DNA from: Methanolobus sp.
GTDB taxonomy: Archaea; Halobacteriota; Methanosarcinia; Methanosarcinales; Methanosarcinaceae
DNA: 51,912 bases
NCBI RefSeq assembly: GCF_030682845.1
Contig: NZ_JAUXNK010000066.1
Span: 1-51,912 of the forward strand
Direction: 5' to 3'
The translations under genes were made by a program, and so were the position numbers. This document shows, one piece after another, positions 1 to 51,912 of this stretch. The notes beneath the pieces are model-generated. The model was not told where the DNA came from. It ran no database searches and saw only the letters and a program-made list of their open reading frames with translations. The number at the start of each line of letters is the position of its first letter. Position 1 is the stretch's first letter.

Positions 1-79
1 AGATCCAGCGACACTTCCGACAGGCGTCGGGCGTGGAGCAGCATGGACGCCGAAAGGTGAATTTCTGGCAATCGTTCAC
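1..79 (-). CDS. Cys-rich repeat peptide, partial at left edge
   Basis: A GTG start at 79 directly follows the stop of the upstream copy (TGA then GTG). It reads V-N-D-C-Q-K-F-T and continues with the same Cys-rich pattern (CC, then CRKCRW) as the neighbouring gene, running off the window. A GGGAGA ribosome-site-like sequence lies just upstream. Function unknown; the cysteine spacing suggests metal binding or disulfides. Confidence 0.5.
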   Translation of the reverse strand, partial: MNDCQKFTFRRPCCSTPDACRKCRWI

Positions 80-355
80 TCATCTTCTCCCTATGTAACG
101 ATATATCAACGGGTAGGGACTACATTCACGAAACTCGCAGATCCAGCGACACTTCCGACAGGCATCGGGTTTGGAGCAGCATGGTCTCCGAATGGTGAAT
201 TTCTGGCAATCGTTTGCATAACATCTCCCTATGTAACGATATATCAACGGGCAAGGACTACATTCACGAAACTCGCAGATCCAGCGACACTTCCGACAGG
301 CGATGGGCGTGAAGCAGCATGGTCTCCGAATGGTGAATTTCTGGCAATCGCTCAC
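80..355 (-). CDS. Cys-rich protein made of two 46-residue repeats
   Basis: A 91-residue protein consisting of two nearly identical 46-residue units. Each unit carries C-x9-CC-x5-C-x2-C-x3-C-x4-C and ends in the shared stretch LIYRYIGR. The start is GTG at 355, with GGGAGATG about 7 bases upstream. The same GGGAGA sequence recurs inside at each unit junction, so each unit could also be translated on its own. There is no CxxCH, so it is not a multihaem protein. No family recognised; the cysteines could bind zinc or form disulfides. Tandem duplication has made both multi-unit and single-unit cistrons. Confidence 0.5.
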   Translation of the reverse strand: MSDCQKFTIRRPCCFTPIACRKCRWICEFRECSPCPLIYRYIGRCYANDCQKFTIRRPCCSKPDACRKCRWICEFRECSPYPLIYRYIGRR

Positions 356-567
356 ACAACATCTCCCTATGTAACGATATATCAGACATCAGGAAATATG
401 CAATCAAACGGATTCTTGAAATTAATAGGGGTTCTAAGAGAGGGAACGTGAGGGAGCGGTGCGCAGGCGAACGATGTTGCTCCTGGTATGAATTAGTAAG
501 TCCCCGACCTATAGGGTTACGATTAGAAGGAGCGGATTGCCGTGACGCTAAAAGTTCAAGGATGTGA
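337..567 (+). pseudogene. Possible relic of a TnpB-type transposase C-terminus
   Basis: A 77-codon open frame with no usable start near its beginning. Its middle reads like the tail of IS605-family TnpB proteins (IKRILEINRGSKRG, then RERCAGE), where an Asn/Ile-Leu helix is followed by Arg-Gly-rich sequence. The remaining 3' part (SPRPIGLRLEG) is unplaced. Upstream it merges into the 138-bp repeats. This is a resemblance by eye only; it could be chance open frame. Confidence 0.2.
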
Positions 568-611
568 TATGACGCATGTTCCCTGGGGTGGAGATAAGAC
601 TGATGGTATTG

Positions 612-656
612 TTTGGTTTTATGGAGACTTCCTAAATCATTTTGGTTTTATGGAGA
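612..656. repeat. 16-bp direct repeat in AT-rich leader
   Basis: TTTGGTTTTATGGAGA occurs at 612-627 and again at 641-656. It is followed by a run of T and A (657-680) that forms an A/T palindrome. The stretch from 568 to 830 holds no gene. The repeat could be a regulator site, a transposon end or part of an AT-rich unwinding region. Confidence 0.6.
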
Positions 657-764
657 TTTTTTTTAAAAAAATTTTTTTGTTAAATACATCAAAAACGATC
701 TTTTCATGATGATAAACAAAACAAAAATGATGTGTTTAACATGGTTTTAGTGACCGCAAGCTTT

Positions 765-823
765 AATATGATATAGGATAAAGAAAGGGTAAGGATAGAC
801 TAAAACTATCCTATCTGGAGGAA
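765..823 (+). promoter_or_regulatory. Promoter/operator of the plus-strand small-gene operon
   Basis: A TATA-like stretch (AATATGATATAGGATAA, about 765-780) is followed by a perfect 7-bp inverted repeat, AGGATAG at 792-798 and CTATCCT at 806-812. A strong ribosome site (CTGGAGG) at 815-821 precedes the first ATG at 831. The inverted repeat between promoter and start is a likely operator. Confidence 0.5.
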
Positions 824-830
824 AACAACT

Positions 831-1001
831 ATGTCAAGCAACTTTGAGATTAAAGGTAAACTGCTCATAATCGAGCTAAACCTTGAGAGTAAAGAACTAA
901 GCAAAAGCGGAAAGTCCTATCTGTTAGCCTCATCAAATGGCTTTAAGCATGACGATAACACAGGGATAGACGTATCGTTTAACGTGATAAGGAAAAAGTG
1001 A
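831..1001 (+). CDS. Small hypothetical protein (56 aa), first gene of operon
   Basis: A 56-residue protein beginning M-S-S-N-F-E-I-K-G-K, with alternating hydrophobic residues suggesting beta strands and a basic C-terminus. The ATG is 9 bases after GGAGG and directly downstream of the promoter. No family recognised. Being first in the operon and well expressed by its ribosome site, it could be an early protein or a small DNA-binding protein. Confidence 0.6.
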   Translation: MSSNFEIKGKLLIIELNLESKELSKSGKSYLLASSNGFKHDDNTGIDVSFNVIRKK

Positions 1002-1028
1002 GCCTTATCTTTTTAAGGGGTGATTGTA

Positions 1029-1442
1029 ATGACAGAAAAAGATTTTAGTGATGAGTTAAACCAGATACCAAAGCCTGAAGTACCGCACATAAGGGTTAAG
1101 GAGATAAGAGAAATCAGCATACCACACCCTTATTGTATCACGCCTAAACACATATCACATGCAAGCGACCATTACCACGGGATACTTGGAGAGGCTGCAA
1201 TAATTGACGCTGAGAAACACGGCGCAAAGTGTGATATATGCAGAAAGATAAACAAGAAGCACGGTAAACCGATATTACCCTTCAGTGAACACATAGCACA
1301 GAAAACCCTATTTATCGAAGTACCGCAGAACAAAGACCTTAACGCAGTGGAAGGATTACACGCATACCTTTTAAAGATAAAACCAATAGCTGAAAGCCTT
1401 AAGATAGATGGCTTTGCCTTCCCTACTTTTTCTAAGGGGTGA
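1029..1442 (+). CDS. Hypothetical protein (137 aa)
   Basis: The start was set at ATG 1029 because AAGGGGTG lies 7 bases upstream; an earlier in-frame GTG overlaps that site. The protein has a His/Cys-containing middle (HYHGILGEAA and CDICRKINKKHG), which could bind a metal. No family recognised. It sits in the plus-strand operon, with the next gene 10 bases downstream. Confidence 0.6.
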   Translation: MTEKDFSDELNQIPKPEVPHIRVKEIREISIPHPYCITPKHISHASDHYHGILGEAAIIDAEKHGAKCDICRKINKKHGKPILPFSEHIAQKTLFIEVPQNKDLNAVEGLHAYLLKIKPIAESLKIDGFAFPTFSKG

Positions 1443-1452
1443 ATTATAAATC

Positions 1453-1641
1453 ATGTGCGCCATAAATTGTGAGGATTGTGAGGATAACGATACATGCGAG
1501 CTAAGACCGACAGCGTTTATAGTACACTCAAAGGACTTATTCAATATAGAAAAAAACCCAAACCTATCCCTAAGTCCCAAAGATATTTGGGCTAATCCAA
1601 AGATACCAAAGAAGAAAACTGGTATACCACAGGGGCGATAA
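1453..1641 (+). CDS. Small Cys-rich hypothetical protein (62 aa)
   Basis: The N-terminus C-A-I-N-C-E-D-C-E-D-N-D-T-C is a four-cysteine cluster, probably metal binding. The rest is polar and proline-rich with a basic tail. It has AAGGGGTG upstream and is followed one base later by the next ATG, so it is part of the operon. No function assigned. Confidence 0.55.
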   Translation: MCAINCEDCEDNDTCELRPTAFIVHSKDLFNIEKNPNLSLSPKDIWANPKIPKKKTGIPQGR

Positions 1642-1642
1642 C

Positions 1643-2065
1643 ATGACCGAACCACCACTATTAATAAACGTATATGAGCGTAATTTTACCAGATTGGTTA
1701 AGCTGGGTATCATAAACGATAAGGGCGAACTTCAATTTAAGGAATCCTTAAAGCTAAAATCAGGCGCATACATGGACTTGAATTTAGACTATCTGGGAAA
1801 AGATGAGCAGGGCTACATTATAGCAATGGCGCACAACTACGAGCAGAACGGCGACATTATGGCAGACCCAGACATGCAGATAAGGATAATCCCTAAAATG
1901 CGTTCTATTGAAGCTTTGACATTCCAACAGGATAACATGGGGATTTATCGAGAAGTCTATCCAGACGCCAACCATATCAATCCTAAAGCCAAAAAAGAGC
2001 TTAACGCATTCCTTGAGATGTGGTTAAGGAATCTCATAAAGCAGGGGTTTAAGGTGATACCATGA
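1643..2065 (+). CDS. DUF6908/DUF1249-like hypothetical protein (140 aa)
   Basis: The central segment contains the pattern HNYEQNGDIMADPDMQIRI, followed by an aromatic-rich stretch and a C-terminal helix with NAFLEMWLRNL. That arrangement recalls a small uncharacterised family (DUF6908/DUF1249-like) often found on plasmids and phages. The family match is from memory and uncertain. The 3' end overlaps the next gene by four bases, so translation is probably coupled. Confidence 0.5.
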   Translation: MTEPPLLINVYERNFTRLVKLGIINDKGELQFKESLKLKSGAYMDLNLDYLGKDEQGYIIAMAHNYEQNGDIMADPDMQIRIIPKMRSIEALTFQQDNMGIYREVYPDANHINPKAKKELNAFLEMWLRNLIKQGFKVIP

Positions 2066-2376
2066 CTGTAATACGATACGGGAGTTTTAACAGACCGTTA
2101 GACTTCATAAATAAAGAGGACTTCCTACAGGAAATAGGAATATCTCATAATGCATTACCTATAAAGAAGGGGCTGCCATTCAGCATAATAGTTGTTAAAA
2201 AGCTATTACCAGAAGACATAGTTTACCGTTATGAGCTTCGGCTGATGGATTATGAGAATATCCATGCTAAATGTACTGAATGTAACGGTAATGTGTATCT
2301 TCAGTTAGTGGTAAAAAAGAAGCTTGTATGTGAGTATGATGGAGAGTTTCTTAGTTCAAGATGTTGGGAGGGATAG
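2062..2376 (+). CDS. Hypothetical zinc-binding protein (104 aa)
   Basis: It begins at an ATG overlapping the previous stop. A C-terminal zinc-ribbon-like pair (CTECNG, about residues 71-76, and later Cys residues in KLVCEYDG and SSRCWEG) suggests a small metal site. No family recognised. Confidence 0.5.
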   Translation: MTVIRYGSFNRPLDFINKEDFLQEIGISHNALPIKKGLPFSIIVVKKLLPEDIVYRYELRLMDYENIHAKCTECNGNVYLQLVVKKKLVCEYDGEFLSSRCWEG

Positions 2377-2377
2377 T

Positions 2378-2587
2378 ATGCAGGCAAAGATAACCATAAC
2401 AGATAATCCTTCAAAACAAGAACGGGATAAGAGGATTAAAGAAATAAGTTTCTTTAATTCAGACGGCGAATATTTTGGCTTACTCATGTTCCTTAGATTT
2501 TGTGAGGGCAAACCAGTTATTAATTTATACCGAATCGATGAGGGAATAACCGTTTATGTTAGTGAAAAGAGGGAAAAGAGGTCATGA
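2378..2587 (+). CDS. Hypothetical protein (69 aa)
   Basis: The start was set at ATG 2378, one base after the previous stop, with GGGAGGG 6 bases upstream; an in-frame extension to 2324 would lie inside the previous gene. It is charged with a short beta-rich middle (YFGLLMFLRF). It overlaps the RFC-like gene by four bases (ATGA), suggesting coupled expression with the clamp loader. Confidence 0.5.
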   Translation: MQAKITITDNPSKQERDKRIKEISFFNSDGEYFGLLMFLRFCEGKPVINLYRIDEGITVYVSEKREKRS

Positions 2588-3270
2588 ACTGGAACGAAAA
2601 ATACCGACCCAAGACCTTTACTGAAATCTCAGGACATAGGGAAGCCCTAACACAAATTGAGGGATTTATCTTAAGCGGAGATATTCCCCATCTTTTATTT
2701 TACGGTGAACCAGGAACATGCAAGACCACGATAGCAGGGATAATAGCTAATAAGCTGTTAGGGGATAACCATAACGGCAATTTCATAGAGCTTAACGCAA
2801 GTGATGAGCGCAAGATTGAGGATATGCGGAAGATTGTTATCAGAGCCATCAAGCACATGCCATTATTCGCAAAAATGAAGGTTATCTTATTCGATGAGGC
2901 AGACGGATTAACACCAGACGCCCAGAATATCCTTAAGAGACCAATGGAAAAGACCAGGAGCACGTTATTTATCTTCACATGCAATAACCCAGAGGCGATA
3001 ATAACCCCTATAAAATCAAGATGCGCCGTATTCGAGTTTAAACCATTACCTGAATCGGATATTATCGAGGGATTGAAGCGGATAGCAGTAAAGGAAAAAC
3101 TGGTCATTGACGATAACACATTACAGGGGATAGCAAGGAAGGTCAAGGGGGATATGAGGAGCGCAGTTAATGAACTGCAAAAAGCCAGCGCATGTAATAA
3201 CCGCAGCATAGAGATTGACAGGATAGTACAGCAGTACATGAAGCAGCCAGCAGGGGCGATAATGGCATGA
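2584..3270 (+). CDS. rfcS: Replication factor C small subunit, short form
   Basis: An AAA+ clamp-loader ATPase that in archaea opens the PCNA ring and loads it on primed DNA. The sequence starts W-N-E-K-Y-R-P-K-T-F, the classic RFC N-terminus. It has Walker A GEPGTCKT (41-48; Cys where Gly is usual), Walker B LFDEAD (102-107), sensor-1 FTCNN and the SRC motif (145-147). A GDMRSAVNELQ sensor-2 helix follows. At 228 residues it is about 90 shorter than usual RFC small subunits and ends near the AAA+ lid, so the C-terminal collar that builds the pentamer is missing. No large subunit is present here; it may work with host subunits or act as a modified loader for the element's own PCNA. Confidence 0.88.
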   Translation: MNWNEKYRPKTFTEISGHREALTQIEGFILSGDIPHLLFYGEPGTCKTTIAGIIANKLLGDNHNGNFIELNASDERKIEDMRKIVIRAIKHMPLFAKMKVILFDEADGLTPDAQNILKRPMEKTRSTLFIFTCNNPEAIITPIKSRCAVFEFKPLPESDIIEGLKRIAVKEKLVIDDNTLQGIARKVKGDMRSAVNELQKASACNNRSIEIDRIVQQYMKQPAGAIMA

Positions 3271-3398
3271 TACAGCAGAACCTTGAGGGGAATAAGAAGG
3301 GGCAGGCTACGTTTGGGAATCCAGAAAAGAGAAAGAAGCCTAAGCCCTTTCCAGAGGAACGCAAGACAGGTTTATACAATTTTATGGAGGTGAGATAA
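3267..3398 (+). CDS. Small basic hypothetical protein (43 aa)
   Basis: The ATG overlaps the RFC-like stop (ATGA). The product is basic and proline-rich (PEKRKKPKPFPEERK), probably unstructured. It may act with the clamp loader, but no motif proves it. Confidence 0.45.
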   Translation: MIQQNLEGNKKGQATFGNPEKRKKPKPFPEERKTGLYNFMEVR

Positions 3399-3399
3399 A

Positions 3400-3537
3400 A
3401 TGCCTAACGGTTGGTGGAAACTCGTTATAACGAACACTGAAAGCAATGATGAAATAGAGCTTAATGATAGCGATAAACAACACATCGCAGAAATGATAAA
3501 AGAAGGATACACGGAAGGAGAAATAATACAGGAGTGA
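3400..3537 (+). CDS. Small hypothetical protein (45 aa)
   Basis: Begins M-P-N-G-W-W-K-L-V-I and ends in an acidic amphipathic helix containing AEMIKEGYTEGEI, a form seen in small HTH-like or UBA-like proteins. A TGGAGGTGAG ribosome site precedes it. No family recognised. Confidence 0.5.
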   Translation: MPNGWWKLVITNTESNDEIELNDSDKQHIAEMIKEGYTEGEIIQE

Positions 3538-3542
3538 TAAGA

Positions 3543-3989
3543 ATGGGAACATACCTTACTTTGAGGTTAAAGAATGAGAGTGAGCGGCACATAAAAACCG
3601 TAAATCGAATATGGAACGATGAAAATAAGGGTTATGAAGATACCTTACATTTCAGAACCAATGACGATACAAAGTTGGACATAGTAGCGATACATAATGA
3701 TCCAAACCAAATACATCTGAGGTATATAAAAACTATTGAGGACTGGAATAGATGCCTTCCTGTCTTTGCTGTAGGTACTTTTCAAGTAAAAATAACACTT
3801 GGAGATTACCTTTGCTCGGAGATGGCAAGGAGGTACATCGGGTTTATAGAGCGTAGTAAAGACTTGTTTGAGGAGTTACCTGATGATTACGTAATGTCTA
3901 TCCTGAAAGAAAAGGCATCAGTCAATGAGATAGCTACTGAATGTTTAGTAAAATGTCCTTTCTGTAACCCAATTCATAAGGAGGTTTGA
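3543..3989 (+). CDS. Hypothetical protein with C-terminal Cys pair (148 aa)
   Basis: The start is ATG 3543, 8 bases after the GGAG at the end of the upstream gene. The protein is beta-rich at the N-terminus (TYLTLRLKNES) and ends with CPFCNP, a half zinc knuckle. No family recognised. Confidence 0.55.
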   Translation: MGTYLTLRLKNESERHIKTVNRIWNDENKGYEDTLHFRTNDDTKLDIVAIHNDPNQIHLRYIKTIEDWNRCLPVFAVGTFQVKITLGDYLCSEMARRYIGFIERSKDLFEELPDDYVMSILKEKASVNEIATECLVKCPFCNPIHKEV

Positions 3990-3992
3990 GAA

Positions 3993-4166
3993 ATGTACAC
4001 TATAATATTCTGGGAAGATGACAGCACGGTAAAACCGCTACTGAATGAAGATGGGACGCTGCATCTAATTGAAGGCATACAGAACGCAGATAAAGAGGCG
4101 GATAAGCTTGAACGCAGAAAGAAGGTAGAGGCAAGGGTAATCTCAATCGAAGGGGTGAGCGAATGA
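3993..4166 (+). CDS. Small hypothetical protein (57 aa)
   Basis: Starts M-Y-T-I-I-F-W-E-D-D and ends in a charged helix (EADKLERRKKVEARV). AAGGAGG lies 7 bases before the ATG. The 3' end overlaps the next gene by four bases. Confidence 0.5.
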   Translation: MYTIIFWEDDSTVKPLLNEDGTLHLIEGIQNADKEADKLERRKKVEARVISIEGVSE

Positions 4167-4324
4167 GCTATAAGAAGCGGATTTACAAACTTGTGGGCTT
4201 CGTAAGGGTTGAGCCTGAAAATCAGAAGCTAATGACCCTTGACGAAGCTAAGAAGGAAAAGGAACACTGCGAGACCATGCAGCCTGAAAATATCTACGTC
4301 ATAGAGGGGGCGGAGTTGAGTTAG
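4163..4324 (+). CDS. Small hypothetical protein (53 aa)
   Basis: Coupled to the previous gene through an ATGA overlap; the next ATG follows its stop immediately. Mixed alpha/beta composition with a central charged helix (LDEAKKEKEHCE). No family recognised. Confidence 0.5.
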   Translation: MSYKKRIYKLVGFVRVEPENQKLMTLDEAKKEKEHCETMQPENIYVIEGAELS

Positions 4325-4474
4325 ATGTGTAAACATGAATGGAAATGGAACTATGACTGCTTTGAGGATGCCAGGGAAATTGATGATGACTTTCTTGGGA
4401 TACCTGTAAAATGCCAATTATGCGGAGTGCAGGGCGTTGAGTGGTATCAATTTTCCCATGTTGAGGTGAGGTGA
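4325..4474 (+). CDS. Small zinc-ribbon-like protein (49 aa)
   Basis: The spacing C-x-H at the N-terminus (M-C-K-H) followed by CQLCG near the C-terminus is typical of small zinc-binding ribbons found on archaeal viruses and plasmids. It starts directly after the preceding stop. Confidence 0.5.
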   Translation: MCKHEWKWNYDCFEDAREIDDDFLGIPVKCQLCGVQGVEWYQFSHVEVR

Positions 4475-4481
4475 AAATAAT

Positions 4482-4766
4482 ATGAGCGAGATACAAATGG
4501 GAAAATCTAAGCATGTAGGCGATAGCGCAATGGTTACAGACCTGGGAGATGGTATGCTGGCTATCGGCAAGCCTGACGTTGTAAAAAACCCCATGTCTGG
4601 AAAACTGGAGAGGATAAGGACTGTCGTTACAACAGATAGGGAGTCCTTCTGCCCTCAGTGCAAGCAGAAAAACGCACCTGGGATAGAGATAACGGCAACC
4701 GAGACAGGATTAATCATATATGCATGTAAGCAGTGCAATCAGTTCGTATGGTGCAAGGAGAGGTAA
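4482..4766 (+). CDS. Zinc-ribbon protein (94 aa)
   Basis: Residues about 56-92 form a full zinc ribbon: CPQC, then CKQC about 27 residues later, with strands between, similar in layout to the TFIIS-type ribbon. The N-terminal half is beta-rich. GAGGTGAG precedes the start. It could bind nucleic acid or transcription factors; exact role unknown. Confidence 0.6.
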   Translation: MSEIQMGKSKHVGDSAMVTDLGDGMLAIGKPDVVKNPMSGKLERIRTVVTTDRESFCPQCKQKNAPGIEITATETGLIIYACKQCNQFVWCKER

Positions 4767-4795
4767 ATATGGCAATAGAAAAGAGATGAATTGAA

Positions 4796-4948
4796 ATGAG
4801 AAACGAGACAATAGAGCAGAAGATTGAAAGATGGAAGCAGGCAATCGTACTCGATAGCGAAGTCGCAGAAGTGGTTTCTGCGATCTTACTATCTTCGTAT
4901 AATGTATCGAAAAAAGAAGTAGCTGAAGGGATAAGGGGAATAAAATGA
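4796..4948 (+). CDS. Small helical hypothetical protein (50 aa)
   Basis: Almost entirely helical with an HTH-like end (SSYNVSKKEVAEGIRGIK). The ATG follows a weak purine-rich stretch (AGATGAATTGAA). The stop overlaps the next start. No family recognised. Confidence 0.45.
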   Translation: MRNETIEQKIERWKQAIVLDSEVAEVVSAILLSSYNVSKKEVAEGIRGIK

Positions 4949-5112
4949 AAGTGTGTACAAAAGATTCCATACTGGATCAGTTAAAGCAGGCAAGGGATGA
5001 TCTCGGTGAGATACTTGAGGTTAAAGAGTACCTGAACCCGGAGCATGTTGAGAATATCAAGAGGGCGAGGGCAGCTATTAAAAACGCAACAGATTTTGTC
5101 AGGGTGGTTTAA
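4945..5112 (+). CDS. Small helical hypothetical protein (55 aa)
   Basis: Helical, with two predicted amphipathic helices (LDQLKQARDDLGEILEV and EHVENIKRARAAI). It starts at an ATGA overlap. It may be a small dimeric or regulatory protein; unknown. Confidence 0.5.
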   Translation: MKVCTKDSILDQLKQARDDLGEILEVKEYLNPEHVENIKRARAAIKNATDFVRVV

Positions 5113-5113
5113 C

Positions 5114-5293
5114 ATGAAACGCTGGCGCTGTAAAGCCTGTGGTCAGGTGATTGAGGATATGATGGGCAGGGGCGAGCCTCCAAAAGAGCATGGTGTTATC
5201 ATAGTAATCCTTGGAGGTAAAAATCGGCATGAAGTGTGCAAGGGCACGCTTGAGGTAATCCCTGATGATTGGGAAAGAACCATGGAGGCTTAA
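5114..5293 (+). CDS. Rubredoxin-like/zinc-ribbon small protein (59 aa)
   Basis: The start was set at ATG 5114, one base after the previous stop. The N-terminus W-R-C-K-A-C-G-Q-V resembles a rubredoxin-like or zinc-ribbon knuckle. A later Cys (EVCKGT) may complete a partial site. No enzyme function assigned. Confidence 0.5.
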   Translation: MKRWRCKACGQVIEDMMGRGEPPKEHGVIIVILGGKNRHEVCKGTLEVIPDDWERTMEA

Positions 5294-5295
5294 GA

Positions 5296-5529
5296 ATGCA
5301 GGTTAAACACTGGCTGCATAAAATCCTTGCAACGATAATGGTTCGCTTGAGTATGTATGTCGCAGGCAGGATAGATTACGACATTCTCTGTGAGGTTACT
5401 GAGAAAGAGGCAGAGAGGGTGCGGGTTTACCAGACCTGCGAGCATACATGCGGCACATGCGGCGGGATGACTTATGAACAGCTTAAGAAAATTGAAGATG
5501 AATGGTACGAGAGAGGGATAATCAGGTGA
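5296..5529 (+). CDS. Small Cys-rich hypothetical protein (77 aa)
   Basis: The start is ATG 5296, two bases after the previous stop, with GGAGG nearby. A central CEHTCGTCGG cluster suggests a metal site; the rest is helical. It belongs to the same chain of tiny operon genes. Confidence 0.5.
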   Translation: MQVKHWLHKILATIMVRLSMYVAGRIDYDILCEVTEKEAERVRVYQTCEHTCGTCGGMTYEQLKKIEDEWYERGIIR

Positions 5530-5530
5530 G

Positions 5531-5710
5531 ATGATGGAAACTAAGAAAAAGATAAGCTATCCTGAAAGACTGCATGACATATTTATGCAGTTTGGATATT
5601 GCGGGAAATATGAGACTAAACCGATTGAAACGTTTATAGCGCTGCTGATAGATGAGATAATACAAGAGGTTAGAGAAGAATGCCAGAAGCGGAACTTGCA
5701 GAAAAAGTGA
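5531..5710 (+). CDS. Small hypothetical protein (59 aa)
   Basis: Begins M-M-E-T-K-K-K and is mostly helical. It overlaps the MCM-like gene by 31 bases in another frame, so the two may be translationally coupled. No family recognised. Confidence 0.45.
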   Translation: MMETKKKISYPERLHDIFMQFGYCGKYETKPIETFIALLIDEIIQEVREECQKRNLQKK

Positions 5711-6927
5711 GGGGATTGTGCGCAAGAGATTCAAAGTACAAAGCTCTCCTGCTTGAGATTATTGAAGTGGATAAAGTCTATGAGAATGATAATTTTGGCT
5801 GGCAGTTCAAAGATGTCAAGTGGTCAGGAGCACATGTGAACGTGCTCATGCAGGAAGGCATTATAAAGTATGGATATAAGAGCAACAACGCCACGCATTT
5901 CAGGCTTGCAGTGGAAAGGGAGGGGTTGAGACAGGTGTTGGATGAGATTCCAGACGAGGCTGAAAAGCAAGAATGGTTTAAAGAAAAAGAGGTTAAGCAG
6001 ACTTTCCTTAATCCTGAGCTGGCAGCCGAGTTTGAACAACTGATCCAGACCGAGAAAGACCTGCTTGGTTATTGGGCGCAGAGACTGAACCCGAGGATAG
6101 TTGGTATGGAGAGGGAACGGGCTGCCTGCTTGATATCCATGGCATCTCCTCCCGATAAAGGTGGCATAATGCGACGCTGCCATACATTGATATGGGGTCC
6201 TCCAGGTACAGCTAAATCGGTGCTTATAAACTATATCAAGCACTACTTTGGCGCTGTTGGGATATCCCCTAAGGCTACCACTGAGGTTGGGCTTACAATG
6301 GATGCCCGAGGATCTGGAACAGATGGTGCCCTCGTTATGGCTCATGGTGGTATTTTGACTATTGAAGAAATAGAAAAGTTCCCGAAGACGGTGTTGGATA
6401 CACTTTTTGAAGCTATGTCAACTGGTGAGTTTGATGTGAACAAAGGAGATATTCATGAGAGAAAAAAGGCTGAAATAAGGGCTATCGCAGTAGGAAATGA
6501 TATTAAAAAGTTGCCTGATGCACTAATTGACCGTTTTGATATGATTTACTTTTATGAGATTCCAGATAAGGATACAGAAAAGAAGATCACGGACGACCTT
6601 TACCAACAGTGGCTAACAGGTAGAGATGATTATAGGGGCGAGAGGTTGCAGGCATATCTTGAATGGATCAAGCCTTATGAGCCTGAGATAACTGTGGAGA
6701 TACTTGACAAAATACAGAAGTTAAAAAATGCGCACATTGATTTGTCTGAAAAGAAGCCTGATATTAGGGAAAAGGAGGCGTTTTTGAAGGTTAGTTATGT
6801 AATCGCCAAAATAAACCATCGCCCTTTGCAGATTCAGGACTTCCTGCGGGCTATATTGCTTGTGGATTCACAATTCAATGGTTCAAAATACCTTGCACTT
6901 GAGACAATTGCTAAAGGATTAAATTAA
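5680..6927 (+). CDS. mcm: Short MCM-like AAA+ helicase
   Basis: A ring ATPase of the MCM group, probably the replicative or origin-melting helicase of the element. Walker A is GPPGTAKS (173-180), Walker B ILTIEE (225-230; MCMs normally have CIDE), the sensor-1 Asn is N273 and the arginine-finger motif is LIDRFD (R285). At 415 residues it is far shorter than cellular MCM (about 650-700). The N-terminal OB-fold/zinc region is replaced by a region (about 1-80) that looks like a winged helix, and a C-terminal helical part remains. This loss of the N-terminal domain is like the degenerate MCMs seen on archaeal mobile elements. It lies in the same operon as the RFC-like gene. Confidence 0.8.
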   Translation: MPEAELAEKVRGLCARDSKYKALLLEIIEVDKVYENDNFGWQFKDVKWSGAHVNVLMQEGIIKYGYKSNNATHFRLAVEREGLRQVLDEIPDEAEKQEWFKEKEVKQTFLNPELAAEFEQLIQTEKDLLGYWAQRLNPRIVGMERERAACLISMASPPDKGGIMRRCHTLIWGPPGTAKSVLINYIKHYFGAVGISPKATTEVGLTMDARGSGTDGALVMAHGGILTIEEIEKFPKTVLDTLFEAMSTGEFDVNKGDIHERKKAEIRAIAVGNDIKKLPDALIDRFDMIYFYEIPDKDTEKKITDDLYQQWLTGRDDYRGERLQAYLEWIKPYEPEITVEILDKIQKLKNAHIDLSEKKPDIREKEAFLKVSYVIAKINHRPLQIQDFLRAILLVDSQFNGSKYLALETIAKGLN

Positions 6928-6932
6928 GATTT

Positions 6933-7445
6933 ATGGATAACACAAAGGAAATCATCCGAAGGCTTGACAGATCGTTCACAAGACGGCTTAAAAGGGCTGA
7001 TTACAGCGACCATGAAGCCTGTACTGCGTTCCAGCACAGGCATGGTATGAAGGGGTGGGAGATATTCTTCATGCCAGAGGAGATGAATTATGATGACTGC
7101 CTGTCGAAGCTCTCGCCTGATGATGTGGTTTTTGATGTTGGCGCCGGAGATCTGAGGTTTGATTTGATGATGGCTGAAAAGGTAAAGAAAGTGTATGCGG
7201 TTGAGATTAACCCCAATATCATAGCTCCAGCTCTTCATATAATCGGCTACGATCTTCCAGTGAATCTGATACCGATATGTGCTGACGCATTTAAGATGGA
7301 GTTGCCCAGAGATGTGACAGTTGTAACGTGCCTGATGATTCACAGAGAACAAGATTTTACTGAATCTTGGAAGAAATGCAGGACAATATATGCACGCAAA
7401 GATGGGGTGGTTGAGGTAAAAGCAATAAACCATGCTTACCACTAA
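6933..7445 (+). CDS. Class I SAM-dependent methyltransferase (170 aa)
   Basis: Residues about 65-72 read VVFDVGAGDLRF, the SAM-binding motif I, followed by an acidic strand end (YAVEINPN) matching motif II. This is the Rossmann-type methyltransferase core. The substrate cannot be told: no NPPY or PCQ motif for DNA methylation is present. It is the last gene of the plus-strand operon and starts 5 bases after the helicase stop. Its 3' end converges on and overlaps a minus-strand gene. Confidence 0.65.
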   Translation: MDNTKEIIRRLDRSFTRRLKRADYSDHEACTAFQHRHGMKGWEIFFMPEEMNYDDCLSKLSPDDVVFDVGAGDLRFDLMMAEKVKKVYAVEINPNIIAPALHIIGYDLPVNLIPICADAFKMELPRDVTVVTCLMIHREQDFTESWKKCRTIYARKDGVVEVKAINHAYH

Positions 7446-7536
7446 AAATTTCTATTAATTCCCCACCATCTTTACAATATCGGCATTCCCACTCGCTATC
7501 AAGATGGACTGAATCGCAAACAACACAAAGTCTCAT
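7357..7536 (-). CDS. Small zinc-ribbon protein (59 aa), overlaps convergent gene
   Basis: Begins M-R-L-C-V-V-C-D, followed by ECRYC, a compact four-cysteine zinc ribbon. The start overlaps the stop of the gene upstream on the minus strand (TGATG), supporting translation. The C-terminal third lies antisense to the methyltransferase end, so the true 3' limit may be less meaningful than the N-terminal ribbon. Confidence 0.45.
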   Translation of the reverse strand: MRLCVVCDSVHLDSEWECRYCKDGGELIEIFSGKHGLLLLPQPPHLCVHILSCISSKIQ

Positions 7537-7826
7537 CACTTCACCTTCTCAAAAAACAACTTCAATCCCTGCACCATGGTACCAAGCTCCTTTATGCTTG
7601 CTTCAATTCCTGTTATCTTATTATTATACTCGATCAGGTAATCCGCAAATATCTCCGCAGCGTTAGTCCCTGTGAGCTTCCCAGGAGCTATGATCGCGGC
7701 TGCCCTCTCGATACGCTGATAGTCCTTAACGATGTCCAGCAGCACTTCGCCTGGTGGTCTGCCATCATTGTGTTTTTCCAGGTACTCTATGAGTTCGATG
7801 GGTATTTTGATGCTCTTGGTTTTCAC
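7536..7826 (-). CDS. RHH-like small regulator (96 aa)
   Basis: The start was chosen at GTG 7826 because AAGGTGAT lies just upstream and the preceding stop overlaps it. The N-terminus KTKSIKIPIELIEYLEKH is a beta strand plus helix typical of ribbon-helix-helix DNA-binding proteins, followed by a long helical C-terminus (SIKELGTMVQGLKLFFEK). It is probably a transcription regulator or plasmid-maintenance protein. Confidence 0.55.
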   Translation of the reverse strand: MKTKSIKIPIELIEYLEKHNDGRPPGEVLLDIVKDYQRIERAAAIIAPGKLTGTNAAEIFADYLIEYNNKITGIEASIKELGTMVQGLKLFFEKVK

Positions 7827-7933
7827 CGTATCACCTTCGGGATGCATATACCGTAACCGCATGTACATTCATAACATATAAAAACGCCTTTTTCCTTTCT
7901 GACCATTTCTTTTCCACACTTTTCACATTTCAT
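7823..7933 (-). CDS. Tiny zinc-ribbon protein (36 aa)
   Basis: Reads M-K-C-E-K-C-G-K-E-M and later CYECTCGYGIC, a zinc-ribbon pattern. GGAGGTAAAAG sits directly before the ATG, a strong ribosome site. The stop overlaps the GTG of the next gene, giving a coupled pair. Confidence 0.5.
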   Translation of the reverse strand: MKCEKCGKEMVRKEKGVFICYECTCGYGICIPKVIR

Positions 7934-7936
7934 CTT

Positions 7937-8083
7937 TTACCTCCAGCTTTTGTGCCTGGGCGGGGAAGGTACAGGCTTATGACAGCCCTGCTGGGCGCTC
8001 GTTCCAGCAAAGCCCGCCCGGTTTGCACAGCTTTCTCCTATAATAAAATTAAATACTATCTGAATGATTTCAAAATTCGTCAT
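7937..8083 (-). CDS. Possible small protein (48 aa)
   Basis: An open frame filling the gap between two well-supported genes, starting at an ATG that overlaps the previous stop (ATGA) and ending 3 bases before the next ATG. The first half is hydrophobic (IIQIVFNFII), the second low-complexity. The DNA also contains GC-rich inverted sequence (CAGCAAAGCCCGCCC region), so the stretch could be structural rather than coding. Confidence 0.3.
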   Translation of the reverse strand: MTNFEIIQIVFNFIIGESCANRAGFAGTSAQQGCHKPVPSPPRHKSWR

Positions 8084-8547
8084 TCTTTCGCCTCCATGAG
8101 CGCCTTTACCTTCGTTGGATCAAACTCTATCTGACCGCGCAGGATGTTATCCTTCTGCATTTCAACGACCTCACCTAAAGTTGTTATACCCTGTGGTGAT
8201 TGCAGTGCGACCATCCTGAGCATCGCCTGCATGAAGCTTAATGCACCTATCTCAACGTCTATCAGCAGGGCTTTAACCTGGTTGAGAATTATCCTTGCTG
8301 ATATATCCATACGCAGTCTCGTAGGTTGGTTTTTGCGCTCCTCATAAATCTCCGGGAATTCCATTATATACGGCACCCCCTCCTTCTTGAAGGCTATTGT
8401 TATCTTATCCCCGGCTTCATGCGATAGTATCTCATCACATTTGAACTTCCTAAGCAGCGCTTTGATGTCCTCTACGCTCTGTTCAAATGGCACGTCCGTG
8501 CCCTGGTATGGAAAACCTGATTTTGGTTTGATATATATCTTTTTCAC
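8080..8547 (-). CDS. Hypothetical protein (155 aa)
   Basis: Start at GTG 8547 with GAAGGTGAAA upstream, the same layout as the RHH-like gene. The N-terminal half contains beta strands (KITIAFKKEGVPYIMEFP); the C-terminal half is helical with a hydrophobic core (VKALLIDVEIGALSF). No family recognised. The size and composition would fit a nuclease-like or nucleic-acid-binding helper. Confidence 0.55.
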   Translation of the reverse strand: MKKIYIKPKSGFPYQGTDVPFEQSVEDIKALLRKFKCDEILSHEAGDKITIAFKKEGVPYIMEFPEIYEERKNQPTRLRMDISARIILNQVKALLIDVEIGALSFMQAMLRMVALQSPQGITTLGEVVEMQKDNILRGQIEFDPTKVKALMEAKE

Positions 8548-8588
8548 TGTGGTTTCACCTTCGCTCAACAGCATCCATTAATGCATCT

Positions 8589-8837
8589 TTAGGGCAGGTC
8601 ATTACTCGCTCCTATTGCTCCACCAGCTATCGCACCAAGAATCGAGATCGTGCCTGTTATCTTTAATAAGGTTGTTGTAATTAATAATACAGTGGGGGTT
8701 AATCCCTCGAATGACATTAAAACAACTATTAAGATAAGATATACAATTGCTGTTAAAAACAACCCCAGTAACGCAGTTATAAAAAACCCTAATATTAATC
8801 CAGTGAATATTCTTATTATTCTATCTTTAGTTTTCAT
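8589..8837 (-). CDS. Small membrane protein (82 aa)
   Basis: Two hydrophobic segments, about residues 10-40 (GLILGFFITALLGLFLTAIV) and 48-75 (LLITTTLLKITG..ILGAIAGGAIGA), make a small integral membrane protein. The start overlaps the preceding small gene's stop. No family recognised; holin-like or virion-membrane roles are possible but unproven. Confidence 0.6.
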   Translation of the reverse strand: MKTKDRIIRIFTGLILGFFITALLGLFLTAIVYLILIVVLMSFEGLTPTVLLITTTLLKITGTISILGAIAGGAIGASNDLP

Positions 8838-8971
8838 TTCCCCTTCTCCTTAATAAAAAACTCAACAGCATCTATCAATGCGTCCTTGATAGATTCTTTA
8901 CCGCTAAGTTTCTTAAGCCTCTCTACCTGCTCATTAAACAAAACCGTCTGGCAATATATTATCTTAGACAA
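8834..8971 (-). CDS. Possible RHH-like small protein with TTG start (45 aa)
   Basis: This frame has no ATG or GTG, but a TTG at 8971 follows GGTGATGA closely. The product (LSKIIYCQTVLFNEQVERLKKL, then SIKDALIDAVEFFI) is one strand plus two helices, as in ribbon-helix-helix proteins. Its stop overlaps the next ATG. Support is moderate because of the unusual start. Confidence 0.33.
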   Translation of the reverse strand: MSKIIYCQTVLFNEQVERLKKLSGKESIKDALIDAVEFFIKEKGK

Positions 8972-9017
8972 ATCATCACCATCATCTACATATAAACTAT
9001 TATGTATTTAAGGATTT

Positions 9018-9074
9018 CCCACAACCAAAAAACATATATCCTATGTAGGCTTAACCTATACATTGTGTTGTGGG
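9018..9074. promoter_or_regulatory. Palindromic promoter/operator region
   Basis: An outer inverted repeat CCCACAAC (9018-9025) and GTTGTGGG (9067-9074) brackets an inner near-palindrome TAGGCTTAACCTA (9046-9058) in AT-rich sequence. Almost the same inner motif recurs at 12307-12318. It lies upstream of the minus-strand small genes and downstream of the recombinase gene. It is probably an operator plus promoter; the outer repeat could also act as a terminator hairpin. Confidence 0.5.
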
Positions 9075-9124
9075 ACCACTAACTTTTTAACACCATAATT
9101 CCCACCCCCCTTCCCACAACACCC

Positions 9125-10423
9125 CTATCCTTTCAATGCCTTCTTAACAGCTTCTCTCTCTTCTTCTGCTTTCTTCAGGCGGTTTACTTCCTGTGTGAGA
9201 TCGTTTACGAGCGCGAATAGCTTGTCAATTTCTTCCTGACCTAACCCTGTGGGTGGTACTGTCGGTCTCGCCTCGCCCCTCTCGATCATGCCCTGCAGGT
9301 GCTCGACTTCAAGCTTCCTGTCTGGAGGAATATATATCTCCCATTTCTTTGCGATCTCCAAGGCATCTTCCGAGGGCATTGACTGCCTGTACACGGTCAG
9401 AGGTATGCCCTGTCCCCGCCAGCCGCCGTAGTCTATCAGATCCCCTACGTTCTTGGTTATCGCGAACATGACAGATGCCCATGTATGCCTGAGCCCGTAC
9501 AGCATGTACTGGTCGGGTTTATGCTTTAACCTCGCTCTGATTGTCGGGCTTTTCCTGCGCCGTTCGATGAACGTGCCTGCTGCATCTAAGACAAAGAAAT
9601 CCTTGAATACATACCCATCGCTGCCCAGCTTGTTGTCCTGGCACCATTTCATTATCTCATTTTTCAGGGATTCGGATATGTACACGAACTCCGGAGGGAA
9701 TTTCTTTGCAATCTCTTCCCTGACTTTCCTTTTTTCTCTTCCTATATGCTCTTTTATAGGTATCGAATAAAATACCCTGCCGAGAGCATCCTTTTTCTGG
9801 GGCTTATCAACTTCGATAGACCCGCAGGTAAGATAATACGCGTGTTTCGGTCTTAACCCGGTCTGGAGCAGCGTCTTGAAAAACAGTAAGTAATAGATCG
9901 GAGCCCCGAACAGTATGCTGTTATAGAACTCATCCAGCGCATCTTTGCTGTACACTATCGCTCGTACCGCAACTGGCATGTCTGTGGTCATGCCACCAAG
10001 CGGCTGTGTGGTTATGTACCGCCTTGCTGGGCTGACCAGGAAACTGAAGAATTTTATGAGATTCGCCCTGACGTGAGCTTGCACGAACATGCTTGAGCTA
10101 TAATCCTCTACGAACAGGGCTGCATCCTCTGGCATTAAGTTTGGCGTTTCAAGATCGCTTAATGCGACCTGCCGTTTCCTCCTCTCTGAAAGCCACTGGA
10201 TGAAGGTTGCTGGTATTATTGAAGCCCATTTATATGACTGCTCGCTTTTGTATTCGTTGAAGGCATATGGTTTTAAGTAGAGTAGAAGGATCTCCTTTAG
10301 TTTGGGGTCGGCATTGACGAATAGTTTAACCCCTTCCGACATGATTTTATAATAATCGTCTTTTATAACCGGGACTATTTCAGTTCTTACTCTCGCCTGG
10401 GTAAACAGTTCTTTCCATGGCAT
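9125..10423 (-). CDS. Divergent tyrosine recombinase
   Basis: The C-terminal half holds the tyrosine-recombinase signature in order: R191 (TGLRPKHAYYL), R312 in YGLRHTWASVM, W335 (YGGWRG) and nucleophile Y345 (PLTVYRQS). The usual first His of HxxR is Tyr309; Trp at the third position is known in Cre/Flp-type enzymes. An N-terminal helical domain (1-150) would bind core sites, and a coiled coil ends the protein (EEIDKLFALVNDLTQEVNRL). At 432 residues it is longer than XerA. It may act as a second, element-specific recombinase or have lost activity. It overlaps the gene upstream by one base. Confidence 0.65.
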   Translation of the reverse strand: MPWKELFTQARVRTEIVPVIKDDYYKIMSEGVKLFVNADPKLKEILLLYLKPYAFNEYKSEQSYKWASIIPATFIQWLSERRKRQVALSDLETPNLMPEDAALFVEDYSSSMFVQAHVRANLIKFFSFLVSPARRYITTQPLGGMTTDMPVAVRAIVYSKDALDEFYNSILFGAPIYYLLFFKTLLQTGLRPKHAYYLTCGSIEVDKPQKKDALGRVFYSIPIKEHIGREKRKVREEIAKKFPPEFVYISESLKNEIMKWCQDNKLGSDGYVFKDFFVLDAAGTFIERRRKSPTIRARLKHKPDQYMLYGLRHTWASVMFAITKNVGDLIDYGGWRGQGIPLTVYRQSMPSEDALEIAKKWEIYIPPDRKLEVEHLQGMIERGEARPTVPPTGLGQEEIDKLFALVNDLTQEVNRLKKAEEEREAVKKALKG

Positions 10424-11886
10424 TACTTATCCTCTCTGGCTGCCCACTCGGTATAGAAGCGTTTTGCTTCATCGATACGCGCTTTAATCATATTTCTCAG
10501 GGTTTCTTTATCACCCTCTGATATGACTTCCGATGCACCCACCTGTTCAAATAATTCCTCAAGATCCTCTACACTCTCAAGCCCGGGCAGCAACCCCTCA
10601 AAATCTCCGAAAGTCCACTGGCTGTAGTCTCTCGGTTCGGTTAGAATATCTGCGTCCTCTCTGACCCATATTTTTTTAGCTAACTCAATGCGTTTCTCCT
10701 TTGGCAGGCTGGCAATGTTATCGAGAGTGATCGCTGTTTCTCCCTCTTCTTCGTGTTTGGGATAAGTAGCTGCTATCTGCTTCGCCAGTTTTATGCGCTC
10801 TTTTTTGGGGAGGTCTTCCCTGAGTTCGTGCCGGCTCCGCTCAATCACACTCTTTTTTTTCCTGACTGCTTCCCCTTTCTTTTTGTGCTCATCGTAAATC
10901 TTGTTTGCAGTAGCCTCATCTGGACCCTTGTATAATTCGTCACCAGTATCGAAACTGTAAACCTCCCATATCACTACATAATCTTCGCCATTCTCTTCCC
11001 CAGCCTTTAGCTCTCCGCGCGCCTTCTCTGCCTTCATCCTTGCTATACTCTCCTCGATCTCCTGCTTCATGAGGTCGAGTTCATGGGGTTTCCTGCCGGG
11101 TTCGGGAACGGGTATGACGGGTTTTGCAGGTGCTCTGATGGGTTCGGGTTTTGGTGCTTCTTTTTCTTTTTGGGGTATTGGGAGAGTTTCTTTTTCTTTC
11201 TTTGCTTCTGGCGGTGCAGGTATCTCTTCTTTTTTCTCAGGCACTTCTGCGCCTGCACAGATTTCTCCTTTCTGCACTGCTGCCCAGAACTCCTCCCCTG
11301 AACTGTATTTACCCTCTATAATCTTATACACGTTTGCGGTGTTGGGCTGCGGTACTGACTGTAAACGCCCCATGATCATTGCCATTGAAAAAGCATCTGC
11401 TGTGGGATATTTCTTTGATTCTGCTGCAAGTTCGCAGATTAACTGCTTACGCGTCTTTCCCTTAATGGTTTCCTCTTCTTTTCCTATTCTTATTACTCTA
11501 TCGAACTCTTCCTGAGTGATCCTTCCAACCTCAACAAGCAATTTACCCGATTCAACATCGTCATCAACCTGCCATAACCCCATAAGTCCCTTCTTAACCG
11601 TGATGTTCTTTGAATAGGGATCGCCGTTAATCATCAGGTCAAGGAATTCACATGCAAGCTTATCACCTTCATCACATCTCTTTTTAAAGATGCGCAGTCT
11701 GAATTCAGTAGTAATAAGAATAGTACTCGTAAGCCATGCTACCTGTTTCGTGGAGAGGTCGGTCACATAATCTTTTATATGATTGTATACAATCGTCTCC
11801 GGGTAGAGACTTATATTCTCCTGTACTTCTTTCAGGAATTCCTCTAACTCTACTGGGAGTTTTGCTTTTTTTCCTTTTTCTGCCAT
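10423..11886 (-). CDS. Large hypothetical protein, Pro/Glu-rich centre (487 aa)
   Basis: The start is ATG 11886, 6 bases after GCGGAGG; a longer in-frame start would overlap the upstream frame. Residues 1-190 are a mixed domain with a partly hydrophobic helix region (TKQVAWLTSTILITTEFRL). A Pro/Lys/Glu-rich linker spans about 210-265. The C-terminal part has charged helices and twice carries the stretch LPKKERI/LPKEKRIELAK, an internal repeat. No family recognised. It is directly upstream of the recombinase in a shared operon, so a partner or accessory role is possible. Confidence 0.6.
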   Translation of the reverse strand: MAEKGKKAKLPVELEEFLKEVQENISLYPETIVYNHIKDYVTDLSTKQVAWLTSTILITTEFRLRIFKKRCDEGDKLACEFLDLMINGDPYSKNITVKKGLMGLWQVDDDVESGKLLVEVGRITQEEFDRVIRIGKEEETIKGKTRKQLICELAAESKKYPTADAFSMAMIMGRLQSVPQPNTANVYKIIEGKYSSGEEFWAAVQKGEICAGAEVPEKKEEIPAPPEAKKEKETLPIPQKEKEAPKPEPIRAPAKPVIPVPEPGRKPHELDLMKQEIEESIARMKAEKARGELKAGEENGEDYVVIWEVYSFDTGDELYKGPDEATANKIYDEHKKKGEAVRKKKSVIERSRHELREDLPKKERIKLAKQIAATYPKHEEEGETAITLDNIASLPKEKRIELAKKIWVREDADILTEPRDYSQWTFGDFEGLLPGLESVEDLEELFEQVGASEVISEGDKETLRNMIKARIDEAKRFYTEWAAREDK

Positions 11887-12017
11887 AATTCCTCCGCTGT
11901 CAAGCATCCATTATACGCAGCATCAACATAACTAACTACCGTCTTAAATAATAAATCGTCCTTCCGCATCAAATCCACAAGCCTTGCTATTATAATGTCT
12001 TTGTGCATGAATACCAT
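11850..12017 (-). CDS. Possible small helical protein (55 aa)
   Basis: An ATG-started frame (M-V-F-M-H-K-D-I-I-I-A-R-L-V) overlapping the start of the large downstream gene by 37 bases. It is helical in character. It may be a leader gene coupling translation; evidence is its position and composition only. Confidence 0.35.
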   Translation of the reverse strand: MVFMHKDIIIARLVDLMRKDDLLFKTVVSYVDAAYNGCLTAEELWQKKEKKQNSQ

Positions 12018-12083
12018 TAATACCTACGGTTAAAAAAAGGTTTGCTAAAAAAGGAAAAAAGGAAAAATTGAGAAGTTGATGGT

Positions 12084-12275
12084 TTAAGCCTTGGCTTTGT
12101 ACTTGGCTACCATGTTCTCAGCGGTGAGTGCACGCTTTTTTGCATCGTGCAGACACTGAGCCACTGCAAGGAACCCTGAGCCTGACTTGTCGCCGCATGT
12201 CCTGTAGTTATCTACACCGAATGTGGTTATGCCTATTCTATAGGCTTCACCAGCCTGTTCTTTAGATGCTACCAT
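12084..12275 (-). CDS. Small hypothetical protein (63 aa)
   Basis: Start at ATG 12275, with AAGGAGGTAAT 6 bases upstream, the strongest ribosome site in this part; an in-frame extension further upstream ignores it. The sequence is Gly/Ala-rich with a helical C-terminus (CLHDAKKRALTAENMVAKY). A single-gene unit with its own promoter and such a ribosome site is likely to be made in quantity. No family recognised. Confidence 0.6.
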   Translation of the reverse strand: MVASKEQAGEAYRIGITTFGVDNYRTCGDKSGSGFLAVAQCLHDAKKRALTAENMVAKYKAKA

Positions 12276-12359
12276 TAGTATTACCTCCTTCTGTTGCATT
12301 CTTATATAGGCTAACCTATAAATACTTTTGTGGGATTTATAGGATATTGTGATTAACCT
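12276..12359. promoter_or_regulatory. Divergent promoter region with TAGGCTAACCTA palindrome
   Basis: Between two divergent genes lies TAGGCTAACCTA (12307-12318) followed by ATAAATAC, with a second related half-site TAGGATATTGTGATTAACCTA ending right at the plus-strand ATG. The plus-strand gene has no ribosome site, so its mRNA is probably leaderless. The palindrome matches the one near 9046, suggesting one shared regulator. Confidence 0.5.
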
Positions 12360-12731
12360 ATGAAGGATAAAAATACCGTAAGGGCGTACATTATGCGAGA
12401 TGCTGATAATAAAGTTGTTAGGTTTGCTTTTAAAAACCAAGTCACAAAACAGGAAGCATACAATACCATGATATTGAATTACCTTGACACTGGGGGTAAT
12501 TTGAAGAATAGGATAATCCTGACAAAAGAGCAGCTTTTAGGAGTTGATGAGATTTCTAAAAGCCTGGGTCAGTCTCCTATCAAGACTGTACAGGATCTGG
12601 TGGACTGTGCGCTTCTTTTATTCGGTACTGATTTGACCCTTCGTGATGCGCTCGTTTTCAGCGTGCCGCTTCTAAAGGAACGCCTCAAGGATATTAATCC
12701 TGAGCTTGCTAAGGAGATATTGAAGAAATGA
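12360..12731 (+). CDS. Hypothetical protein (123 aa), possible regulator
   Basis: The only plus-strand gene in this minus-strand region. N-terminal strands (NTVRAYIMRDADNKVVRFAF) precede helices with an HTH-like spacing (VDEISKSLGQSPIKTVQDLVD, about residues 64-83). Divergent placement next to a palindromic operator is typical of a regulator. No ribosome site is seen, so leaderless translation is likely. Confidence 0.5.
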   Translation: MKDKNTVRAYIMRDADNKVVRFAFKNQVTKQEAYNTMILNYLDTGGNLKNRIILTKEQLLGVDEISKSLGQSPIKTVQDLVDCALLLFGTDLTLRDALVFSVPLLKERLKDINPELAKEILKK

Positions 12732-12771
12732 GAATCAGCCTCTGACCATCCCTTCAGCCAGCTTGGCGCAG

Positions 12772-13737
12772 TCAACCCCCCAATTCAGTAATAATTTCAG
12801 GATAGGGTTGTTTCTTTAGTGCTTTTTCAACAGCATATTTTAAAAGCTCTGCCTCTTCATCAGAAATCAACCCATTTTCTTTCCCAATGTCAATTTGCTT
12901 TATAGTATGTTCCGCTCTTTTCTCTGTTTTCGGGCTTGACTGAACAGCAAGTGCATGCACTGCTTTTACCTCTTGTTTTAAGTGTTTCCACAATGCTCTG
13001 TCGTCTGCCCCAATTTTTTCACCGCAGTATTTACCCATCGTCTCCATCGCAGCCTTCATAGCGAGTGTGCATGCGTCATTTTCCATGATTCTTTCAATAC
13101 CTCCTAATAATTGTTTATCTAATCTTCCCTGCGCTGTATAAGAATAATAACCTTCCTTCGCAATAATAAGAGCATCAACGACCTTAATACCAACTAAATC
13201 AAACACTTCTTTTAGCTTGCCCACAACAGCATCGTCTTCACGACTTGGTTCTGGCACCCCCGATGGATGGTTGTGAATAAGCACGACCCCAGCCGCATTC
13301 GCAAGAATTGCGCCCTTTGCGGATTCCCTTGGATGGATCACCGCCTGATTGATCGAACCCTGTGATATATTCTCAACACCTATTACCCTGTTCTTTGTGT
13401 CGAGCCACACAACCTTAAAATACTCGCGGTCGTAATCTTCCATTTCTCTTACGAATTTTACTGCGTCTGCTGGATATGTTATCTTCACTTTCGGCACGGG
13501 GCGCAGTTCTTTGAGTTCAACCCGATGTGTATCTATCTCAGCTACTTTTTTAATTAACATCTCTCCACCGCCCGCTTCAGGGTATGTTATTGTGGGTTGT
13601 TTGCTATCTTTAATAATCATCTCTCCACCCCCGGCTTCAGGATATTTAATCTCTCTCTTCTTAAGCTCTGTGGTTACTTTCTCCAGCTCCTCCATATCCT
13701 TTTCCATTATTTCCGGCGGCGGTCTTTTCTTAGGCAT
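12772..13737 (-). CDS. RadC-like JAB/JAMM domain protein
   Basis: Residues about 105-210 form a RadC-type JAB domain. The metal motif IHNHPSGVPEPSREDD gives H155, H157 and D168 as ligands, preceded by the conserved HPRESAKGAILANAAG helix region. RadC-family domains are common on plasmids and phages, with debated roles in repair or anti-restriction. The N-terminus (about 30-62) carries a duplicated YPEAGGGEM segment not found in RadC, and the C-terminal 100 residues are an extra helical region. The usual RadC helix-hairpin-helix is absent. It sits upstream in the UbiA/protease transcription direction. Confidence 0.75.
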   Translation of the reverse strand: MPKKRPPPEIMEKDMEELEKVTTELKKREIKYPEAGGGEMIIKDSKQPTITYPEAGGGEMLIKKVAEIDTHRVELKELRPVPKVKITYPADAVKFVREMEDYDREYFKVVWLDTKNRVIGVENISQGSINQAVIHPRESAKGAILANAAGVVLIHNHPSGVPEPSREDDAVVGKLKEVFDLVGIKVVDALIIAKEGYYSYTAQGRLDKQLLGGIERIMENDACTLAMKAAMETMGKYCGEKIGADDRALWKHLKQEVKAVHALAVQSSPKTEKRAEHTIKQIDIGKENGLISDEEAELLKYAVEKALKKQPYPEIITELGG

Positions 13738-13745
13738 ATTCCCTC

Positions 13746-14024
13746 CTACGTCAGCTTCAGCTTTTCCTCGATCCTTCTGAGTGTTTCATCCCTGTCCCGC
13801 CTGCATTCTTTCATATCTGCAACTATTGGTTCTTTTTGCTTCATGTGCTGCATCAGAGCCTCGTGCATCACCCGCAGTGCAGACGTGTTCTCTTTTATCG
13901 TGTTCTCTGCAAAGCTGAAAAACCTGTCCTGCATTTTCCTAAGAAGCAGATAGACAAGGACGAATGCTGCCCCTCCGATGCCCAGCCGCTCAACCATTAA
14001 CAATTCTTCTGATACCATCTTCAA
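13746..14024 (-). CDS. Small protein with N-terminal membrane helix (92 aa)
   Basis: Residues about 15-32 (GIGGAAFVLVYLLLRKM) are hydrophobic enough for one membrane helix; the rest is a charged helix with a coiled-coil tendency (CRRDRDETLRRIEEKLKL). It overlaps the next gene upstream by four bases. This layout resembles small phage membrane-anchored proteins, but no family is certain. Confidence 0.5.
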   Translation of the reverse strand: MKMVSEELLMVERLGIGGAAFVLVYLLLRKMQDRFFSFAENTIKENTSALRVMHEALMQHMKQKEPIVADMKECRRDRDETLRRIEEKLKLT

Positions 14025-14428
14025 CCTCCGTATTTCGCCTCGACCCCTTTTCTTATCCTATCTATCTCTTCATCCGTGAAGTCTTTCCTATCTTTACCCT
14101 CACGCTGCATAACGTCAAAAATCTCAAGACCGACTAATGACGCAATTGTCAGGCTTTTACAACCAGCGCAGGGTGAAAAACGCAGTGCTTCTTCGAGATG
14201 ATACCTATACTGCTCGGTTTTGTCTTTCAGGTAGTCCGGTGCGGTATCCGCAACCGTCATCTTCTTACCCTCGACCTTCTTAGTATCTGGGAGCAACCCG
14301 CCTTTCGGAAGAACGGAATCCAAAAACCGACCTCTCCCTAACTTTAGTCGCTCGGGTAAAAGCTGGTCTATCAGCCTCACGCCCTGTTCTCCTTCTTTTT
14401 TCTGTCCTCTATGTCTTAATAGCGGCAT
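14021..14428 (-). CDS. Hypothetical protein (135 aa)
   Basis: Basic N-terminus (LLRHRGQKKEGEQG) followed by mixed helices; a CAGCK near residue 92 could bind a metal. It is one base from the UbiA gene upstream and overlaps the membrane-protein gene downstream. No family recognised. Confidence 0.5.
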   Translation of the reverse strand: MPLLRHRGQKKEGEQGVRLIDQLLPERLKLGRGRFLDSVLPKGGLLPDTKKVEGKKMTVADTAPDYLKDKTEQYRYHLEEALRFSPCAGCKSLTIASLVGLEIFDVMQREGKDRKDFTDEEIDRIRKGVEAKYGG

Positions 14429-14429
14429 G

Positions 14430-15383
14430 TTACACCTGTGGGCGCAAAAGAGTGCGCCACATAAATTTGTTCATGGAGATATAGTAAACTATCCCAAATG
14501 TCATAAGTGTTACGGCTTCTCTCCACGGCATCACTGCGATCACCAGCATATAAATTGTGATGATCTCCATCACCGCAACCCTTGTTAGCTCTTTTCCGTG
14601 ATTCCAGACACGCTGAACTGTTAGCAAATACACCAGGTAAAACATTACCATTGCTCCTGCAAACACATAGAATTTCATGTTGATCAGTAACAGCACAGCA
14701 ATCCCGGCAAGCTTGAATGAACTTAAGAGTGCAGCTTTGCCTGGGTACAAGAAACCTTTCTCAACCTTCGCACCAAGATACCGCAGTAAATTCGCCTCAT
14801 CTGCCTCTAAATCCTTAAGCTCTCCCTCATAAGCGATTTGGTAGAGTATCGTCAGTCCCATGTAAACCATCACCAGCCCACCAAGATAAGTGAAGGTGCT
14901 TGCAGACATGAAATAAACCCACAGCCACAGACCGAGGTAGCACAGCGTCAGTGGAATGGATTTTAGTATTGAGGTTTTGCCCAGCCCGTCGTTATACGCA
15001 TGCCCTGCGGAGTAGAACAGCAGCAGTCCTGATATTGATAATACCGGGTTGGCTGCATAGTAGTATGAGATCGCGGCTCCAAAGATCGAGAATATGAGTA
15101 AACCCCAATGAATTACCCTGTCTGCCTGCGCGATTGTTATTCTTCCCGAGACGAGGGGAAAGTGTTGTTTATTCTTGTCTTTTGAATCGTAGCCTGTTTT
15201 AAAATCAATCAGACTGTTGTGCCCATAAGATAGCCAGTGAATTAAAAGCGCGTAAACTCCTATGAGTAGCCCGAAGCAGGAGAATACGCGCCCTCCACCA
15301 ACATGATACGCTACGAGCATGGTGATGATTGTGGCAGGAGCTGTGTGCGCTCTTGCCAACTGTAAATAATCTTTCAGAGCCAT
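14430..15383 (-). CDS. UbiA-family prenyltransferase (second of pair)
   Basis: A polytopic membrane enzyme moving an isoprenoid group onto an aromatic or glycerol-phosphate acceptor. The first metal motif is in HNSLIDFKTGYDSKDKNK (N56, D60, D66), then HFPLVSGRI, and the second Asp-rich motif is YEGELKDLEADE. About eight hydrophobic segments follow the usual pattern, and at 317 residues it is full length. In archaea this family includes geranylgeranylglyceryl-phosphate transferases and quinone or chlorin prenyltransferases; the acceptor cannot be told. It overlaps the upstream UbiA gene by 10 bases. Confidence 0.85.
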   Translation of the reverse strand: MALKDYLQLARAHTAPATIITMLVAYHVGGGRVFSCFGLLIGVYALLIHWLSYGHNSLIDFKTGYDSKDKNKQHFPLVSGRITIAQADRVIHWGLLIFSIFGAAISYYYAANPVLSISGLLLFYSAGHAYNDGLGKTSILKSIPLTLCYLGLWLWVYFMSASTFTYLGGLVMVYMGLTILYQIAYEGELKDLEADEANLLRYLGAKVEKGFLYPGKAALLSSFKLAGIAVLLLINMKFYVFAGAMVMFYLVYLLTVQRVWNHGKELTRVAVMEIITIYMLVIAVMPWREAVTLMTFGIVYYISMNKFMWRTLLRPQV

Positions 15384-16291
15384 GCCATCGACTCCTTAAC
15401 GAACATAATTATATAAATAAGCCCAAGCCCCGCGTAAAATACTAACCACGACCTGTTATTTTCAAATCTCGTGTTTTCTTTTTCCAGACCCTCAAAGAAT
15501 AGAATAGTAAGCGGCACCAGAAGTAGCATAACTGGCGCGTAGGCAAATGCATATATATACATTAACATAGAAACGGCTGCAGCGTATTTGGTGAATCCCT
15601 TTACCCCATAGGTATTTGGTATTGTCTTTATGTTAAAGTTGCGGTCTGCATCTATGTCCGGGATGTCCTTGCTTCCCTGGTATGCCAGGCAGTAGAGGAA
15701 TGCAAAGATTGCATATACCCACGCGTGGTTAATATCACCATAAATGCTGAATACTGCAATGACGGGTAAGAACCCTCTTGAGACTGATACCCACGCGATA
15801 TTTAAAAATGGGTTTACTCTCCTGGGACTGAATGGTGAGAGGGAGTAAAAGACTGAGAAGAAGATCAGTATAAGTACGATTAACCCGAACCCCATCCCTG
15901 TAATGAATGCTCTCCCGATAGCAAATATCGCAAGGAGCCATGCTATCCCCATGGCTTCGTCTTTGCTCACCGCGCCCCTTGGGATTGCGCGATATGGCTT
16001 GGCTAATTTATCAAGCTCGCTGTCTGCGCTTTGGTTGATAACCTGTCCGGTGGCTTGAGCTGCAGCAAGGGTTATTCCTGCGTATATGGCGGTCTTGATA
16101 TGCTCGGCTGTTATCGCATCAAAACTAACGGCAGCCAGCACGCCAAATAATCCCGCAAGTAAAGGAGCAAGCAATGTCGCCGGTCTTACAAGCAGCACCC
16201 ATGATGTAAATTTATCCCCGAATATTTTTTGCAGTACAGGGTACTTTTTCTTGATTCCGCCGTATTCTATTTCAGGCGTAAGTCTATCCAC
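15374..16291 (-). CDS. UbiA-family prenyltransferase (first of pair)
   Basis: The canonical first motif NxxxDxxxDxxxKxxR is intact (N86, D90, D94, K98, R101 in NQSADSELDKLAKPYRAIP), and the second is SKDIPDIDADRN. Eight or so membrane segments follow. It is closer to the archaeal digeranylgeranylglyceryl-phosphate-synthase/quinone type than the second copy, and clearly not a recent duplicate. Two different prenyltransferases in one operon suggest two steps on one lipid or a specialised lipid. The N-terminus (1-25) is a soluble extension. Confidence 0.87.
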   Translation of the reverse strand: MDRLTPEIEYGGIKKKYPVLQKIFGDKFTSWVLLVRPATLLAPLLAGLFGVLAAVSFDAITAEHIKTAIYAGITLAAAQATGQVINQSADSELDKLAKPYRAIPRGAVSKDEAMGIAWLLAIFAIGRAFITGMGFGLIVLILIFFSVFYSLSPFSPRRVNPFLNIAWVSVSRGFLPVIAVFSIYGDINHAWVYAIFAFLYCLAYQGSKDIPDIDADRNFNIKTIPNTYGVKGFTKYAAAVSMLMYIYAFAYAPVMLLLVPLTILFFEGLEKENTRFENNRSWLVFYAGLGLIYIIMFVKESMAWL

Positions 16292-16292
16292 C

Positions 16293-16478
16293 CTATTCCC
16301 CGCCCCTCGCCTGCTTAACCCTCTTTAGAATAGCGTTTGATACAGCTCTCTTCACTACCTCCCCGCCGTCGGCTATACTTTCGTTTACTGTTTTCCTGAG
16401 ATCCTTTCTCAAGTCTTCTTTGATTTTATCAGGATCGATGATCCCAAAACCAAATATGCTTTTTTCTTCTTTTGGCAT
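16293..16478 (-). CDS. Small helical protein between protease and UbiA (61 aa)
   Basis: It starts M-P-K-E-E-K-S-I-F-G-F-G and then forms an amphipathic helix (DLRKDLRKTVNESI, EVVKRAVSNAILKRVKQ). It lies 1 base from the protease stop and 1 base from the UbiA start. It could be membrane-associated or a chaperone; unknown. Confidence 0.5.
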   Translation of the reverse strand: MPKEEKSIFGFGIIDPDKIKEDLRKDLRKTVNESIADGGEVVKRAVSNAILKRVKQARGGE

Positions 16479-16479
16479 G

Positions 16480-19050
16480 TTACGCTGCCTTCCCGCCTGC
16501 GTGCTGCAGGTGCGACTTGAGAATATCCCAGGTAATCATACCGTACCCATCGCTGTTGTTCTTGGTCTTGCTGGTATGGAGTTTCATAGCTTCCTTCACC
16601 ATATCCACCGAAAGTGTTATTCCCTGCTGGGCATACATCTGCCTGGCGCATGATAAGATGCCCGATACATGGGGTGTTGCCATGCTTGTGCCTGAAATGC
16701 TGGCGTACTTAAACTGCCCCGGTGACTGTGCGTCTATCAAACCTACCGTGCCGCTATTATGCACAATAATACCGTTTGCTACAAGCGTGTGGTTTTTAAT
16801 TCCTTCTACATCATATAAACTATTAATTTCTACTTCTTGTATTTCAGTAATGATGGGGTCTACTGGAATAACACTTTTGATCTCAGATACGATTTCTGTT
16901 TTCTTTTGATGTATTTCTTCTTCCCAATACCTCAATACTTTCCACCCCAATTCCCTTAATCTTTTATTAATATATGCATCTCTACCCCTTACTTTGGGTT
17001 TATTGTGCCAGTAATCCCCATCAGCGTATATGGCAATTTTTAAATCCGGTATGGCAAAATCTGCAACCGTGGCATAGTCCCCTAAATCAATTAGATACTG
17101 CGAGGTATATTTTATATTAAGCTCTTTAAGAATTGCTTCGAGTAGTGTTTCAATAATTGTTCTTTTTTCACGACTCTGTAGTGTTTTCAATCCTTTCGCA
17201 CTAATTATTTTATGCCAATCACTTCCATATTCCTTCTCTAATTTTTCCCATCCTTTTTTATATAGAGTTATAAAAAACCCAGATCGCCTCTTATCATCAT
17301 AAGAACATTTTCTGGAACAATAAACACGTTTTAATCTTTTAGGTACAGTGAATATATCTAAACATACTGGACATACCCTTTCCTCCATAACCATGCCTTT
17401 GGCTGCTTTTATTTTAGCTATTGCGTCTTTGGTGTGGTGTTTACCATAAAAAGGGTTTTTTTCTCCTAATACATCTTCTGATTTGAACTGGGTGCATGGT
17501 GAAAAGGGTTTTCCCATCTGTGCTTTATACCGACACCGTCTCGAACAGTATTTTGCAGTCTTGAAATGGGCTGGCGTGACGTATCTTTTATTACCACATA
17601 CCTCACAAATAATTTCCTTGCCTCCTCTATAATTAGGGTTGTTTTCTCCTACCAGCCGCTCGCTGCCCATCATGCCCTGGCTTATAGTAACATTGACTGG
17701 CACTTTACAGGCATCGTCTGTTTTATCATAAGAAAGCAAATGATCCCCTATATGTAGATCCTTGACCCTTACCCAGATGTTTTTTTGTTCTTTTTCTACT
17801 AGAAATTTATGATCTTCCGATGCATCTATAATATGTCCTTCATTAGTTTTAATCCGATATACTTTCTCGTCTTCTCTGCGCGGTCTTTTTGCTACTAACC
17901 CAACCATGTCTACCTCAAATTGCTGTTTTTCAACATTATAATTAATAATCTGATCCCCTTTTTTTATAAACTTAATCTGTTTGTATCCAGCCATAGTAAG
18001 TATCCGTGTATAATAACTTAAACAATCTATCCTGTATCCGGGCGCTATTACATCTGGTTTTGTGAGACCGTCTCCTTTCGTAGGTCCTCTCGATGAAAAA
18101 TCTGCAAGCTTGTTGTTGATAGTATCCCATGCGCCTACTGTCAGGGCTTTTTCTACGCTTCCCGGCGAACCTACAGACTGCGCGCCTGGACCTGAGTTGC
18201 CCGCGGCTACAACAGGAATAATGTTGTGCTCAACAAGTTTATTTATAGCCTCAGCCTCCGGGTTCTCAGCGTCAGGCGGCGCTTCGTTTGACCCAAGTGA
18301 CATCGAGACTATGTCCGCACCTATCTCTATCGCCATAGACATTGCTTTGAGTATATCTGAGGTTGAGCCCATGCCGACAACGTAGCCGAGCGACTGAATA
18401 CTTATCAGCGTGGTATCCGGAGCCATACCTTCTACTTGCGCGTTATAGGCATGATCTAATTGATAACTTCCCGCTATAGTCGTGCTCACATGGGTGCCAT
18501 GTCCGTTATTATCATAACCCAGCATCCCTTTTTCTGGCGCTGCTGTACGGGTGATGAAACGCCTTGCCTGTGGATGACTTGCGCGAATTCCGGTGTCGAT
18601 AACGACAACCTTGACCCCTTTGCCTGTGAACCCTTCCTGGTTGGCTTTATCCGCGCCTATCACGCGCTTGGTATAATATGTTGTGGTAAACTGCTTCCCG
18701 CGCCTGTCTGTAAATACCCCGTCCTGGAATGCATACTTGATGAGGTCCGGGTACATCTTCTCAACTTTTACGCTTTCAGATAAGTCTTCAACGAGATCTG
18801 CGATCAGGGGTATAGATACCATGTTAAACATTCGTATCTTCTTTAATCCAAATAGAGATGTCATGCCTTGAAAATCGAGGAGGTGTGGTAGATTAAAGGA
18901 CTTGCGGATTTCCTGCAGTTCAGTTATGAGTGAGTCAAAGAGGTTTTCTTTGGATTTTATAATTACAGGGGTTATAATACCACGCCTATATTTAGTCATT
19001 AATCCTTGTGTTAGTGCGCGCCTGAGCATAGTCCACCTGTAATTATACAT
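16480..19050 (-). CDS. Subtilisin-like serine protease interrupted by an intein
   Basis: Subtilase family (S8). Residues 1-100 look like a propeptide. Catalytic residues are D152 (VVVIDTG), H184 (NGHGTHV) and S789 (ISGTSMATPH), with oxyanion Asn N285 (AAGNSGPG). A 423-residue intein (343-765) sits between the DVIAPGYRID block and the catalytic serine loop, so the protease is inactive until splicing joins an extein of about 433 residues. No clear signal peptide or cell-wall anchor is visible, so it may act inside the cell or in a particle. In viruses such proteases can mature structural proteins; here that is an inference. An alternative start is ATG 19029. Confidence 0.88.
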   Translation of the reverse strand: MYNYRWTMLRRALTQGLMTKYRRGIITPVIIKSKENLFDSLITELQEIRKSFNLPHLLDFQGMTSLFGLKKIRMFNMVSIPLIADLVEDLSESVKVEKMYPDLIKYAFQDGVFTDRRGKQFTTTYYTKRVIGADKANQEGFTGKGVKVVVIDTGIRASHPQARRFITRTAAPEKGMLGYDNNGHGTHVSTTIAGSYQLDHAYNAQVEGMAPDTTLISIQSLGYVVGMGSTSDILKAMSMAIEIGADIVSMSLGSNEAPPDAENPEAEAINKLVEHNIIPVVAAGNSGPGAQSVGSPGSVEKALTVGAWDTINNKLADFSSRGPTKGDGLTKPDVIAPGYRIDCLSYYTRILTMAGYKQIKFIKKGDQIINYNVEKQQFEVDMVGLVAKRPRREDEKVYRIKTNEGHIIDASEDHKFLVEKEQKNIWVRVKDLHIGDHLLSYDKTDDACKVPVNVTISQGMMGSERLVGENNPNYRGGKEIICEVCGNKRYVTPAHFKTAKYCSRRCRYKAQMGKPFSPCTQFKSEDVLGEKNPFYGKHHTKDAIAKIKAAKGMVMEERVCPVCLDIFTVPKRLKRVYCSRKCSYDDKRRSGFFITLYKKGWEKLEKEYGSDWHKIISAKGLKTLQSREKRTIIETLLEAILKELNIKYTSQYLIDLGDYATVADFAIPDLKIAIYADGDYWHNKPKVRGRDAYINKRLRELGWKVLRYWEEEIHQKKTEIVSEIKSVIPVDPIITEIQEVEINSLYDVEGIKNHTLVANGIIVHNSGTVGLIDAQSPGQFKYASISGTSMATPHVSGILSCARQMYAQQGITLSVDMVKEAMKLHTSKTKNNSDGYGMITWDILKSHLQHAGGKAA
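16756..18024 (-). other. Intein with EDxHD/VSR-like homing endonuclease
   Basis: The intein begins CLSYYTRILTMAGYKQIKF (Cys1) and ends ANGIIVHN followed by Ser+1, the full N- and C-terminal splicing blocks; block B is SEDHKFLV. Between them lie two CxxC-type zinc knuckles (CEVCGNKR..CSRRC and CPVCLDIF..CSRKC), a NUMOD3 motif (GEKNPFYGKHHTKDAIAKI) and a C-terminal nuclease fold (VADFAIPDLKIAIYADGDYW..NKRLRELGWKVLRYWEEEI). The last part matches VSR-type (PD-(D/E)XK-related) homing enzymes rather than LAGLIDADG. All splicing residues appear intact, so it is probably active. Confidence 0.85.
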
Positions 19051-19083
19051 ACTCCAATTATGTTTAAAAGGTTTTTGTACTTT

Positions 19084-19383
19084 TCAACCTCGCAATCCGA
19101 TCAATATAGTTGCAATGAATGTAATGATGAGGATTATAAAAGATGTACATAACCACAACCGACTATTATTATTGCCTCTGCCCCATGATATGTACTCCCA
19201 TACACGTTCGTGAAAATAATACAAAACTATTCTTATTATATGAAAACTCAATGTAACTGCTGCCGCGCTTTCCCACTTGTTTGTGAAACTATATGTGAGC
19301 GGCAGCAGGATGATAACTCCCAGAATGCGCCAGGTAAAAGATTTTGTCCAGCTTCGTATTTTTAAATCTATTATGTTCGGCAT
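19084..19383 (-). CDS. DUF2061 membrane protein
   Basis: The N-terminal half carries the DUF2061 pattern: SFTWRILGV, then a hydrophobic strand and IIRIVLYYFHERVWEYISWG. These are short membrane proteins of unknown function, found in bacteria and euryarchaea, often near sulfur or envelope genes. Here a third membrane segment (LWLCTSFIILIITFIATILIG) is added at the C-terminus. It lies 8 bases downstream of the orc1/cdc6 stop. Confidence 0.8.
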   Translation of the reverse strand: MPNIIDLKIRSWTKSFTWRILGVIILLPLTYSFTNKWESAAAVTLSFHIIRIVLYYFHERVWEYISWGRGNNNSRLWLCTSFIILIITFIATILIGLRG

Positions 19384-19391
19384 TTCTTACC

Positions 19392-20570
19392 TCATAGTTT
19401 TGACTGTATTATTATGGGTTTAAACTCCTCGAACCTAACGTCTTCGGTTACCGCTTTTTCAATTATTTCAACCGGATAATTTAAATCTACTGTCTTCCAT
19501 CTACCCATCCTCCCCTTGAATATAAGGGCTGTGGATACCAACCCCATTTCCTCAAACTCTATGAGTATGTCTGTGACTCTTCTTTGTGTTAGTTTGTCAA
19601 TACCAATAATTGTTACAATGTTATTATATTGTATATATATAGTCCCTGTTGTTGGCAACTCTGTGTCTCCTTTTTTCTTTCTTGCTTTTATATCTCTAGC
19701 TATCGCAAGAACAACAGCTTTCCCCTGCCCCGGTAAAGTTCTTATTATATTTGCTGCCCCCTCAAATTCAATCGTCTCTCTGGCTTTTTTGATATGCTCT
19801 TCTGTTATTTTCTGTGCTGATTCTTTTTCTGCTATCGCGGCTGCTATACCCAGCATCTGTATTGCTCGCCTAGCATCGCCGTGTTCCTGTGCAGCATACG
19901 CAGCGCATAACGGGATTACGGTACTTTCATACGTATTTTCATATAGTCCTGCAGCAGTGCGTTCGTTTAAAATATCTCTTAACTGGTTCGCGTTATAAGG
20001 AGGAAATATCAACTTATCAATACACGCAAACGAACTCTGCATCCCAGCGTCTAAATTTTGTGGGTATGTTATTTTATTCGATATGAATACAACTGAAATC
20101 TTTTTTTCCCCGAGATTACAATTTTCTTCTGGGCGCAAGAAAAAATCTAAAAAAGAGTTGCAGTCTTGTTTTATATTTTGTACTTCATCTAATATAAATA
20201 GAAAATGTTTTTGACTCATTTTCAATATATATTCGTAAATGCTGGAATAAATTTTTGTGTCTGTATGCCCTTTTTGATCACCCAACCCCAGAGCTTTACC
20301 GACTGTATTTATAGCGCTGTATTCGGTACGTGCTTCTCTTAATTTTATATACCATACTTGCACATTCTTACTGGTTTTCAGTTGATCAGCTACATATCTA
20401 ACTGTTAAGGTCTTCCCCGTACCAGCGACACCATAAATAATACTATTTCTCATAAGTTTTTGTGTAAGCGGCCCGAGTATTTGGTATTCAAGATCTTTAA
20501 TTTGTTTTTCTCTATGTCGAATCGTTGTAGGAAAATATGAGTTTGTAAATACCGAAGCGTCTTTGATCAA
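19392..20570 (-). CDS. orc1/cdc6: Orc1/Cdc6 origin-binding initiator
   Basis: An AAA+ initiator that binds origin boxes and loads MCM. It has Walker A GVAGTGKT (47-54), Walker B LFILDE (124-129), sensor-1 VVFISN and sensor-2 GDARRAI, then a C-terminal winged helix (about 290-375). At 392 residues it is full length. It starts beside a gene-free region full of inverted boxes that match known Orc1/Cdc6 sites in layout, so it is probably the element's own initiator. It is divergent from chromosomal copies (GLGDQKGHTDTK in the ISM region). Confidence 0.88.
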   Translation of the reverse strand: MIKDASVFTNSYFPTTIRHREKQIKDLEYQILGPLTQKLMRNSIIYGVAGTGKTLTVRYVADQLKTSKNVQVWYIKLREARTEYSAINTVGKALGLGDQKGHTDTKIYSSIYEYILKMSQKHFLFILDEVQNIKQDCNSFLDFFLRPEENCNLGEKKISVVFISNKITYPQNLDAGMQSSFACIDKLIFPPYNANQLRDILNERTAAGLYENTYESTVIPLCAAYAAQEHGDARRAIQMLGIAAAIAEKESAQKITEEHIKKARETIEFEGAANIIRTLPGQGKAVVLAIARDIKARKKKGDTELPTTGTIYIQYNNIVTIIGIDKLTQRRVTDILIEFEEMGLVSTALIFKGRMGRWKTVDLNYPVEIIEKAVTEDVRFEEFKPIIIQSKL

Positions 20571-20685
20571 AGGAATCCCTCATTCCTTAAGAAGTGTATC
20601 TATTCTATTATACTTTTTGGTTTATGTATCCCGTAACGGTTTTCCTTAGGAAGCTTCGGAAGTGTGGAGGGGAGAGAGGGACCAC

Positions 20686-20937
20686 ATTTCCGAAGGAACT
20701 TTGGTTTTTCTCTCCCTTAGATACCCACTCATATAATATTTGAAGAATAATACACTATCCACTCAACCGACTACTTTGTCGTTTCATCTATATAAACGTT
20801 TTGTAGAACTGCTGAAATAATTTATATAAGTATATCCTATCTATAATTCTATTCTATCCTATGTTATTACTGTTAGTAATACTTCCTTCGGAAATCATAT
20901 TTTGGTTGGAGCTAAAGTATAGAGTTCCTTCGGAAAT
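20686..20937. repeat. Inverted ORB-like boxes, TTCGG type
   Basis: ATTTCCGAAGGAACT (20686-20700) is the exact reverse complement of AGTTCCTTCGGAAAT (20923-20937), and a one-base variant ACTTCCTTCGGAAAT lies at 20881-20895. The right box is followed by GGGG. The boxes face each other across an AT-rich spacer, the usual arrangement around an archaeal unwinding element. Confidence 0.75.
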
Positions 20938-20971
20938 GGGGAGTCTCCGTCCCCAACAATCGTCGATATTA

Positions 20972-21009
20972 ATTTCGTTAATTGTCGATTATTTCGTTGA
21001 TTGTCGATT
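20972..21009. repeat. 19-bp iteron pair
   Basis: ATTTCGTTAATTGTCGATT (20972-20990) is followed directly by ATTTCGTTGATTGTCGATT (20991-21009), a tandem repeat with one mismatch. Further ATTGTCGA/TCGACAAT half-sites lie at 20957-20966 and 21015-21023. They may be binding sites for a second, element-specific initiator or partition protein. Confidence 0.7.
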
Positions 21010-21038
21010 AACCCTTCGACAATTATACACCCCCCGTC

Positions 21039-21106
21039 ATTTCCTATGGAACTTTAAAAGATGTCTGGGCGAATACTCCTCAGAAGCGAATAGTTCCATA
21101 GGAAAT
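21039..21106. repeat. Inverted ORB-like boxes, ATAGG type
   Basis: ATTTCCTATGGAACT (21039-21053) is the exact reverse complement of AGTTCCATAGGAAAT (21092-21106). The first has a CCCCCC run on its left and the second a GGGG run on its right, so both carry the G-string on the outer side, as in origin recognition boxes. Confidence 0.75.
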
Positions 21107-21113
21107 GGGGTGT

Positions 21114-21182
21114 GTCTTACAAACACTCTTACAAGACCTCTTATAAAAACTCTTAAATACATTGTAAGACTCTCTATAAGAG
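21114..21182. repeat. Nested inverted repeats before the plus-strand operon
   Basis: GTCTTACAA (21114-21122) pairs with TTGTAAGAC (21162-21170), and CTCTTATA (21138-21145) pairs with TATAAGAG (21175-21182). The set ends two bases before the ATG at 21184. TTATAAAAA and TTAAATAC inside could serve as TATA box. It is probably the promoter/operator of the structural operon. Confidence 0.6.
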
Positions 21183-21183
21183 C

Positions 21184-22425
21184 ATGACACTCGAGCACAA
21201 CGAACCAGAAGGTACATGGATTCCTTTATGTGATTTATGTAACTGGAAGGGCGAGACGCACCCAGAGCAGGGCAAAGCACAGGCGGAATATCAGCGCCAT
21301 TGTAAAACACCCGAACACAAAAAGAATAAACAAAACGCTGCAGATGAGGCGTTAGGCGGAGCAGGTAGAGGGGAGACCCCATTAGGAGAAGAGAAGCAGC
21401 CCCCAAAACTCATAGAAAAAGAGAGTATGTTCGGGGCGCCCGCGATAGAAACACTCTCTGAGGAAGAAACCGTCCTGTTTTATGGGGAAGAAGGGATCCA
21501 GAAGCTAAAGCGAGTGAAGCTTGATAAGCTACTCACCATAATGCCAAAAATGTCCTCCAATATTAAAACATGGGTTATGACCCAGTATGATCAGGACAAT
21601 GCCGCGCAGACAGACTATAATGCTCTGTACATGCTTCTCATAAGCTCACAAATTGACCCCAGGTTTGCGCAGCGGGTGGTACAGAACGTCATAACCCTGG
21701 AGCAGAAACTGCGCGCCCTGCTCCAGCAAAGACTGCAGCAAAACACACCATTCTTTTCACCATTGCAGCCGCAGGGAGGGCAGCCGAATGCTCAGCCGTT
21801 TTTTGTAGTCACACCAGAGGGCAGGATACAGCAGATGCCACAATTCTTTAACCCAACAAACACAGGCGCGCCGAACCCCAGTCCAGGGGGGCTGGTATTT
21901 ATGCAGCCGCAACCCAAAGAAGATCTGAGGATGGAGAGGGTTGAAAAAGCTATCGAGGGTCTGGCAGCAAAGATAGAAACTTTACAGAAACCCGAACCGA
22001 AAGAAGAGAAAGATGTTGAGGAAATGATAGAGGAAGCTGTATTCAAGGCAACGGAAAAACCACAGATATCAAAAGAGGACGTTTCAGAGATCGTCACAAA
22101 AGCAATACAAAACCAAATAACAGAAAAAGAACGTGAAAGCTCTATGAACCGGCTAACCTCAGCGATGGAGACTTTAAGCGGGGAGGTTAGAGAACTCAAG
22201 CACCGACCCCCCTCAGCACCGATGCCCAAGAACATAAGCGAGGAAGGCTCGTTGGAAGGTAAAAAGCTAGACATAATCGGCAGCAAACTCGGCGACATTC
22301 ACGATACTACAAAAATAGCACTGGGATATTTAATGGGACCGGAAGGCAAACCCCCAGCAAAAAGAACCGGGAAGGATCTAACGGAACTGGATGAAAATTT
22401 GGAAAAGATAGCACAGACAGTATAG
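21184..22425 (+). CDS. Large coiled-coil protein with N-terminal zinc finger (413 aa)
   Basis: Residues about 16-46 hold CDLCNWKG and HCKTPEH, a C2H2-like finger. Residues 85-190 are helical, 190-250 are Gln/Pro-rich and probably flexible, and 250-400 are long charged coiled coils with two Pro breaks. No ribosome site precedes the ATG, so the message may be leaderless. It opens the plus-strand block beside the origin; a DNA-bound partition or scaffolding role is possible, given the Mrp/ParA-like ATPase two genes on. No family recognised. Confidence 0.6.
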   Translation: MTLEHNEPEGTWIPLCDLCNWKGETHPEQGKAQAEYQRHCKTPEHKKNKQNAADEALGGAGRGETPLGEEKQPPKLIEKESMFGAPAIETLSEEETVLFYGEEGIQKLKRVKLDKLLTIMPKMSSNIKTWVMTQYDQDNAAQTDYNALYMLLISSQIDPRFAQRVVQNVITLEQKLRALLQQRLQQNTPFFSPLQPQGGQPNAQPFFVVTPEGRIQQMPQFFNPTNTGAPNPSPGGLVFMQPQPKEDLRMERVEKAIEGLAAKIETLQKPEPKEEKDVEEMIEEAVFKATEKPQISKEDVSEIVTKAIQNQITEKERESSMNRLTSAMETLSGEVRELKHRPPSAPMPKNISEEGSLEGKKLDIIGSKLGDIHDTTKIALGYLMGPEGKPPAKRTGKDLTELDENLEKIAQTV

Positions 22426-22435
22426 GAGGAAATAT

Positions 22436-22699
22436 ATGGTAGAGAAAGGAATATTTGGCGCACTAATACCCGATGTGGAAGAGCGTGTGAACAAGCGCAT
22501 GAACGAACTCTCGGATAAGCTGACAAAAGCCACAGGCGAGATGTCAAAAGAGATCAAGGACGCAATCGCGCCGCTCATCAAAGCTCTTGATACGAACACA
22601 ATGAGAGTGGAGTTGTATACAGAGGAGTCGAAAAAGCTCCGGGAATCGATTGATAAGCTGACCGAAGTGATTAGGAGCACCAAAAAAAAGGGACAGTAA
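22436..22699 (+). CDS. Small coiled-coil protein (87 aa)
   Basis: Almost entirely heptad-like helix (ERVNKRMNELSDKLTKATGEM), with a TAGGAGG ribosome site before the ATG. The layout just behind a larger coiled-coil gene suggests a partner subunit. No family recognised. Confidence 0.55.
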   Translation: MVEKGIFGALIPDVEERVNKRMNELSDKLTKATGEMSKEIKDAIAPLIKALDTNTMRVELYTEESKKLRESIDKLTEVIRSTKKKGQ

Positions 22700-22702
22700 A
22701 CA

Positions 22703-22963
22703 ATGTACAGCTTCTGGAAGGTCGTAATATTCTATAGTTTTATATTTATAGTTCTTATCTCATCCGGCATCCAGAATAGTTTGACAAAAGCGATCATCGG
22801 GGCATATATTATAGCGCACCTGATTTTCGGACCGCTTGACTGGTATTTTTTAATTGCAAAATGCGATCGAACATTAACCAAACTCTGTATTCTACCCATA
22901 TGCAAAATGAAGATTAAATGCCCGTATGTAAATGATGGTAAACTTATTGGCTTAAAAAAGTAG
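22703..22963 (+). CDS. Small membrane protein (86 aa)
   Basis: Two hydrophobic segments (about residues 5-22, VVIFYSFIFIVLISSG, and 30-50, AIIGAYIIAHLIFGPLDWYF) and a Cys-containing basic tail with CILPICKMKIKCP, which may bind a metal or insert in the membrane surface. No family recognised. Confidence 0.55.
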   Translation: MYSFWKVVIFYSFIFIVLISSGIQNSLTKAIIGAYIIAHLIFGPLDWYFLIAKCDRTLTKLCILPICKMKIKCPYVNDGKLIGLKK

Positions 22964-22970
22964 GTGAAAA

Positions 22971-23705
22971 ATGGCTAAATCAATAATGTGTCTAAGTAGC
23001 AAAGGCGGCGTTGGAAAGACCCTCGTGGGAGTAAACCTCGCTCTGGCACTCGCCAAAACCCATCGCGTTGCACTCATCGATTTGGATATAGACTCAAGCA
23101 ACGTTGGCGGTCTCCTCGGGCTTGAAGGAGATATAGATATAGACCTTGAGAAACGGAAGATGATACCGCGAGACTATATGGTAGGCGAAAACGCGATGAA
23201 AGTATTTGCCATGAGCCTCTACCTGCAAAAAGCAGATCAGGGAATAACTATGCCTGATAGCCAGAGGAGGCAATTTATCAGGGAAGCGATACTCAACACC
23301 GAATATGGTGAACTTGAATTTAAGATATTTGATATGCCCGGGGGAACGTCTGTTGAATTCTTAAGCCTTGCCACTTATATACCCGACTGTAGCGCAATAA
23401 TAGTCACCCAACCCAACCAGAGCGAGGATGTTAATAGGACAGTTGATGTATGCAACCATTACAAAATAAAGATTTTAGGGATAGTCGAGAACATGAGCGG
23501 CTCATGGATGCATGGCGCACCCGTTATGTGCCAGCATTGTAATGAGGAATTCGCACCATTCGGTAAAAACACAGTACCTGAGAAGTACCCGAACATTCCA
23601 TTTTTTGGACGAATTCCACTCTGCGAAGAGATATTCGAGACCCACCCACCAACAATCCCAAACGAGTTCGGTGTATTAGAAAACATTTTGAAGGCGGTGC
23701 AATAA
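22971..23705 (+). CDS. Mrp/NBP35-type P-loop ATPase (ParA/MinD superfamily)
   Basis: The deviant Walker A KGGVGKT is at 11-17, followed by LIDLDID and DMPGGTSVE. The C-terminal segment GIVENMSG..CQHC with C187 and C190 is the Mrp/NBP35 signature that binds an Fe-S cluster. These enzymes carry Fe-S clusters; ParA relatives segregate plasmids or position protein assemblies. The location next to the coiled-coil gene and the origin favours a partition or assembly role, but the CxxC favours the Mrp type. Confidence 0.85.
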   Translation: MAKSIMCLSSKGGVGKTLVGVNLALALAKTHRVALIDLDIDSSNVGGLLGLEGDIDIDLEKRKMIPRDYMVGENAMKVFAMSLYLQKADQGITMPDSQRRQFIREAILNTEYGELEFKIFDMPGGTSVEFLSLATYIPDCSAIIVTQPNQSEDVNRTVDVCNHYKIKILGIVENMSGSWMHGAPVMCQHCNEEFAPFGKNTVPEKYPNIPFFGRIPLCEEIFETHPPTIPNEFGVLENILKAVQ

Positions 23706-24145
23706 TGGACACCGACATCCTCAAAAAAAGAATAAGTTTTGCAGGAAAGCTGACAAAATTTTTCTACAACTACTTCAATTCAAAACTGGACTTGAAAAAA
23801 CTCCAGGAAACCTACAAAGCCGATAAGGGCAGGATAACACGTCTTGACCTCACAGATATTAATGTATCCATCCACTTCAGGTTGAAGAACGGCAAATTTG
23901 AGATTCTTAAGAATGTTAATAAACCGGACAACATCATCTTAGCACCAAGCGATATGTATTTCAGTCTGTTTGAAAAAGAACATGACGCCATAATCCAGGA
24001 AATGATGACACGGTGGAGATTCGGGGAAATAAGTTTTTTCGGAGAAACAGCCATGGCAGACTTTAAACTATTCATAAAAGCCATTAAAGACCTAAAGGAC
24101 TCGCTGCCGAAAATCAAACAAGAAGCGGTGCTACAGTCAGCCTAA
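23705..24145 (+). CDS. Possible SCP2-like lipid-binding protein (146 aa)
   Basis: Residues about 55-125 read like a sterol-carrier-protein-2 fold: strand NGKFEILKNVNKPDNIILAP, helix SDMYFSLF, then a helix-strand with EISFFGETAMADFKLF. Such domains bind hydrophobic ligands. The match is by eye and weak. The start overlaps the ATPase stop by one base, so the two are co-expressed. If right, it fits the nearby prenyltransferases. Confidence 0.4.
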   Translation: MDTDILKKRISFAGKLTKFFYNYFNSKLDLKKLQETYKADKGRITRLDLTDINVSIHFRLKNGKFEILKNVNKPDNIILAPSDMYFSLFEKEHDAIIQEMMTRWRFGEISFFGETAMADFKLFIKAIKDLKDSLPKIKQEAVLQSA

Positions 24146-24291
24146 AAACGTTTTTTATCCACCGGGTGTTCACGTTCTGTTTTGCTACTACGCCACTCTA
24201 AAAGAACCTCGCGCCATGTCATTTCACCCTTAGCTTCGATTATTTTCTTATAAACATTATCATCGAGGGGTACATGAACTGTAGTTACCAT
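24142..24291 (-). CDS. Ribbon-helix-helix regulator (49 aa)
   Basis: The product (M-V-T-T-V-H-V-P-L-D-D-N-V-Y-K-K-I-I-E-A-K) is a beta strand followed by two helices, the classic small RHH or antitoxin form, with a basic tail. It is encoded opposite to its neighbours, and its stop overlaps the convergent gene by three bases. A perfect palindrome lies directly in front of its start, which would suit autorepression. Confidence 0.6.
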   Translation of the reverse strand: MVTTVHVPLDDNVYKKIIEAKGEMTWREVLLEWRSSKTEREHPVDKKRF

Positions 24292-24299
24292 TTCTTTCT

Positions 24300-24324
24300 C
24301 TTACTTATTAAGTTACTAAGTAAG
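24300..24324. promoter_or_regulatory. Operator palindrome of the RHH gene
   Basis: CTTACTTA (24300-24307) and TAAGTAAG (24317-24324) form a perfect 8-bp inverted repeat with a 9-bp spacer, 9 bases in front of the RHH start. The AT-rich stretch after it (TTATTTATTTATAAAT) can hold promoters in both directions, including for the structural genes from 24413. Confidence 0.65.
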
Positions 24325-24412
24325 ATTATTTATTTATAAATGCTTCGCTAATCTATAACAACACAAGTTAAAATGTTACATCTATTGCAAATAAGTTAAA
24401 GGAGGATTTTAA

Positions 24413-24700
24413 ATGCCAATGGAAGCCGGCAAGAATATACAACAGAATATGAAAGACCGCTTTACAGCCTTTCGCGACACCATAAAAGCTGAAAAAGAGC
24501 TTGTAATGGGCATCGTGGGAGACGTGAAAAAGAGGGTTATAGATGGAGAAGAGCTGACATACATCCAGACAAGGGGAATACCAGGAACCCGAGGTGGGCT
24601 ATCTGATGTGCCCCTTGCACTTGTCATCGGAAGTACGGACGTGGTAACAGAAGGCGGCACGAAGCAGGCGAAGATCACCCGAAGATGGATGAAGAGGTAA
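24413..24700 (+). CDS. Hypothetical protein (95 aa), start of structural block
   Basis: AAAGGAGG sits 8 bases before the ATG. An N-terminal helix (MEAGKNIQQNMKDRFTAFRDT) is followed by a Gly-rich stretch (TRGIPGTRGG) and a basic tail. No family recognised. Its position right before the two large beta-rich genes suggests a virion or assembly role. Confidence 0.55.
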   Translation: MPMEAGKNIQQNMKDRFTAFRDTIKAEKELVMGIVGDVKKRVIDGEELTYIQTRGIPGTRGGLSDVPLALVIGSTDVVTEGGTKQAKITRRWMKR

Positions 24701-24703
24701 AAC

Positions 24704-24940
24704 ATGGCACTAATGGATAAAGTTGAAGAATTCCGTGAAAAAGCACGGGCAAAAGCATCTGAAGTCAGGGTAAAGGCAGGCTTAGAACCTGAACCGGTGT
24801 TTTTCAGCAAGGAACCAATCACAGAGCGCATCAAAAGCTTCCGCGAGAAGCGAATGGCTGGAGCAGCAGCAACAACACCGCCGTCCCCAGAGCCTACAGG
24901 GAATAGACATAGAGTCGCGGCACCTAAAATGATCGTGTGA
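24704..24940 (+). CDS. Small basic protein (78 aa)
   Basis: Basic helices (EFREKARAKASEVRVKA and ERIKSFREKRMAG) lead to a Pro/Thr-rich tail (TTPPSPEPTGN). It could bind nucleic acid or act as a scaffold. It lies 3 bases after the preceding gene and 10 before the next. Confidence 0.55.
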   Translation: MALMDKVEEFREKARAKASEVRVKAGLEPEPVFFSKEPITERIKSFREKRMAGAAATTPPSPEPTGNRHRVAAPKMIV

Positions 24941-24950
24941 GGAGGATAAA

Positions 24951-25616
24951 ATGCCAAAAATAGTAGAATATAGAAAAGAAGAGCTCTTGGCGGCGGAAGA
25001 TGAAATATTTGAAGGTGAGTGGGACAGGTTCGTAACCCGGCACTTCAAGCAGAGAGAAGTGATAGACATTTTCCAGGACAACAAGGAACAGATTAAAGAA
25101 GCATGCAGGATCGCAAAATACCAGCTCGAATCCCCATTCGGCGGCGCGAATGCAGGCACCAACGAATTCGGCTGGATGCCTATAATGCCGAACTTCATCC
25201 TTGCGACCGCTGCACCCACATACGCAACAGGAACATGGGTACAGTACCTGACAACCGCAAACGTATCAAGCAGGTGGATCAACTGGCTTGGGTCCAGCAG
25301 CTCAAAGATCAAACTGAGCAAGTATGCAACCATGATAATGATAGCCATTCACGAACCGGAAGAGGTATCAAAGGTTGCTGGGCTGGTCGCAAACATCAAA
25401 GGCAGAGATTACCCCATTTGGTACTTTGATGACGTGATGATGGAACAGGATTACAAGATATTTGAGTTACCTGACCCTATCGTAGTGGAGAAAGAACAGG
25501 AGTTCTACATCCGCCAGCTTGTCATGCGTGCAGGAAGATCACAGTTGCGACCCATTGGCGTGTACTTCGCCAAAGGCGACCACATGAGGGACGAGAGCGC
25601 ATACGCGAAGATTTAA
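24951..25616 (+). CDS. Candidate virion protein 1 (221 aa, beta-rich)
   Basis: TGAGGAGG lies 8 bases before the ATG, a strong site. After an N-terminal helical region (1-60), the sequence is beta-rich with aromatic strands (TGTWVQYLTTANVSSRWINW, YATMIMIAIHEP, PIWYFDD, EFYIRQLVMRAG). There are no enzyme motifs. It is followed by a similar-sized protein and five small paralogues. The layout of two adjacent beta-rich proteins of about 220 residues is that of viruses with two single-jelly-roll capsid proteins, but this is a hypothesis only. Confidence 0.5.
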   Translation: MPKIVEYRKEELLAAEDEIFEGEWDRFVTRHFKQREVIDIFQDNKEQIKEACRIAKYQLESPFGGANAGTNEFGWMPIMPNFILATAAPTYATGTWVQYLTTANVSSRWINWLGSSSSKIKLSKYATMIMIAIHEPEEVSKVAGLVANIKGRDYPIWYFDDVMMEQDYKIFELPDPIVVEKEQEFYIRQLVMRAGRSQLRPIGVYFAKGDHMRDESAYAKI

Positions 25617-25673
25617 AACCACACAATATACCGCAGCGTAACCATCGATACACAACAGAAGGATGGTAAAACT

Positions 25674-26357
25674 ATGGATACAAACAGAATCGAAAGTAAA
25701 TTCCTCAAGGAAAACCAGCTTGTCGGATTGGGGTTTCCAATTCAGGGCTTTGTTTTCCTTCGCTGCACTGGCGTTGAAACGTTAATCTACCACGATTATG
25801 TTGAATCTCCCGCCAGCATTGCAGCAGATGCATTTGAAGATCAGGCGAGACTGCCGATAGCGGCGTACAACATAGACAACTTATTGAAGGTCGAAGATTG
25901 CGACCACGTTTACCAGGTGTTCATGGGATGGTCACCGGGCGCGGTCAGGCAGTACCTGTACTATCCCATGGAAACATCCCGGCGCAACCTCGATGTCAAG
26001 TCCATCTACCAGAAATCACCCTTCGGGTATGTGGAAGGGTTTGATTCAACGAAAGACCAGCCGGGACCTGACACTGAGCTATTCATCCCGAATGACGTGG
26101 ATGTGGCATTTGCATGGTGGAATCCACTGAGCACCGCGGAAACGGTTAGCATGAATATCCTGATCCGCAGGATGCAGGTTGATGTACTCAGGGATGCAGA
26201 CCTGATAGATCGGATACTGAAAGGACAGCAGCCGTGCAGGCTGGTATCACTCGGCGGGATTGAAAGCTCCTTTAACTACGATGCAATGGGAGTATTTGAT
26301 GTTGATTTCGTGAAACTCGGTGCAGCACGAGAGGAAATAGATAAAGCTGTGGCATAA
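25674..26357 (+). CDS. Candidate virion protein 2 (227 aa, beta-rich)
   Basis: Nearly the same size as the preceding gene and also beta-rich (GFPIQGFVFLRCTGVETLIYH, DVDVAFAWWNPLS, VSMNILIRRMQV), with no enzyme motif. A purine-rich GAAGGATGG precedes the ATG. Sequence similarity to the previous protein is not visible by eye. It is probably the second partner of a structural pair; alternatives are a spike base or a tail component. Confidence 0.5.
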   Translation: MDTNRIESKFLKENQLVGLGFPIQGFVFLRCTGVETLIYHDYVESPASIAADAFEDQARLPIAAYNIDNLLKVEDCDHVYQVFMGWSPGAVRQYLYYPMETSRRNLDVKSIYQKSPFGYVEGFDSTKDQPGPDTELFIPNDVDVAFAWWNPLSTAETVSMNILIRRMQVDVLRDADLIDRILKGQQPCRLVSLGGIESSFNYDAMGVFDVDFVKLGAAREEIDKAVA

Positions 26358-26368
26358 AGGAGGAAGAA

Positions 26369-26773
26369 ATGAAAGACATACGGAATATTGAACTTAAACT
26401 GGTAAATAAGATAGTTTCCAGCGGCGTGGCGAATGTAAATATCGGAGGGCAGGTACCATCGGGCATGAAACGCTGGGTAACTTTCATACAATTAGATACC
26501 CTTGCAATCACCGGAGCCTCAAATGTTGGCATATACCTTGCAAGCGTTGGAATAAGCAATCCCAGCATAGCAAGCACGGTGTTGTTAACCAACAGGAAAA
26601 TGCTGTTGATGCTAAGAGCGACACAGGCATCAGGATTCAGGAAGACGCCGTTACAGGTACCGAGAAAACCCAACATTAACTGTCCACTGTTCAGCATAGC
26701 GAGCGGCAAGTGGCTGGGCGCTGTTGCAACGACAACTACAGGAATGGTCACGATGCAATACTTTGACGAGTGA
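26369..26773 (+). CDS. Tandem paralogue family, copy 1 (134 aa)
   Basis: All five copies share NIGGQVPSGMKRWVTF near residue 28, a variable beta-rich middle, and PLFSIASGKWL then MQYFDE at the end. AAAGGAGG precedes this ATG. The variable middle between fixed ends looks like surface-exposed loops on a common scaffold. No family recognised. Confidence 0.65.
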   Translation: MKDIRNIELKLVNKIVSSGVANVNIGGQVPSGMKRWVTFIQLDTLAITGASNVGIYLASVGISNPSIASTVLLTNRKMLLMLRATQASGFRKTPLQVPRKPNINCPLFSIASGKWLGAVATTTTGMVTMQYFDE

Positions 26774-26782
26774 GGTGAGATC

Positions 26783-27190
26783 ATGAACATCGAACTTAAA
26801 ACAATAGATAAAATCGTAACAAGCAAAGTCTCAGCAATCAATATCGGAGGGCAGGTACCATCTGGTATGAAGCGCTGGGTAACTTTCCTGATGCTTGACA
26901 GCATACAACAGGCGGGCGCAAAATCCGTCAGGCTGCATCTTGCAAGTGTTGGAGTAAGCAACCCCACCAAGACAAGTATTGTAGCTACAACCCACAGGAA
27001 GATGCTGCTGGATTTGAGGGCATCAGGTTTGAAAGCATCAGAGAACATTACCCCCCACGGACCACCGCTCATGATACCTGACCAACCGGACTCGGACAAA
27101 CCGCTGTTCAGTATAGCGTCAGGCAAATGGCTGGGCGCATACTGCAGCAACACGACAGCCCTTGTGTTTATGCAATACTATGATGAGTGA
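26783..27190 (+). CDS. Tandem paralogue family, copy 2 (135 aa)
   Basis: The closest relative of copies 1 and 3, with the full GGQVPSGMKRWVTFL block and the SIASGKWLGAY block. Its unique middle contains GLKASENITPHGPPLMIPDQ. A GAGGTGAG ribosome site stands between the copies, so each is separately translated. Confidence 0.65.
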   Translation: MNIELKTIDKIVTSKVSAINIGGQVPSGMKRWVTFLMLDSIQQAGAKSVRLHLASVGVSNPTKTSIVATTHRKMLLDLRASGLKASENITPHGPPLMIPDQPDSDKPLFSIASGKWLGAYCSNTTALVFMQYYDE

Positions 27191-27199
27191 GGTGAGACA

Positions 27200-27613
27200 A
27201 TGAATATTAGAAATAGAGAACTGAAAACGATAGCTAAAGTAATTTCCAGCGGCGTGGCAAATTTAACTATCGGAGGACAGGTACCATCAAGCATAAAGCG
27301 CTGGGTAACTTTCCTGTTGATGGATTCGATCACTGTAAGCAGAGCGAGTGATATTGGGTTTTATTTCGCCAGCGTGGGGGTGAGCAACCCCACCATAGGA
27401 AGCACAGTACTGGCAGCCAACAGGAAGCTGTACATTCCAATCGAAGCGACTCAGTTGAACAATAAAAAGACCAATAAAAAACATCCGGTGATGATACCTG
27501 AGTCAGGACCAGACCCCGATAACCCGCTGTTCAGCATAGCGTCAGGCAAATGGCTGAGCGTAGTTGCCACAAAGACCACAGGGCATGTATTCATGCAGTA
27601 CTTTGACGAGTGA
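27200..27613 (+). CDS. Tandem paralogue family, copy 3 (137 aa)
   Basis: Shows VANLTIGGQVPSSIKRWVTF and PLFSIASGKWLSVVATKTTG. The variable middle has a basic loop (NNKKTNKKHPV). DNA identity with copies 1 and 2 is high at both ends and low in the middle, as expected for diversified surface proteins. It overlaps the next start. Confidence 0.65.
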   Translation: MNIRNRELKTIAKVISSGVANLTIGGQVPSSIKRWVTFLLMDSITVSRASDIGFYFASVGVSNPTIGSTVLAANRKLYIPIEATQLNNKKTNKKHPVMIPESGPDPDNPLFSIASGKWLSVVATKTTGHVFMQYFDE

Positions 27614-27999
27614 TGGCAATGGGAGTAAAGAACTACGACCTGAAAACAGTCACCAAGGTAATCAGCACCGTGAATACAGGTCTCAGCCTAGGTGCCGTAC
27701 CCACTGGCATGAAACGCTGGGTAACATTCGTGAGAGTAGACAACGTGTATGGAGGCGAGAATAAGTTGTTTTTGATAAGCAATACAACAGAGACAGCAGC
27801 TTCAACAATCACCCTTGCAAGTGCACGCGCGAAAGACAGGATCACACTGCAGGCGAAGGAGCACTTTGCAAACCCACCACAGGGTCCTGCCAGCCCGGAC
27901 TTCCCATTGTTCTTTATCGCGGCGGCAAAATACCTGACAGCAAAGACGAACAGGGGAAGCGTAAACCTATTCTTACAGTACTTCGATGGAGGCGATTAA
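27613..27999 (+). CDS. Tandem paralogue family, copy 4 (128 aa)
   Basis: Start set at ATG 27613, overlapping the preceding stop. More divergent: LGAVPTGMKRWVTF and FPLFFIAAAKYLTAKTNRG, ending FLQYFDGGD. It lacks the GGQ before the core motif and clusters with copy 5. Confidence 0.6.
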   Translation: MAMGVKNYDLKTVTKVISTVNTGLSLGAVPTGMKRWVTFVRVDNVYGGENKLFLISNTTETAASTITLASARAKDRITLQAKEHFANPPQGPASPDFPLFFIAAAKYLTAKTNRGSVNLFLQYFDGGD

Positions 28000-28000
28000 T

Positions 28001-28159
28001 ATGAATTGTCCTGATTGTGGAGAAGAACTCACAGCAGTAGGAGGAGTGCCAACAATATGGCAGTGCAATCGCTGCACGAAAGAAAACTCACTTAAACACG
28101 TAAAAAGCCCGGAAAAAAGGTTTACCGGGGATACGCTGGCGGCGTTCAGGAGGTTATGA
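28001..28159 (+). CDS. Small zinc-ribbon protein (52 aa)
   Basis: Begins M-N-C-P-D-C-G and has CNRC about 20 residues later, a complete zinc ribbon, then a basic tail. It lies between paralogue copies 4 and 5, starting one base after the stop of copy 4 and overlapping the start of copy 5. Confidence 0.55.
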   Translation: MNCPDCGEELTAVGGVPTIWQCNRCTKENSLKHVKSPEKRFTGDTLAAFRRL

Positions 28160-28509
28160 TGGTAGACAAAGACATTAAAACACTGAATAAGGTAATAACG
28201 TCAGTCCCAGCCAACCTCGGGCTCGGTGCGGTAGCCGCGGGCATGAAACGCTGGGTGACCTTCGTTAAAGTTACTGACGAGTTTGCGGGTGCAAATGCAA
28301 TATTTCTATGCAGCGGTACGACAGCCACCAATGCCGCCAGCGGGGTAGCCAAGGATAAACAGTACCTTGGAAACCAGTATGATGCTTTCGCTTACCCCGA
28401 CTCGCCAAGACCAGAGGCACCACTGTTCAGCATAGCAGCCAGCAAGTTCCTGACGGCATTTACGACAGCAGGCAACATGCATCTGTTCTTGCAGTACTTT
28501 GACGAGTGA
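28156..28509 (+). CDS. Tandem paralogue family, copy 5 (117 aa)
   Basis: Shows LGAVAAGMKRWVTFVKV, APLFSIAASKFLTAF and a final FLQYFDE. It is the shortest copy, with an Ala/Thr-rich middle (CSGTTATNAASG). An AGGAGG lies upstream of the ATG pair at 28156/28159. Confidence 0.62.
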   Translation: MMVDKDIKTLNKVITSVPANLGLGAVAAGMKRWVTFVKVTDEFAGANAIFLCSGTTATNAASGVAKDKQYLGNQYDAFAYPDSPRPEAPLFSIAASKFLTAFTTAGNMHLFLQYFDE

Positions 28510-28520
28510 AGGGGTACACC

Positions 28521-29159
28521 ATGCTTAAACCAGGCGGACCCATAGCGATAAAAGAGATAGAAGACGGGGCAGTAATAACCCAGAAGATAGCAGCATCAGC
28601 CGTAACTACCGCCAAGATTGACAGTGTTGCGGTAACAACAGCCAAGATAGCAGCATCAGCCGTAACTACTGCAAAGATCAATGCTACCGCAGTCACGGCA
28701 GCCAAGATTGGGACCAGTGCCGTAACAGCCACAAAGATAGCAGCATTAGCGGTAACAACAGCCAAGATAGCAGCCTCAGCAGTAACCACTGCTAAGATTG
28801 ACAGTGTTGCGGTAACAGCAGCCAAGATTGGGACCAGTGCCGTAACAGCAACTAAAATAGCAGCATCAGCAGTAACAGCCGTCAAGCTCAAAGCCAGTGC
28901 ATTAGATTATATTAAATATAAAGGACAAACCAGCAAAGTTCTTACTGCATCAGGTCATGCAAGCCTTGCTGCTGCGGGATTCATCCCAGAGGGAGTTATC
29001 GTAACTCCATGGACAGCCAGCCTTATATTCAGGCGCTGCAAAGCAAAACCAACAACAAGTATAGTAACTCTGGCGTTTGGACTTCTTAACACAAGCGGAA
29101 GAATACTTGCTACAAGCACTCGCACAGTAAGTTTCTACTTTGAGTATATGAGACCTTGA
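28521..29159 (+). CDS. Fibre-like protein with 10-residue AVTTAKI repeats (212 aa)
   Basis: Start at ATG 28521, 6 bases after AAGGGG. Residues about 15-125 are ten or so copies of a ten-residue unit (AASAVTTAKI, DSVAVTTAKI and so on), the pattern found in the shafts of phage tail fibres. The C-terminal 80 residues form a beta-rich head (VIVTPWTASLIFRRC, TVSFYFEYMRP). It is probably a trimeric fibre that contacts the host. It closes the block of candidate virion genes and is followed at once by the glycosylation cassette. Confidence 0.7.
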   Translation: MLKPGGPIAIKEIEDGAVITQKIAASAVTTAKIDSVAVTTAKIAASAVTTAKINATAVTAAKIGTSAVTATKIAALAVTTAKIAASAVTTAKIDSVAVTAAKIGTSAVTATKIAASAVTAVKLKASALDYIKYKGQTSKVLTASGHASLAAAGFIPEGVIVTPWTASLIFRRCKAKPTTSIVTLAFGLLNTSGRILATSTRTVSFYFEYMRP

Positions 29160-29197
29160 GCAAAAGCCTCATATATTCATAAACTTTTTTAACAAGC

Positions 29198-30055
29198 ATG
29201 CCATCAAAAGCCGAAATTCTCGGTCAGAACACAATGCAAGCCAAGCTGGGGCTGTGGGCTGCAAACCTAAGAGATAACCTGAACCTCATAAACCTGTGTG
29301 AAGACATAACATCTCTCCCTAAAATTAAGGGTCCTGCGCTCTGCCTGGCTGCCGGGTCGAGCTTGGAGCTGCACTATGACGAGATACCAATGTTTAAGGG
29401 TACGGTCTTATCCTGTGAGCGTAACCTGATTCCGCTACTGGAGAAGGGTATAATTCCAGATTATGTTATCAGCATAGACGGCAGTGAGGTCATGACCGGG
29501 TTCATAGACAGCCCACTCGTGGATGAGCATATTGACGAGATGATAGGTATATTCTCAACTACAGTAAGCCCGAAAATTTTAGAGAGGTGGCGGGGTGATA
29601 AAATTTTCTTCAATGCCTGGCTGGACGACATAAACGAGATAAAAAGCGTGAGCCTGGTCTTTCAGGAAATAACCAGAAAAGCAACCTGTCACACAGGAGG
29701 GCATTGTGGAAGTACATTATGGTATCTGTCTTATTATCTTAAAGCAAACCCGATAATTCTCATGGGTATAGATATGGCATACCCTGCAAGCATACCTGAT
29801 CTCAGCCACACCAGTATATGGGAGGGTATAAAGCACCTACACCGGGAAGAGATACTCGAATACTACCAGAGGGAAAAGAATCCCTTCGGCAACGAGGTCA
29901 TAACAGACTATGTCTGGGATGGCTTCAAGGACGCGTGGATGAGCTGGATCAGGGAGATGCAGGAGAGTGAAACCATACAATGCTCGGACTACACGATACT
30001 GCATGACCCGCCGCTTAAGGTGATGCCTTTTAAAGAATATTTGCAAAAACTATAA
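29198..30055 (+). CDS. Maf/DUF115-type putative glycosyltransferase 1
   Basis: Motility-associated-factor (Maf/DUF115, MptE-like fold) proteins transfer nonulosonic acids to flagellins or other proteins. Seen here: the nucleotide-binding-like LCLAAGSSLE, the IDGSE and IDSPLVDEH block, and the TGGHCGSTLWYLSYYL..ILMGIDMAY block that defines the family. It is 285 residues, a core domain without the flanking domains of bacterial Maf. It shares the FIDSPLVDEH block with the next gene. The acceptor is unknown; the fibre and paralogue genes upstream are natural candidates. Confidence 0.75.
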   Translation: MPSKAEILGQNTMQAKLGLWAANLRDNLNLINLCEDITSLPKIKGPALCLAAGSSLELHYDEIPMFKGTVLSCERNLIPLLEKGIIPDYVISIDGSEVMTGFIDSPLVDEHIDEMIGIFSTTVSPKILERWRGDKIFFNAWLDDINEIKSVSLVFQEITRKATCHTGGHCGSTLWYLSYYLKANPIILMGIDMAYPASIPDLSHTSIWEGIKHLHREEILEYYQREKNPFGNEVITDYVWDGFKDAWMSWIREMQESETIQCSDYTILHDPPLKVMPFKEYLQKL

Positions 30056-30082
30056 GTATAAGTACGGATAATTCCGTATAAT

Positions 30083-31210
30083 ATGGATAAAGAGGAATCC
30101 AAAAATAAACGTAAAAGGTATTTACCTTGGATAGAGCAGGAATATTGGGAAGCTTTTAACGCCGTCAGGAAAAAACATAATCTTGGTTGGAACGATGTTT
30201 TTAAACGATTCTCGCTTTACCAGAACGGTATCGAGTATATCTTTTCCGCCCCAGGAGAGATGAGCAAGCAGTTAAGGTTAGACCTTAACACAATCATGGG
30301 TCTAATGAGTAAGTGGCTCACGAATATCAAAGACAACTGGTATCTTATTGATAAAAACTCGGATATAAGTGAAATCCATGACGCCTATAAAGGAAAGAAA
30401 GCACTTGTTATCGGTGCAGGACCGAGCCTGAAGGAAAGAAAACATCTTCAGGTACTGCGCGGGTTGAACCATCGAGCAGATGTTGAAGACATGGTTATCT
30501 TCAGCACACTGCACAGCCTGAAAGAGTGCCTTGAGGAGGGAATAGTCCCGCAGTTCACAGGGGTCGTGGATGCAAGCGAACTGATGGTAAATTTCATCGA
30601 CAGCCCACTCGTGGATGAACACGCGGATGAAATGACACTGGTATGCTGTGCAAGCACGCACCCGGAAGTCTTTAAAAAGTGGAAGGGTAAAAAAATATTC
30701 TTTTTCAGGTCGGGAATCCCGCAGAACATATTACCCAACACAGATACTTTCCTGAGCATTCTACTGCCAAAACTCACAGAAATAGAAACTGGAGGGAATA
30801 GCAGCTCAAGCATGTATAGTATTGCCAGCTTTCTGGGCTGCAATCCTATAGGTATGATCGGGACGGATTTCGGTTATCTTAAAGGGTTTCCTTATGACCA
30901 GACGATGTATTATCATGCCTATGCACAGAGTATAGGGGTAGGCGGCAAGGATGGGTACAAAGACGTGCAGGATATGATCAGCAAATGTTACGAGGATTTC
31001 CACCACCCGGATTTCAAGACCGATGCGTATTTCGATTTTGTCTATTCTGTGTTCAGAAATTCATTATTTGAAATGGTTAAATCCAATAAAAAGCAGAACC
31101 CAGAGCACAGACTGATAAATGCAACCGAAGGCGGGACGATATACACAGAGGATGGCAGTATTGAGTGCATGACGCTGCAGGAGTTCCTGGATGGATTCCG
31201 CTATACTTAA
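30083..31210 (+). CDS. Maf/DUF115-type putative glycosyltransferase 2
   Basis: Has the full family set: ALVIGAGPSLKERK, the VDASELMVNFIDSPLVDEH block and TGGNSSSSMYSIASFLGCNP followed by MIGTDFGY. An extra N-terminal helical region (1-95) distinguishes it from copy 1. Its 3' end overlaps the aminotransferase gene by 20 bases, tying it to the sugar pathway. Two non-identical transferases suggest two acceptors or two steps. Confidence 0.78.
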   Translation: MDKEESKNKRKRYLPWIEQEYWEAFNAVRKKHNLGWNDVFKRFSLYQNGIEYIFSAPGEMSKQLRLDLNTIMGLMSKWLTNIKDNWYLIDKNSDISEIHDAYKGKKALVIGAGPSLKERKHLQVLRGLNHRADVEDMVIFSTLHSLKECLEEGIVPQFTGVVDASELMVNFIDSPLVDEHADEMTLVCCASTHPEVFKKWKGKKIFFFRSGIPQNILPNTDTFLSILLPKLTEIETGGNSSSSMYSIASFLGCNPIGMIGTDFGYLKGFPYDQTMYYHAYAQSIGVGGKDGYKDVQDMISKCYEDFHHPDFKTDAYFDFVYSVFRNSLFEMVKSNKKQNPEHRLINATEGGTIYTEDGSIECMTLQEFLDGFRYT

Positions 31211-32318
31211 AATTCCCTTCCTCATGCCTCCGTTAGGTGATGAGGAGATAGAAGCCGCATCTAGGGTTATGAGGACGAAATACCTCACAGGCGGCGGCGA
31301 GGCAGACCTGTTCGAGAAGGAATTTGCTGAGTATATCGGCACGGAAAGCGCAATCTCTACAAATTCAGGAACGTCAGCACTTGAACTGGTTTTGCACGCA
31401 TATAAGTGCATGGGTGCCCTGAGACCAGGGGATAAGGTCTTGATACCATCATTTACTTTTGTTGCGGTGGCAAACGCTGTTGTGAACGCAGGCATGGAGC
31501 CGGTATTTGCAGATATAACCCCACAAACGATGAACATAAAACTCCCGAATAATATCGAGGATATAAAAGCAGCGATTATAGTTCACACATTCGGCACGCC
31601 ATGCGACACGTCTATAATTCGCTACCTGCAATCAAAAGGGGTTATAGTCATAGAGGACTGCGCTGAAGCCATGGGTGCGCGATGGTGGGGAAGCCAGAAG
31701 AAGGTTGGCAGCCGCGGGGACTGCGGCATATTCAGTTTTGCAGCCACAAAAATAATGACAACCGGTGACGGTGGGATGATAACCACAAACGCCACGAGTT
31801 TAACTGAGTATATTAAACTTCTAAGAGTACATGGTTTATCTTCAAAAATAAATAGCGATGAGCGAAGCGCAATACTTCCGGGACATAACTACAGGATGTG
31901 CAACATACTGGCTGCGATAGGCAGGGTGCAATTATCCAAAGCAGATGAGTTCTGTAAAGCGCGCAGGAAACATGCACAGAAATTGAATGAATTGATCACC
32001 ATGGAGCAAATACCAGTACTCACACCATGGGATTTTCATTATAGCGTTTATCAGATTTATACAATACAATTAAAAGAAGGAGACAGTACCACAAGGGCAG
32101 CGGTATTAAAAGCTCTCAGAGAGCGCGGGATTGAAGCTAAAGTGTATTTTTATCCTCCGATACACCAACAGGCTTATTACAGCTCTAAATACGGCGATAT
32201 TGGGTTAAAATGTACTGACCGGATATCCGAGAGGGTTATATCGCTGCCTATGTACCCTTCGCTGGAAGAGGAGGAAATTGAGTATATGGTGCAGTGTCTC
32301 AAGGAGGTGCTCTGCTGA
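31191..32318 (+). CDS. DegT/DnrJ-type sugar aminotransferase
   Basis: A PLP enzyme that aminates a keto-sugar nucleotide. The PLP-lysine is K187 in SFAATKIMTTGDGGM, and D156 sits in VIVIEDCAEAMGA; STNSGTSALEL binds the phosphate. It matches PseC/LegC-type enzymes in length (375 aa). The start overlaps the glycosyltransferase gene, and an alternative ATG exists at 31224. Its substrate would be the keto product of the SDR gene downstream. Confidence 0.87.
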   Translation: MDSAILKIPFLMPPLGDEEIEAASRVMRTKYLTGGGEADLFEKEFAEYIGTESAISTNSGTSALELVLHAYKCMGALRPGDKVLIPSFTFVAVANAVVNAGMEPVFADITPQTMNIKLPNNIEDIKAAIIVHTFGTPCDTSIIRYLQSKGVIVIEDCAEAMGARWWGSQKKVGSRGDCGIFSFAATKIMTTGDGGMITTNATSLTEYIKLLRVHGLSSKINSDERSAILPGHNYRMCNILAAIGRVQLSKADEFCKARRKHAQKLNELITMEQIPVLTPWDFHYSVYQIYTIQLKEGDSTTRAAVLKALRERGIEAKVYFYPPIHQQAYYSSKYGDIGLKCTDRISERVISLPMYPSLEEEEIEYMVQCLKEVLC

Positions 32319-33031
32319 TGGTATTCATAGCGGCTGAGATTGGGGTTAATTTCCGTAACCTAACTGAAGCGCGGCGCATGATAGGTCTGGCTAAGAATGC
32401 AGGCGCAGATACAGTAAAATTTCAAATATATTCTCAGGAGCATGTGAAAGGGCATCCAAGACAACGGGAGCTTGAGGAGATTATCTTAACTCCTGAGAAG
32501 ATAAAATACCTGAAACAGGCAGCCGATGACTGCGGCATTGAGTTTTTTGCCACACCATATTTTCCAGAGGCTGTGGATTGGCTTGAGCAAGTTGGCGTTA
32601 AGCGATACAAAATACGCTATGTAGATAGATATAATAGTAATTTAATAAACACAATACTTAAAACAAACAAACAAGTCTTATTATCATGTGATTGTGATTA
32701 TTTAGATGACATAATACATAATCATAAAATATTCAATCCAGGTACGATAGATTATATCTATTGCGTACCAGAATACCCCCCACCACTTGAAAAAATCTTA
32801 TTCCCATATGATTTTGGAGATAGTTTATACACAGGTTATAGCAACCACTACCCATCAATAGTCCCTCCATTAGTGGCTGCTGCGCGAGGTTGTGAGTATT
32901 TGGAAACTCACGTTAAACAAGATAAATATCATAATGGCTACAAGCCGATAGACGATGCGGTATCAATCACATTCTCACAGCTTACTGAATTATACAGGCT
33001 GGTAAGGGAGATTGAAAAGATAGAATGGTGA
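32318..33031 (+). CDS. NeuB/LegI-type nonulosonic acid synthase, no SAF domain
   Basis: Condenses phosphoenolpyruvate with an amino sugar to make a sialic-acid-like nonulosonic acid. The start is ATG 32318 (AAGGAGG 10 bases upstream, overlapping the previous stop). The NeuB barrel is recognisable: AAEIGVNFRN, GADTVKFQIYS, EFFATPYFPEAVDWL, YTGYSNHYPSIVPPLVAA and ETHVK. At 237 residues it ends with the barrel; the usual C-terminal antifreeze-like SAF domain (about 100 residues) is missing. Some motif residues are altered (KIRYVDRY where KIGSGD is usual), so activity or substrate may differ. Confidence 0.82.
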   Translation: MVFIAAEIGVNFRNLTEARRMIGLAKNAGADTVKFQIYSQEHVKGHPRQRELEEIILTPEKIKYLKQAADDCGIEFFATPYFPEAVDWLEQVGVKRYKIRYVDRYNSNLINTILKTNKQVLLSCDCDYLDDIIHNHKIFNPGTIDYIYCVPEYPPPLEKILFPYDFGDSLYTGYSNHYPSIVPPLVAAARGCEYLETHVKQDKYHNGYKPIDDAVSITFSQLTELYRLVREIEKIEW

Positions 33032-33035
33032 TTTT

Positions 33036-33299
33036 ATGATAAAATATATACCGATAGAAACCGAATTAAAGTTGCCACACTATCTGGAGCAAGATAAGTG
33101 GATAGGTAAAAAAGTCAGAATAAAGAAACACTTTATAAAAGATACTATTTTAAGAAGAAGCACAACCGCAATAATAAGAAAAATTATTTTTAATAGGGAT
33201 GGAACGTGGTTTGCTATTAAAGTACAATACGCAGACGGCACAGAATGGAACGAATCGCCTGAAGAGTTTAAATTAAAGGTGGTCTCTTTAATACAGTGA
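33036..33299 (+). CDS. Hypothetical beta-rich protein (87 aa) in sugar cluster
   Basis: A basic, beta-rich protein (GKKVRIKKHFIKD, WFAIKVQYADGTEW) with an SH3/KOW-like look. It sits exactly where a SAF domain would follow NeuB, but I see no SAF motif, so its role is unknown. It starts 4 bases after the synthase stop. Confidence 0.5.
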   Translation: MIKYIPIETELKLPHYLEQDKWIGKKVRIKKHFIKDTILRRSTTAIIRKIIFNRDGTWFAIKVQYADGTEWNESPEEFKLKVVSLIQ

Positions 33300-33303
33300 T
33301 TTT

Positions 33304-34113
33304 ATGGCAACGATATTAATAACAGGCGCAGGTGGATCTCTCGGCTCTGTGCTGACCAGAAGGTTTGTGGTAGAAGGATATAAGGTCAGGGCACTGGACA
33401 TTCACGAACCGTCCCTATCAAAGCTTAAAAATGAAAATGTAAGGCTGCTGCTTGGCGATATAAAAGACGAATCGCGTATGAACTTTGCACTGGAGGGGTG
33501 TGATTCCTGTATAGCCTGTGCGTCGTATAAAAATTTAGACCTTACCGAGTATTCTTTAGAGGATACGTATAAAACCAATGTACTCGGCACGCTTAAAACA
33601 GCAAAAGCCTGTCATAACCAGAAAGTTAAGAATGCCGTGTTGATAAGCTCGGATAAAGCAGTAGAGCCAACATCAATATACGGTGTAACCAAACTTGCCC
33701 AGGAACATATCTGGCTCTGGATGGCAAGGGTACAGATGGTTACTGAATTTATAATTATACGAATGGGTAATATAGAATGGTCGTCTGGTTCTGTGCTGCC
33801 TATCTGGAAAGAACAGGTAGAACGCGGCGAAAAGATAACAGTTACACATCCCCAATGTGAAAGGTATTTTATTTCAGATGGGAGCGCCTCGGATTTTGTG
33901 CTGAATGTGACTCAAACAGGCATCAACGGTAAGATATACATTCCGAAGATGACTAGAAAAAGAATACGCGACATGGCGCTTGAGTTCGTGAGTAATGACG
34001 CTGACAAGATCGTCATCACCGGGTTGAGGCATGGGGAGAAAATAATGGAGAGGCTATATTCACAGGAAGAGGCTCCGAAAGTTAAGGATAGGGGAAATTA
34101 TTATGAGATATGA
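33304..34113 (+). CDS. SDR-family sugar-nucleotide 4,6-dehydratase/epimerase
   Basis: The NAD motif GAGGSLG (8-14) and catalytic Y126/K130 (SIYGVTK) follow ISSDKAVEP, the CapD/PseB-type signature; the C-terminal GLRHGEKIMERLYS matches the same group. Such enzymes turn UDP-N-acetylglucosamine into a keto-sugar for the aminotransferase. It is shorter (269 aa) than PseB (about 330). Its 3' end overlaps the remnant of the CMP-sugar synthetase start. Confidence 0.82.
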   Translation: MATILITGAGGSLGSVLTRRFVVEGYKVRALDIHEPSLSKLKNENVRLLLGDIKDESRMNFALEGCDSCIACASYKNLDLTEYSLEDTYKTNVLGTLKTAKACHNQKVKNAVLISSDKAVEPTSIYGVTKLAQEHIWLWMARVQMVTEFIIIRMGNIEWSSGSVLPIWKEQVERGEKITVTHPQCERYFISDGSASDFVLNVTQTGINGKIYIPKMTRKRIRDMALEFVSNDADKIVITGLRHGEKIMERLYSQEEAPKVKDRGNYYEI

Positions 34114-34159
34114 GTTCGATGATGTACTTGCGATAATCCCGGCGCGGATGGTGGAATGA
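34103..34159 (+). pseudogene. Severed N-terminus of a CMP-sugar synthetase gene
   Basis: An 18-codon frame, M-R-Y-E-F-D-D-V-L-A-I-I-P-A-R-M-V-E then stop. The core LAIIPAR is the start motif of CMP-nonulosonate synthetases and matches the IVIVPAR of the intact gene beyond the endonuclease. It begins in overlap with the dehydratase stop, as the gene would have in the uninterrupted operon, and its stop overlaps the endonuclease ATG. Confidence 0.72.
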
Positions 34160-35043
34160 ATAAAATAAATACTTGGGTACAAAACGAACAGCAAAAACAA
34201 CACAATTGTTTTTGTGGATGTGGAGGGGAGATTAAAATTCAACGTAGATATTATTGGATAGGAATACCACGATTTATTAGTGGACACAATACAAAGGTCG
34301 CAAATCCTATGGATAATTCTGAGGTTAGAGAGAAAGTCAGTGAGGCTAATAAAGGTGAAAAAAATCCAATGTATGGACGAAAAAGTCCAATGTATGGTGT
34401 TCATAGATATGGTAAAAAGGCACCTTTTTATCAAAAACACCATACACAAGCATCAAAAAAAAGGATGAGTGAAGCTCATAAAGGCTTACAATCAAAAGAA
34501 AGGCATCCTATGTGGGGGAAAAGAGGTAAGGACAATCCACTATTCGGTAAGCCTTTAACAGACGAGCACAGGAAAAAAATTTCTGATGCATTAAAAGGCA
34601 GACCATTAACAGAAGAACATAGAAGGAAGGTAAGTATAGCTATGAGTGGGGAAAAACATCCTATGTATGGTAAACACCTTACAGAAGAGACAAGGAAAAA
34701 ACTAAGTGAATGTAAAAAGGGAGAAAAACATCCTTTATTTGGTAAGTGTGGTGAGATAGCACCAAATTGGCATGGGGGAAAATCATTTGAACCATATTGT
34801 CCAAAATTTAACCACGAATTAAAAGAAAAAATCCGCGAGAGGGATAATAGAACCTGTCAGTTATGCTGTGTAAAAGAAAATGGGAGGAAATTAGATGTTC
34901 ATCACATTCACTACGACAAACCTAACTGTAACCCAGATTTGATAGCATTGTGTTTTAAATGTAATACAAAAGTGAATTTTAACAGAGATTATTATGAAAA
35001 TCTGTTTATGGAGAAATTAACACAAAGGGGTTTGATTATTTAA
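34156..35043 (+). CDS. HNH homing endonuclease with NUMOD3 repeats
   Basis: Residues about 60-205 contain five or six NUMOD3 units (GEKNPMYGR, KDNPLFGKPLTDEHRKKIS, EKHPMYGKHLTEETRKKLS), which bind DNA. The C-terminus is an HNH nuclease (CQLCCVKENGRKLDVHHIHY, then CFKCN). The N-terminus has CFCGCGG. The gene is AT-rich compared with its neighbours, a sign of transfer. It sits precisely at the IPAR codons of the CMP-sugar synthetase gene, so it appears to be a selfish free-standing homing gene. Confidence 0.9.
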   Translation: MNKINTWVQNEQQKQHNCFCGCGGEIKIQRRYYWIGIPRFISGHNTKVANPMDNSEVREKVSEANKGEKNPMYGRKSPMYGVHRYGKKAPFYQKHHTQASKKRMSEAHKGLQSKERHPMWGKRGKDNPLFGKPLTDEHRKKISDALKGRPLTEEHRRKVSIAMSGEKHPMYGKHLTEETRKKLSECKKGEKHPLFGKCGEIAPNWHGGKSFEPYCPKFNHELKEKIRERDNRTCQLCCVKENGRKLDVHHIHYDKPNCNPDLIALCFKCNTKVNFNRDYYENLFMEKLTQRGLII

Positions 35044-35660
35044 TGGATACTGACATCATAGTAATAGTTCCGGCTCGAAGGGATTCGAAGAGGTTACCAC
35101 ATAAAAATAAAATGTTATTACACGGTGTGCCGCTATGGGAAAACTCAGTTAATATAGCAAAAAAGGCTGGGATAAAAAATATAATCGTATCTACTAACGA
35201 TGAGGAGATATTATCCACAAAAGTTGAAGGGGTGATGATGCTGGAGCGTTCAAAACAGAACGCTACTGATGAAGCAACAACAACAGATGTTATTTATGAG
35301 GTAATTCAATTTATAGAAGCTACTGGGATAAAGTATAAAACAATCGCCCTGCTGCAGCCCACATCACCATTATTAGAGCCGCATACATTGAGACATGCAC
35401 TACACCAGTTCCAGGATAAATCAATGCGGTGCCTGATAGCGTATAACCAACAGTATAAGCCGTGCGGCGCATTTTACATTTTCAGGTATTCAGAGTTTGC
35501 ATTCTACGGCAATTCTATCTATGGAATAGATAACTCACATATCTATATCCTGCCGCCGGAGCAGGCGATAGATGTGGATGAACTGTGGGATTGGAGGGCG
35601 GCGCAGGATGTTAAGGCAGGACGCGTGATCAACCCTGAGAGTTTTACTCGTGGTTTATGA
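35043..35660 (+). CDS. CMP-nonulosonate (NeuA-type) cytidylyltransferase
   Basis: Activates the nonulosonic acid with CTP for transfer. It starts IVIVPARRDSKRLPHKNK, the CTP-binding motif, and has LLQPTSPLLEPHTLR. It is 205 residues, near the family's usual 220-230. The ATG overlaps the endonuclease stop (TAATG), so its start was rebuilt after the insertion. All core residues are present, so it is probably active. Confidence 0.85.
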   Translation: MDTDIIVIVPARRDSKRLPHKNKMLLHGVPLWENSVNIAKKAGIKNIIVSTNDEEILSTKVEGVMMLERSKQNATDEATTTDVIYEVIQFIEATGIKYKTIALLQPTSPLLEPHTLRHALHQFQDKSMRCLIAYNQQYKPCGAFYIFRYSEFAFYGNSIYGIDNSHIYILPPEQAIDVDELWDWRAAQDVKAGRVINPESFTRGL

Positions 35661-37023
35661 CTCGGAAATGTACATCCACTGGTTTCCACAGGGTCTGGCG
35701 TACATAGCCGCCGCGCTTCTAAAAGAAGGGCACGATGTTGAAATATACAACCAGGATGCAAACCATTACCCTGACGAGCACCTGACAGCATATCTTGACC
35801 AGAATAAATTCGATATTATAGGTGTTGGAATCATAGCGGGGTATTACCAGTACAGGAAACTAATAAAAATCTCTGACGCGATCAATAAATCCAGGAACAG
35901 ACCTTTTTATATCCTTGGTGGGCACGGTCCTTCTCCTGAACCTGGGTTTTTCCTCAAGAAAATGCGGGCTGATGCTGTAGTTATCGGGGAAGGCGAGATA
36001 ACAATAGTTGAGCTACTATCAGCAATATACAACCTCAGACCGCTTGACAGCGTTAAGGGCATAGCATTCCGTTCAGGGGATAATGTAAAGATTAACGAGA
36101 GGAGACCTTTAATAAAAGATGTGGATTCCATCCCAGTTCCTGCATACCATCTGTTCCCGATTGATTATTACAGGCTGCTCAGGATGCCCCACTGCTCAAA
36201 CTCAGATTTTGTGATGCCGGTGTTATCAGGTAGGGGTTGCCCGTTTAAATGTATATTTTGTTACCGGATGGATAAAGGTTTTAGACCGAGAAGTAATGAA
36301 AAAATCATTAATGAAATTCAACTTTTGAAACACATGTACGGCATTACGTATATTGCATTCTCGGATGAACTCTTGATGTCATCAGCAGAAAGAACTATCA
36401 GCTTATGTGAAGACTTTATCAAGGCTAAATTAAATATAAAATGGTGCTGCAACGGCAGGTTAAACTTTGCCGAGCCTGAAGTCCTGAGCCTGATGAAGCA
36501 GGCTGGCTGCGTATTCATTAACTACGGCATTGAAGCCATGGATGATGCTGTTTTGAAGAACATGAATAAAGTATTGACCACGGAGCAAATCCTGCGCGGC
36601 ATTGAAGCCACACTGGATGCAGGGATCAGTCCGGGCTTTAACATCATATTCGGGAACATCGGCGATAATAGAGAGACCTTAAGAAAAGGTGTGGAATTCT
36701 TATTAAAATATGATGACGGCGCCCAGATGCGTACCATCCGTCCGGTGACGCCGTATCCAGGGTCGCCTCTTTATTATTATGCAATAGAGAAGGGGCTGCT
36801 TAAAGACTGTGAGGACTTTTACGAGAACAAACACATAAATTCAGACCTGCTTGCTGTAAATTTCACGGATTTAAGCGATGATGAATTCCATAAATGTTTG
36901 ATGGAAGCTAACATAGAGCTGCTTTCTAATTATTCTCAGAAAAAGTTATCTGTCCTACTCAGGCAAACCAAAAAACTATATTTAGAAAAAGATACAAGTT
37001 TCAGGGGGTTTCGGCAATCATGA
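35650..37023 (+). CDS. B12-binding-domain radical SAM enzyme
   Basis: Radical SAM cluster C197-x3-C201-x2-C204 (GRGCPFKCIFCYRMD), preceded by a B12-binding-like Rossmann domain (1-130; GVGIIAGYYQ, ILGGHGPSPEPG, VIGEGE). Such enzymes methylate or rearrange unactivated carbons. The frame is open upstream and would encode L-R-V-L-L-V-V from a CTG at 35635, the usual first strand, so the true start may be there rather than GTG 35650. Inside a nonulosonate cluster it may modify the sugar or its carrier, an uncommon addition. Confidence 0.83.
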   Translation: MVYDSEMYIHWFPQGLAYIAAALLKEGHDVEIYNQDANHYPDEHLTAYLDQNKFDIIGVGIIAGYYQYRKLIKISDAINKSRNRPFYILGGHGPSPEPGFFLKKMRADAVVIGEGEITIVELLSAIYNLRPLDSVKGIAFRSGDNVKINERRPLIKDVDSIPVPAYHLFPIDYYRLLRMPHCSNSDFVMPVLSGRGCPFKCIFCYRMDKGFRPRSNEKIINEIQLLKHMYGITYIAFSDELLMSSAERTISLCEDFIKAKLNIKWCCNGRLNFAEPEVLSLMKQAGCVFINYGIEAMDDAVLKNMNKVLTTEQILRGIEATLDAGISPGFNIIFGNIGDNRETLRKGVEFLLKYDDGAQMRTIRPVTPYPGSPLYYYAIEKGLLKDCEDFYENKHINSDLLAVNFTDLSDDEFHKCLMEANIELLSNYSQKKLSVLLRQTKKLYLEKDTSFRGFRQS

Positions 37024-37940
37024 AAATTTTAATTCCTGTTGGCTGCCGGAGTGATGAAGGCTTATCCGTGCCTGTGAGGAAGCGACTTGGTAATAGCGGG
37101 TATGCTTTAAAGTTACAATACCATGATTTTTATAACGCGTATTGTGAAGTTGAAAAATTCATTTTGGAATTTAAACCCGATCTCGCGCTGCTTTTTGGCG
37201 ACAGGATAGAGATGTGCGGCGCGGCGGCAGCGTGTTTCCATAACAATATCCCAATAGCCCACGTATATGCAGGTACGGGGAATAACACGGCAACGCTCGA
37301 TGACATTTCCAGGCATGTTATAACTCTGTGGTCAGATATACAATTCTGCGAGAGCGACAGCGCGGCTAAAAGAGTAGAAAATCTTCTAACAGCAATAGGT
37401 AAAAAGCCTAACTGGTATGTTGTCGGCATCACGCATTTAGACGATGTTGCGATCTCTGAGAAGTACGTCCCGAAAGAGCCATACGACCTCGTGTTGTATA
37501 ACCCCATAACTGCATATAGCAAATTGAAAAATATAAATATAATGGCAGGAGAGCTCAACGAGATAAAAGAGCTAATCAAGAACTCCGAACTGGTTTATTT
37601 TATCGGTTCTAACCCCGACCCTGGAGCTTATTTCATCAACAATTATTCTGAGGAACTAAAATTAAAAATCATTGCTGACAGCGCATATCTCCCAAACCTT
37701 GAGAGACCTGAATTTTTAGGTCTGCTCAAGAACTGCAGCAGGTTTATCGGGAACAGTTCCTCATTGATATATGAGGCTCCTTTTTTTCTCTCATCTCAAC
37801 AAATTATCAGTATTGGGATGAGGAATAGAGATAGGGATAAGGGACCGTTTATGACTGATGCAAGTGACAGGATCGTGGAGGTAATTAAACAATGGTACAC
37901 AGCGAAGAATGGAAGCAAAACTGGAAAAAGCCCGAAATAA
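37020..37940 (+). CDS. UDP-N-acetylglucosamine 2-epimerase (NeuC/LegG-like)
   Basis: Hydrolysing 2-epimerases release the free amino sugar used by NeuB. Seen: LALLFGDRIEMCGAAAACF and IPIAHVYAGTG, then RFIGNSSSLIYEAPFF. It is 306 residues rather than about 370, mainly through shorter linkers. The ATG overlaps the preceding stop by four bases. The pairing with NeuB and an aminotransferase points to a legionaminic- or bacillosamine-type route. Confidence 0.82.
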   Translation: MKILIPVGCRSDEGLSVPVRKRLGNSGYALKLQYHDFYNAYCEVEKFILEFKPDLALLFGDRIEMCGAAAACFHNNIPIAHVYAGTGNNTATLDDISRHVITLWSDIQFCESDSAAKRVENLLTAIGKKPNWYVVGITHLDDVAISEKYVPKEPYDLVLYNPITAYSKLKNINIMAGELNEIKELIKNSELVYFIGSNPDPGAYFINNYSEELKLKIIADSAYLPNLERPEFLGLLKNCSRFIGNSSSLIYEAPFFLSSQQIISIGMRNRDRDKGPFMTDASDRIVEVIKQWYTAKNGSKTGKSPK

Positions 37941-38296
37941 AGCACAATATACCCACAAAATGGAATTGGATAGTAGCACACCCCGATCATCTAAACTTGG
38001 GTAAGTATGTAGATATTGGTGCGTTCACCTATATTAATGCGAAATACATAGTCACTATAGATGATGACGTACAGATAGGTTCACACGTAGCGATATACAC
38101 CGAGAACACGATAGACGACACCTGGGGTCATGTGTATCTTGAAAAGGGATGCTGCATAGGTTCGCACAGCATCATTTTACCCGGAGTTATAGTGGGGTAT
38201 AAAGCGAAAGTTGGTGCGTTCAGCCTCGTTAAGAAGGACATACCCGCAAACAGCACCGCCTACGGTATCCCTATGAAGGTCGTCAAAAAGTTTTAG
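37892..38296 (+). CDS. Left-handed beta-helix acetyltransferase
   Basis: Hexapeptide repeats (VDIGAFTYINAK, VQIGSHVAIYT, CCIGSHSIILPGVIVG, AKVGAFSLVKKDIPAN) form a left-handed beta-helix, ending in the family's PMKVVKKF tail. Such enzymes N-acetylate amino sugars (PglD/NeuD/LegH type). The start lies inside the 3' end of the epimerase, overlapping by 49 bases. It is the last gene of the sugar cassette. Confidence 0.8.
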   Translation: MVHSEEWKQNWKKPEIKHNIPTKWNWIVAHPDHLNLGKYVDIGAFTYINAKYIVTIDDDVQIGSHVAIYTENTIDDTWGHVYLEKGCCIGSHSIILPGVIVGYKAKVGAFSLVKKDIPANSTAYGIPMKVVKKF

Positions 38297-38322
38297 TACA
38301 TAGAGAAGCATTACTATTACGT

Positions 38323-39966
38323 ATGGTGGAAATTCCCAAATTACCTATTAAAAAATGTGGTTTAGGGCGAGTACCTTATGCGGTCTTCGCATACCACACT
38401 GTTCTGGGATTCCCGGTACCGATACCCAATGTAGATGTACGGTTTATCTCAGCATTTGGGTCCACCTCTCTAAAAACAGGCTTAGGTGGACTGGCAGAAG
38501 ACTGTTTTATTCCGCCGCCGCATATTAAAGCTTATGTTAGAAAAGAGGGGTTGGATTTTGGGACCCCGCAGCGCGTACTGTATATCCCCGGAGAGCCCAG
38601 TAAGACGACGTGGACAGAGGTAGGTTCGTCGTGGGAAACGGGGAAAGCAAAACTATTCAGAGCCAAAGCAAAAATCGGGTGCGATGAAGTGAGCGCCCCC
38701 GCGCTACCCATAGCGGCTACGAATTTTAAATTTGACGCAACCCCAAATATTACAGTTCTACCGGTTACTGTATCTACACCTGCTGGAAGTTTTACCATCA
38801 AACCAGGGATACTGGAAGATGGAAAGCAATATCTTCCAAAATTCGCATTTTTCTTAGGTGGTGTGAAAATAGCTGAGGGCAGTGTTCCTGAGAGCGGCAA
38901 AATAGACCATAATCTAAAATCATTAAAAGACATTCCTGGAATTAAAGACCTGCTCGGCAAAGACGTTGAATTGAAGGTTGAGATTACTACAGGTGATTGT
39001 AAATTCACAGGCACCAGGACAATATCCCTACCTTCACCTCCTACACTACCCAAGCCGTGCTCAGGGTCGCTCAGTATTACTACACCAACAGGTTTGAGCA
39101 TTAAAGATCATATAGCGGATTTCCTATCAAAAATTCCACTAGGTACGAATCCAAATGCGTTCCCAGCTTTATTCATCAAGATAGAATCTATTGTTGATGG
39201 AGTGAAAAAAGACATCGCAATAGAACTATTACTTGACGGTGAAAAAGTAACGCTGACCGAGCCAAAAAGTAACAGGAGCCAAGATTTAATAAGAATAGTC
39301 AAAACACTTGGTACAAAGGCGTTTGATACAGAACACGAAATAAAAATAATACCATTACTTGACTGTGCTATAGATGCAGTATCTTTTTCCATCCCACCAT
39401 TAATCCCTGCACTACCTAAGATTCCAACCCCAGAAGTACCCAAACCGCCAACGTGCGAACTCTGGGAGACTGCTGCGAATATAAGCATACCGTCCATTCT
39501 CAAGCCGCCATTTACACTAAAAGTCAGTAATGCAAACTGGATATGCAAAGATACAGGCAAGAAAACCCTAGTAGATGCCATAGCCGAGGTATCTATAGGC
39601 GAGAGGGAATTCAGCCTGCCAATTAAAAGCGGCTCAGGCATCCTAACATTAACTGAATCAGATTTAAAACCCGGGGTTGGTATACCTGGTATACCAAAGC
39701 CTCCGGAGCTACCCACACCACCCAAACTGCCATCAGTATGTGAAAAAACAGGTAAACTTGGCGAGCCGGGTAAATATTTTGTGACAATATCGGAGGTACA
39801 ATCATATCTGGATATATGCTATCCAGGACAGAAGCACGAAGCAGAGTATGCGCCAGCAGGATCGTGGTATGGAGCGTTTAAGATTATCAGAGGAAAGGCA
39901 ACAAGATATCCAGCAGGAAGCTACTTCTGGGCTACAACATGGGAAGGCATAAGGAGCACGATTTAA
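38323..39966 (+). CDS. Multi-domain Ig-like surface/virion protein (547 aa)
   Basis: Four or more beta-sandwich-like segments (about 20-110, 125-235, 245-350, 375-450), separated by Pro-rich linkers (SPPTLPKP, LPKIPTPEVPKPP, IPKPPELPTPPKLPS), end in a small aromatic domain (YAPAGSWYGAFK). There is no signal peptide or membrane anchor. The linkers use the same LP/VP repeats as the next gene. It is probably a spike or fibre subunit exposed outside the particle or cell. Confidence 0.55.
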   Translation: MVEIPKLPIKKCGLGRVPYAVFAYHTVLGFPVPIPNVDVRFISAFGSTSLKTGLGGLAEDCFIPPPHIKAYVRKEGLDFGTPQRVLYIPGEPSKTTWTEVGSSWETGKAKLFRAKAKIGCDEVSAPALPIAATNFKFDATPNITVLPVTVSTPAGSFTIKPGILEDGKQYLPKFAFFLGGVKIAEGSVPESGKIDHNLKSLKDIPGIKDLLGKDVELKVEITTGDCKFTGTRTISLPSPPTLPKPCSGSLSITTPTGLSIKDHIADFLSKIPLGTNPNAFPALFIKIESIVDGVKKDIAIELLLDGEKVTLTEPKSNRSQDLIRIVKTLGTKAFDTEHEIKIIPLLDCAIDAVSFSIPPLIPALPKIPTPEVPKPPTCELWETAANISIPSILKPPFTLKVSNANWICKDTGKKTLVDAIAEVSIGEREFSLPIKSGSGILTLTESDLKPGVGIPGIPKPPELPTPPKLPSVCEKTGKLGEPGKYFVTISEVQSYLDICYPGQKHEAEYAPAGSWYGAFKIIRGKATRYPAGSYFWATTWEGIRSTI

Positions 39967-41619
39967 ATGGTTACAGTTACAGTAAGGATCCCCGCAGTTG
40001 GAGATAAGCCTGAGTATGAATTCAGTAAAGAGGTAACCTTACCGACAGTTCCTGGGGCTCCTGAAATTCCTGAAATTTGCGAGATAGGTGATGAGAAAAC
40101 CATTACCTGCCCAGACGGCACGGAGATCGTTACAGCAATATGTGAGAAGAACCCTGCTACAGGGAAGAACTGGTGGAAGCTTACAGGGAATAAGTGCCCC
40201 ATAAAAGAAATTTGCGAGATAGGTGATGAGAAAACCATTACCTGCCCAGACGGCACTGAGATCGTTACACATATATGTGAAAAAAACCCGCGCACAGGGA
40301 AGAACTATTGGAAACTTACAGGTAACAAATGTCCACCGCCGGAGCTTGGCAAAACAGTTAAAATACTGGTATACCCTGAAACTGCCAAGCTTGAAGCATT
40401 CGATGGGCAGGAAATAACCATAACCGCTGCCGTCATGTGTGGAGTTACACCAAGCCGCGGTGAGGATACTACCCTATTAGTGGATGGTAAAGAAACGGCG
40501 TTCGGGAAAACATCAAATGGTTTTGTCTCGTTTAAATGGAAAGCAACAGTTGAGCCCGCAAGAACACATAAAATATGTGTGAATGTTCCGAAAAGCACAG
40601 CATGTGAAAAATTCGGGTCAGCCACAGACTGTAAAATCATAACAGTATCACGCGTTATACCAGAAATCAGCGAGCAGCTTATGAAAGAAAGAGAAGCCTA
40701 TCTAGCAGAGCTCGAGGCTAAGAGGAAAGAGAGAGAAAGGATAAGGGAGCTTTACCTGCTCACTAGACCTCCTACTGTTCCACCTATCATCCAGCCGGTG
40801 CTTAAAGGTATTATTCACATCCCATCAATACCCAAACCTATCAAGTTGCCGTATCCCGTAAATATCTCCATAGACGGTATATTTATAAGCGAGCCCCCGG
40901 TCAAGGAGGAAGTAGACCCAGGAGCACATACGATACTCGCGGAACTGAAAGGCATGGCACCAATATCGAAAAAAGTCTATGTAAAAGCGGGGGAAACATT
41001 GGTTGTGACAGATATTGCGTTCGTTGAGGCGGCACCCCCATCCATTCCAACTCCAGAAGTACCCAAAATCCCCGAAGTACCCAGGATACCTGAAGTTCCA
41101 AAAGTTCCAGAAGTTCCAACTCCAGAAGTACCCAGGATACCTGAAGTACCTGAAGTTCCGAGAGTACCTAAAATCCCCAGAATTCCCATTCCGAGAGTAC
41201 CCAAAATCCCCGAAGTACCCAGGATACCTGAAGTTCCAAAAGTTCCAGAAGTTCCAACTCCAGAAGTACCCAGGATACCTGAAGTTCCAAAAGTTCCGAG
41301 AGTACCTAAAATCCCCACGCATGAGCAAGGGATTATTATAATACCCTCCATACCCAAACCCATGAAGCTACCATACCCTATAAATGTATCAATAGATGGT
41401 GAGTTTGTAGGTGAGCCACCCATTTCAAAAGAGGTAGATCCAGGAGCACATACGATACTCGCGGAACTGAAAGGCATGGCACCAATATCGAAAAAAGTCT
41501 ATGTAAAAGCGGGGGAAACATTGGTTGTGACAGATATTACGTTCACTGAAGAGATACCATTTGAACCCCCTGTGCCGGGGATAATTAAAATTCAAAAACA
41601 GGAGAGACGCGGAATATGA
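39967..41619 (+). CDS. PEGA- and Pro-repeat surface protein (550 aa)
   Basis: Two copies of a 43-residue Cys-containing module (EICEIGDEKTITCPDGTEIV) start the protein. An Ig-like domain and a helix follow (EREAYLAELEAKRKERERIR). Then come two PEGA-type domains (IPSIPKPIKLPYPVNISIDG..VDPGAHTILAELKG), joined by a long PEVP/PRIP/PKVP linker (about 357-455). It starts one base after the previous gene. PEGA modules are common in archaeal surface proteins; a stalk-and-head adhesin is likely. Confidence 0.7.
   Translation: MVTVTVRIPAVGDKPEYEFSKEVTLPTVPGAPEIPEICEIGDEKTITCPDGTEIVTAICEKNPATGKNWWKLTGNKCPIKEICEIGDEKTITCPDGTEIVTHICEKNPRTGKNYWKLTGNKCPPPELGKTVKILVYPETAKLEAFDGQEITITAAVMCGVTPSRGEDTTLLVDGKETAFGKTSNGFVSFKWKATVEPARTHKICVNVPKSTACEKFGSATDCKIITVSRVIPEISEQLMKEREAYLAELEAKRKERERIRELYLLTRPPTVPPIIQPVLKGIIHIPSIPKPIKLPYPVNISIDGIFISEPPVKEEVDPGAHTILAELKGMAPISKKVYVKAGETLVVTDIAFVEAAPPSIPTPEVPKIPEVPRIPEVPKVPEVPTPEVPRIPEVPEVPRVPKIPRIPIPRVPKIPEVPRIPEVPKVPEVPTPEVPRIPEVPKVPRVPKIPTHEQGIIIIPSIPKPMKLPYPINVSIDGEFVGEPPISKEVDPGAHTILAELKGMAPISKKVYVKAGETLVVTDITFTEEIPFEPPVPGIIKIQKQERRGI
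40918..41538 (+). repeat. Pair of identical 99-bp repeats within the PEGA protein
   Basis: Positions 40918-41016 and 41440-41538 are identical over 99 bases, offset by 522, and cover the second half of each PEGA domain. The linker between them is itself built of short GAAGTTCCAAAAGTTCC-type repeats. Exact identity at DNA level means recent duplication or gene conversion. Confidence 0.9.
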
Positions 41620-41644
41620 TTATAAAAATTTGGAGAGTACAAAC

Positions 41645-42472
41645 ATGTTAAACGCTTTATTTGGCTGGTACGTGCAAGAAAATCTAAATGGCAGGTATAT
41701 CTCACTGGTATTTAAGGCATCCCTGGATGCGGATGAAAAAGACACACTGACATTGGATGATGTAGGTGCGGATGCGGAAGATGCCGCGAAAATCAAAAAA
41801 TGGCTCGTAGGCGATAATTTTATTTTAACAGATATATGGACATACGCCGTTCCGGGTAATGTTGCACTTACAATACTGCCTGACAGCGATACCACAAAGC
41901 AGTTCTATGTAGAGGCTGTAAATGAACCGTTAAGAATACCCATTTCGCCGCCGAAGCTTGTTGAGACGAATTTATCTATCGATTTCACCAATGAGAACCA
42001 GCCGAACGACCTTTTTATCATAATCGGTGCTATAAGGATATCGGAAAGCAACACAGCTAAATTCACGCTGCTGAGTGAACTGATACCCACATCTATCGAG
42101 AATATCGATTTGCAAACACTCAGCATACTGAAATCTCTTTTGAATATTGAATACCAGAACAACGCTATCATACAACAGGGCAATATTACGATCCTGCAGT
42201 CTAATGAATTGATAAAAGCAAGCGGAGGCACTCCACTGGAGCTGCCTGATGGTATTGTCATGCCGCCAGTAATACACTTCCCGCCTGATGTGGTAAATCC
42301 GCCGGAAACGATAGATTATTACGAGCGACCAGTTATACCACCTGAGAGAGTAGCTGGCGTATTTGAGAGAGTAACTGGGGTATCTGAGAGAGTGGCTGGT
42401 GTATGTAAGAGGAGACCAACAACCGCAGGTACTGCCAAGAGCTTGAGGGAAAGACTGAGGGGAAAACTATGA
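41645..42472 (+). CDS. Hypothetical structural protein (275 aa)
   Basis: Start at ATG 41645, 10 bases after TTGGAGAG. Residues 1-150 look beta-rich (GRYISLVFKASL, VALTILPDSDTTKQFYVEAV). Residues about 165-205 form a helix. The tail is Pro-rich with a repeated VAGVFERVTGVSERVAGV stretch and a basic end. No family recognised; it sits in the candidate surface/virion block. Confidence 0.55.
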   Translation: MLNALFGWYVQENLNGRYISLVFKASLDADEKDTLTLDDVGADAEDAAKIKKWLVGDNFILTDIWTYAVPGNVALTILPDSDTTKQFYVEAVNEPLRIPISPPKLVETNLSIDFTNENQPNDLFIIIGAIRISESNTAKFTLLSELIPTSIENIDLQTLSILKSLLNIEYQNNAIIQQGNITILQSNELIKASGGTPLELPDGIVMPPVIHFPPDVVNPPETIDYYERPVIPPERVAGVFERVTGVSERVAGVCKRRPTTAGTAKSLRERLRGKL

Positions 42473-42777
42473 GCTTTGGTACGAAAATCAGACCTTATGC
42501 TGTGCTCTCATTGTCTCTCGCTGGTGCAAGAGCCGACAGCGCACAGGGAGTCATCACGCTTGTAGGTGTGAGTAAAGCTACCTGGAAAATAAACACGCTT
42601 ACCGTGATTACGCTCGGCGGCGGTACGCTAAGTGTGAAGCTGAACAGCTCATCAGGCGATTCAATTACTCTGAGTGATGGGTTCAAGATCGAAGGGATAT
42701 TGATTGATGAGCTGTACTGGACAAATTCAGCACAGGTAGGCAAGACTGCGGAGATATTCGCGGCATGGGCGGATTAG
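42469..42777 (+). CDS. Small beta-rich protein (102 aa)
   Basis: Overlaps the previous stop by four bases. It is a single beta-rich domain (ITLVGVSKATWKINTLTVITL, LSVKLNSSSGDSITLSDG) of capsid- or spike-like composition. No family recognised. Confidence 0.5.
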   Translation: MSFGTKIRPYAVLSLSLAGARADSAQGVITLVGVSKATWKINTLTVITLGGGTLSVKLNSSSGDSITLSDGFKIEGILIDELYWTNSAQVGKTAEIFAAWAD

Positions 42778-42845
42778 ATGGGAATAAAAAGTCAATAAAA
42801 TGGTATCGAGAGCACAGGTGTATATAATAAAAGGAGATGAATAAA

Positions 42846-43235
42846 ATGGTAATCAATCCAGGAGAAATAACTTTAGAACTTTTGCTTGGCGAAAACCCGC
42901 TGTACTACATGCTCTTTGTGTATGTAGGTGCTCTGGTATTGGCTGGAATCGCAAGTTGGTGGGCTGACAGGCAAGCCGACAATAGTCTAAAAGCAGATGC
43001 AAGAGAGATTGACCCGCTGGCGGATACCACACAGGTCTACGAGTTCGAGAATGTTCGTGACCCGATACTTGCAGGCGTGCTGGTATGCGTGGCTGTGGTT
43101 TTCCCGATGTGCCAGAGCATAGATATCGTTAGCGGCTGGCAGGGTGTGTATGCGAGTGCAGTGCTGGCGGGAATTACGGCAAGGATGATTTTGAAGTCAC
43201 TGGCGGCGAAATTTGCGGCAAAGGTCACGAAGTAA
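42846..43235 (+). CDS. Membrane protein with three hydrophobic segments (129 aa)
   Basis: Start at ATG 42846: the AAGGAG site overlaps the earlier ATG 42837 and fits only the second. Segments at about 18-35 (YMLFVYVGALVLAGIAS), 75-92 (ILAGVLVCVAVVFPM) and 100-118 are hydrophobic, with a basic C-terminus. It could be a virion membrane protein or holin. It ends exactly where the next gene begins. Confidence 0.6.
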   Translation: MVINPGEITLELLLGENPLYYMLFVYVGALVLAGIASWWADRQADNSLKADAREIDPLADTTQVYEFENVRDPILAGVLVCVAVVFPMCQSIDIVSGWQGVYASAVLAGITARMILKSLAAKFAAKVTK

Positions 43236-45443
43236 ATGAGCAAAATCGAGCGAGCAGGATGTGATATGACGAGAGTTCTTGGGCGAGGGATACTCAGAGG
43301 TATCATAGTCTTGCTTGTGGTATTGCTGATGGTGGGGGCAGCGGATGCAATTACAGTCGTTGAAGATTTTGAGTCTGGTACATTATCACAAGTAGATGGA
43401 AATTGGATAATATCAAACACTCGGTATGAAGGAAACTATGGTGCAGAAAATAAAAATATAGGAGATTCGGAATCATCTTCGATGTTTTTAAGTTTAAACG
43501 TGACTACTGATACAACAATATCTTTCTATCAGAAAGTAAGCTCCGAAAGTGGTTATGATTTTTTACGGGTTTATTTGGATGTCATCTTAAAATCCAGTAT
43601 ATCAGGTGAGATTGATTGGCAAGTTCAAACATATACTATTACAACAGGAATACATGTATTAAAGTTTGAATATTCAAAAGACGGTTCAGTATCTTCGGGT
43701 ACAGACACGGGATATATTGATTATATAACTATTGCATGTGATAATTGTATTTCATCTATTATGCCGCCTTCAATATCTTCAACATATACAGTTTATCCAA
43801 AGAATCATCGTACCTATGATGGTTCTAATCAATTTCCTATATCTATATCTAATATGTCAAATACCAGCGAAGTGAACTATTCTATCAATCCAGAAATAAT
43901 ATCAACAGGTATCGTTGAAGGTAATAATACTATTTATCTTGGCACAGATAGTGGAAAGTTGTTTGCATTTGACTATAATAATATAACTAATACTAAATGG
44001 ACATTTCAAGCAAACGGTAAAATTTTAGTTACCCCTGCTGTGGGTCAAGACGGAAGCATATATTTCATTACATCCACGGATTTATATGCAGTTAGACCAG
44101 ATGGTACTTTGAAATGGAATGTAACTACTGATGCCGTTTACGAGTGTTCACTTTCCTTAGGAAGAGACGATACCATTTATATTGGCAATAATACTATAAG
44201 ACAAATGTATGCTTATAATCCTGTTAATGGAGCCAAAAAATGGACTTTTCAGATGTCATCAGTACCTCAATGGAAAACTATTGTTTCGTCTGTTGTGACA
44301 GATTCTAATGATAATTTATATTTTGTTATGGGGGGAAAAATAAGTAATAATGCTCATGATATATTGTATTCTATTACTCAAGGCGGAGTTGAAAGATGGA
44401 AAATAACACGAACGGAAAGCAATACTGGTTATGTTGCACCAATATCTGCCCCAGTAATAGATGATTCTAATAATTTAGTTTATGTTTATCTTCATAGTAA
44501 ATTAATAAGCTTGACAACAAATGGTTATATATTATGGGAAACTGATGTTGGATATTACCCTGCATACGCTAATGTACGCCGATTTGGAGATTTGTCATTA
44601 AGTAATCAAAATATTTTATATGTACTCACACACGGTAGTTGTACTATTAACGCATATAGTAAAAATACTGGTTGGTTCTTAAATTCAATTCAGATTTGTT
44701 CCGCTTCTTATTCAGCAACAGATGAGTTATCGCCAATTATAGCCTCTGATGGAAGCCTTTACATTTTTTCAACTGGATTTAATAAATTATACCATACTGA
44801 TAAGTTTTTATATGTGAAATGGAATAAAACTATACCAAATGCACCACTTAAATATAGTGATACTGGAGCATTTTTTTTAGGAAAAAATATTAATAATTTT
44901 GATACGCTGTATTTTACAGACCGTCAGGATACGATATATACATTTTATTATACAGAAGCACCACCACCGCCAAGCGAAGTCACCGTCTCCTGCCCAATCG
45001 GCTGGTGTTACGTTGGCTTGAACTACACCAGCAAAACTTTACTCGAACTGGATAACCTCTTCTCAACAGACACAATTCAAGGGCGTTATAATGCAACCTC
45101 ACAGAAATATGAATCCCACAGGACAGGGTATGCGTTCAACCAGCACGTAACCGTTCAGCAAAAGGAAGGTTATTATTACTACTTCACATCGGCTCAGGAC
45201 ATAACTATGTTGCCAGGCAGCACGCCATCAATCACACTCAAAGCAGGTTGGTCGCTTGTGGCAAATTATGGGACTTCGGTACGCACACTTTCTGCTTTGA
45301 AAACATCAATCGGTGCGACAGCAACTTCTGTGAAATATTACGACCGCACCAGCAAAACGTGGGTATCCACAGACAGCCAGAGCGTGCCTGCGATGGAAAA
45401 TTTCTTTGTATATGTTACGAGCCAGACTGAGTGGAGTGGATGA
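43236..45443 (+). CDS. Secreted beta-propeller (PQQ-like) protein (735 aa)
   Basis: A hydrophobic stretch (GIIVLLVVLLMVGAADA) is a signal peptide; an alternative start at ATG 43266 has the better ribosome site and puts the signal at the very N-terminus. Residues about 40-170 form a jelly-roll-like domain with FESG. Then come six or more propeller strands with GTDSGKLFAF, GSIYFITSTDLYAVRPDGTLKW and DDTIYIGNN. A C-terminal beta domain follows (GWCYVGLNYTSKTL). There are many N-x-S/T sites. It is probably a secreted host- or substrate-binding protein. Confidence 0.75.
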   Translation: MSKIERAGCDMTRVLGRGILRGIIVLLVVLLMVGAADAITVVEDFESGTLSQVDGNWIISNTRYEGNYGAENKNIGDSESSSMFLSLNVTTDTTISFYQKVSSESGYDFLRVYLDVILKSSISGEIDWQVQTYTITTGIHVLKFEYSKDGSVSSGTDTGYIDYITIACDNCISSIMPPSISSTYTVYPKNHRTYDGSNQFPISISNMSNTSEVNYSINPEIISTGIVEGNNTIYLGTDSGKLFAFDYNNITNTKWTFQANGKILVTPAVGQDGSIYFITSTDLYAVRPDGTLKWNVTTDAVYECSLSLGRDDTIYIGNNTIRQMYAYNPVNGAKKWTFQMSSVPQWKTIVSSVVTDSNDNLYFVMGGKISNNAHDILYSITQGGVERWKITRTESNTGYVAPISAPVIDDSNNLVYVYLHSKLISLTTNGYILWETDVGYYPAYANVRRFGDLSLSNQNILYVLTHGSCTINAYSKNTGWFLNSIQICSASYSATDELSPIIASDGSLYIFSTGFNKLYHTDKFLYVKWNKTIPNAPLKYSDTGAFFLGKNINNFDTLYFTDRQDTIYTFYYTEAPPPPSEVTVSCPIGWCYVGLNYTSKTLLELDNLFSTDTIQGRYNATSQKYESHRTGYAFNQHVTVQQKEGYYYYFTSAQDITMLPGSTPSITLKAGWSLVANYGTSVRTLSALKTSIGATATSVKYYDRTSKTWVSTDSQSVPAMENFFVYVTSQTEWSG

Positions 45444-45772
45444 TGACTCAGAACCCCTATCCCATAGTAGGAATCCTCCAGGGCGCAGGCACAGGGGTGA
45501 CCGTAACAGGAGTTAATCTTACTGCAGGCGGGACAGAGGAGGTTAGTACGGAATCTGACGGGTCGTACATTATCGACCCTGCTAATATGGGCACGTATTC
45601 TGACGGTGATGTCATCAAGATAAGCTCGGGGACGTGGTATATAGATATTAAAATAGATATAGAGAACTACCCAGACGGTATTATAGCGAACTTAAACAGA
45701 CCTGCAATCATTACTCCAAAAAGGATAAGCAGGGGCGCATCAGTGGAGAGGGGAATTGCGTGTGGGGCTTGA
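45440..45772 (+). CDS. Carboxypeptidase-regulatory-like (CNA-B) domain protein (110 aa)
   Basis: Reads VTVTGVNLTAGGTEEVSTESDGSYIIDPANM, the strand-turn pattern of carboxypeptidase-regulatory/CNA-B folds used in archaeal surface proteins. Two start candidates (45440 and 45443) overlap the preceding stop. The basic tail (TPKRISRGASVERGI) is unusual. Confidence 0.6.
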   Translation: MMTQNPYPIVGILQGAGTGVTVTGVNLTAGGTEEVSTESDGSYIIDPANMGTYSDGDVIKISSGTWYIDIKIDIENYPDGIIANLNRPAIITPKRISRGASVERGIACGA

Positions 45773-45779
45773 GTCATTT

Positions 45780-46172
45780 TTACCCCTTCTTAAAATCAAA
45801 CAGCGTGGTCTTTACTGCGCCACGCGCTGAAATCTCACAACGCTTGCATCTTGGGTGTGTCTCGGCTATTAATGCCTCTCCAACAAACTCTATCTTGCCG
45901 CAGACCGACCTGTAGCCGCCGGTTATATCCATAGGGATCCAGAAATGGGATTTCGGGTATTTATCGCAGGAGTACCATCCTGGCTTTATACCCGATATTT
46001 TTCGCGGGGTGTCGGATAGTTCCTTACGTGGGAGTGTGATCCTGCCGTGAGCGCCGGCGATCTCGATGATTGCATACTCCTTTGCCTCATGGTCGAACCA
46101 TCCCATGAACACAGCTTTGCCGAACTGCTTATGGTAAACGGTGATGCCTTTTTTAGTGTCTTTCCTAATCAT
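45780..46172 (-). CDS. Hypothetical protein with Cys cluster (130 aa)
   Basis: An SH3-like N-terminus (YHKQFGKAVFMGWFDHEAKEYAII) is followed by WYSCDKY and CKRCE, perhaps a zinc site. The ATG overlaps the stop of the small gene upstream. It converges on the surface-protein operon 7 bases away. Confidence 0.5.
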   Translation of the reverse strand: MIRKDTKKGITVYHKQFGKAVFMGWFDHEAKEYAIIEIAGAHGRITLPRKELSDTPRKISGIKPGWYSCDKYPKSHFWIPMDITGGYRSVCGKIEFVGEALIAETHPRCKRCEISARGAVKTTLFDFKKG

Positions 46173-46324
46173 TCCCTCACCCCTGCCTTTATCTTTTCAA
46201 GCCCGGCAACGGTTTTATCGAATTCCTTCTCGGTCAAGCAGTATTTCTTCATCAATTCTTCTTTAGTTGCACCGGCTTTAAGCCGTGTGGCGAAACTTAA
46301 CTCTTTATTGCTTTTGATTTTCAT
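46169..46324 (-). CDS. Small HTH-like protein (51 aa)
   Basis: Start at ATG 46324 with AGGAGG 5 bases upstream. The sequence (LSFATRLKAGATKEELMKKYCLTEKEFDKTV) is helix-turn-helix-like, similar in form to small excisionase or repressor proteins. It follows the integrase gene by 8 bases, so it may regulate or assist recombination. Confidence 0.55.
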   Translation of the reverse strand: MKIKSNKELSFATRLKAGATKEELMKKYCLTEKEFDKTVAGLEKIKAGVRE

Positions 46325-46332
46325 AATTCCTC

Positions 46333-47154
46333 CTAATCAATTACAATTAAATCAAGGGGGCTTTTTATTTTCTTAATTTCTTTGGATGAAACCTGTGTGT
46401 ATATCTGGGTGCTATTCAGGTTTGAATGACCCAGTAACACTTGTATCTTCCTTATATCAACACCATTTTCGAGGAGATGAGTAGCGAAAGAATGTCTGAG
46501 TGTATGAACATGAACCTTTTTCTTAATACCTGCACGAAACGTAGCCTTTTTCACTATATCCTGTATACCTCTTGTAGACATTTTCTCACCTCTTCCTGAA
46601 AAAACATAACCATCAGGTTCAATCATTCTTTTTCCAATATACTTCTTTAGAGATTTATTGAAGCGATCTGAAATTATAAACTGCCTATCTTTGCCGCCTT
46701 TTCCATTACGCACCCAGCCTATATTTTCATTTAAATCTATATCTGAGTATTTCAAATTAATACATTCTGAGAGTCGCAACCCTGTGGAATAAAGCAATTC
46801 TATGATTAGCCTGTGTTTTGGGTTTTTAGTATTATCGATTAATCTTTTGACCTCACCCATAGTCAATACAACAGGTAATTTTTTATTGGGTTTGGGTGCT
46901 CTAATAACTATATTATTTCCAAGAACATCGCGATAGAAAAACACAAGGGCATTCATTATAAGAGATAATGAACCGCTGGATAATTTAGTAGACCTGAGCA
47001 TAAGATAATTTTTTATATCCGCTTCGCTTACTTTTTCTGATGGTTTCTTTATATATTCAAGAAATGTTTTGTTATAGAAGAGATACATTTTTAATGTCTG
47101 CTCTGAATAACATCTTATCTTCAATTCCTTTTCAAGTTTGTCTAAATTATCCAT
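46333..47154 (-). CDS. XerA/XerC-like tyrosine recombinase (integrase)
   Basis: A full archaeal XerA-type enzyme (273 aa) with the complete catalytic set: R127 (STGLRLSE), K152 or K155 (GKGGKDRQ), H217 and R220 (HVHTLRHSFATHL), H243 (LLGHSNLNS) and Y252 (IYTQV). The N-terminal 90 residues are the usual SAM-like core-binding domain. It could resolve dimers or integrate the element. The divergent promoter region behind it carries inverted repeats. Confidence 0.88.
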   Translation of the reverse strand: MDNLDKLEKELKIRCYSEQTLKMYLFYNKTFLEYIKKPSEKVSEADIKNYLMLRSTKLSSGSLSLIMNALVFFYRDVLGNNIVIRAPKPNKKLPVVLTMGEVKRLIDNTKNPKHRLIIELLYSTGLRLSECINLKYSDIDLNENIGWVRNGKGGKDRQFIISDRFNKSLKKYIGKRMIEPDGYVFSGRGEKMSTRGIQDIVKKATFRAGIKKKVHVHTLRHSFATHLLENGVDIRKIQVLLGHSNLNSTQIYTQVSSKEIKKIKSPLDLIVID

Positions 47155-47281
47155 ATACTTCGTCTATCGTACATTATATGCAGTTTTACTCTCGCTATGC
47201 GCTGTCATAATTACCTTGTTTTACTTAGTTCTGATATATATTACAGATACTTTTAAATACTTATAATACCTTAAAGTATTT
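47155..47281. promoter_or_regulatory. Divergent control region of integrase and PCNA operon
   Basis: An AT-rich stretch between divergent genes. AAATACTT (47255-47262) and AAGTATTT (47274-47281) form an 8-bp inverted repeat touching the plus-strand ATG. TTTTAAATAC at 47251-47260 is about 22-30 bases before that ATG, right for a TATA box of a leaderless mRNA. An att site beside the integrase is possible but not visible. Confidence 0.5.
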
Positions 47282-47428
47282 ATGCTTTGTCCAAGTTTGA
47301 AACGCATGGGTTCAAAGAATGAATGTATGGCAAAACCCGAGAACTGTCCAAAAGAGAGGGATCTGGGAATTGTCTCGATATACTGTTATAGAATGAAAAG
47401 CAAGGAGGAAAATTATGGAAACAAATAA
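47282..47428 (+). CDS. Small Cys-rich protein (48 aa), leaderless
   Basis: Reads M-L-C-P-S-L-K-R-M-G-S-K-N-E-C with later CPKERD and YCYR, four or five cysteines, probably a zinc site. The TATA box lies about 25 bases before the ATG and there is no ribosome site. It overlaps the next start by 14 bases. Confidence 0.5.
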   Translation: MLCPSLKRMGSKNECMAKPENCPKERDLGIVSIYCYRMKSKEENYGNK

Positions 47429-47795
47429 AATTGAAGAAATAATTAGAAAGAACTTGCAGACTGAAAAAGAGAGATGTATAGGTGATATAGTTCGGAGAAA
47501 TCAATCTGAACTGACCCAAGCAATTGACCATATTAACGGTGTTTATAACTCTGCAATAAACACATTAAAGAAACTTGAAATACTTAAGCTGCCAGATGCT
47601 ACGGTGTTCGACTTTTTCCAGCAGACAGATGGGAACATAAGAGTTTTTGAGATCAAAGGTGTTGATTCTGAGTGGCAACTAAATATATTATATGGAGGCA
47701 GGATACTCGAGGAGTATTCTAAAGCACCGATACGTCTCAAGGAAAAGACAGCGTATAAGATAATAGTAATGGCAATGGAGCTGAAGGAGAAATAA
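47415..47795 (+). CDS. Hypothetical protein (126 aa)
   Basis: AAGGAGG lies 6 bases before the ATG. The N-terminal 50 residues are a coiled coil (IEEIIRKNLQTEKERCIGDIV) and the rest is beta-rich (VFEIKGVDSEWQLNILYGG). The gene is three genes upstream of PCNA in one operon. No family recognised. Confidence 0.55.
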   Translation: METNKIEEIIRKNLQTEKERCIGDIVRRNQSELTQAIDHINGVYNSAINTLKKLEILKLPDATVFDFFQQTDGNIRVFEIKGVDSEWQLNILYGGRILEEYSKAPIRLKEKTAYKIIVMAMELKEK

Positions 47796-48188
47796 ATGAT
47801 AATCTTAAACAAACACCAGGCTGACCTGCTCCGGTCATTTCTGGTCGGACACGGTAAGGAGATAGAGAATACAGAACATGCTGATACGATGTGCGAAATA
47901 CTTAGAGTACTCAGCAGCCAGGCGAGACCGGATGAAGGTCAGGTTTGTGACGTGATACTCCAGAACATAGACCTGCTGAGGTGCTTCAACTGCGACGCGC
48001 AGCTTGCAGACTTTAAATTTTTGTTTAAAGACGACTTTATAGGCGAGCTCTGCATTGATCCAGGCGAGAGCAATTACCCGCATGAACCTGACGTGCCTGC
48101 GGGGGTATATTTCATCTGCGCCGAATGCTCGCATAGAGACATGACCCGCATAACCAGCACTGTAAAGAGGCAGGCGGAGGTTTTATGA
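47796..48188 (+). CDS. Hypothetical Cys-containing protein (130 aa)
   Basis: It starts at an ATG that follows the previous stop directly. CFNC (about residue 64) and CAEC (about 108) are spaced like a zinc ribbon with a long insert. No family recognised. The stop overlaps the next start. Confidence 0.55.
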   Translation: MIILNKHQADLLRSFLVGHGKEIENTEHADTMCEILRVLSSQARPDEGQVCDVILQNIDLLRCFNCDAQLADFKFLFKDDFIGELCIDPGESNYPHEPDVPAGVYFICAECSHRDMTRITSTVKRQAEVL

Positions 48189-48334
48189 AGTTCAGAATGG
48201 CTTTTGGAATTTTCGATGCAGAAGTAGAGATTCCTGGTGTTGAATATGATGGAGACACCGATGAGTTCAAAAATACAGTAGTAGAACGGTTAGAAAAGGG
48301 TGGTATAAAAGTCATTGAAGTGGAGGCAACATGA
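48185..48334 (+). CDS. Small acidic protein before PCNA (49 aa)
   Basis: Reads M-K-F-R-M-A-F-G-I-F-D-A-E-V-E-I and ends in a helix with VVERLEKGGIKVIEV. It is coupled at both ends: it overlaps the previous stop and its own stop overlaps the PCNA start. A mini beta-alpha-beta fold is likely; role unknown. Confidence 0.5.
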   Translation: MKFRMAFGIFDAEVEIPGVEYDGDTDEFKNTVVERLEKGGIKVIEVEAT

Positions 48335-49116
48335 TCCGCATAACCGGTACCGTAAAAACCCTGAGAGATATGATGACGCCTGTAGAAGCCATCGCGGACG
48401 AATGCAGGCTGAACATCTCTCCGGAAGGATTGGGTGTAAAAGTGGTAGATCCAGCTAACATAGCGATTACTGACCTGAATCTTCCCAAAGAAGTGTTTCA
48501 TGAAGGTGAATATACAGTGGATGAATCCCTGCAGGTAGGATTAGATGTTATCAACTACCTGTCACTGTTCAAGGACGCTGGAGATAACGAGCGCGCCGAG
48601 ATCAACATAGAGCAGTACGAAGAAAAAGGCGTGCAGAAACACAGGCTTATTCTCAAGATTGCAGATATTTTTAAACAGACATTAACTCTGATGAACCCTG
48701 ATGAGATTAGAAAGGAGATTAAGATCCCCCTGCTTACCTTGAGAGCTGAGATAGAAGTTTCAAAAGAATTCCTGAAGAGGTGCTTTGATATGGCTGTAAG
48801 AGCAGGCGATTATATCAGGATGCAGGCAATTGATAAACCGAATATTCGTCCGTTATTTATAATAGAAGCTGGCGATGATGTAAGGAAATTCAAAGCAGAG
48901 TTAACAACTGGGGTGGAGATTACTGCCGAGTCACCGGAGGTCAGGTTAAAATCCTTATTCAGCCTTGATTACCTCTGTGGTATTGTCGAGGCAATAGGTG
49001 ATGGCGAGATCATTACGATGCATCTGGATAATGACATGCCTCTAAAACTCGACTTTAAGGTGCTTGATCACGGTCGGGCATCGGTAATGATTGCGCCGCG
49101 GATTGAGAGTGAATAA
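48331..49116 (+). CDS. pcn: PCNA sliding clamp
   Basis: The trimeric DNA clamp that gives polymerases their processivity. It shows the two-domain PCNA arrangement: LNISPEGLGVKVVDPANIAIT in domain 1, an inter-domain linker near residue 115-135 (MNPDEIRKEIKIP), EFLKRCFDMA, YLCGIVEA and the C-terminal LKLDFKVLDHG..MIAPRIE strand. At 261 residues it is near normal length. It would be loaded by the RFC-like protein at 2584. Carrying its own clamp but no visible polymerase is typical of elements that redirect the host replisome. Confidence 0.92.
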   Translation: MIRITGTVKTLRDMMTPVEAIADECRLNISPEGLGVKVVDPANIAITDLNLPKEVFHEGEYTVDESLQVGLDVINYLSLFKDAGDNERAEINIEQYEEKGVQKHRLILKIADIFKQTLTLMNPDEIRKEIKIPLLTLRAEIEVSKEFLKRCFDMAVRAGDYIRMQAIDKPNIRPLFIIEAGDDVRKFKAELTTGVEITAESPEVRLKSLFSLDYLCGIVEAIGDGEIITMHLDNDMPLKLDFKVLDHGRASVMIAPRIESE

Positions 49117-49166
49117 TATGAATAACAATCACGAACACGATAGATTTTTAATAGGTGATGGTTTGA

Positions 49167-49319
49167 GTGGCTGGTGATCTCCCGCGCGGTTTCTGTAATC
49201 TCGCATGGTCGTGTTCAAAGAAAGATTGCAGGCATCATAGCGAGCACGTTATAACCTCTCTCTGCGGCGTCATGTACTGCTCCCATCTCGGTAAGAACTG
49301 CAAGTGCCAGGCGGTGTAA
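49167..49319 (+). CDS. Small Cys/His-rich protein with GTG start (50 aa)
   Basis: Starts GTG at 49167 just after a tiny frame (49118-49177) that may be a leader. The product has CNLAWSC, DCRHHSEH, CGVMYCSH and CKC, eight cysteines in 50 residues, clearly a metal-binding mini-protein. GGTGATGG precedes the start. It is followed one base later by the next ATG. Confidence 0.55.
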   Translation: MAGDLPRGFCNLAWSCSKKDCRHHSEHVITSLCGVMYCSHLGKNCKCQAV

Positions 49320-49320
49320 A

Positions 49321-49578
49321 ATGAATCCAATAATTCTTGAAAACCATCCCAGATGGGGAACGAGGATACTTGAGCGGCACGGCAGGTATGATGGAAAATG
49401 CATCAGCGAAACAAAACAATGTAAAGGATGTCGATTTTTAAATAACATAATATCGACAAAAAAAACGGGACACAGGTTATCAGAGGATGCCCTAAAGCAA
49501 ACTCTTGGTGTATGTACCTGGGGTATTCGGAAGATCGTATATATCTCAAGCCACCCGCGTAAATGTATGAAGGTGTAG
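49321..49578 (+). CDS. Small Cys-rich protein (85 aa)
   Basis: Contains CISETKQCKGC in the middle and single cysteines later (GVCTWG, RKCMKV). It begins one base after the previous stop and ends 2 bases before the methyltransferase start. No family recognised. Confidence 0.5.
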   Translation: MNPIILENHPRWGTRILERHGRYDGKCISETKQCKGCRFLNNIISTKKTGHRLSEDALKQTLGVCTWGIRKIVYISSHPRKCMKV

Positions 49579-49580
49579 GT

Positions 49581-50303
49581 ATGCCTGAGAAAAGACTTAC
49601 TGCGGTAGATTTGTTCTGCGGCTGCGGCGGGTTTTCGCTTGGGCTTATACAGGCTGGCTGGGAAGTTGTTGCTGCCATAGATAACGACCCGGGGGCGCTT
49701 GCCACGTATTACACCAACCTGTGTGATGATTCTACGAAGATTATCGGCGAGATTCCATCGAAAAAGCAAAAATACTTTCATAAACACAGGACATCATGTG
49801 CGTCATGCAAGGAGCCTGATGAAGGGTGTAAAACTAAACTGGAGCATTCCCACTGTCCTTATGCAGGATGGCTGTACCACGAGAACCGACACCGCAAAAA
49901 GAAAATCCCTCCTGTCAGTGTGTTATTCTGCACGGACGTTACCGAGCTGCACGGCTGGAACATTCTTGAGGCTGCCGGGCTGGATCACGTAAACCTGGTT
50001 GTTGGAGGACCGCCGTGCCAGAGCTTCAGCGCAGCAAATACCAAAAAGAAAAAAGGAGACTTCCGGGACTTCATGGTTTTTGAGTTTGGCAGGCTGGTGC
50101 TGGAGATGAATCCGGATACCTTTTGCATGGTGAACGTGCCGACTCTGATGAACCACAAGCTTCCTGGTGGGAGAAAGCTGCTCGATGAGTTCTACAAGTT
50201 TGTCAATAACAAGGATTGGGATTTATATTACTCCCTGCTTGAGGAATATCTGGAATGGAAATATATAGCGGAGGGCAGCGGCAAGAAGATGAGGGATGTT
50301 TAG
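49581..50303 (+). CDS. Short, aberrant cytosine-5 DNA methyltransferase
   Basis: Start at ATG 49581 (GAAGGTG upstream; the earlier ATG 49563 lies inside the previous gene). Motif I is AVDLFCGCGGFSLGLIQAGW and motif IV GGPPCQSFS, with the catalytic Cys. A Cys-rich insert (CASCKEPDEGCKTKLEH) lies between them, possibly a zinc finger. Motif VI is VNVP where ENVP is usual; the missing Glu normally activates the cytosine. At 240 residues it stops before the target-recognition domain and motifs IX-X. It may be a degenerate copy or the first half of a split enzyme. Confidence 0.75.
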   Translation: MPEKRLTAVDLFCGCGGFSLGLIQAGWEVVAAIDNDPGALATYYTNLCDDSTKIIGEIPSKKQKYFHKHRTSCASCKEPDEGCKTKLEHSHCPYAGWLYHENRHRKKKIPPVSVLFCTDVTELHGWNILEAAGLDHVNLVVGGPPCQSFSAANTKKKKGDFRDFMVFEFGRLVLEMNPDTFCMVNVPTLMNHKLPGGRKLLDEFYKFVNNKDWDLYYSLLEEYLEWKYIAEGSGKKMRDV

Positions 50304-50334
50304 AATGATGCAAAATGATGTAAAATGGGGTAAA

Positions 50335-50574
50335 ATGAGTGAAAAAACACTAAATGCACAGGCAGTAGTTCACCCGGATTCGTCCATGGGTTATAACCAT
50401 ATTAAAGGTAACAAAGAGTGTACTGAAGGTTGGTGTGGTTGTTTTGGCGGTAGTGGTGGTTATCCAAAAGTATGTAGTTGTGGTGGGTTAATCCATGCTG
50501 ATTTTGGGGATGAGAATAGTGATGGAGATTATTGGCTTTATACTAAATGTGATACATGTGGTGAACCAGAATGA
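50335..50574 (+). CDS. Zinc-ribbon protein (79 aa)
   Basis: Start at ATG 50335, after TGGGGT. Two knuckles are visible: CGCFGGSGG with CSCGG, and CDTCGEP at the C-terminus. An in-frame upstream ATG at 50296 overlaps the methyltransferase stop, and the DNA there has a repeated AAAATGATG/AAAATGGGG pattern. Role unknown. Confidence 0.5.
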   Translation: MSEKTLNAQAVVHPDSSMGYNHIKGNKECTEGWCGCFGGSGGYPKVCSCGGLIHADFGDENSDGDYWLYTKCDTCGEPE

Positions 50575-50831
50575 GTGCAATAGACACTTCCGAGATGCTC
50601 TGCACCTGCGGCAAGAAGCTTAACTATGCCGGGACAGACAACGGCTGCCACGTCCTTGTCTGCCCGGTTCATTCTAAGAAGTCATACAGGATACCTGTTG
50701 ATCAGGGAACACTGCCCTTTCCATTGGAGACGCTGATGGTTAAGAAATATAACTGCAAGGATTGCGGCGCTGATATAGAAAAGGGGCAGGCATTAAGGAC
50801 GTTCGAGGAAGAGGGAGGGCGCTGTGCATAG
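50571..50831 (+). CDS. Double zinc-ribbon protein (86 aa)
   Basis: Two ribbons: CTCGKK..CHVLVCP and CKDCGADIEKG, with a final RCA. It overlaps the previous stop by four bases. A nucleic-acid- or protein-binding role is usual for such domains. No family recognised. Confidence 0.55.
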   Translation: MSAIDTSEMLCTCGKKLNYAGTDNGCHVLVCPVHSKKSYRIPVDQGTLPFPLETLMVKKYNCKDCGADIEKGQALRTFEEEGGRCA

Positions 50832-50990
50832 TTTGTGAGGGCAGAGATTATGGGATCGAGATTATGGGGTTTGAAAAGGTGGTGGTTTCCCATCATACAA
50901 GATTCTGAGTGTCAGGGTACGACACAAGACAAGATGCCGCCGTAAAAAGTTATATATATATGAAGATAATATCTTGTAATAGTGGATGAA
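50832..50990. promoter_or_regulatory. Intergenic region with TATA box
   Basis: The stretch contains a direct repeat GAGATTATGGG and then a strong TATA-like AAAAAGTTATATATATATG (50944-50962) ahead of two overlapping starts (50991 and 51088). A weak 31-codon frame (50850-50945) is probably not a gene. Confidence 0.45.
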
Positions 50991-51140
50991 ATGATTCATG
51001 AAAAAGAACCTGAAGCAGCCAGAGACGCAAAAAATCCTGCATACACGATGATGACGTTCATGCCGCGCGGCATGGGTGGATTAAGTAATGACAGAAAGTT
51101 TAAAGATTGCAATCGATGGCTCACTTTTCCTTTCTGCAAA
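50991..51140 (+). CDS. Possible small leader protein (49 aa)
   Basis: Starts M-I-H-E-K-E-P-E-A-A-R-D and overlaps the start of the repeat protein by 53 bases in another frame. It sits directly after the TATA box. Composition is ordinary but no ribosome site is seen; it may be a leader frame or spurious. Confidence 0.3.
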
Positions 51141-51912
51141 TTGTGAGTTAGTTGGAACAGATTGGCGAAGAATTGACACAACAAAGACAGCAGAGATGTT
51201 AATGATAGACATCAACGGAACTCTGAAACGTTTTCGTGCTTCTGCTGGTAATAATCCTATTACAAGCTGGGACTTATTAAATGGTGTTGTTGTCAGTGAT
51301 ATTAGCGGCTGCTTACCTAATATAACCCAGATTACAACTCGCGACCACAACGACCTGCAGAACAAAGATGCATTATTGTGTCATCCTCCAGAAGCTGCTG
51401 GTGTTCTCAGTCAGAAATCAGATTCTGTTTTAAAACCCACCAAACAAACAACAAGTGCGTTTGATAAAAAATACTCGCAATTACAGGTAGTCGGTTCTAC
51501 TATCTATTATATATGGTCTGAAGATGATGGAACTTATTACCAAATCTGGACAGCTACTTCAAATCTTGACGGCAGTGGGTTTACAGCAGCTAAACGAACA
51601 ACAAGCGCATTTGGTAAATATATACCACAGTTACAGGTAGTCGGTTCTACTATCTATTATGTATGGATTGAACATGATGGAGCTAAATACCAAATCTGGA
51701 CAGCTACTTCAAATCTTGACGGCAGTGGGTTTACAGCAGCTAAACGAACAACAAGCGCATTTGATAAATATATACCACAATTACAGGCAGCTGGCTCTAC
51801 TATTTATTATGTATGGCAGGAATATGATGGAGCTAAATACCAAATCTGGACAGCTACTTCAAATCTTGACGGCAGTGGGTTTACAGCAGCTAAACGAACA
51901 ACAAGCGCATTT
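51088..51912 (+). CDS. 50-residue-repeat beta protein, partial at right edge
   Basis: Open to the end of the window. Residues 1-115 form a unique N-terminal domain (ESLKIAIDGSLFLSANCELVGTDWRR), followed by near-identical 50-residue units with the pattern LQVVGSTIYYVW, an acidic E-x-D-G, YQIWTATSNLDGSGF and TAAKRTTSAF. The Trp/Asp-rich strand pattern suggests beta-propeller blades. A GGTGG lies 7 bases before the ATG; the codon before it in frame is a stop region. It is probably a surface or virion adhesin. Confidence 0.6.
   Translation, partial: MTESLKIAIDGSLFLSANCELVGTDWRRIDTTKTAEMLMIDINGTLKRFRASAGNNPITSWDLLNGVVVSDISGCLPNITQITTRDHNDLQNKDALLCHPPEAAGVLSQKSDSVLKPTKQTTSAFDKKYSQLQVVGSTIYYIWSEDDGTYYQIWTATSNLDGSGFTAAKRTTSAFGKYIPQLQVVGSTIYYVWIEHDGAKYQIWTATSNLDGSGFTAAKRTTSAFDKYIPQLQAAGSTIYYVWQEYDGAKYQIWTATSNLDGSGFTAAKRTTSAF
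51451..51912 (+). repeat. 150-bp tandem repeats at right edge
   Basis: Units start at 51451, 51601, 51751 and 51901 (partial), each beginning ACAAG(C/T)GC(A/G)TTT. The period is exactly 150 bases (50 codons), and adjacent units differ at only a few positions. The array continues past the window. Confidence 0.92.

Follow-up and report, generated by a model that had tools for sequence, protein, structure and literature searches.

A candidate module for making and attaching a variant nonulosonic acid in a virus-like element of Methanolobus

Can an archaeal virus or plasmid make a sialic-acid-like sugar of its own and attach it to proteins, and would that sugar be one of those already described? 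The question is raised by a gene cluster in a Methanolobus contig of 51,912 nucleotides (here called the window), in which a sequence-only reading had noticed a nonulosonic acid (NulO) pathway beside two Maf-type transferases. In the studied archaeal case, HRPV-1, the N-glycan of the virions ends in 5-N-formyl-legionaminic acid, but the virus does not encode the pathway and the sugar is made by the host (PMC6137143). A search of the PMC open-access literature, the coverage of which is incomplete, gave no account of a NulO pathway encoded by an archaeal virus.

The sugar cassette and the element that carries it

The cluster forms a single co-directional block on the + strand (29198–38296) containing two DUF115/Maf genes and the sugar genes. 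All reading frames are open, and the spacing between neighbours (-49 to +42 bp) is consistent with the single transcription unit that had been proposed. The eight genes named by the sequence-only reading were all recovered at their positions, with Pfam E values far beyond chance, together with a B12-radical-SAM enzyme, a homing endonuclease and an 87-aa ORF that it had missed:

29198–30055, +, DUF115/Maf-type transferase a (PF01973, E value 3e-24; NCBIfam FlagModPseD, E value 1.6e-6)
30083–31210, +, DUF115/Maf-type transferase b (PF01973, E value 6e-29; PseD domain, E value 2.4e-7)
31191–32318, +, DegT/DnrJ PLP aminotransferase, PseC/LegC-like (PF01041, E value 1.5e-99; PseC 267 bits, LegC 210 bits)
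32318–33031, +, NeuB-type synthase lacking the SAF domain, KIRxxDR replacing KIxSGE (Pfam NeuB, E value 1.2e-31)
33036–33299, +, 87-aa ORF (no NCBIfam match)
33304–34113, +, PseB/CapD-type NDP-HexNAc 4,6-dehydratase, an SDR (PF02719, Polysacc_synt_2, E value 2.4e-66)
34156–35043, +, NUMOD3/HNH homing endonuclease, inserted in the cluster (PF07460, E value 5e-32, 5 stretches)
35043–35660, +, short CMP-nonulosonate synthetase (PseF, E value 2.6e-26; CTP_transf_3, 7e-15)
35650–37023, +, B12-binding radical SAM enzyme (PF04055, E value 1.4e-22; PF02310, E value 3e-17)
37020–37940, +, NeuC-type protein of a variant clade (Epimerase_2, E value 1.9e-30)
37892–38296, +, hexapeptide acetyltransferase, NeuD/LegH-like (NeuD, E value 1e-16; Hexapep, 6e-8)

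The cluster includes all six families of the legionaminic-type CMP-NulO pathway, i.e., 4,6-dehydratase, 4-aminotransferase, acetyltransferase, NeuC-type epimerase, NeuB-type synthase and CMP-synthetase. The enzymes thus belong to families that fit a NulO pathway together with PseD-like transferases, and at this level all six activities of the bacillosamine-derived LegB-C-H-G-I-F route of Campylobacter and Halorubrum sp. PV6 are represented. Searches with Pse and Leg profiles gave family matches, but the scores lie below the NCBIfam equivalog cut-offs, so the assignments are made at family level only. In contrast to the legionaminic pathway, the dehydratase is of the PseB rather than the LegB type; its nearest solved structure is a UDP-GlcNAc C6 dehydratase (PDB: 2gn4; E value 4e-38), with which the (S/T)DKA and YxxxK residues align. 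The acetyltransferase shares 50–54% identity with copies in the contigs L041, L092, L094 and L113, and the B12-radical-SAM enzyme 41% with the copy in L113. The set differs further from that pathway in being accompanied by this last enzyme and in residing on a mobile element; chromosomal legionaminic-type versions are present in related archaea.

The contig is part of a Methanolobus genome and encodes MCM, Cdc6, RFC, PCNA, ParA and an integrase, which supports the mobile-element setting proposed earlier over a chromosomal island devoid of such genes:

5680–6927, +, MCM-type helicase, mobile-element replication (PF00493, E value 1.8e-19)
19392–20570, -, Cdc6/Orc1 initiator (Cdc6_lid, E value 3e-23; Cdc6_C, E value 1e-16)
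46333–47154, -, tyrosine recombinase/integrase (PF00589, E value 5e-48)

A single-protein scan of IMG/VR gave no close viral relative of the MCM protein. The contig termini do not overlap, and both ends break off within + strand genes for repeat propellers; a circular element broken in its repeats is therefore possible. Counts from sigma-70 and terminator scans did not exceed those of shuffled sequences, and a search of Rfam gave zero matches. The only NeuB gene of the source genome lies on this contig, and the rest of that genome has no second CMP-NulO synthetase above the cut-off. The genes adjoining the cassette include one for a PEGA-domain protein and one for a protein whose N-terminus is signal-like.

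Synthase, epimerase and CMP-synthetase

The earlier reading took this for exactly the set that makes CMP-legionaminic or CMP-pseudaminic acid in bacteria, which is not supported in that form: three of its members (NeuB, NeuC and the CMP-synthetase) depart from the standard enzymes, and conserved acceptor-site or catalytic residues are missing, which leaves either sugar as a candidate product only. The window NeuB, with 237 aa, stops before the C-terminal SAF/antifreeze domain; 30 of the 31 sampled homologues have 332–389 aa, and the remaining one 280 aa. In addition, its SGE acceptor motif is altered, Ser to Tyr and Glu to Asp. The SAF domain supplies Arg314, which is required for activity of NeuB from N. 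meningitidis, the R314A variant being inactive (PMC6795526). At the acceptor site, then, the window enzyme has neither the SGE motif nor the domain that bears Arg314. The PEP and metal residues E25, K53, K129, Y186, S213, H215, H236 and D247 (N. meningitidis numbering) are conserved in the alignment of the window and L091 enzymes; two further enzymes have one conservative change each, E to D in that of L092 and D to E in that of L113.

The NeuC-type protein retains both Asp residues of the Asp, Glu, Asp and His that typify SiaA/WecB-type enzymes, while the Glu is replaced by Thr and the His by Asn, changes that are common to its clade. Its nearest solved relative is a diacetylbacillosamine hydrolysing 2-epimerase (PDB: 5xvs); given the loss of the conserved Glu and His, canonical hydrolysing 2-epimerase activity appears doubtful. 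The CMP-synthetase, which is compact, lacks an internal segment of about 35 residues found in cellular enzymes, and the L113 enzyme has the same gap; a single-protein scan of IMG/VR yielded no close viral relative. Besides NeuB, three enzymes fall short of their cellular homologues in length: the CMP-synthetase with 205 aa, NeuC with 306 aa and the SDR with 269 aa.

The NeuB proteins of such elements form a clade of their own, as do the NeuC proteins, each with 100/100 support and apart from the sampled cellular archaeal homologues; the NeuC clade also includes one orphan archaeal sequence. The same truncations and substitutions recur in four elements that are independent and differ from one another at about half of their sequence, which points to selection for a variant function.

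Related cassettes and neighbouring virion candidates

The window NeuC-type gene leads to three distinct IMG/VR viruses, L091, L092 and L094 (the NeuC of L093 reads identical to that of L094), and tailed viruses with the variant gene set number at least three, while a second archaeal genome has it too. The L091 cassette has the terminase gene on one side and the portal gene on the other, and flanking genes for terminase, an SPP1-type portal and an HK97-type capsid place this contig in the Caudoviricetes; in L092 an SPP1-type portal follows the cassette. The portal in the L091–L094 group resembles those of Firmicutes phages, whereas among the nearest named relatives of the L091 capsid is that of Caudoviricetes sp. 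vir515 (42% identity), whose host belongs to the Methanosarcinales. The part of the vir515 record viewed has no annotated sugar cassette, unlike L091. No DUF115 gene was found in L091–L094, which are fragments, so sugar synthesis would not always be coupled to Maf attachment. In the glycan module of marine virus AG-345-L05 (Kyanoviridae), a NeuB-type gene likewise adjoins aminotransferase and SDR genes, but this NeuB keeps an STG motif and falls outside the element clade, and the stretch read contains no variant NeuC.

L113 is a contig of a second archaeal MAG from the same order as the Methanolobus source. Its genes run from a weak relative of the 221-aa protein listed below, through three paralogues and four DUF115 genes, to an N-acetyl-sugar amidotransferase (WbuX family, above the cut-off), a B12-radical-SAM enzyme, NeuB, SDR, short CMP-synthetase, NeuC, acetyltransferase and aminotransferase; a repeat-rich gene lies beyond these. 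Paralogues, Maf genes and sugar genes thus follow one another in a second archaeal contig as they do in the window. In the window, the following genes precede the cassette:

24951–25616, +, 221-aa candidate virion protein (no family match; weak relative in L114)
25674–26357, +, 227-aa candidate virion protein (no Pfam or PHROG match)
26369–28509, +, five paralogous proteins of 117–137 aa (alignment; predicted all-beta model)
28506–29159, +, fibre-type protein with the repeat TAKIxxxAVT, Ser/Thr-rich (S+T 0.23; PHROG tail-fibre matches on the repeats)

The weak relative of the 221-aa protein (23% identity; tblastn E value 0.001) is encoded upstream of the paralogues in L114, which is the end of the L113 contig. 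The fold model of the 227-aa protein was unusable (pLDDT 33), and single-protein scans of IMG/VR gave no close viral relatives of either protein. The paralogue model is an all-beta sandwich (pLDDT 70), for which Foldseek and VIA-align ranked viral jelly rolls, phage cement proteins, Ena pili and nucleoplasmins equally, with Z below 8; we therefore describe the paralogues only as predicted small beta-sandwich proteins. Relatives occur in IMG/VR contig L044 and also in L113, where the Maf genes follow them directly. Among 393 genomes of the phylum a paralogue profile matched the window alone, a sample that is not exhaustive, as L113, from a genome outside it, also has paralogues. The repeat fibre and a 547-aa protein of the window have no significant similarity to L113 genes at comparable positions.

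The cassette had been described as adjoining candidate virion genes of a virus or plasmid. The neighbours are indeed homologous to genes of other virus-like contigs, but no terminase, portal or capsid gene, of HK97 or other type, was recognised in family searches of the window ORFs scanned, and small ORFs as well as the 227-aa protein have no family assigned; a viral nature of the element is accordingly judged likely from its neighbour genes, not from a capsid or terminase.

Attachment, acceptors and role

Both DUF115 proteins of the window match the PseD flagellin-modification model, as do three of the four L113 copies, with domain-level scores far under the PseD cut-off of 670 bits. They resemble Maf/PseD glycosyltransferases in their DUF115 domain, in this match and in linkage to NulO genes, a linkage present in both the window and L113; they differ in being shorter (285 and 375 aa against 640 model positions) and in having virion-like paralogues as neighbours, not flagellin. 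Neither has a transmembrane segment. DUF115b is 33% identical to one L113 copy and has no close viral relative in IMG/VR (single-protein scan) and none in INPHARED. Methanolobus psychrotolerans has a NulO cluster in which a DUF115 gene adjoins a B12-radical-SAM gene.

On balance we think it probable that archaeal virus-like elements have in this locus a transferable make-and-attach module, which O-glycosylates virion proteins in the cytoplasm with a variant NulO. In the proposed pathway, the PseB-type dehydratase, PseC/LegC-type aminotransferase and hexapeptide acetyltransferase would turn NDP-GlcNAc into an N-acylated 4-amino-4,6-dideoxy sugar, to be freed or re-shaped by the NeuC-type protein. 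The SAF-less NeuB, its acceptor-site chemistry altered, would condense PEP and this sugar into a nine-carbon keto sugar, which the short CMP-transferase would activate. The B12-radical-SAM enzyme would probably carry out methylation or other tailoring. In the last step, the two DUF115/Maf-type proteins would attach the sugar by O-glycosylation to proteins in the cytoplasm, the site of virion assembly. The favoured acceptors, judged from gene order, are the five paralogues or the neighbouring Ser/Thr-rich repeat fibre, and synteny favours the paralogues over the Ig/PEGA proteins also suggested earlier.

Alternatively, by lysogenic conversion, the sugar might decorate the Methanolobus S-layer, archaellin or pili instead of the virion, changing adhesion or excluding other viruses. 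Bacterial Maf acts on flagellin, the host lacks a NeuB of its own while relatives such as M. psychrotolerans have NulO clusters with DUF115 and B12-radical-SAM genes, and PEGA-domain and signal-like proteins are encoded nearby. However, the module adjoins candidate virion genes in an order kept in L113, the L091 cassette sits among structural genes, and no archaellin-like gene was recognised within the cassette, so we regard this as unlikely, though deserving real weight. Somewhat less probable still is that host glycosyltransferases add the sugar to archaeal N-glycans, as the HRPV-1 glycan (PMC6137143) and the cassette-bearing tailed viruses lacking DUF115 on the sequence examined would allow, the DUF115 proteins serving another role. 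DUF115 genes are nonetheless clustered with the pathway, two in the window and four in L113, and the paralogues have 0–2 NxS/T sites each and, in a simple hydropathy scan, no strongly hydrophobic N-terminus; on this ground one would not expect them to come into contact with N-glycosylation outside the cell. Shortened enzymes, lost catalytic residues and the inserted HNH gene might instead mark the cassette as decaying cargo, left over in inactive form from a host NulO cluster that a homing endonuclease has split, but open frames throughout and changes common to four independent elements make this improbable. The identification of the DUF115 pair as MptE-type 6-hydroxymethylpterin pyrophosphokinases unconnected to the sugar genes, suggested by PF01973 being named after MptE and including the archaeal enzyme, was rejected as highly improbable, since the host has a canonical MptE elsewhere in its genome (C60) with the DLDGD and HAHGDN motifs missing from both window proteins and without the PseD match that these and most L113 copies give.

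Returning to the make-and-attach module, we tentatively speculate, as a possibility short of an even chance, that methanogen viruses use a virus-specific NulO branch, in which the SAF-less NeuB and the NeuC lacking Glu and His take an acceptor other than the usual 2-epimerised manno-configured sugar. The result would be an undescribed nine-carbon acidic sugar, placed in the cytoplasm by Maf-type enzymes on capsid-decorating proteins, where surface disguise or adhesion may be its role. HRPV-1 is an archaeal virus whose NulO-bearing particles are established and whose sugar is made by the host; the present element, known here from its genes, itself carries the synthesis genes and candidate transferases, in a Methanolobus host with no other NeuB, and its rebuilt active sites are common to unrelated elements. 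If the proposal is correct, it would link flagellin-type O-glycosylation to virus particles, offer a route to a new sugar and make the part played by virion glycans in archaea directly testable.

The sugar cluster and its variant enzymes

In the window, all genes of the cluster at 29198-38296 lie on one strand, with intergenic gaps of -49 to +42 bp. Pfam and NCBIfam searches identified two DUF115 (PF01973) proteins, a DegT aminotransferase (PseC best), NeuB, a PseB-type dehydratase, a cytidylyltransferase (PseF best), a NeuC-type epimerase and a NeuD-type acetyltransferase, all with scores below the equivalog cut-offs, so that the assignments stand at family level. The cluster also includes a B12-radical-SAM enzyme, a NUMOD3/HNH gene and an 87-aa ORF. 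The enzyme families of the nonulosonic acid (NulO) pathway proposed in the sequence-only reading are thus present, but not as the standard enzymes, since NeuB, NeuC and the CMP-synthetase are variants. No second NeuB was found in the host genome, where the search for another cytidylyltransferase returned one weak match below cut-off.

The window NeuB has 237 aa, compared with 280-389 aa in archaeal homologues (31 from archaeal genomes, 30 of them aligned). The alignment indicates that the PEP- and metal-binding residues are retained, that in the SGE motif S is replaced with Y and E with D, and that the SAF domain is absent. The NeuB of N. meningitidis depends on the SAF arginine R314 for its activity (PMC6795526). 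The window CMP-synthetase is missing an internal segment. In the window NeuC two Asp residues are retained, while a conserved Glu is replaced with Thr and a conserved His with Asn, at positions which are catalytic in SiaA and WecB.

Both window DUF115 proteins have domain-level matches to PseD, the model for flagellin modification, which supports their earlier designation as Maf-type transferases; a DUF115 protein of Methanolobus psychrotolerans YSF-03, from the same genus, matches it too. Identity as the pterin kinase MptE was rejected, as the motifs DLDGD and HAHGDN of the host MptE are missing from both; the host's own MptE is encoded elsewhere in the genome, outside the window. In M. psychrotolerans, the DUF115 gene adjoins a B12-radical-SAM gene in a cluster with full-length NeuB, NeuC and CMP-synthetase, which shows that this partnership also occurs in a host-type locus. 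This NulO/surface-glycan cluster (contig C84; L034/L035) includes two NeuB genes.

Conserved gene order and the probable mobile-element setting

A search with the element-NeuB profile identified contig L113 (G040:C161), which belongs to a MAG from the same order. It encodes, in order, a weak relative of the 221-aa candidate virion protein, three relatives of the five candidate virion paralogues, four DUF115 proteins, an N-acetyl-sugar amidotransferase, a homing-endonuclease-like gene, a B12-radical-SAM enzyme (41% identity to that of the window), a SAF-less NeuB (32%), an SDR (54%), a CMP-synthetase (40%) that shares the internal gap of the window enzyme, NeuC (37%), an acetyltransferase (51%) and an aminotransferase, with a repeat-rich gene farther along. 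The gene order sought in other archaeal DNA, i.e., paralogues, DUF115 genes and sugar genes, was therefore found, and its conservation ties the three groups into one module. The amidotransferase belongs to the WbuX family (318 bits; cut-off 203). PseA, known from the pseudaminic acid pathways linked to flagellin, is also an N-acetyl-sugar amidotransferase of this family, and the pathway reading is thereby strengthened.

Contig C46 (51,912 bp), which makes up the entire window, comes from a Methanolobus assembly of 2.87 Mb (99.8% complete). Its genes include those for an RFC-like ATPase, an MCM-type helicase, a RadC-like protein, Cdc6/Orc1, ParA, a tyrosine recombinase and a divergent PCNA, and different repeat genes are cut off at its two ends:

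1-451 (+): beta-propeller/adhesin-type repeat gene
51088-51912 (+): beta-propeller/adhesin-type repeat gene

Because of these replication, partition and recombination genes and the repeat-gene ends, the window looks more like a virus or plasmid than a chromosomal island. The ends probably reflect an assembly break within repeats, and the element may therefore be circular. No tRNA was found in the window, and no terminase, portal or capsid genes were recognised among the ORFs scanned; the mobile-element setting proposed earlier is supported by the replication, partition and recombination genes, but not by these viral hallmarks. A third contig (L044; IMG/VR 3300032046_004636) has the paralogues in common with the window and also encodes, at L097 3250-3954, an RFC-like protein with 44% identity to that at window 2584-3270; this combination probably marks a related element family. 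Two further loci were recorded:

16480-19050 (-): subtilase split by an intein with NUMOD3 and DUF559/Vsr-like endonuclease domains
14430-16291 (-): two neighbouring polytopic membrane proteins: a clear UbiA prenyltransferase and a second protein that gave no Pfam match

The latter pair is unusual as mobile-element cargo and perhaps has to do with lipids.

Shared variants in tailed viruses

Scans of IMG/VR with the NeuC protein yielded four tailed-virus contigs, L091, L092, L093 and L094; the NeuC of L093 and L094 are identical across their overlap. L091 encodes a terminase, an SPP1-type portal and an HK97-type capsid protein. Its cassette, between terminase and portal, encodes a SAF-less NeuB, a PseB-type SDR, a class-III aminotransferase, a small SDR, NeuC, an acetyltransferase and a CMP-synthetase. 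L092 and L094 have the same set, and L092 has an additional DegT aminotransferase (41% identity to that of the window). Outside the sugar genes, no similarity between these contigs and the window was detectable save for an HNH domain. The class-III (glutamate-1-semialdehyde-aminomutase-like) aminotransferase and small SDR, whose addition suggests a second tailoring branch, are located as follows:

L091 7739-9750
L092 7455-9301
L094 7396-9636

In the NeuB tree, the element proteins form one clade (100/100 support) separate from the cellular sequences sampled, and a NeuB borne by a marine virus falls outside it. That virus (Kyanoviridae; MH319754.1) has its NeuB-type gene in a large glycan-synthesis island (L105, 78476-97189) neighboured by psbA-like and haem-oxygenase-like genes. 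The NeuC tree likewise gives one element clade (100/100), separate from the sampled cellular proteins save one orphan from an archaeal MAG (L090, G358:C85 6646-7539), which has no surrounding NulO cluster. The CMP-synthetases are not one clade; the window sequence pairs with that of L113, and those of the tailed viruses group separately. The NeuB and NeuC residue changes repeat throughout the element clade. Decay of the cassette is unlikely, since the same changes are common to divergent elements; their presence in proteins with only 40-50% identity argues for a selected variant function.

Proposed sugar and acceptor

The virions of HRPV-1 bear 5-N-formyl-legionaminic acid, and are thus comparable as carriers of a NulO, although there the pathway is encoded by the host (PMC6137143). 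No report of an archaeal virus encoding its own NulO pathway was found in the open-access literature searched, a limited collection. Gene families, their order and conservation, and the residues kept and lost are directly observed; the pathway would lead to a nonulosonic-acid-like sugar, which the DUF115 enzymes would attach in the cytoplasm. The paralogues, which lack a strongly hydrophobic N-terminus and contain few NxS/T sites, differ in this from typical extracellular N-glycosylation substrates. The predicted structure of one is all-beta (moderate confidence); its structural matches include cement proteins and the jelly rolls of capsids, among others, none of them decisive. Bacterial Maf acts in the cytoplasm on flagellin that is not yet exported, and such cytoplasmic action would suit virion proteins, as the particle is assembled intracellularly.
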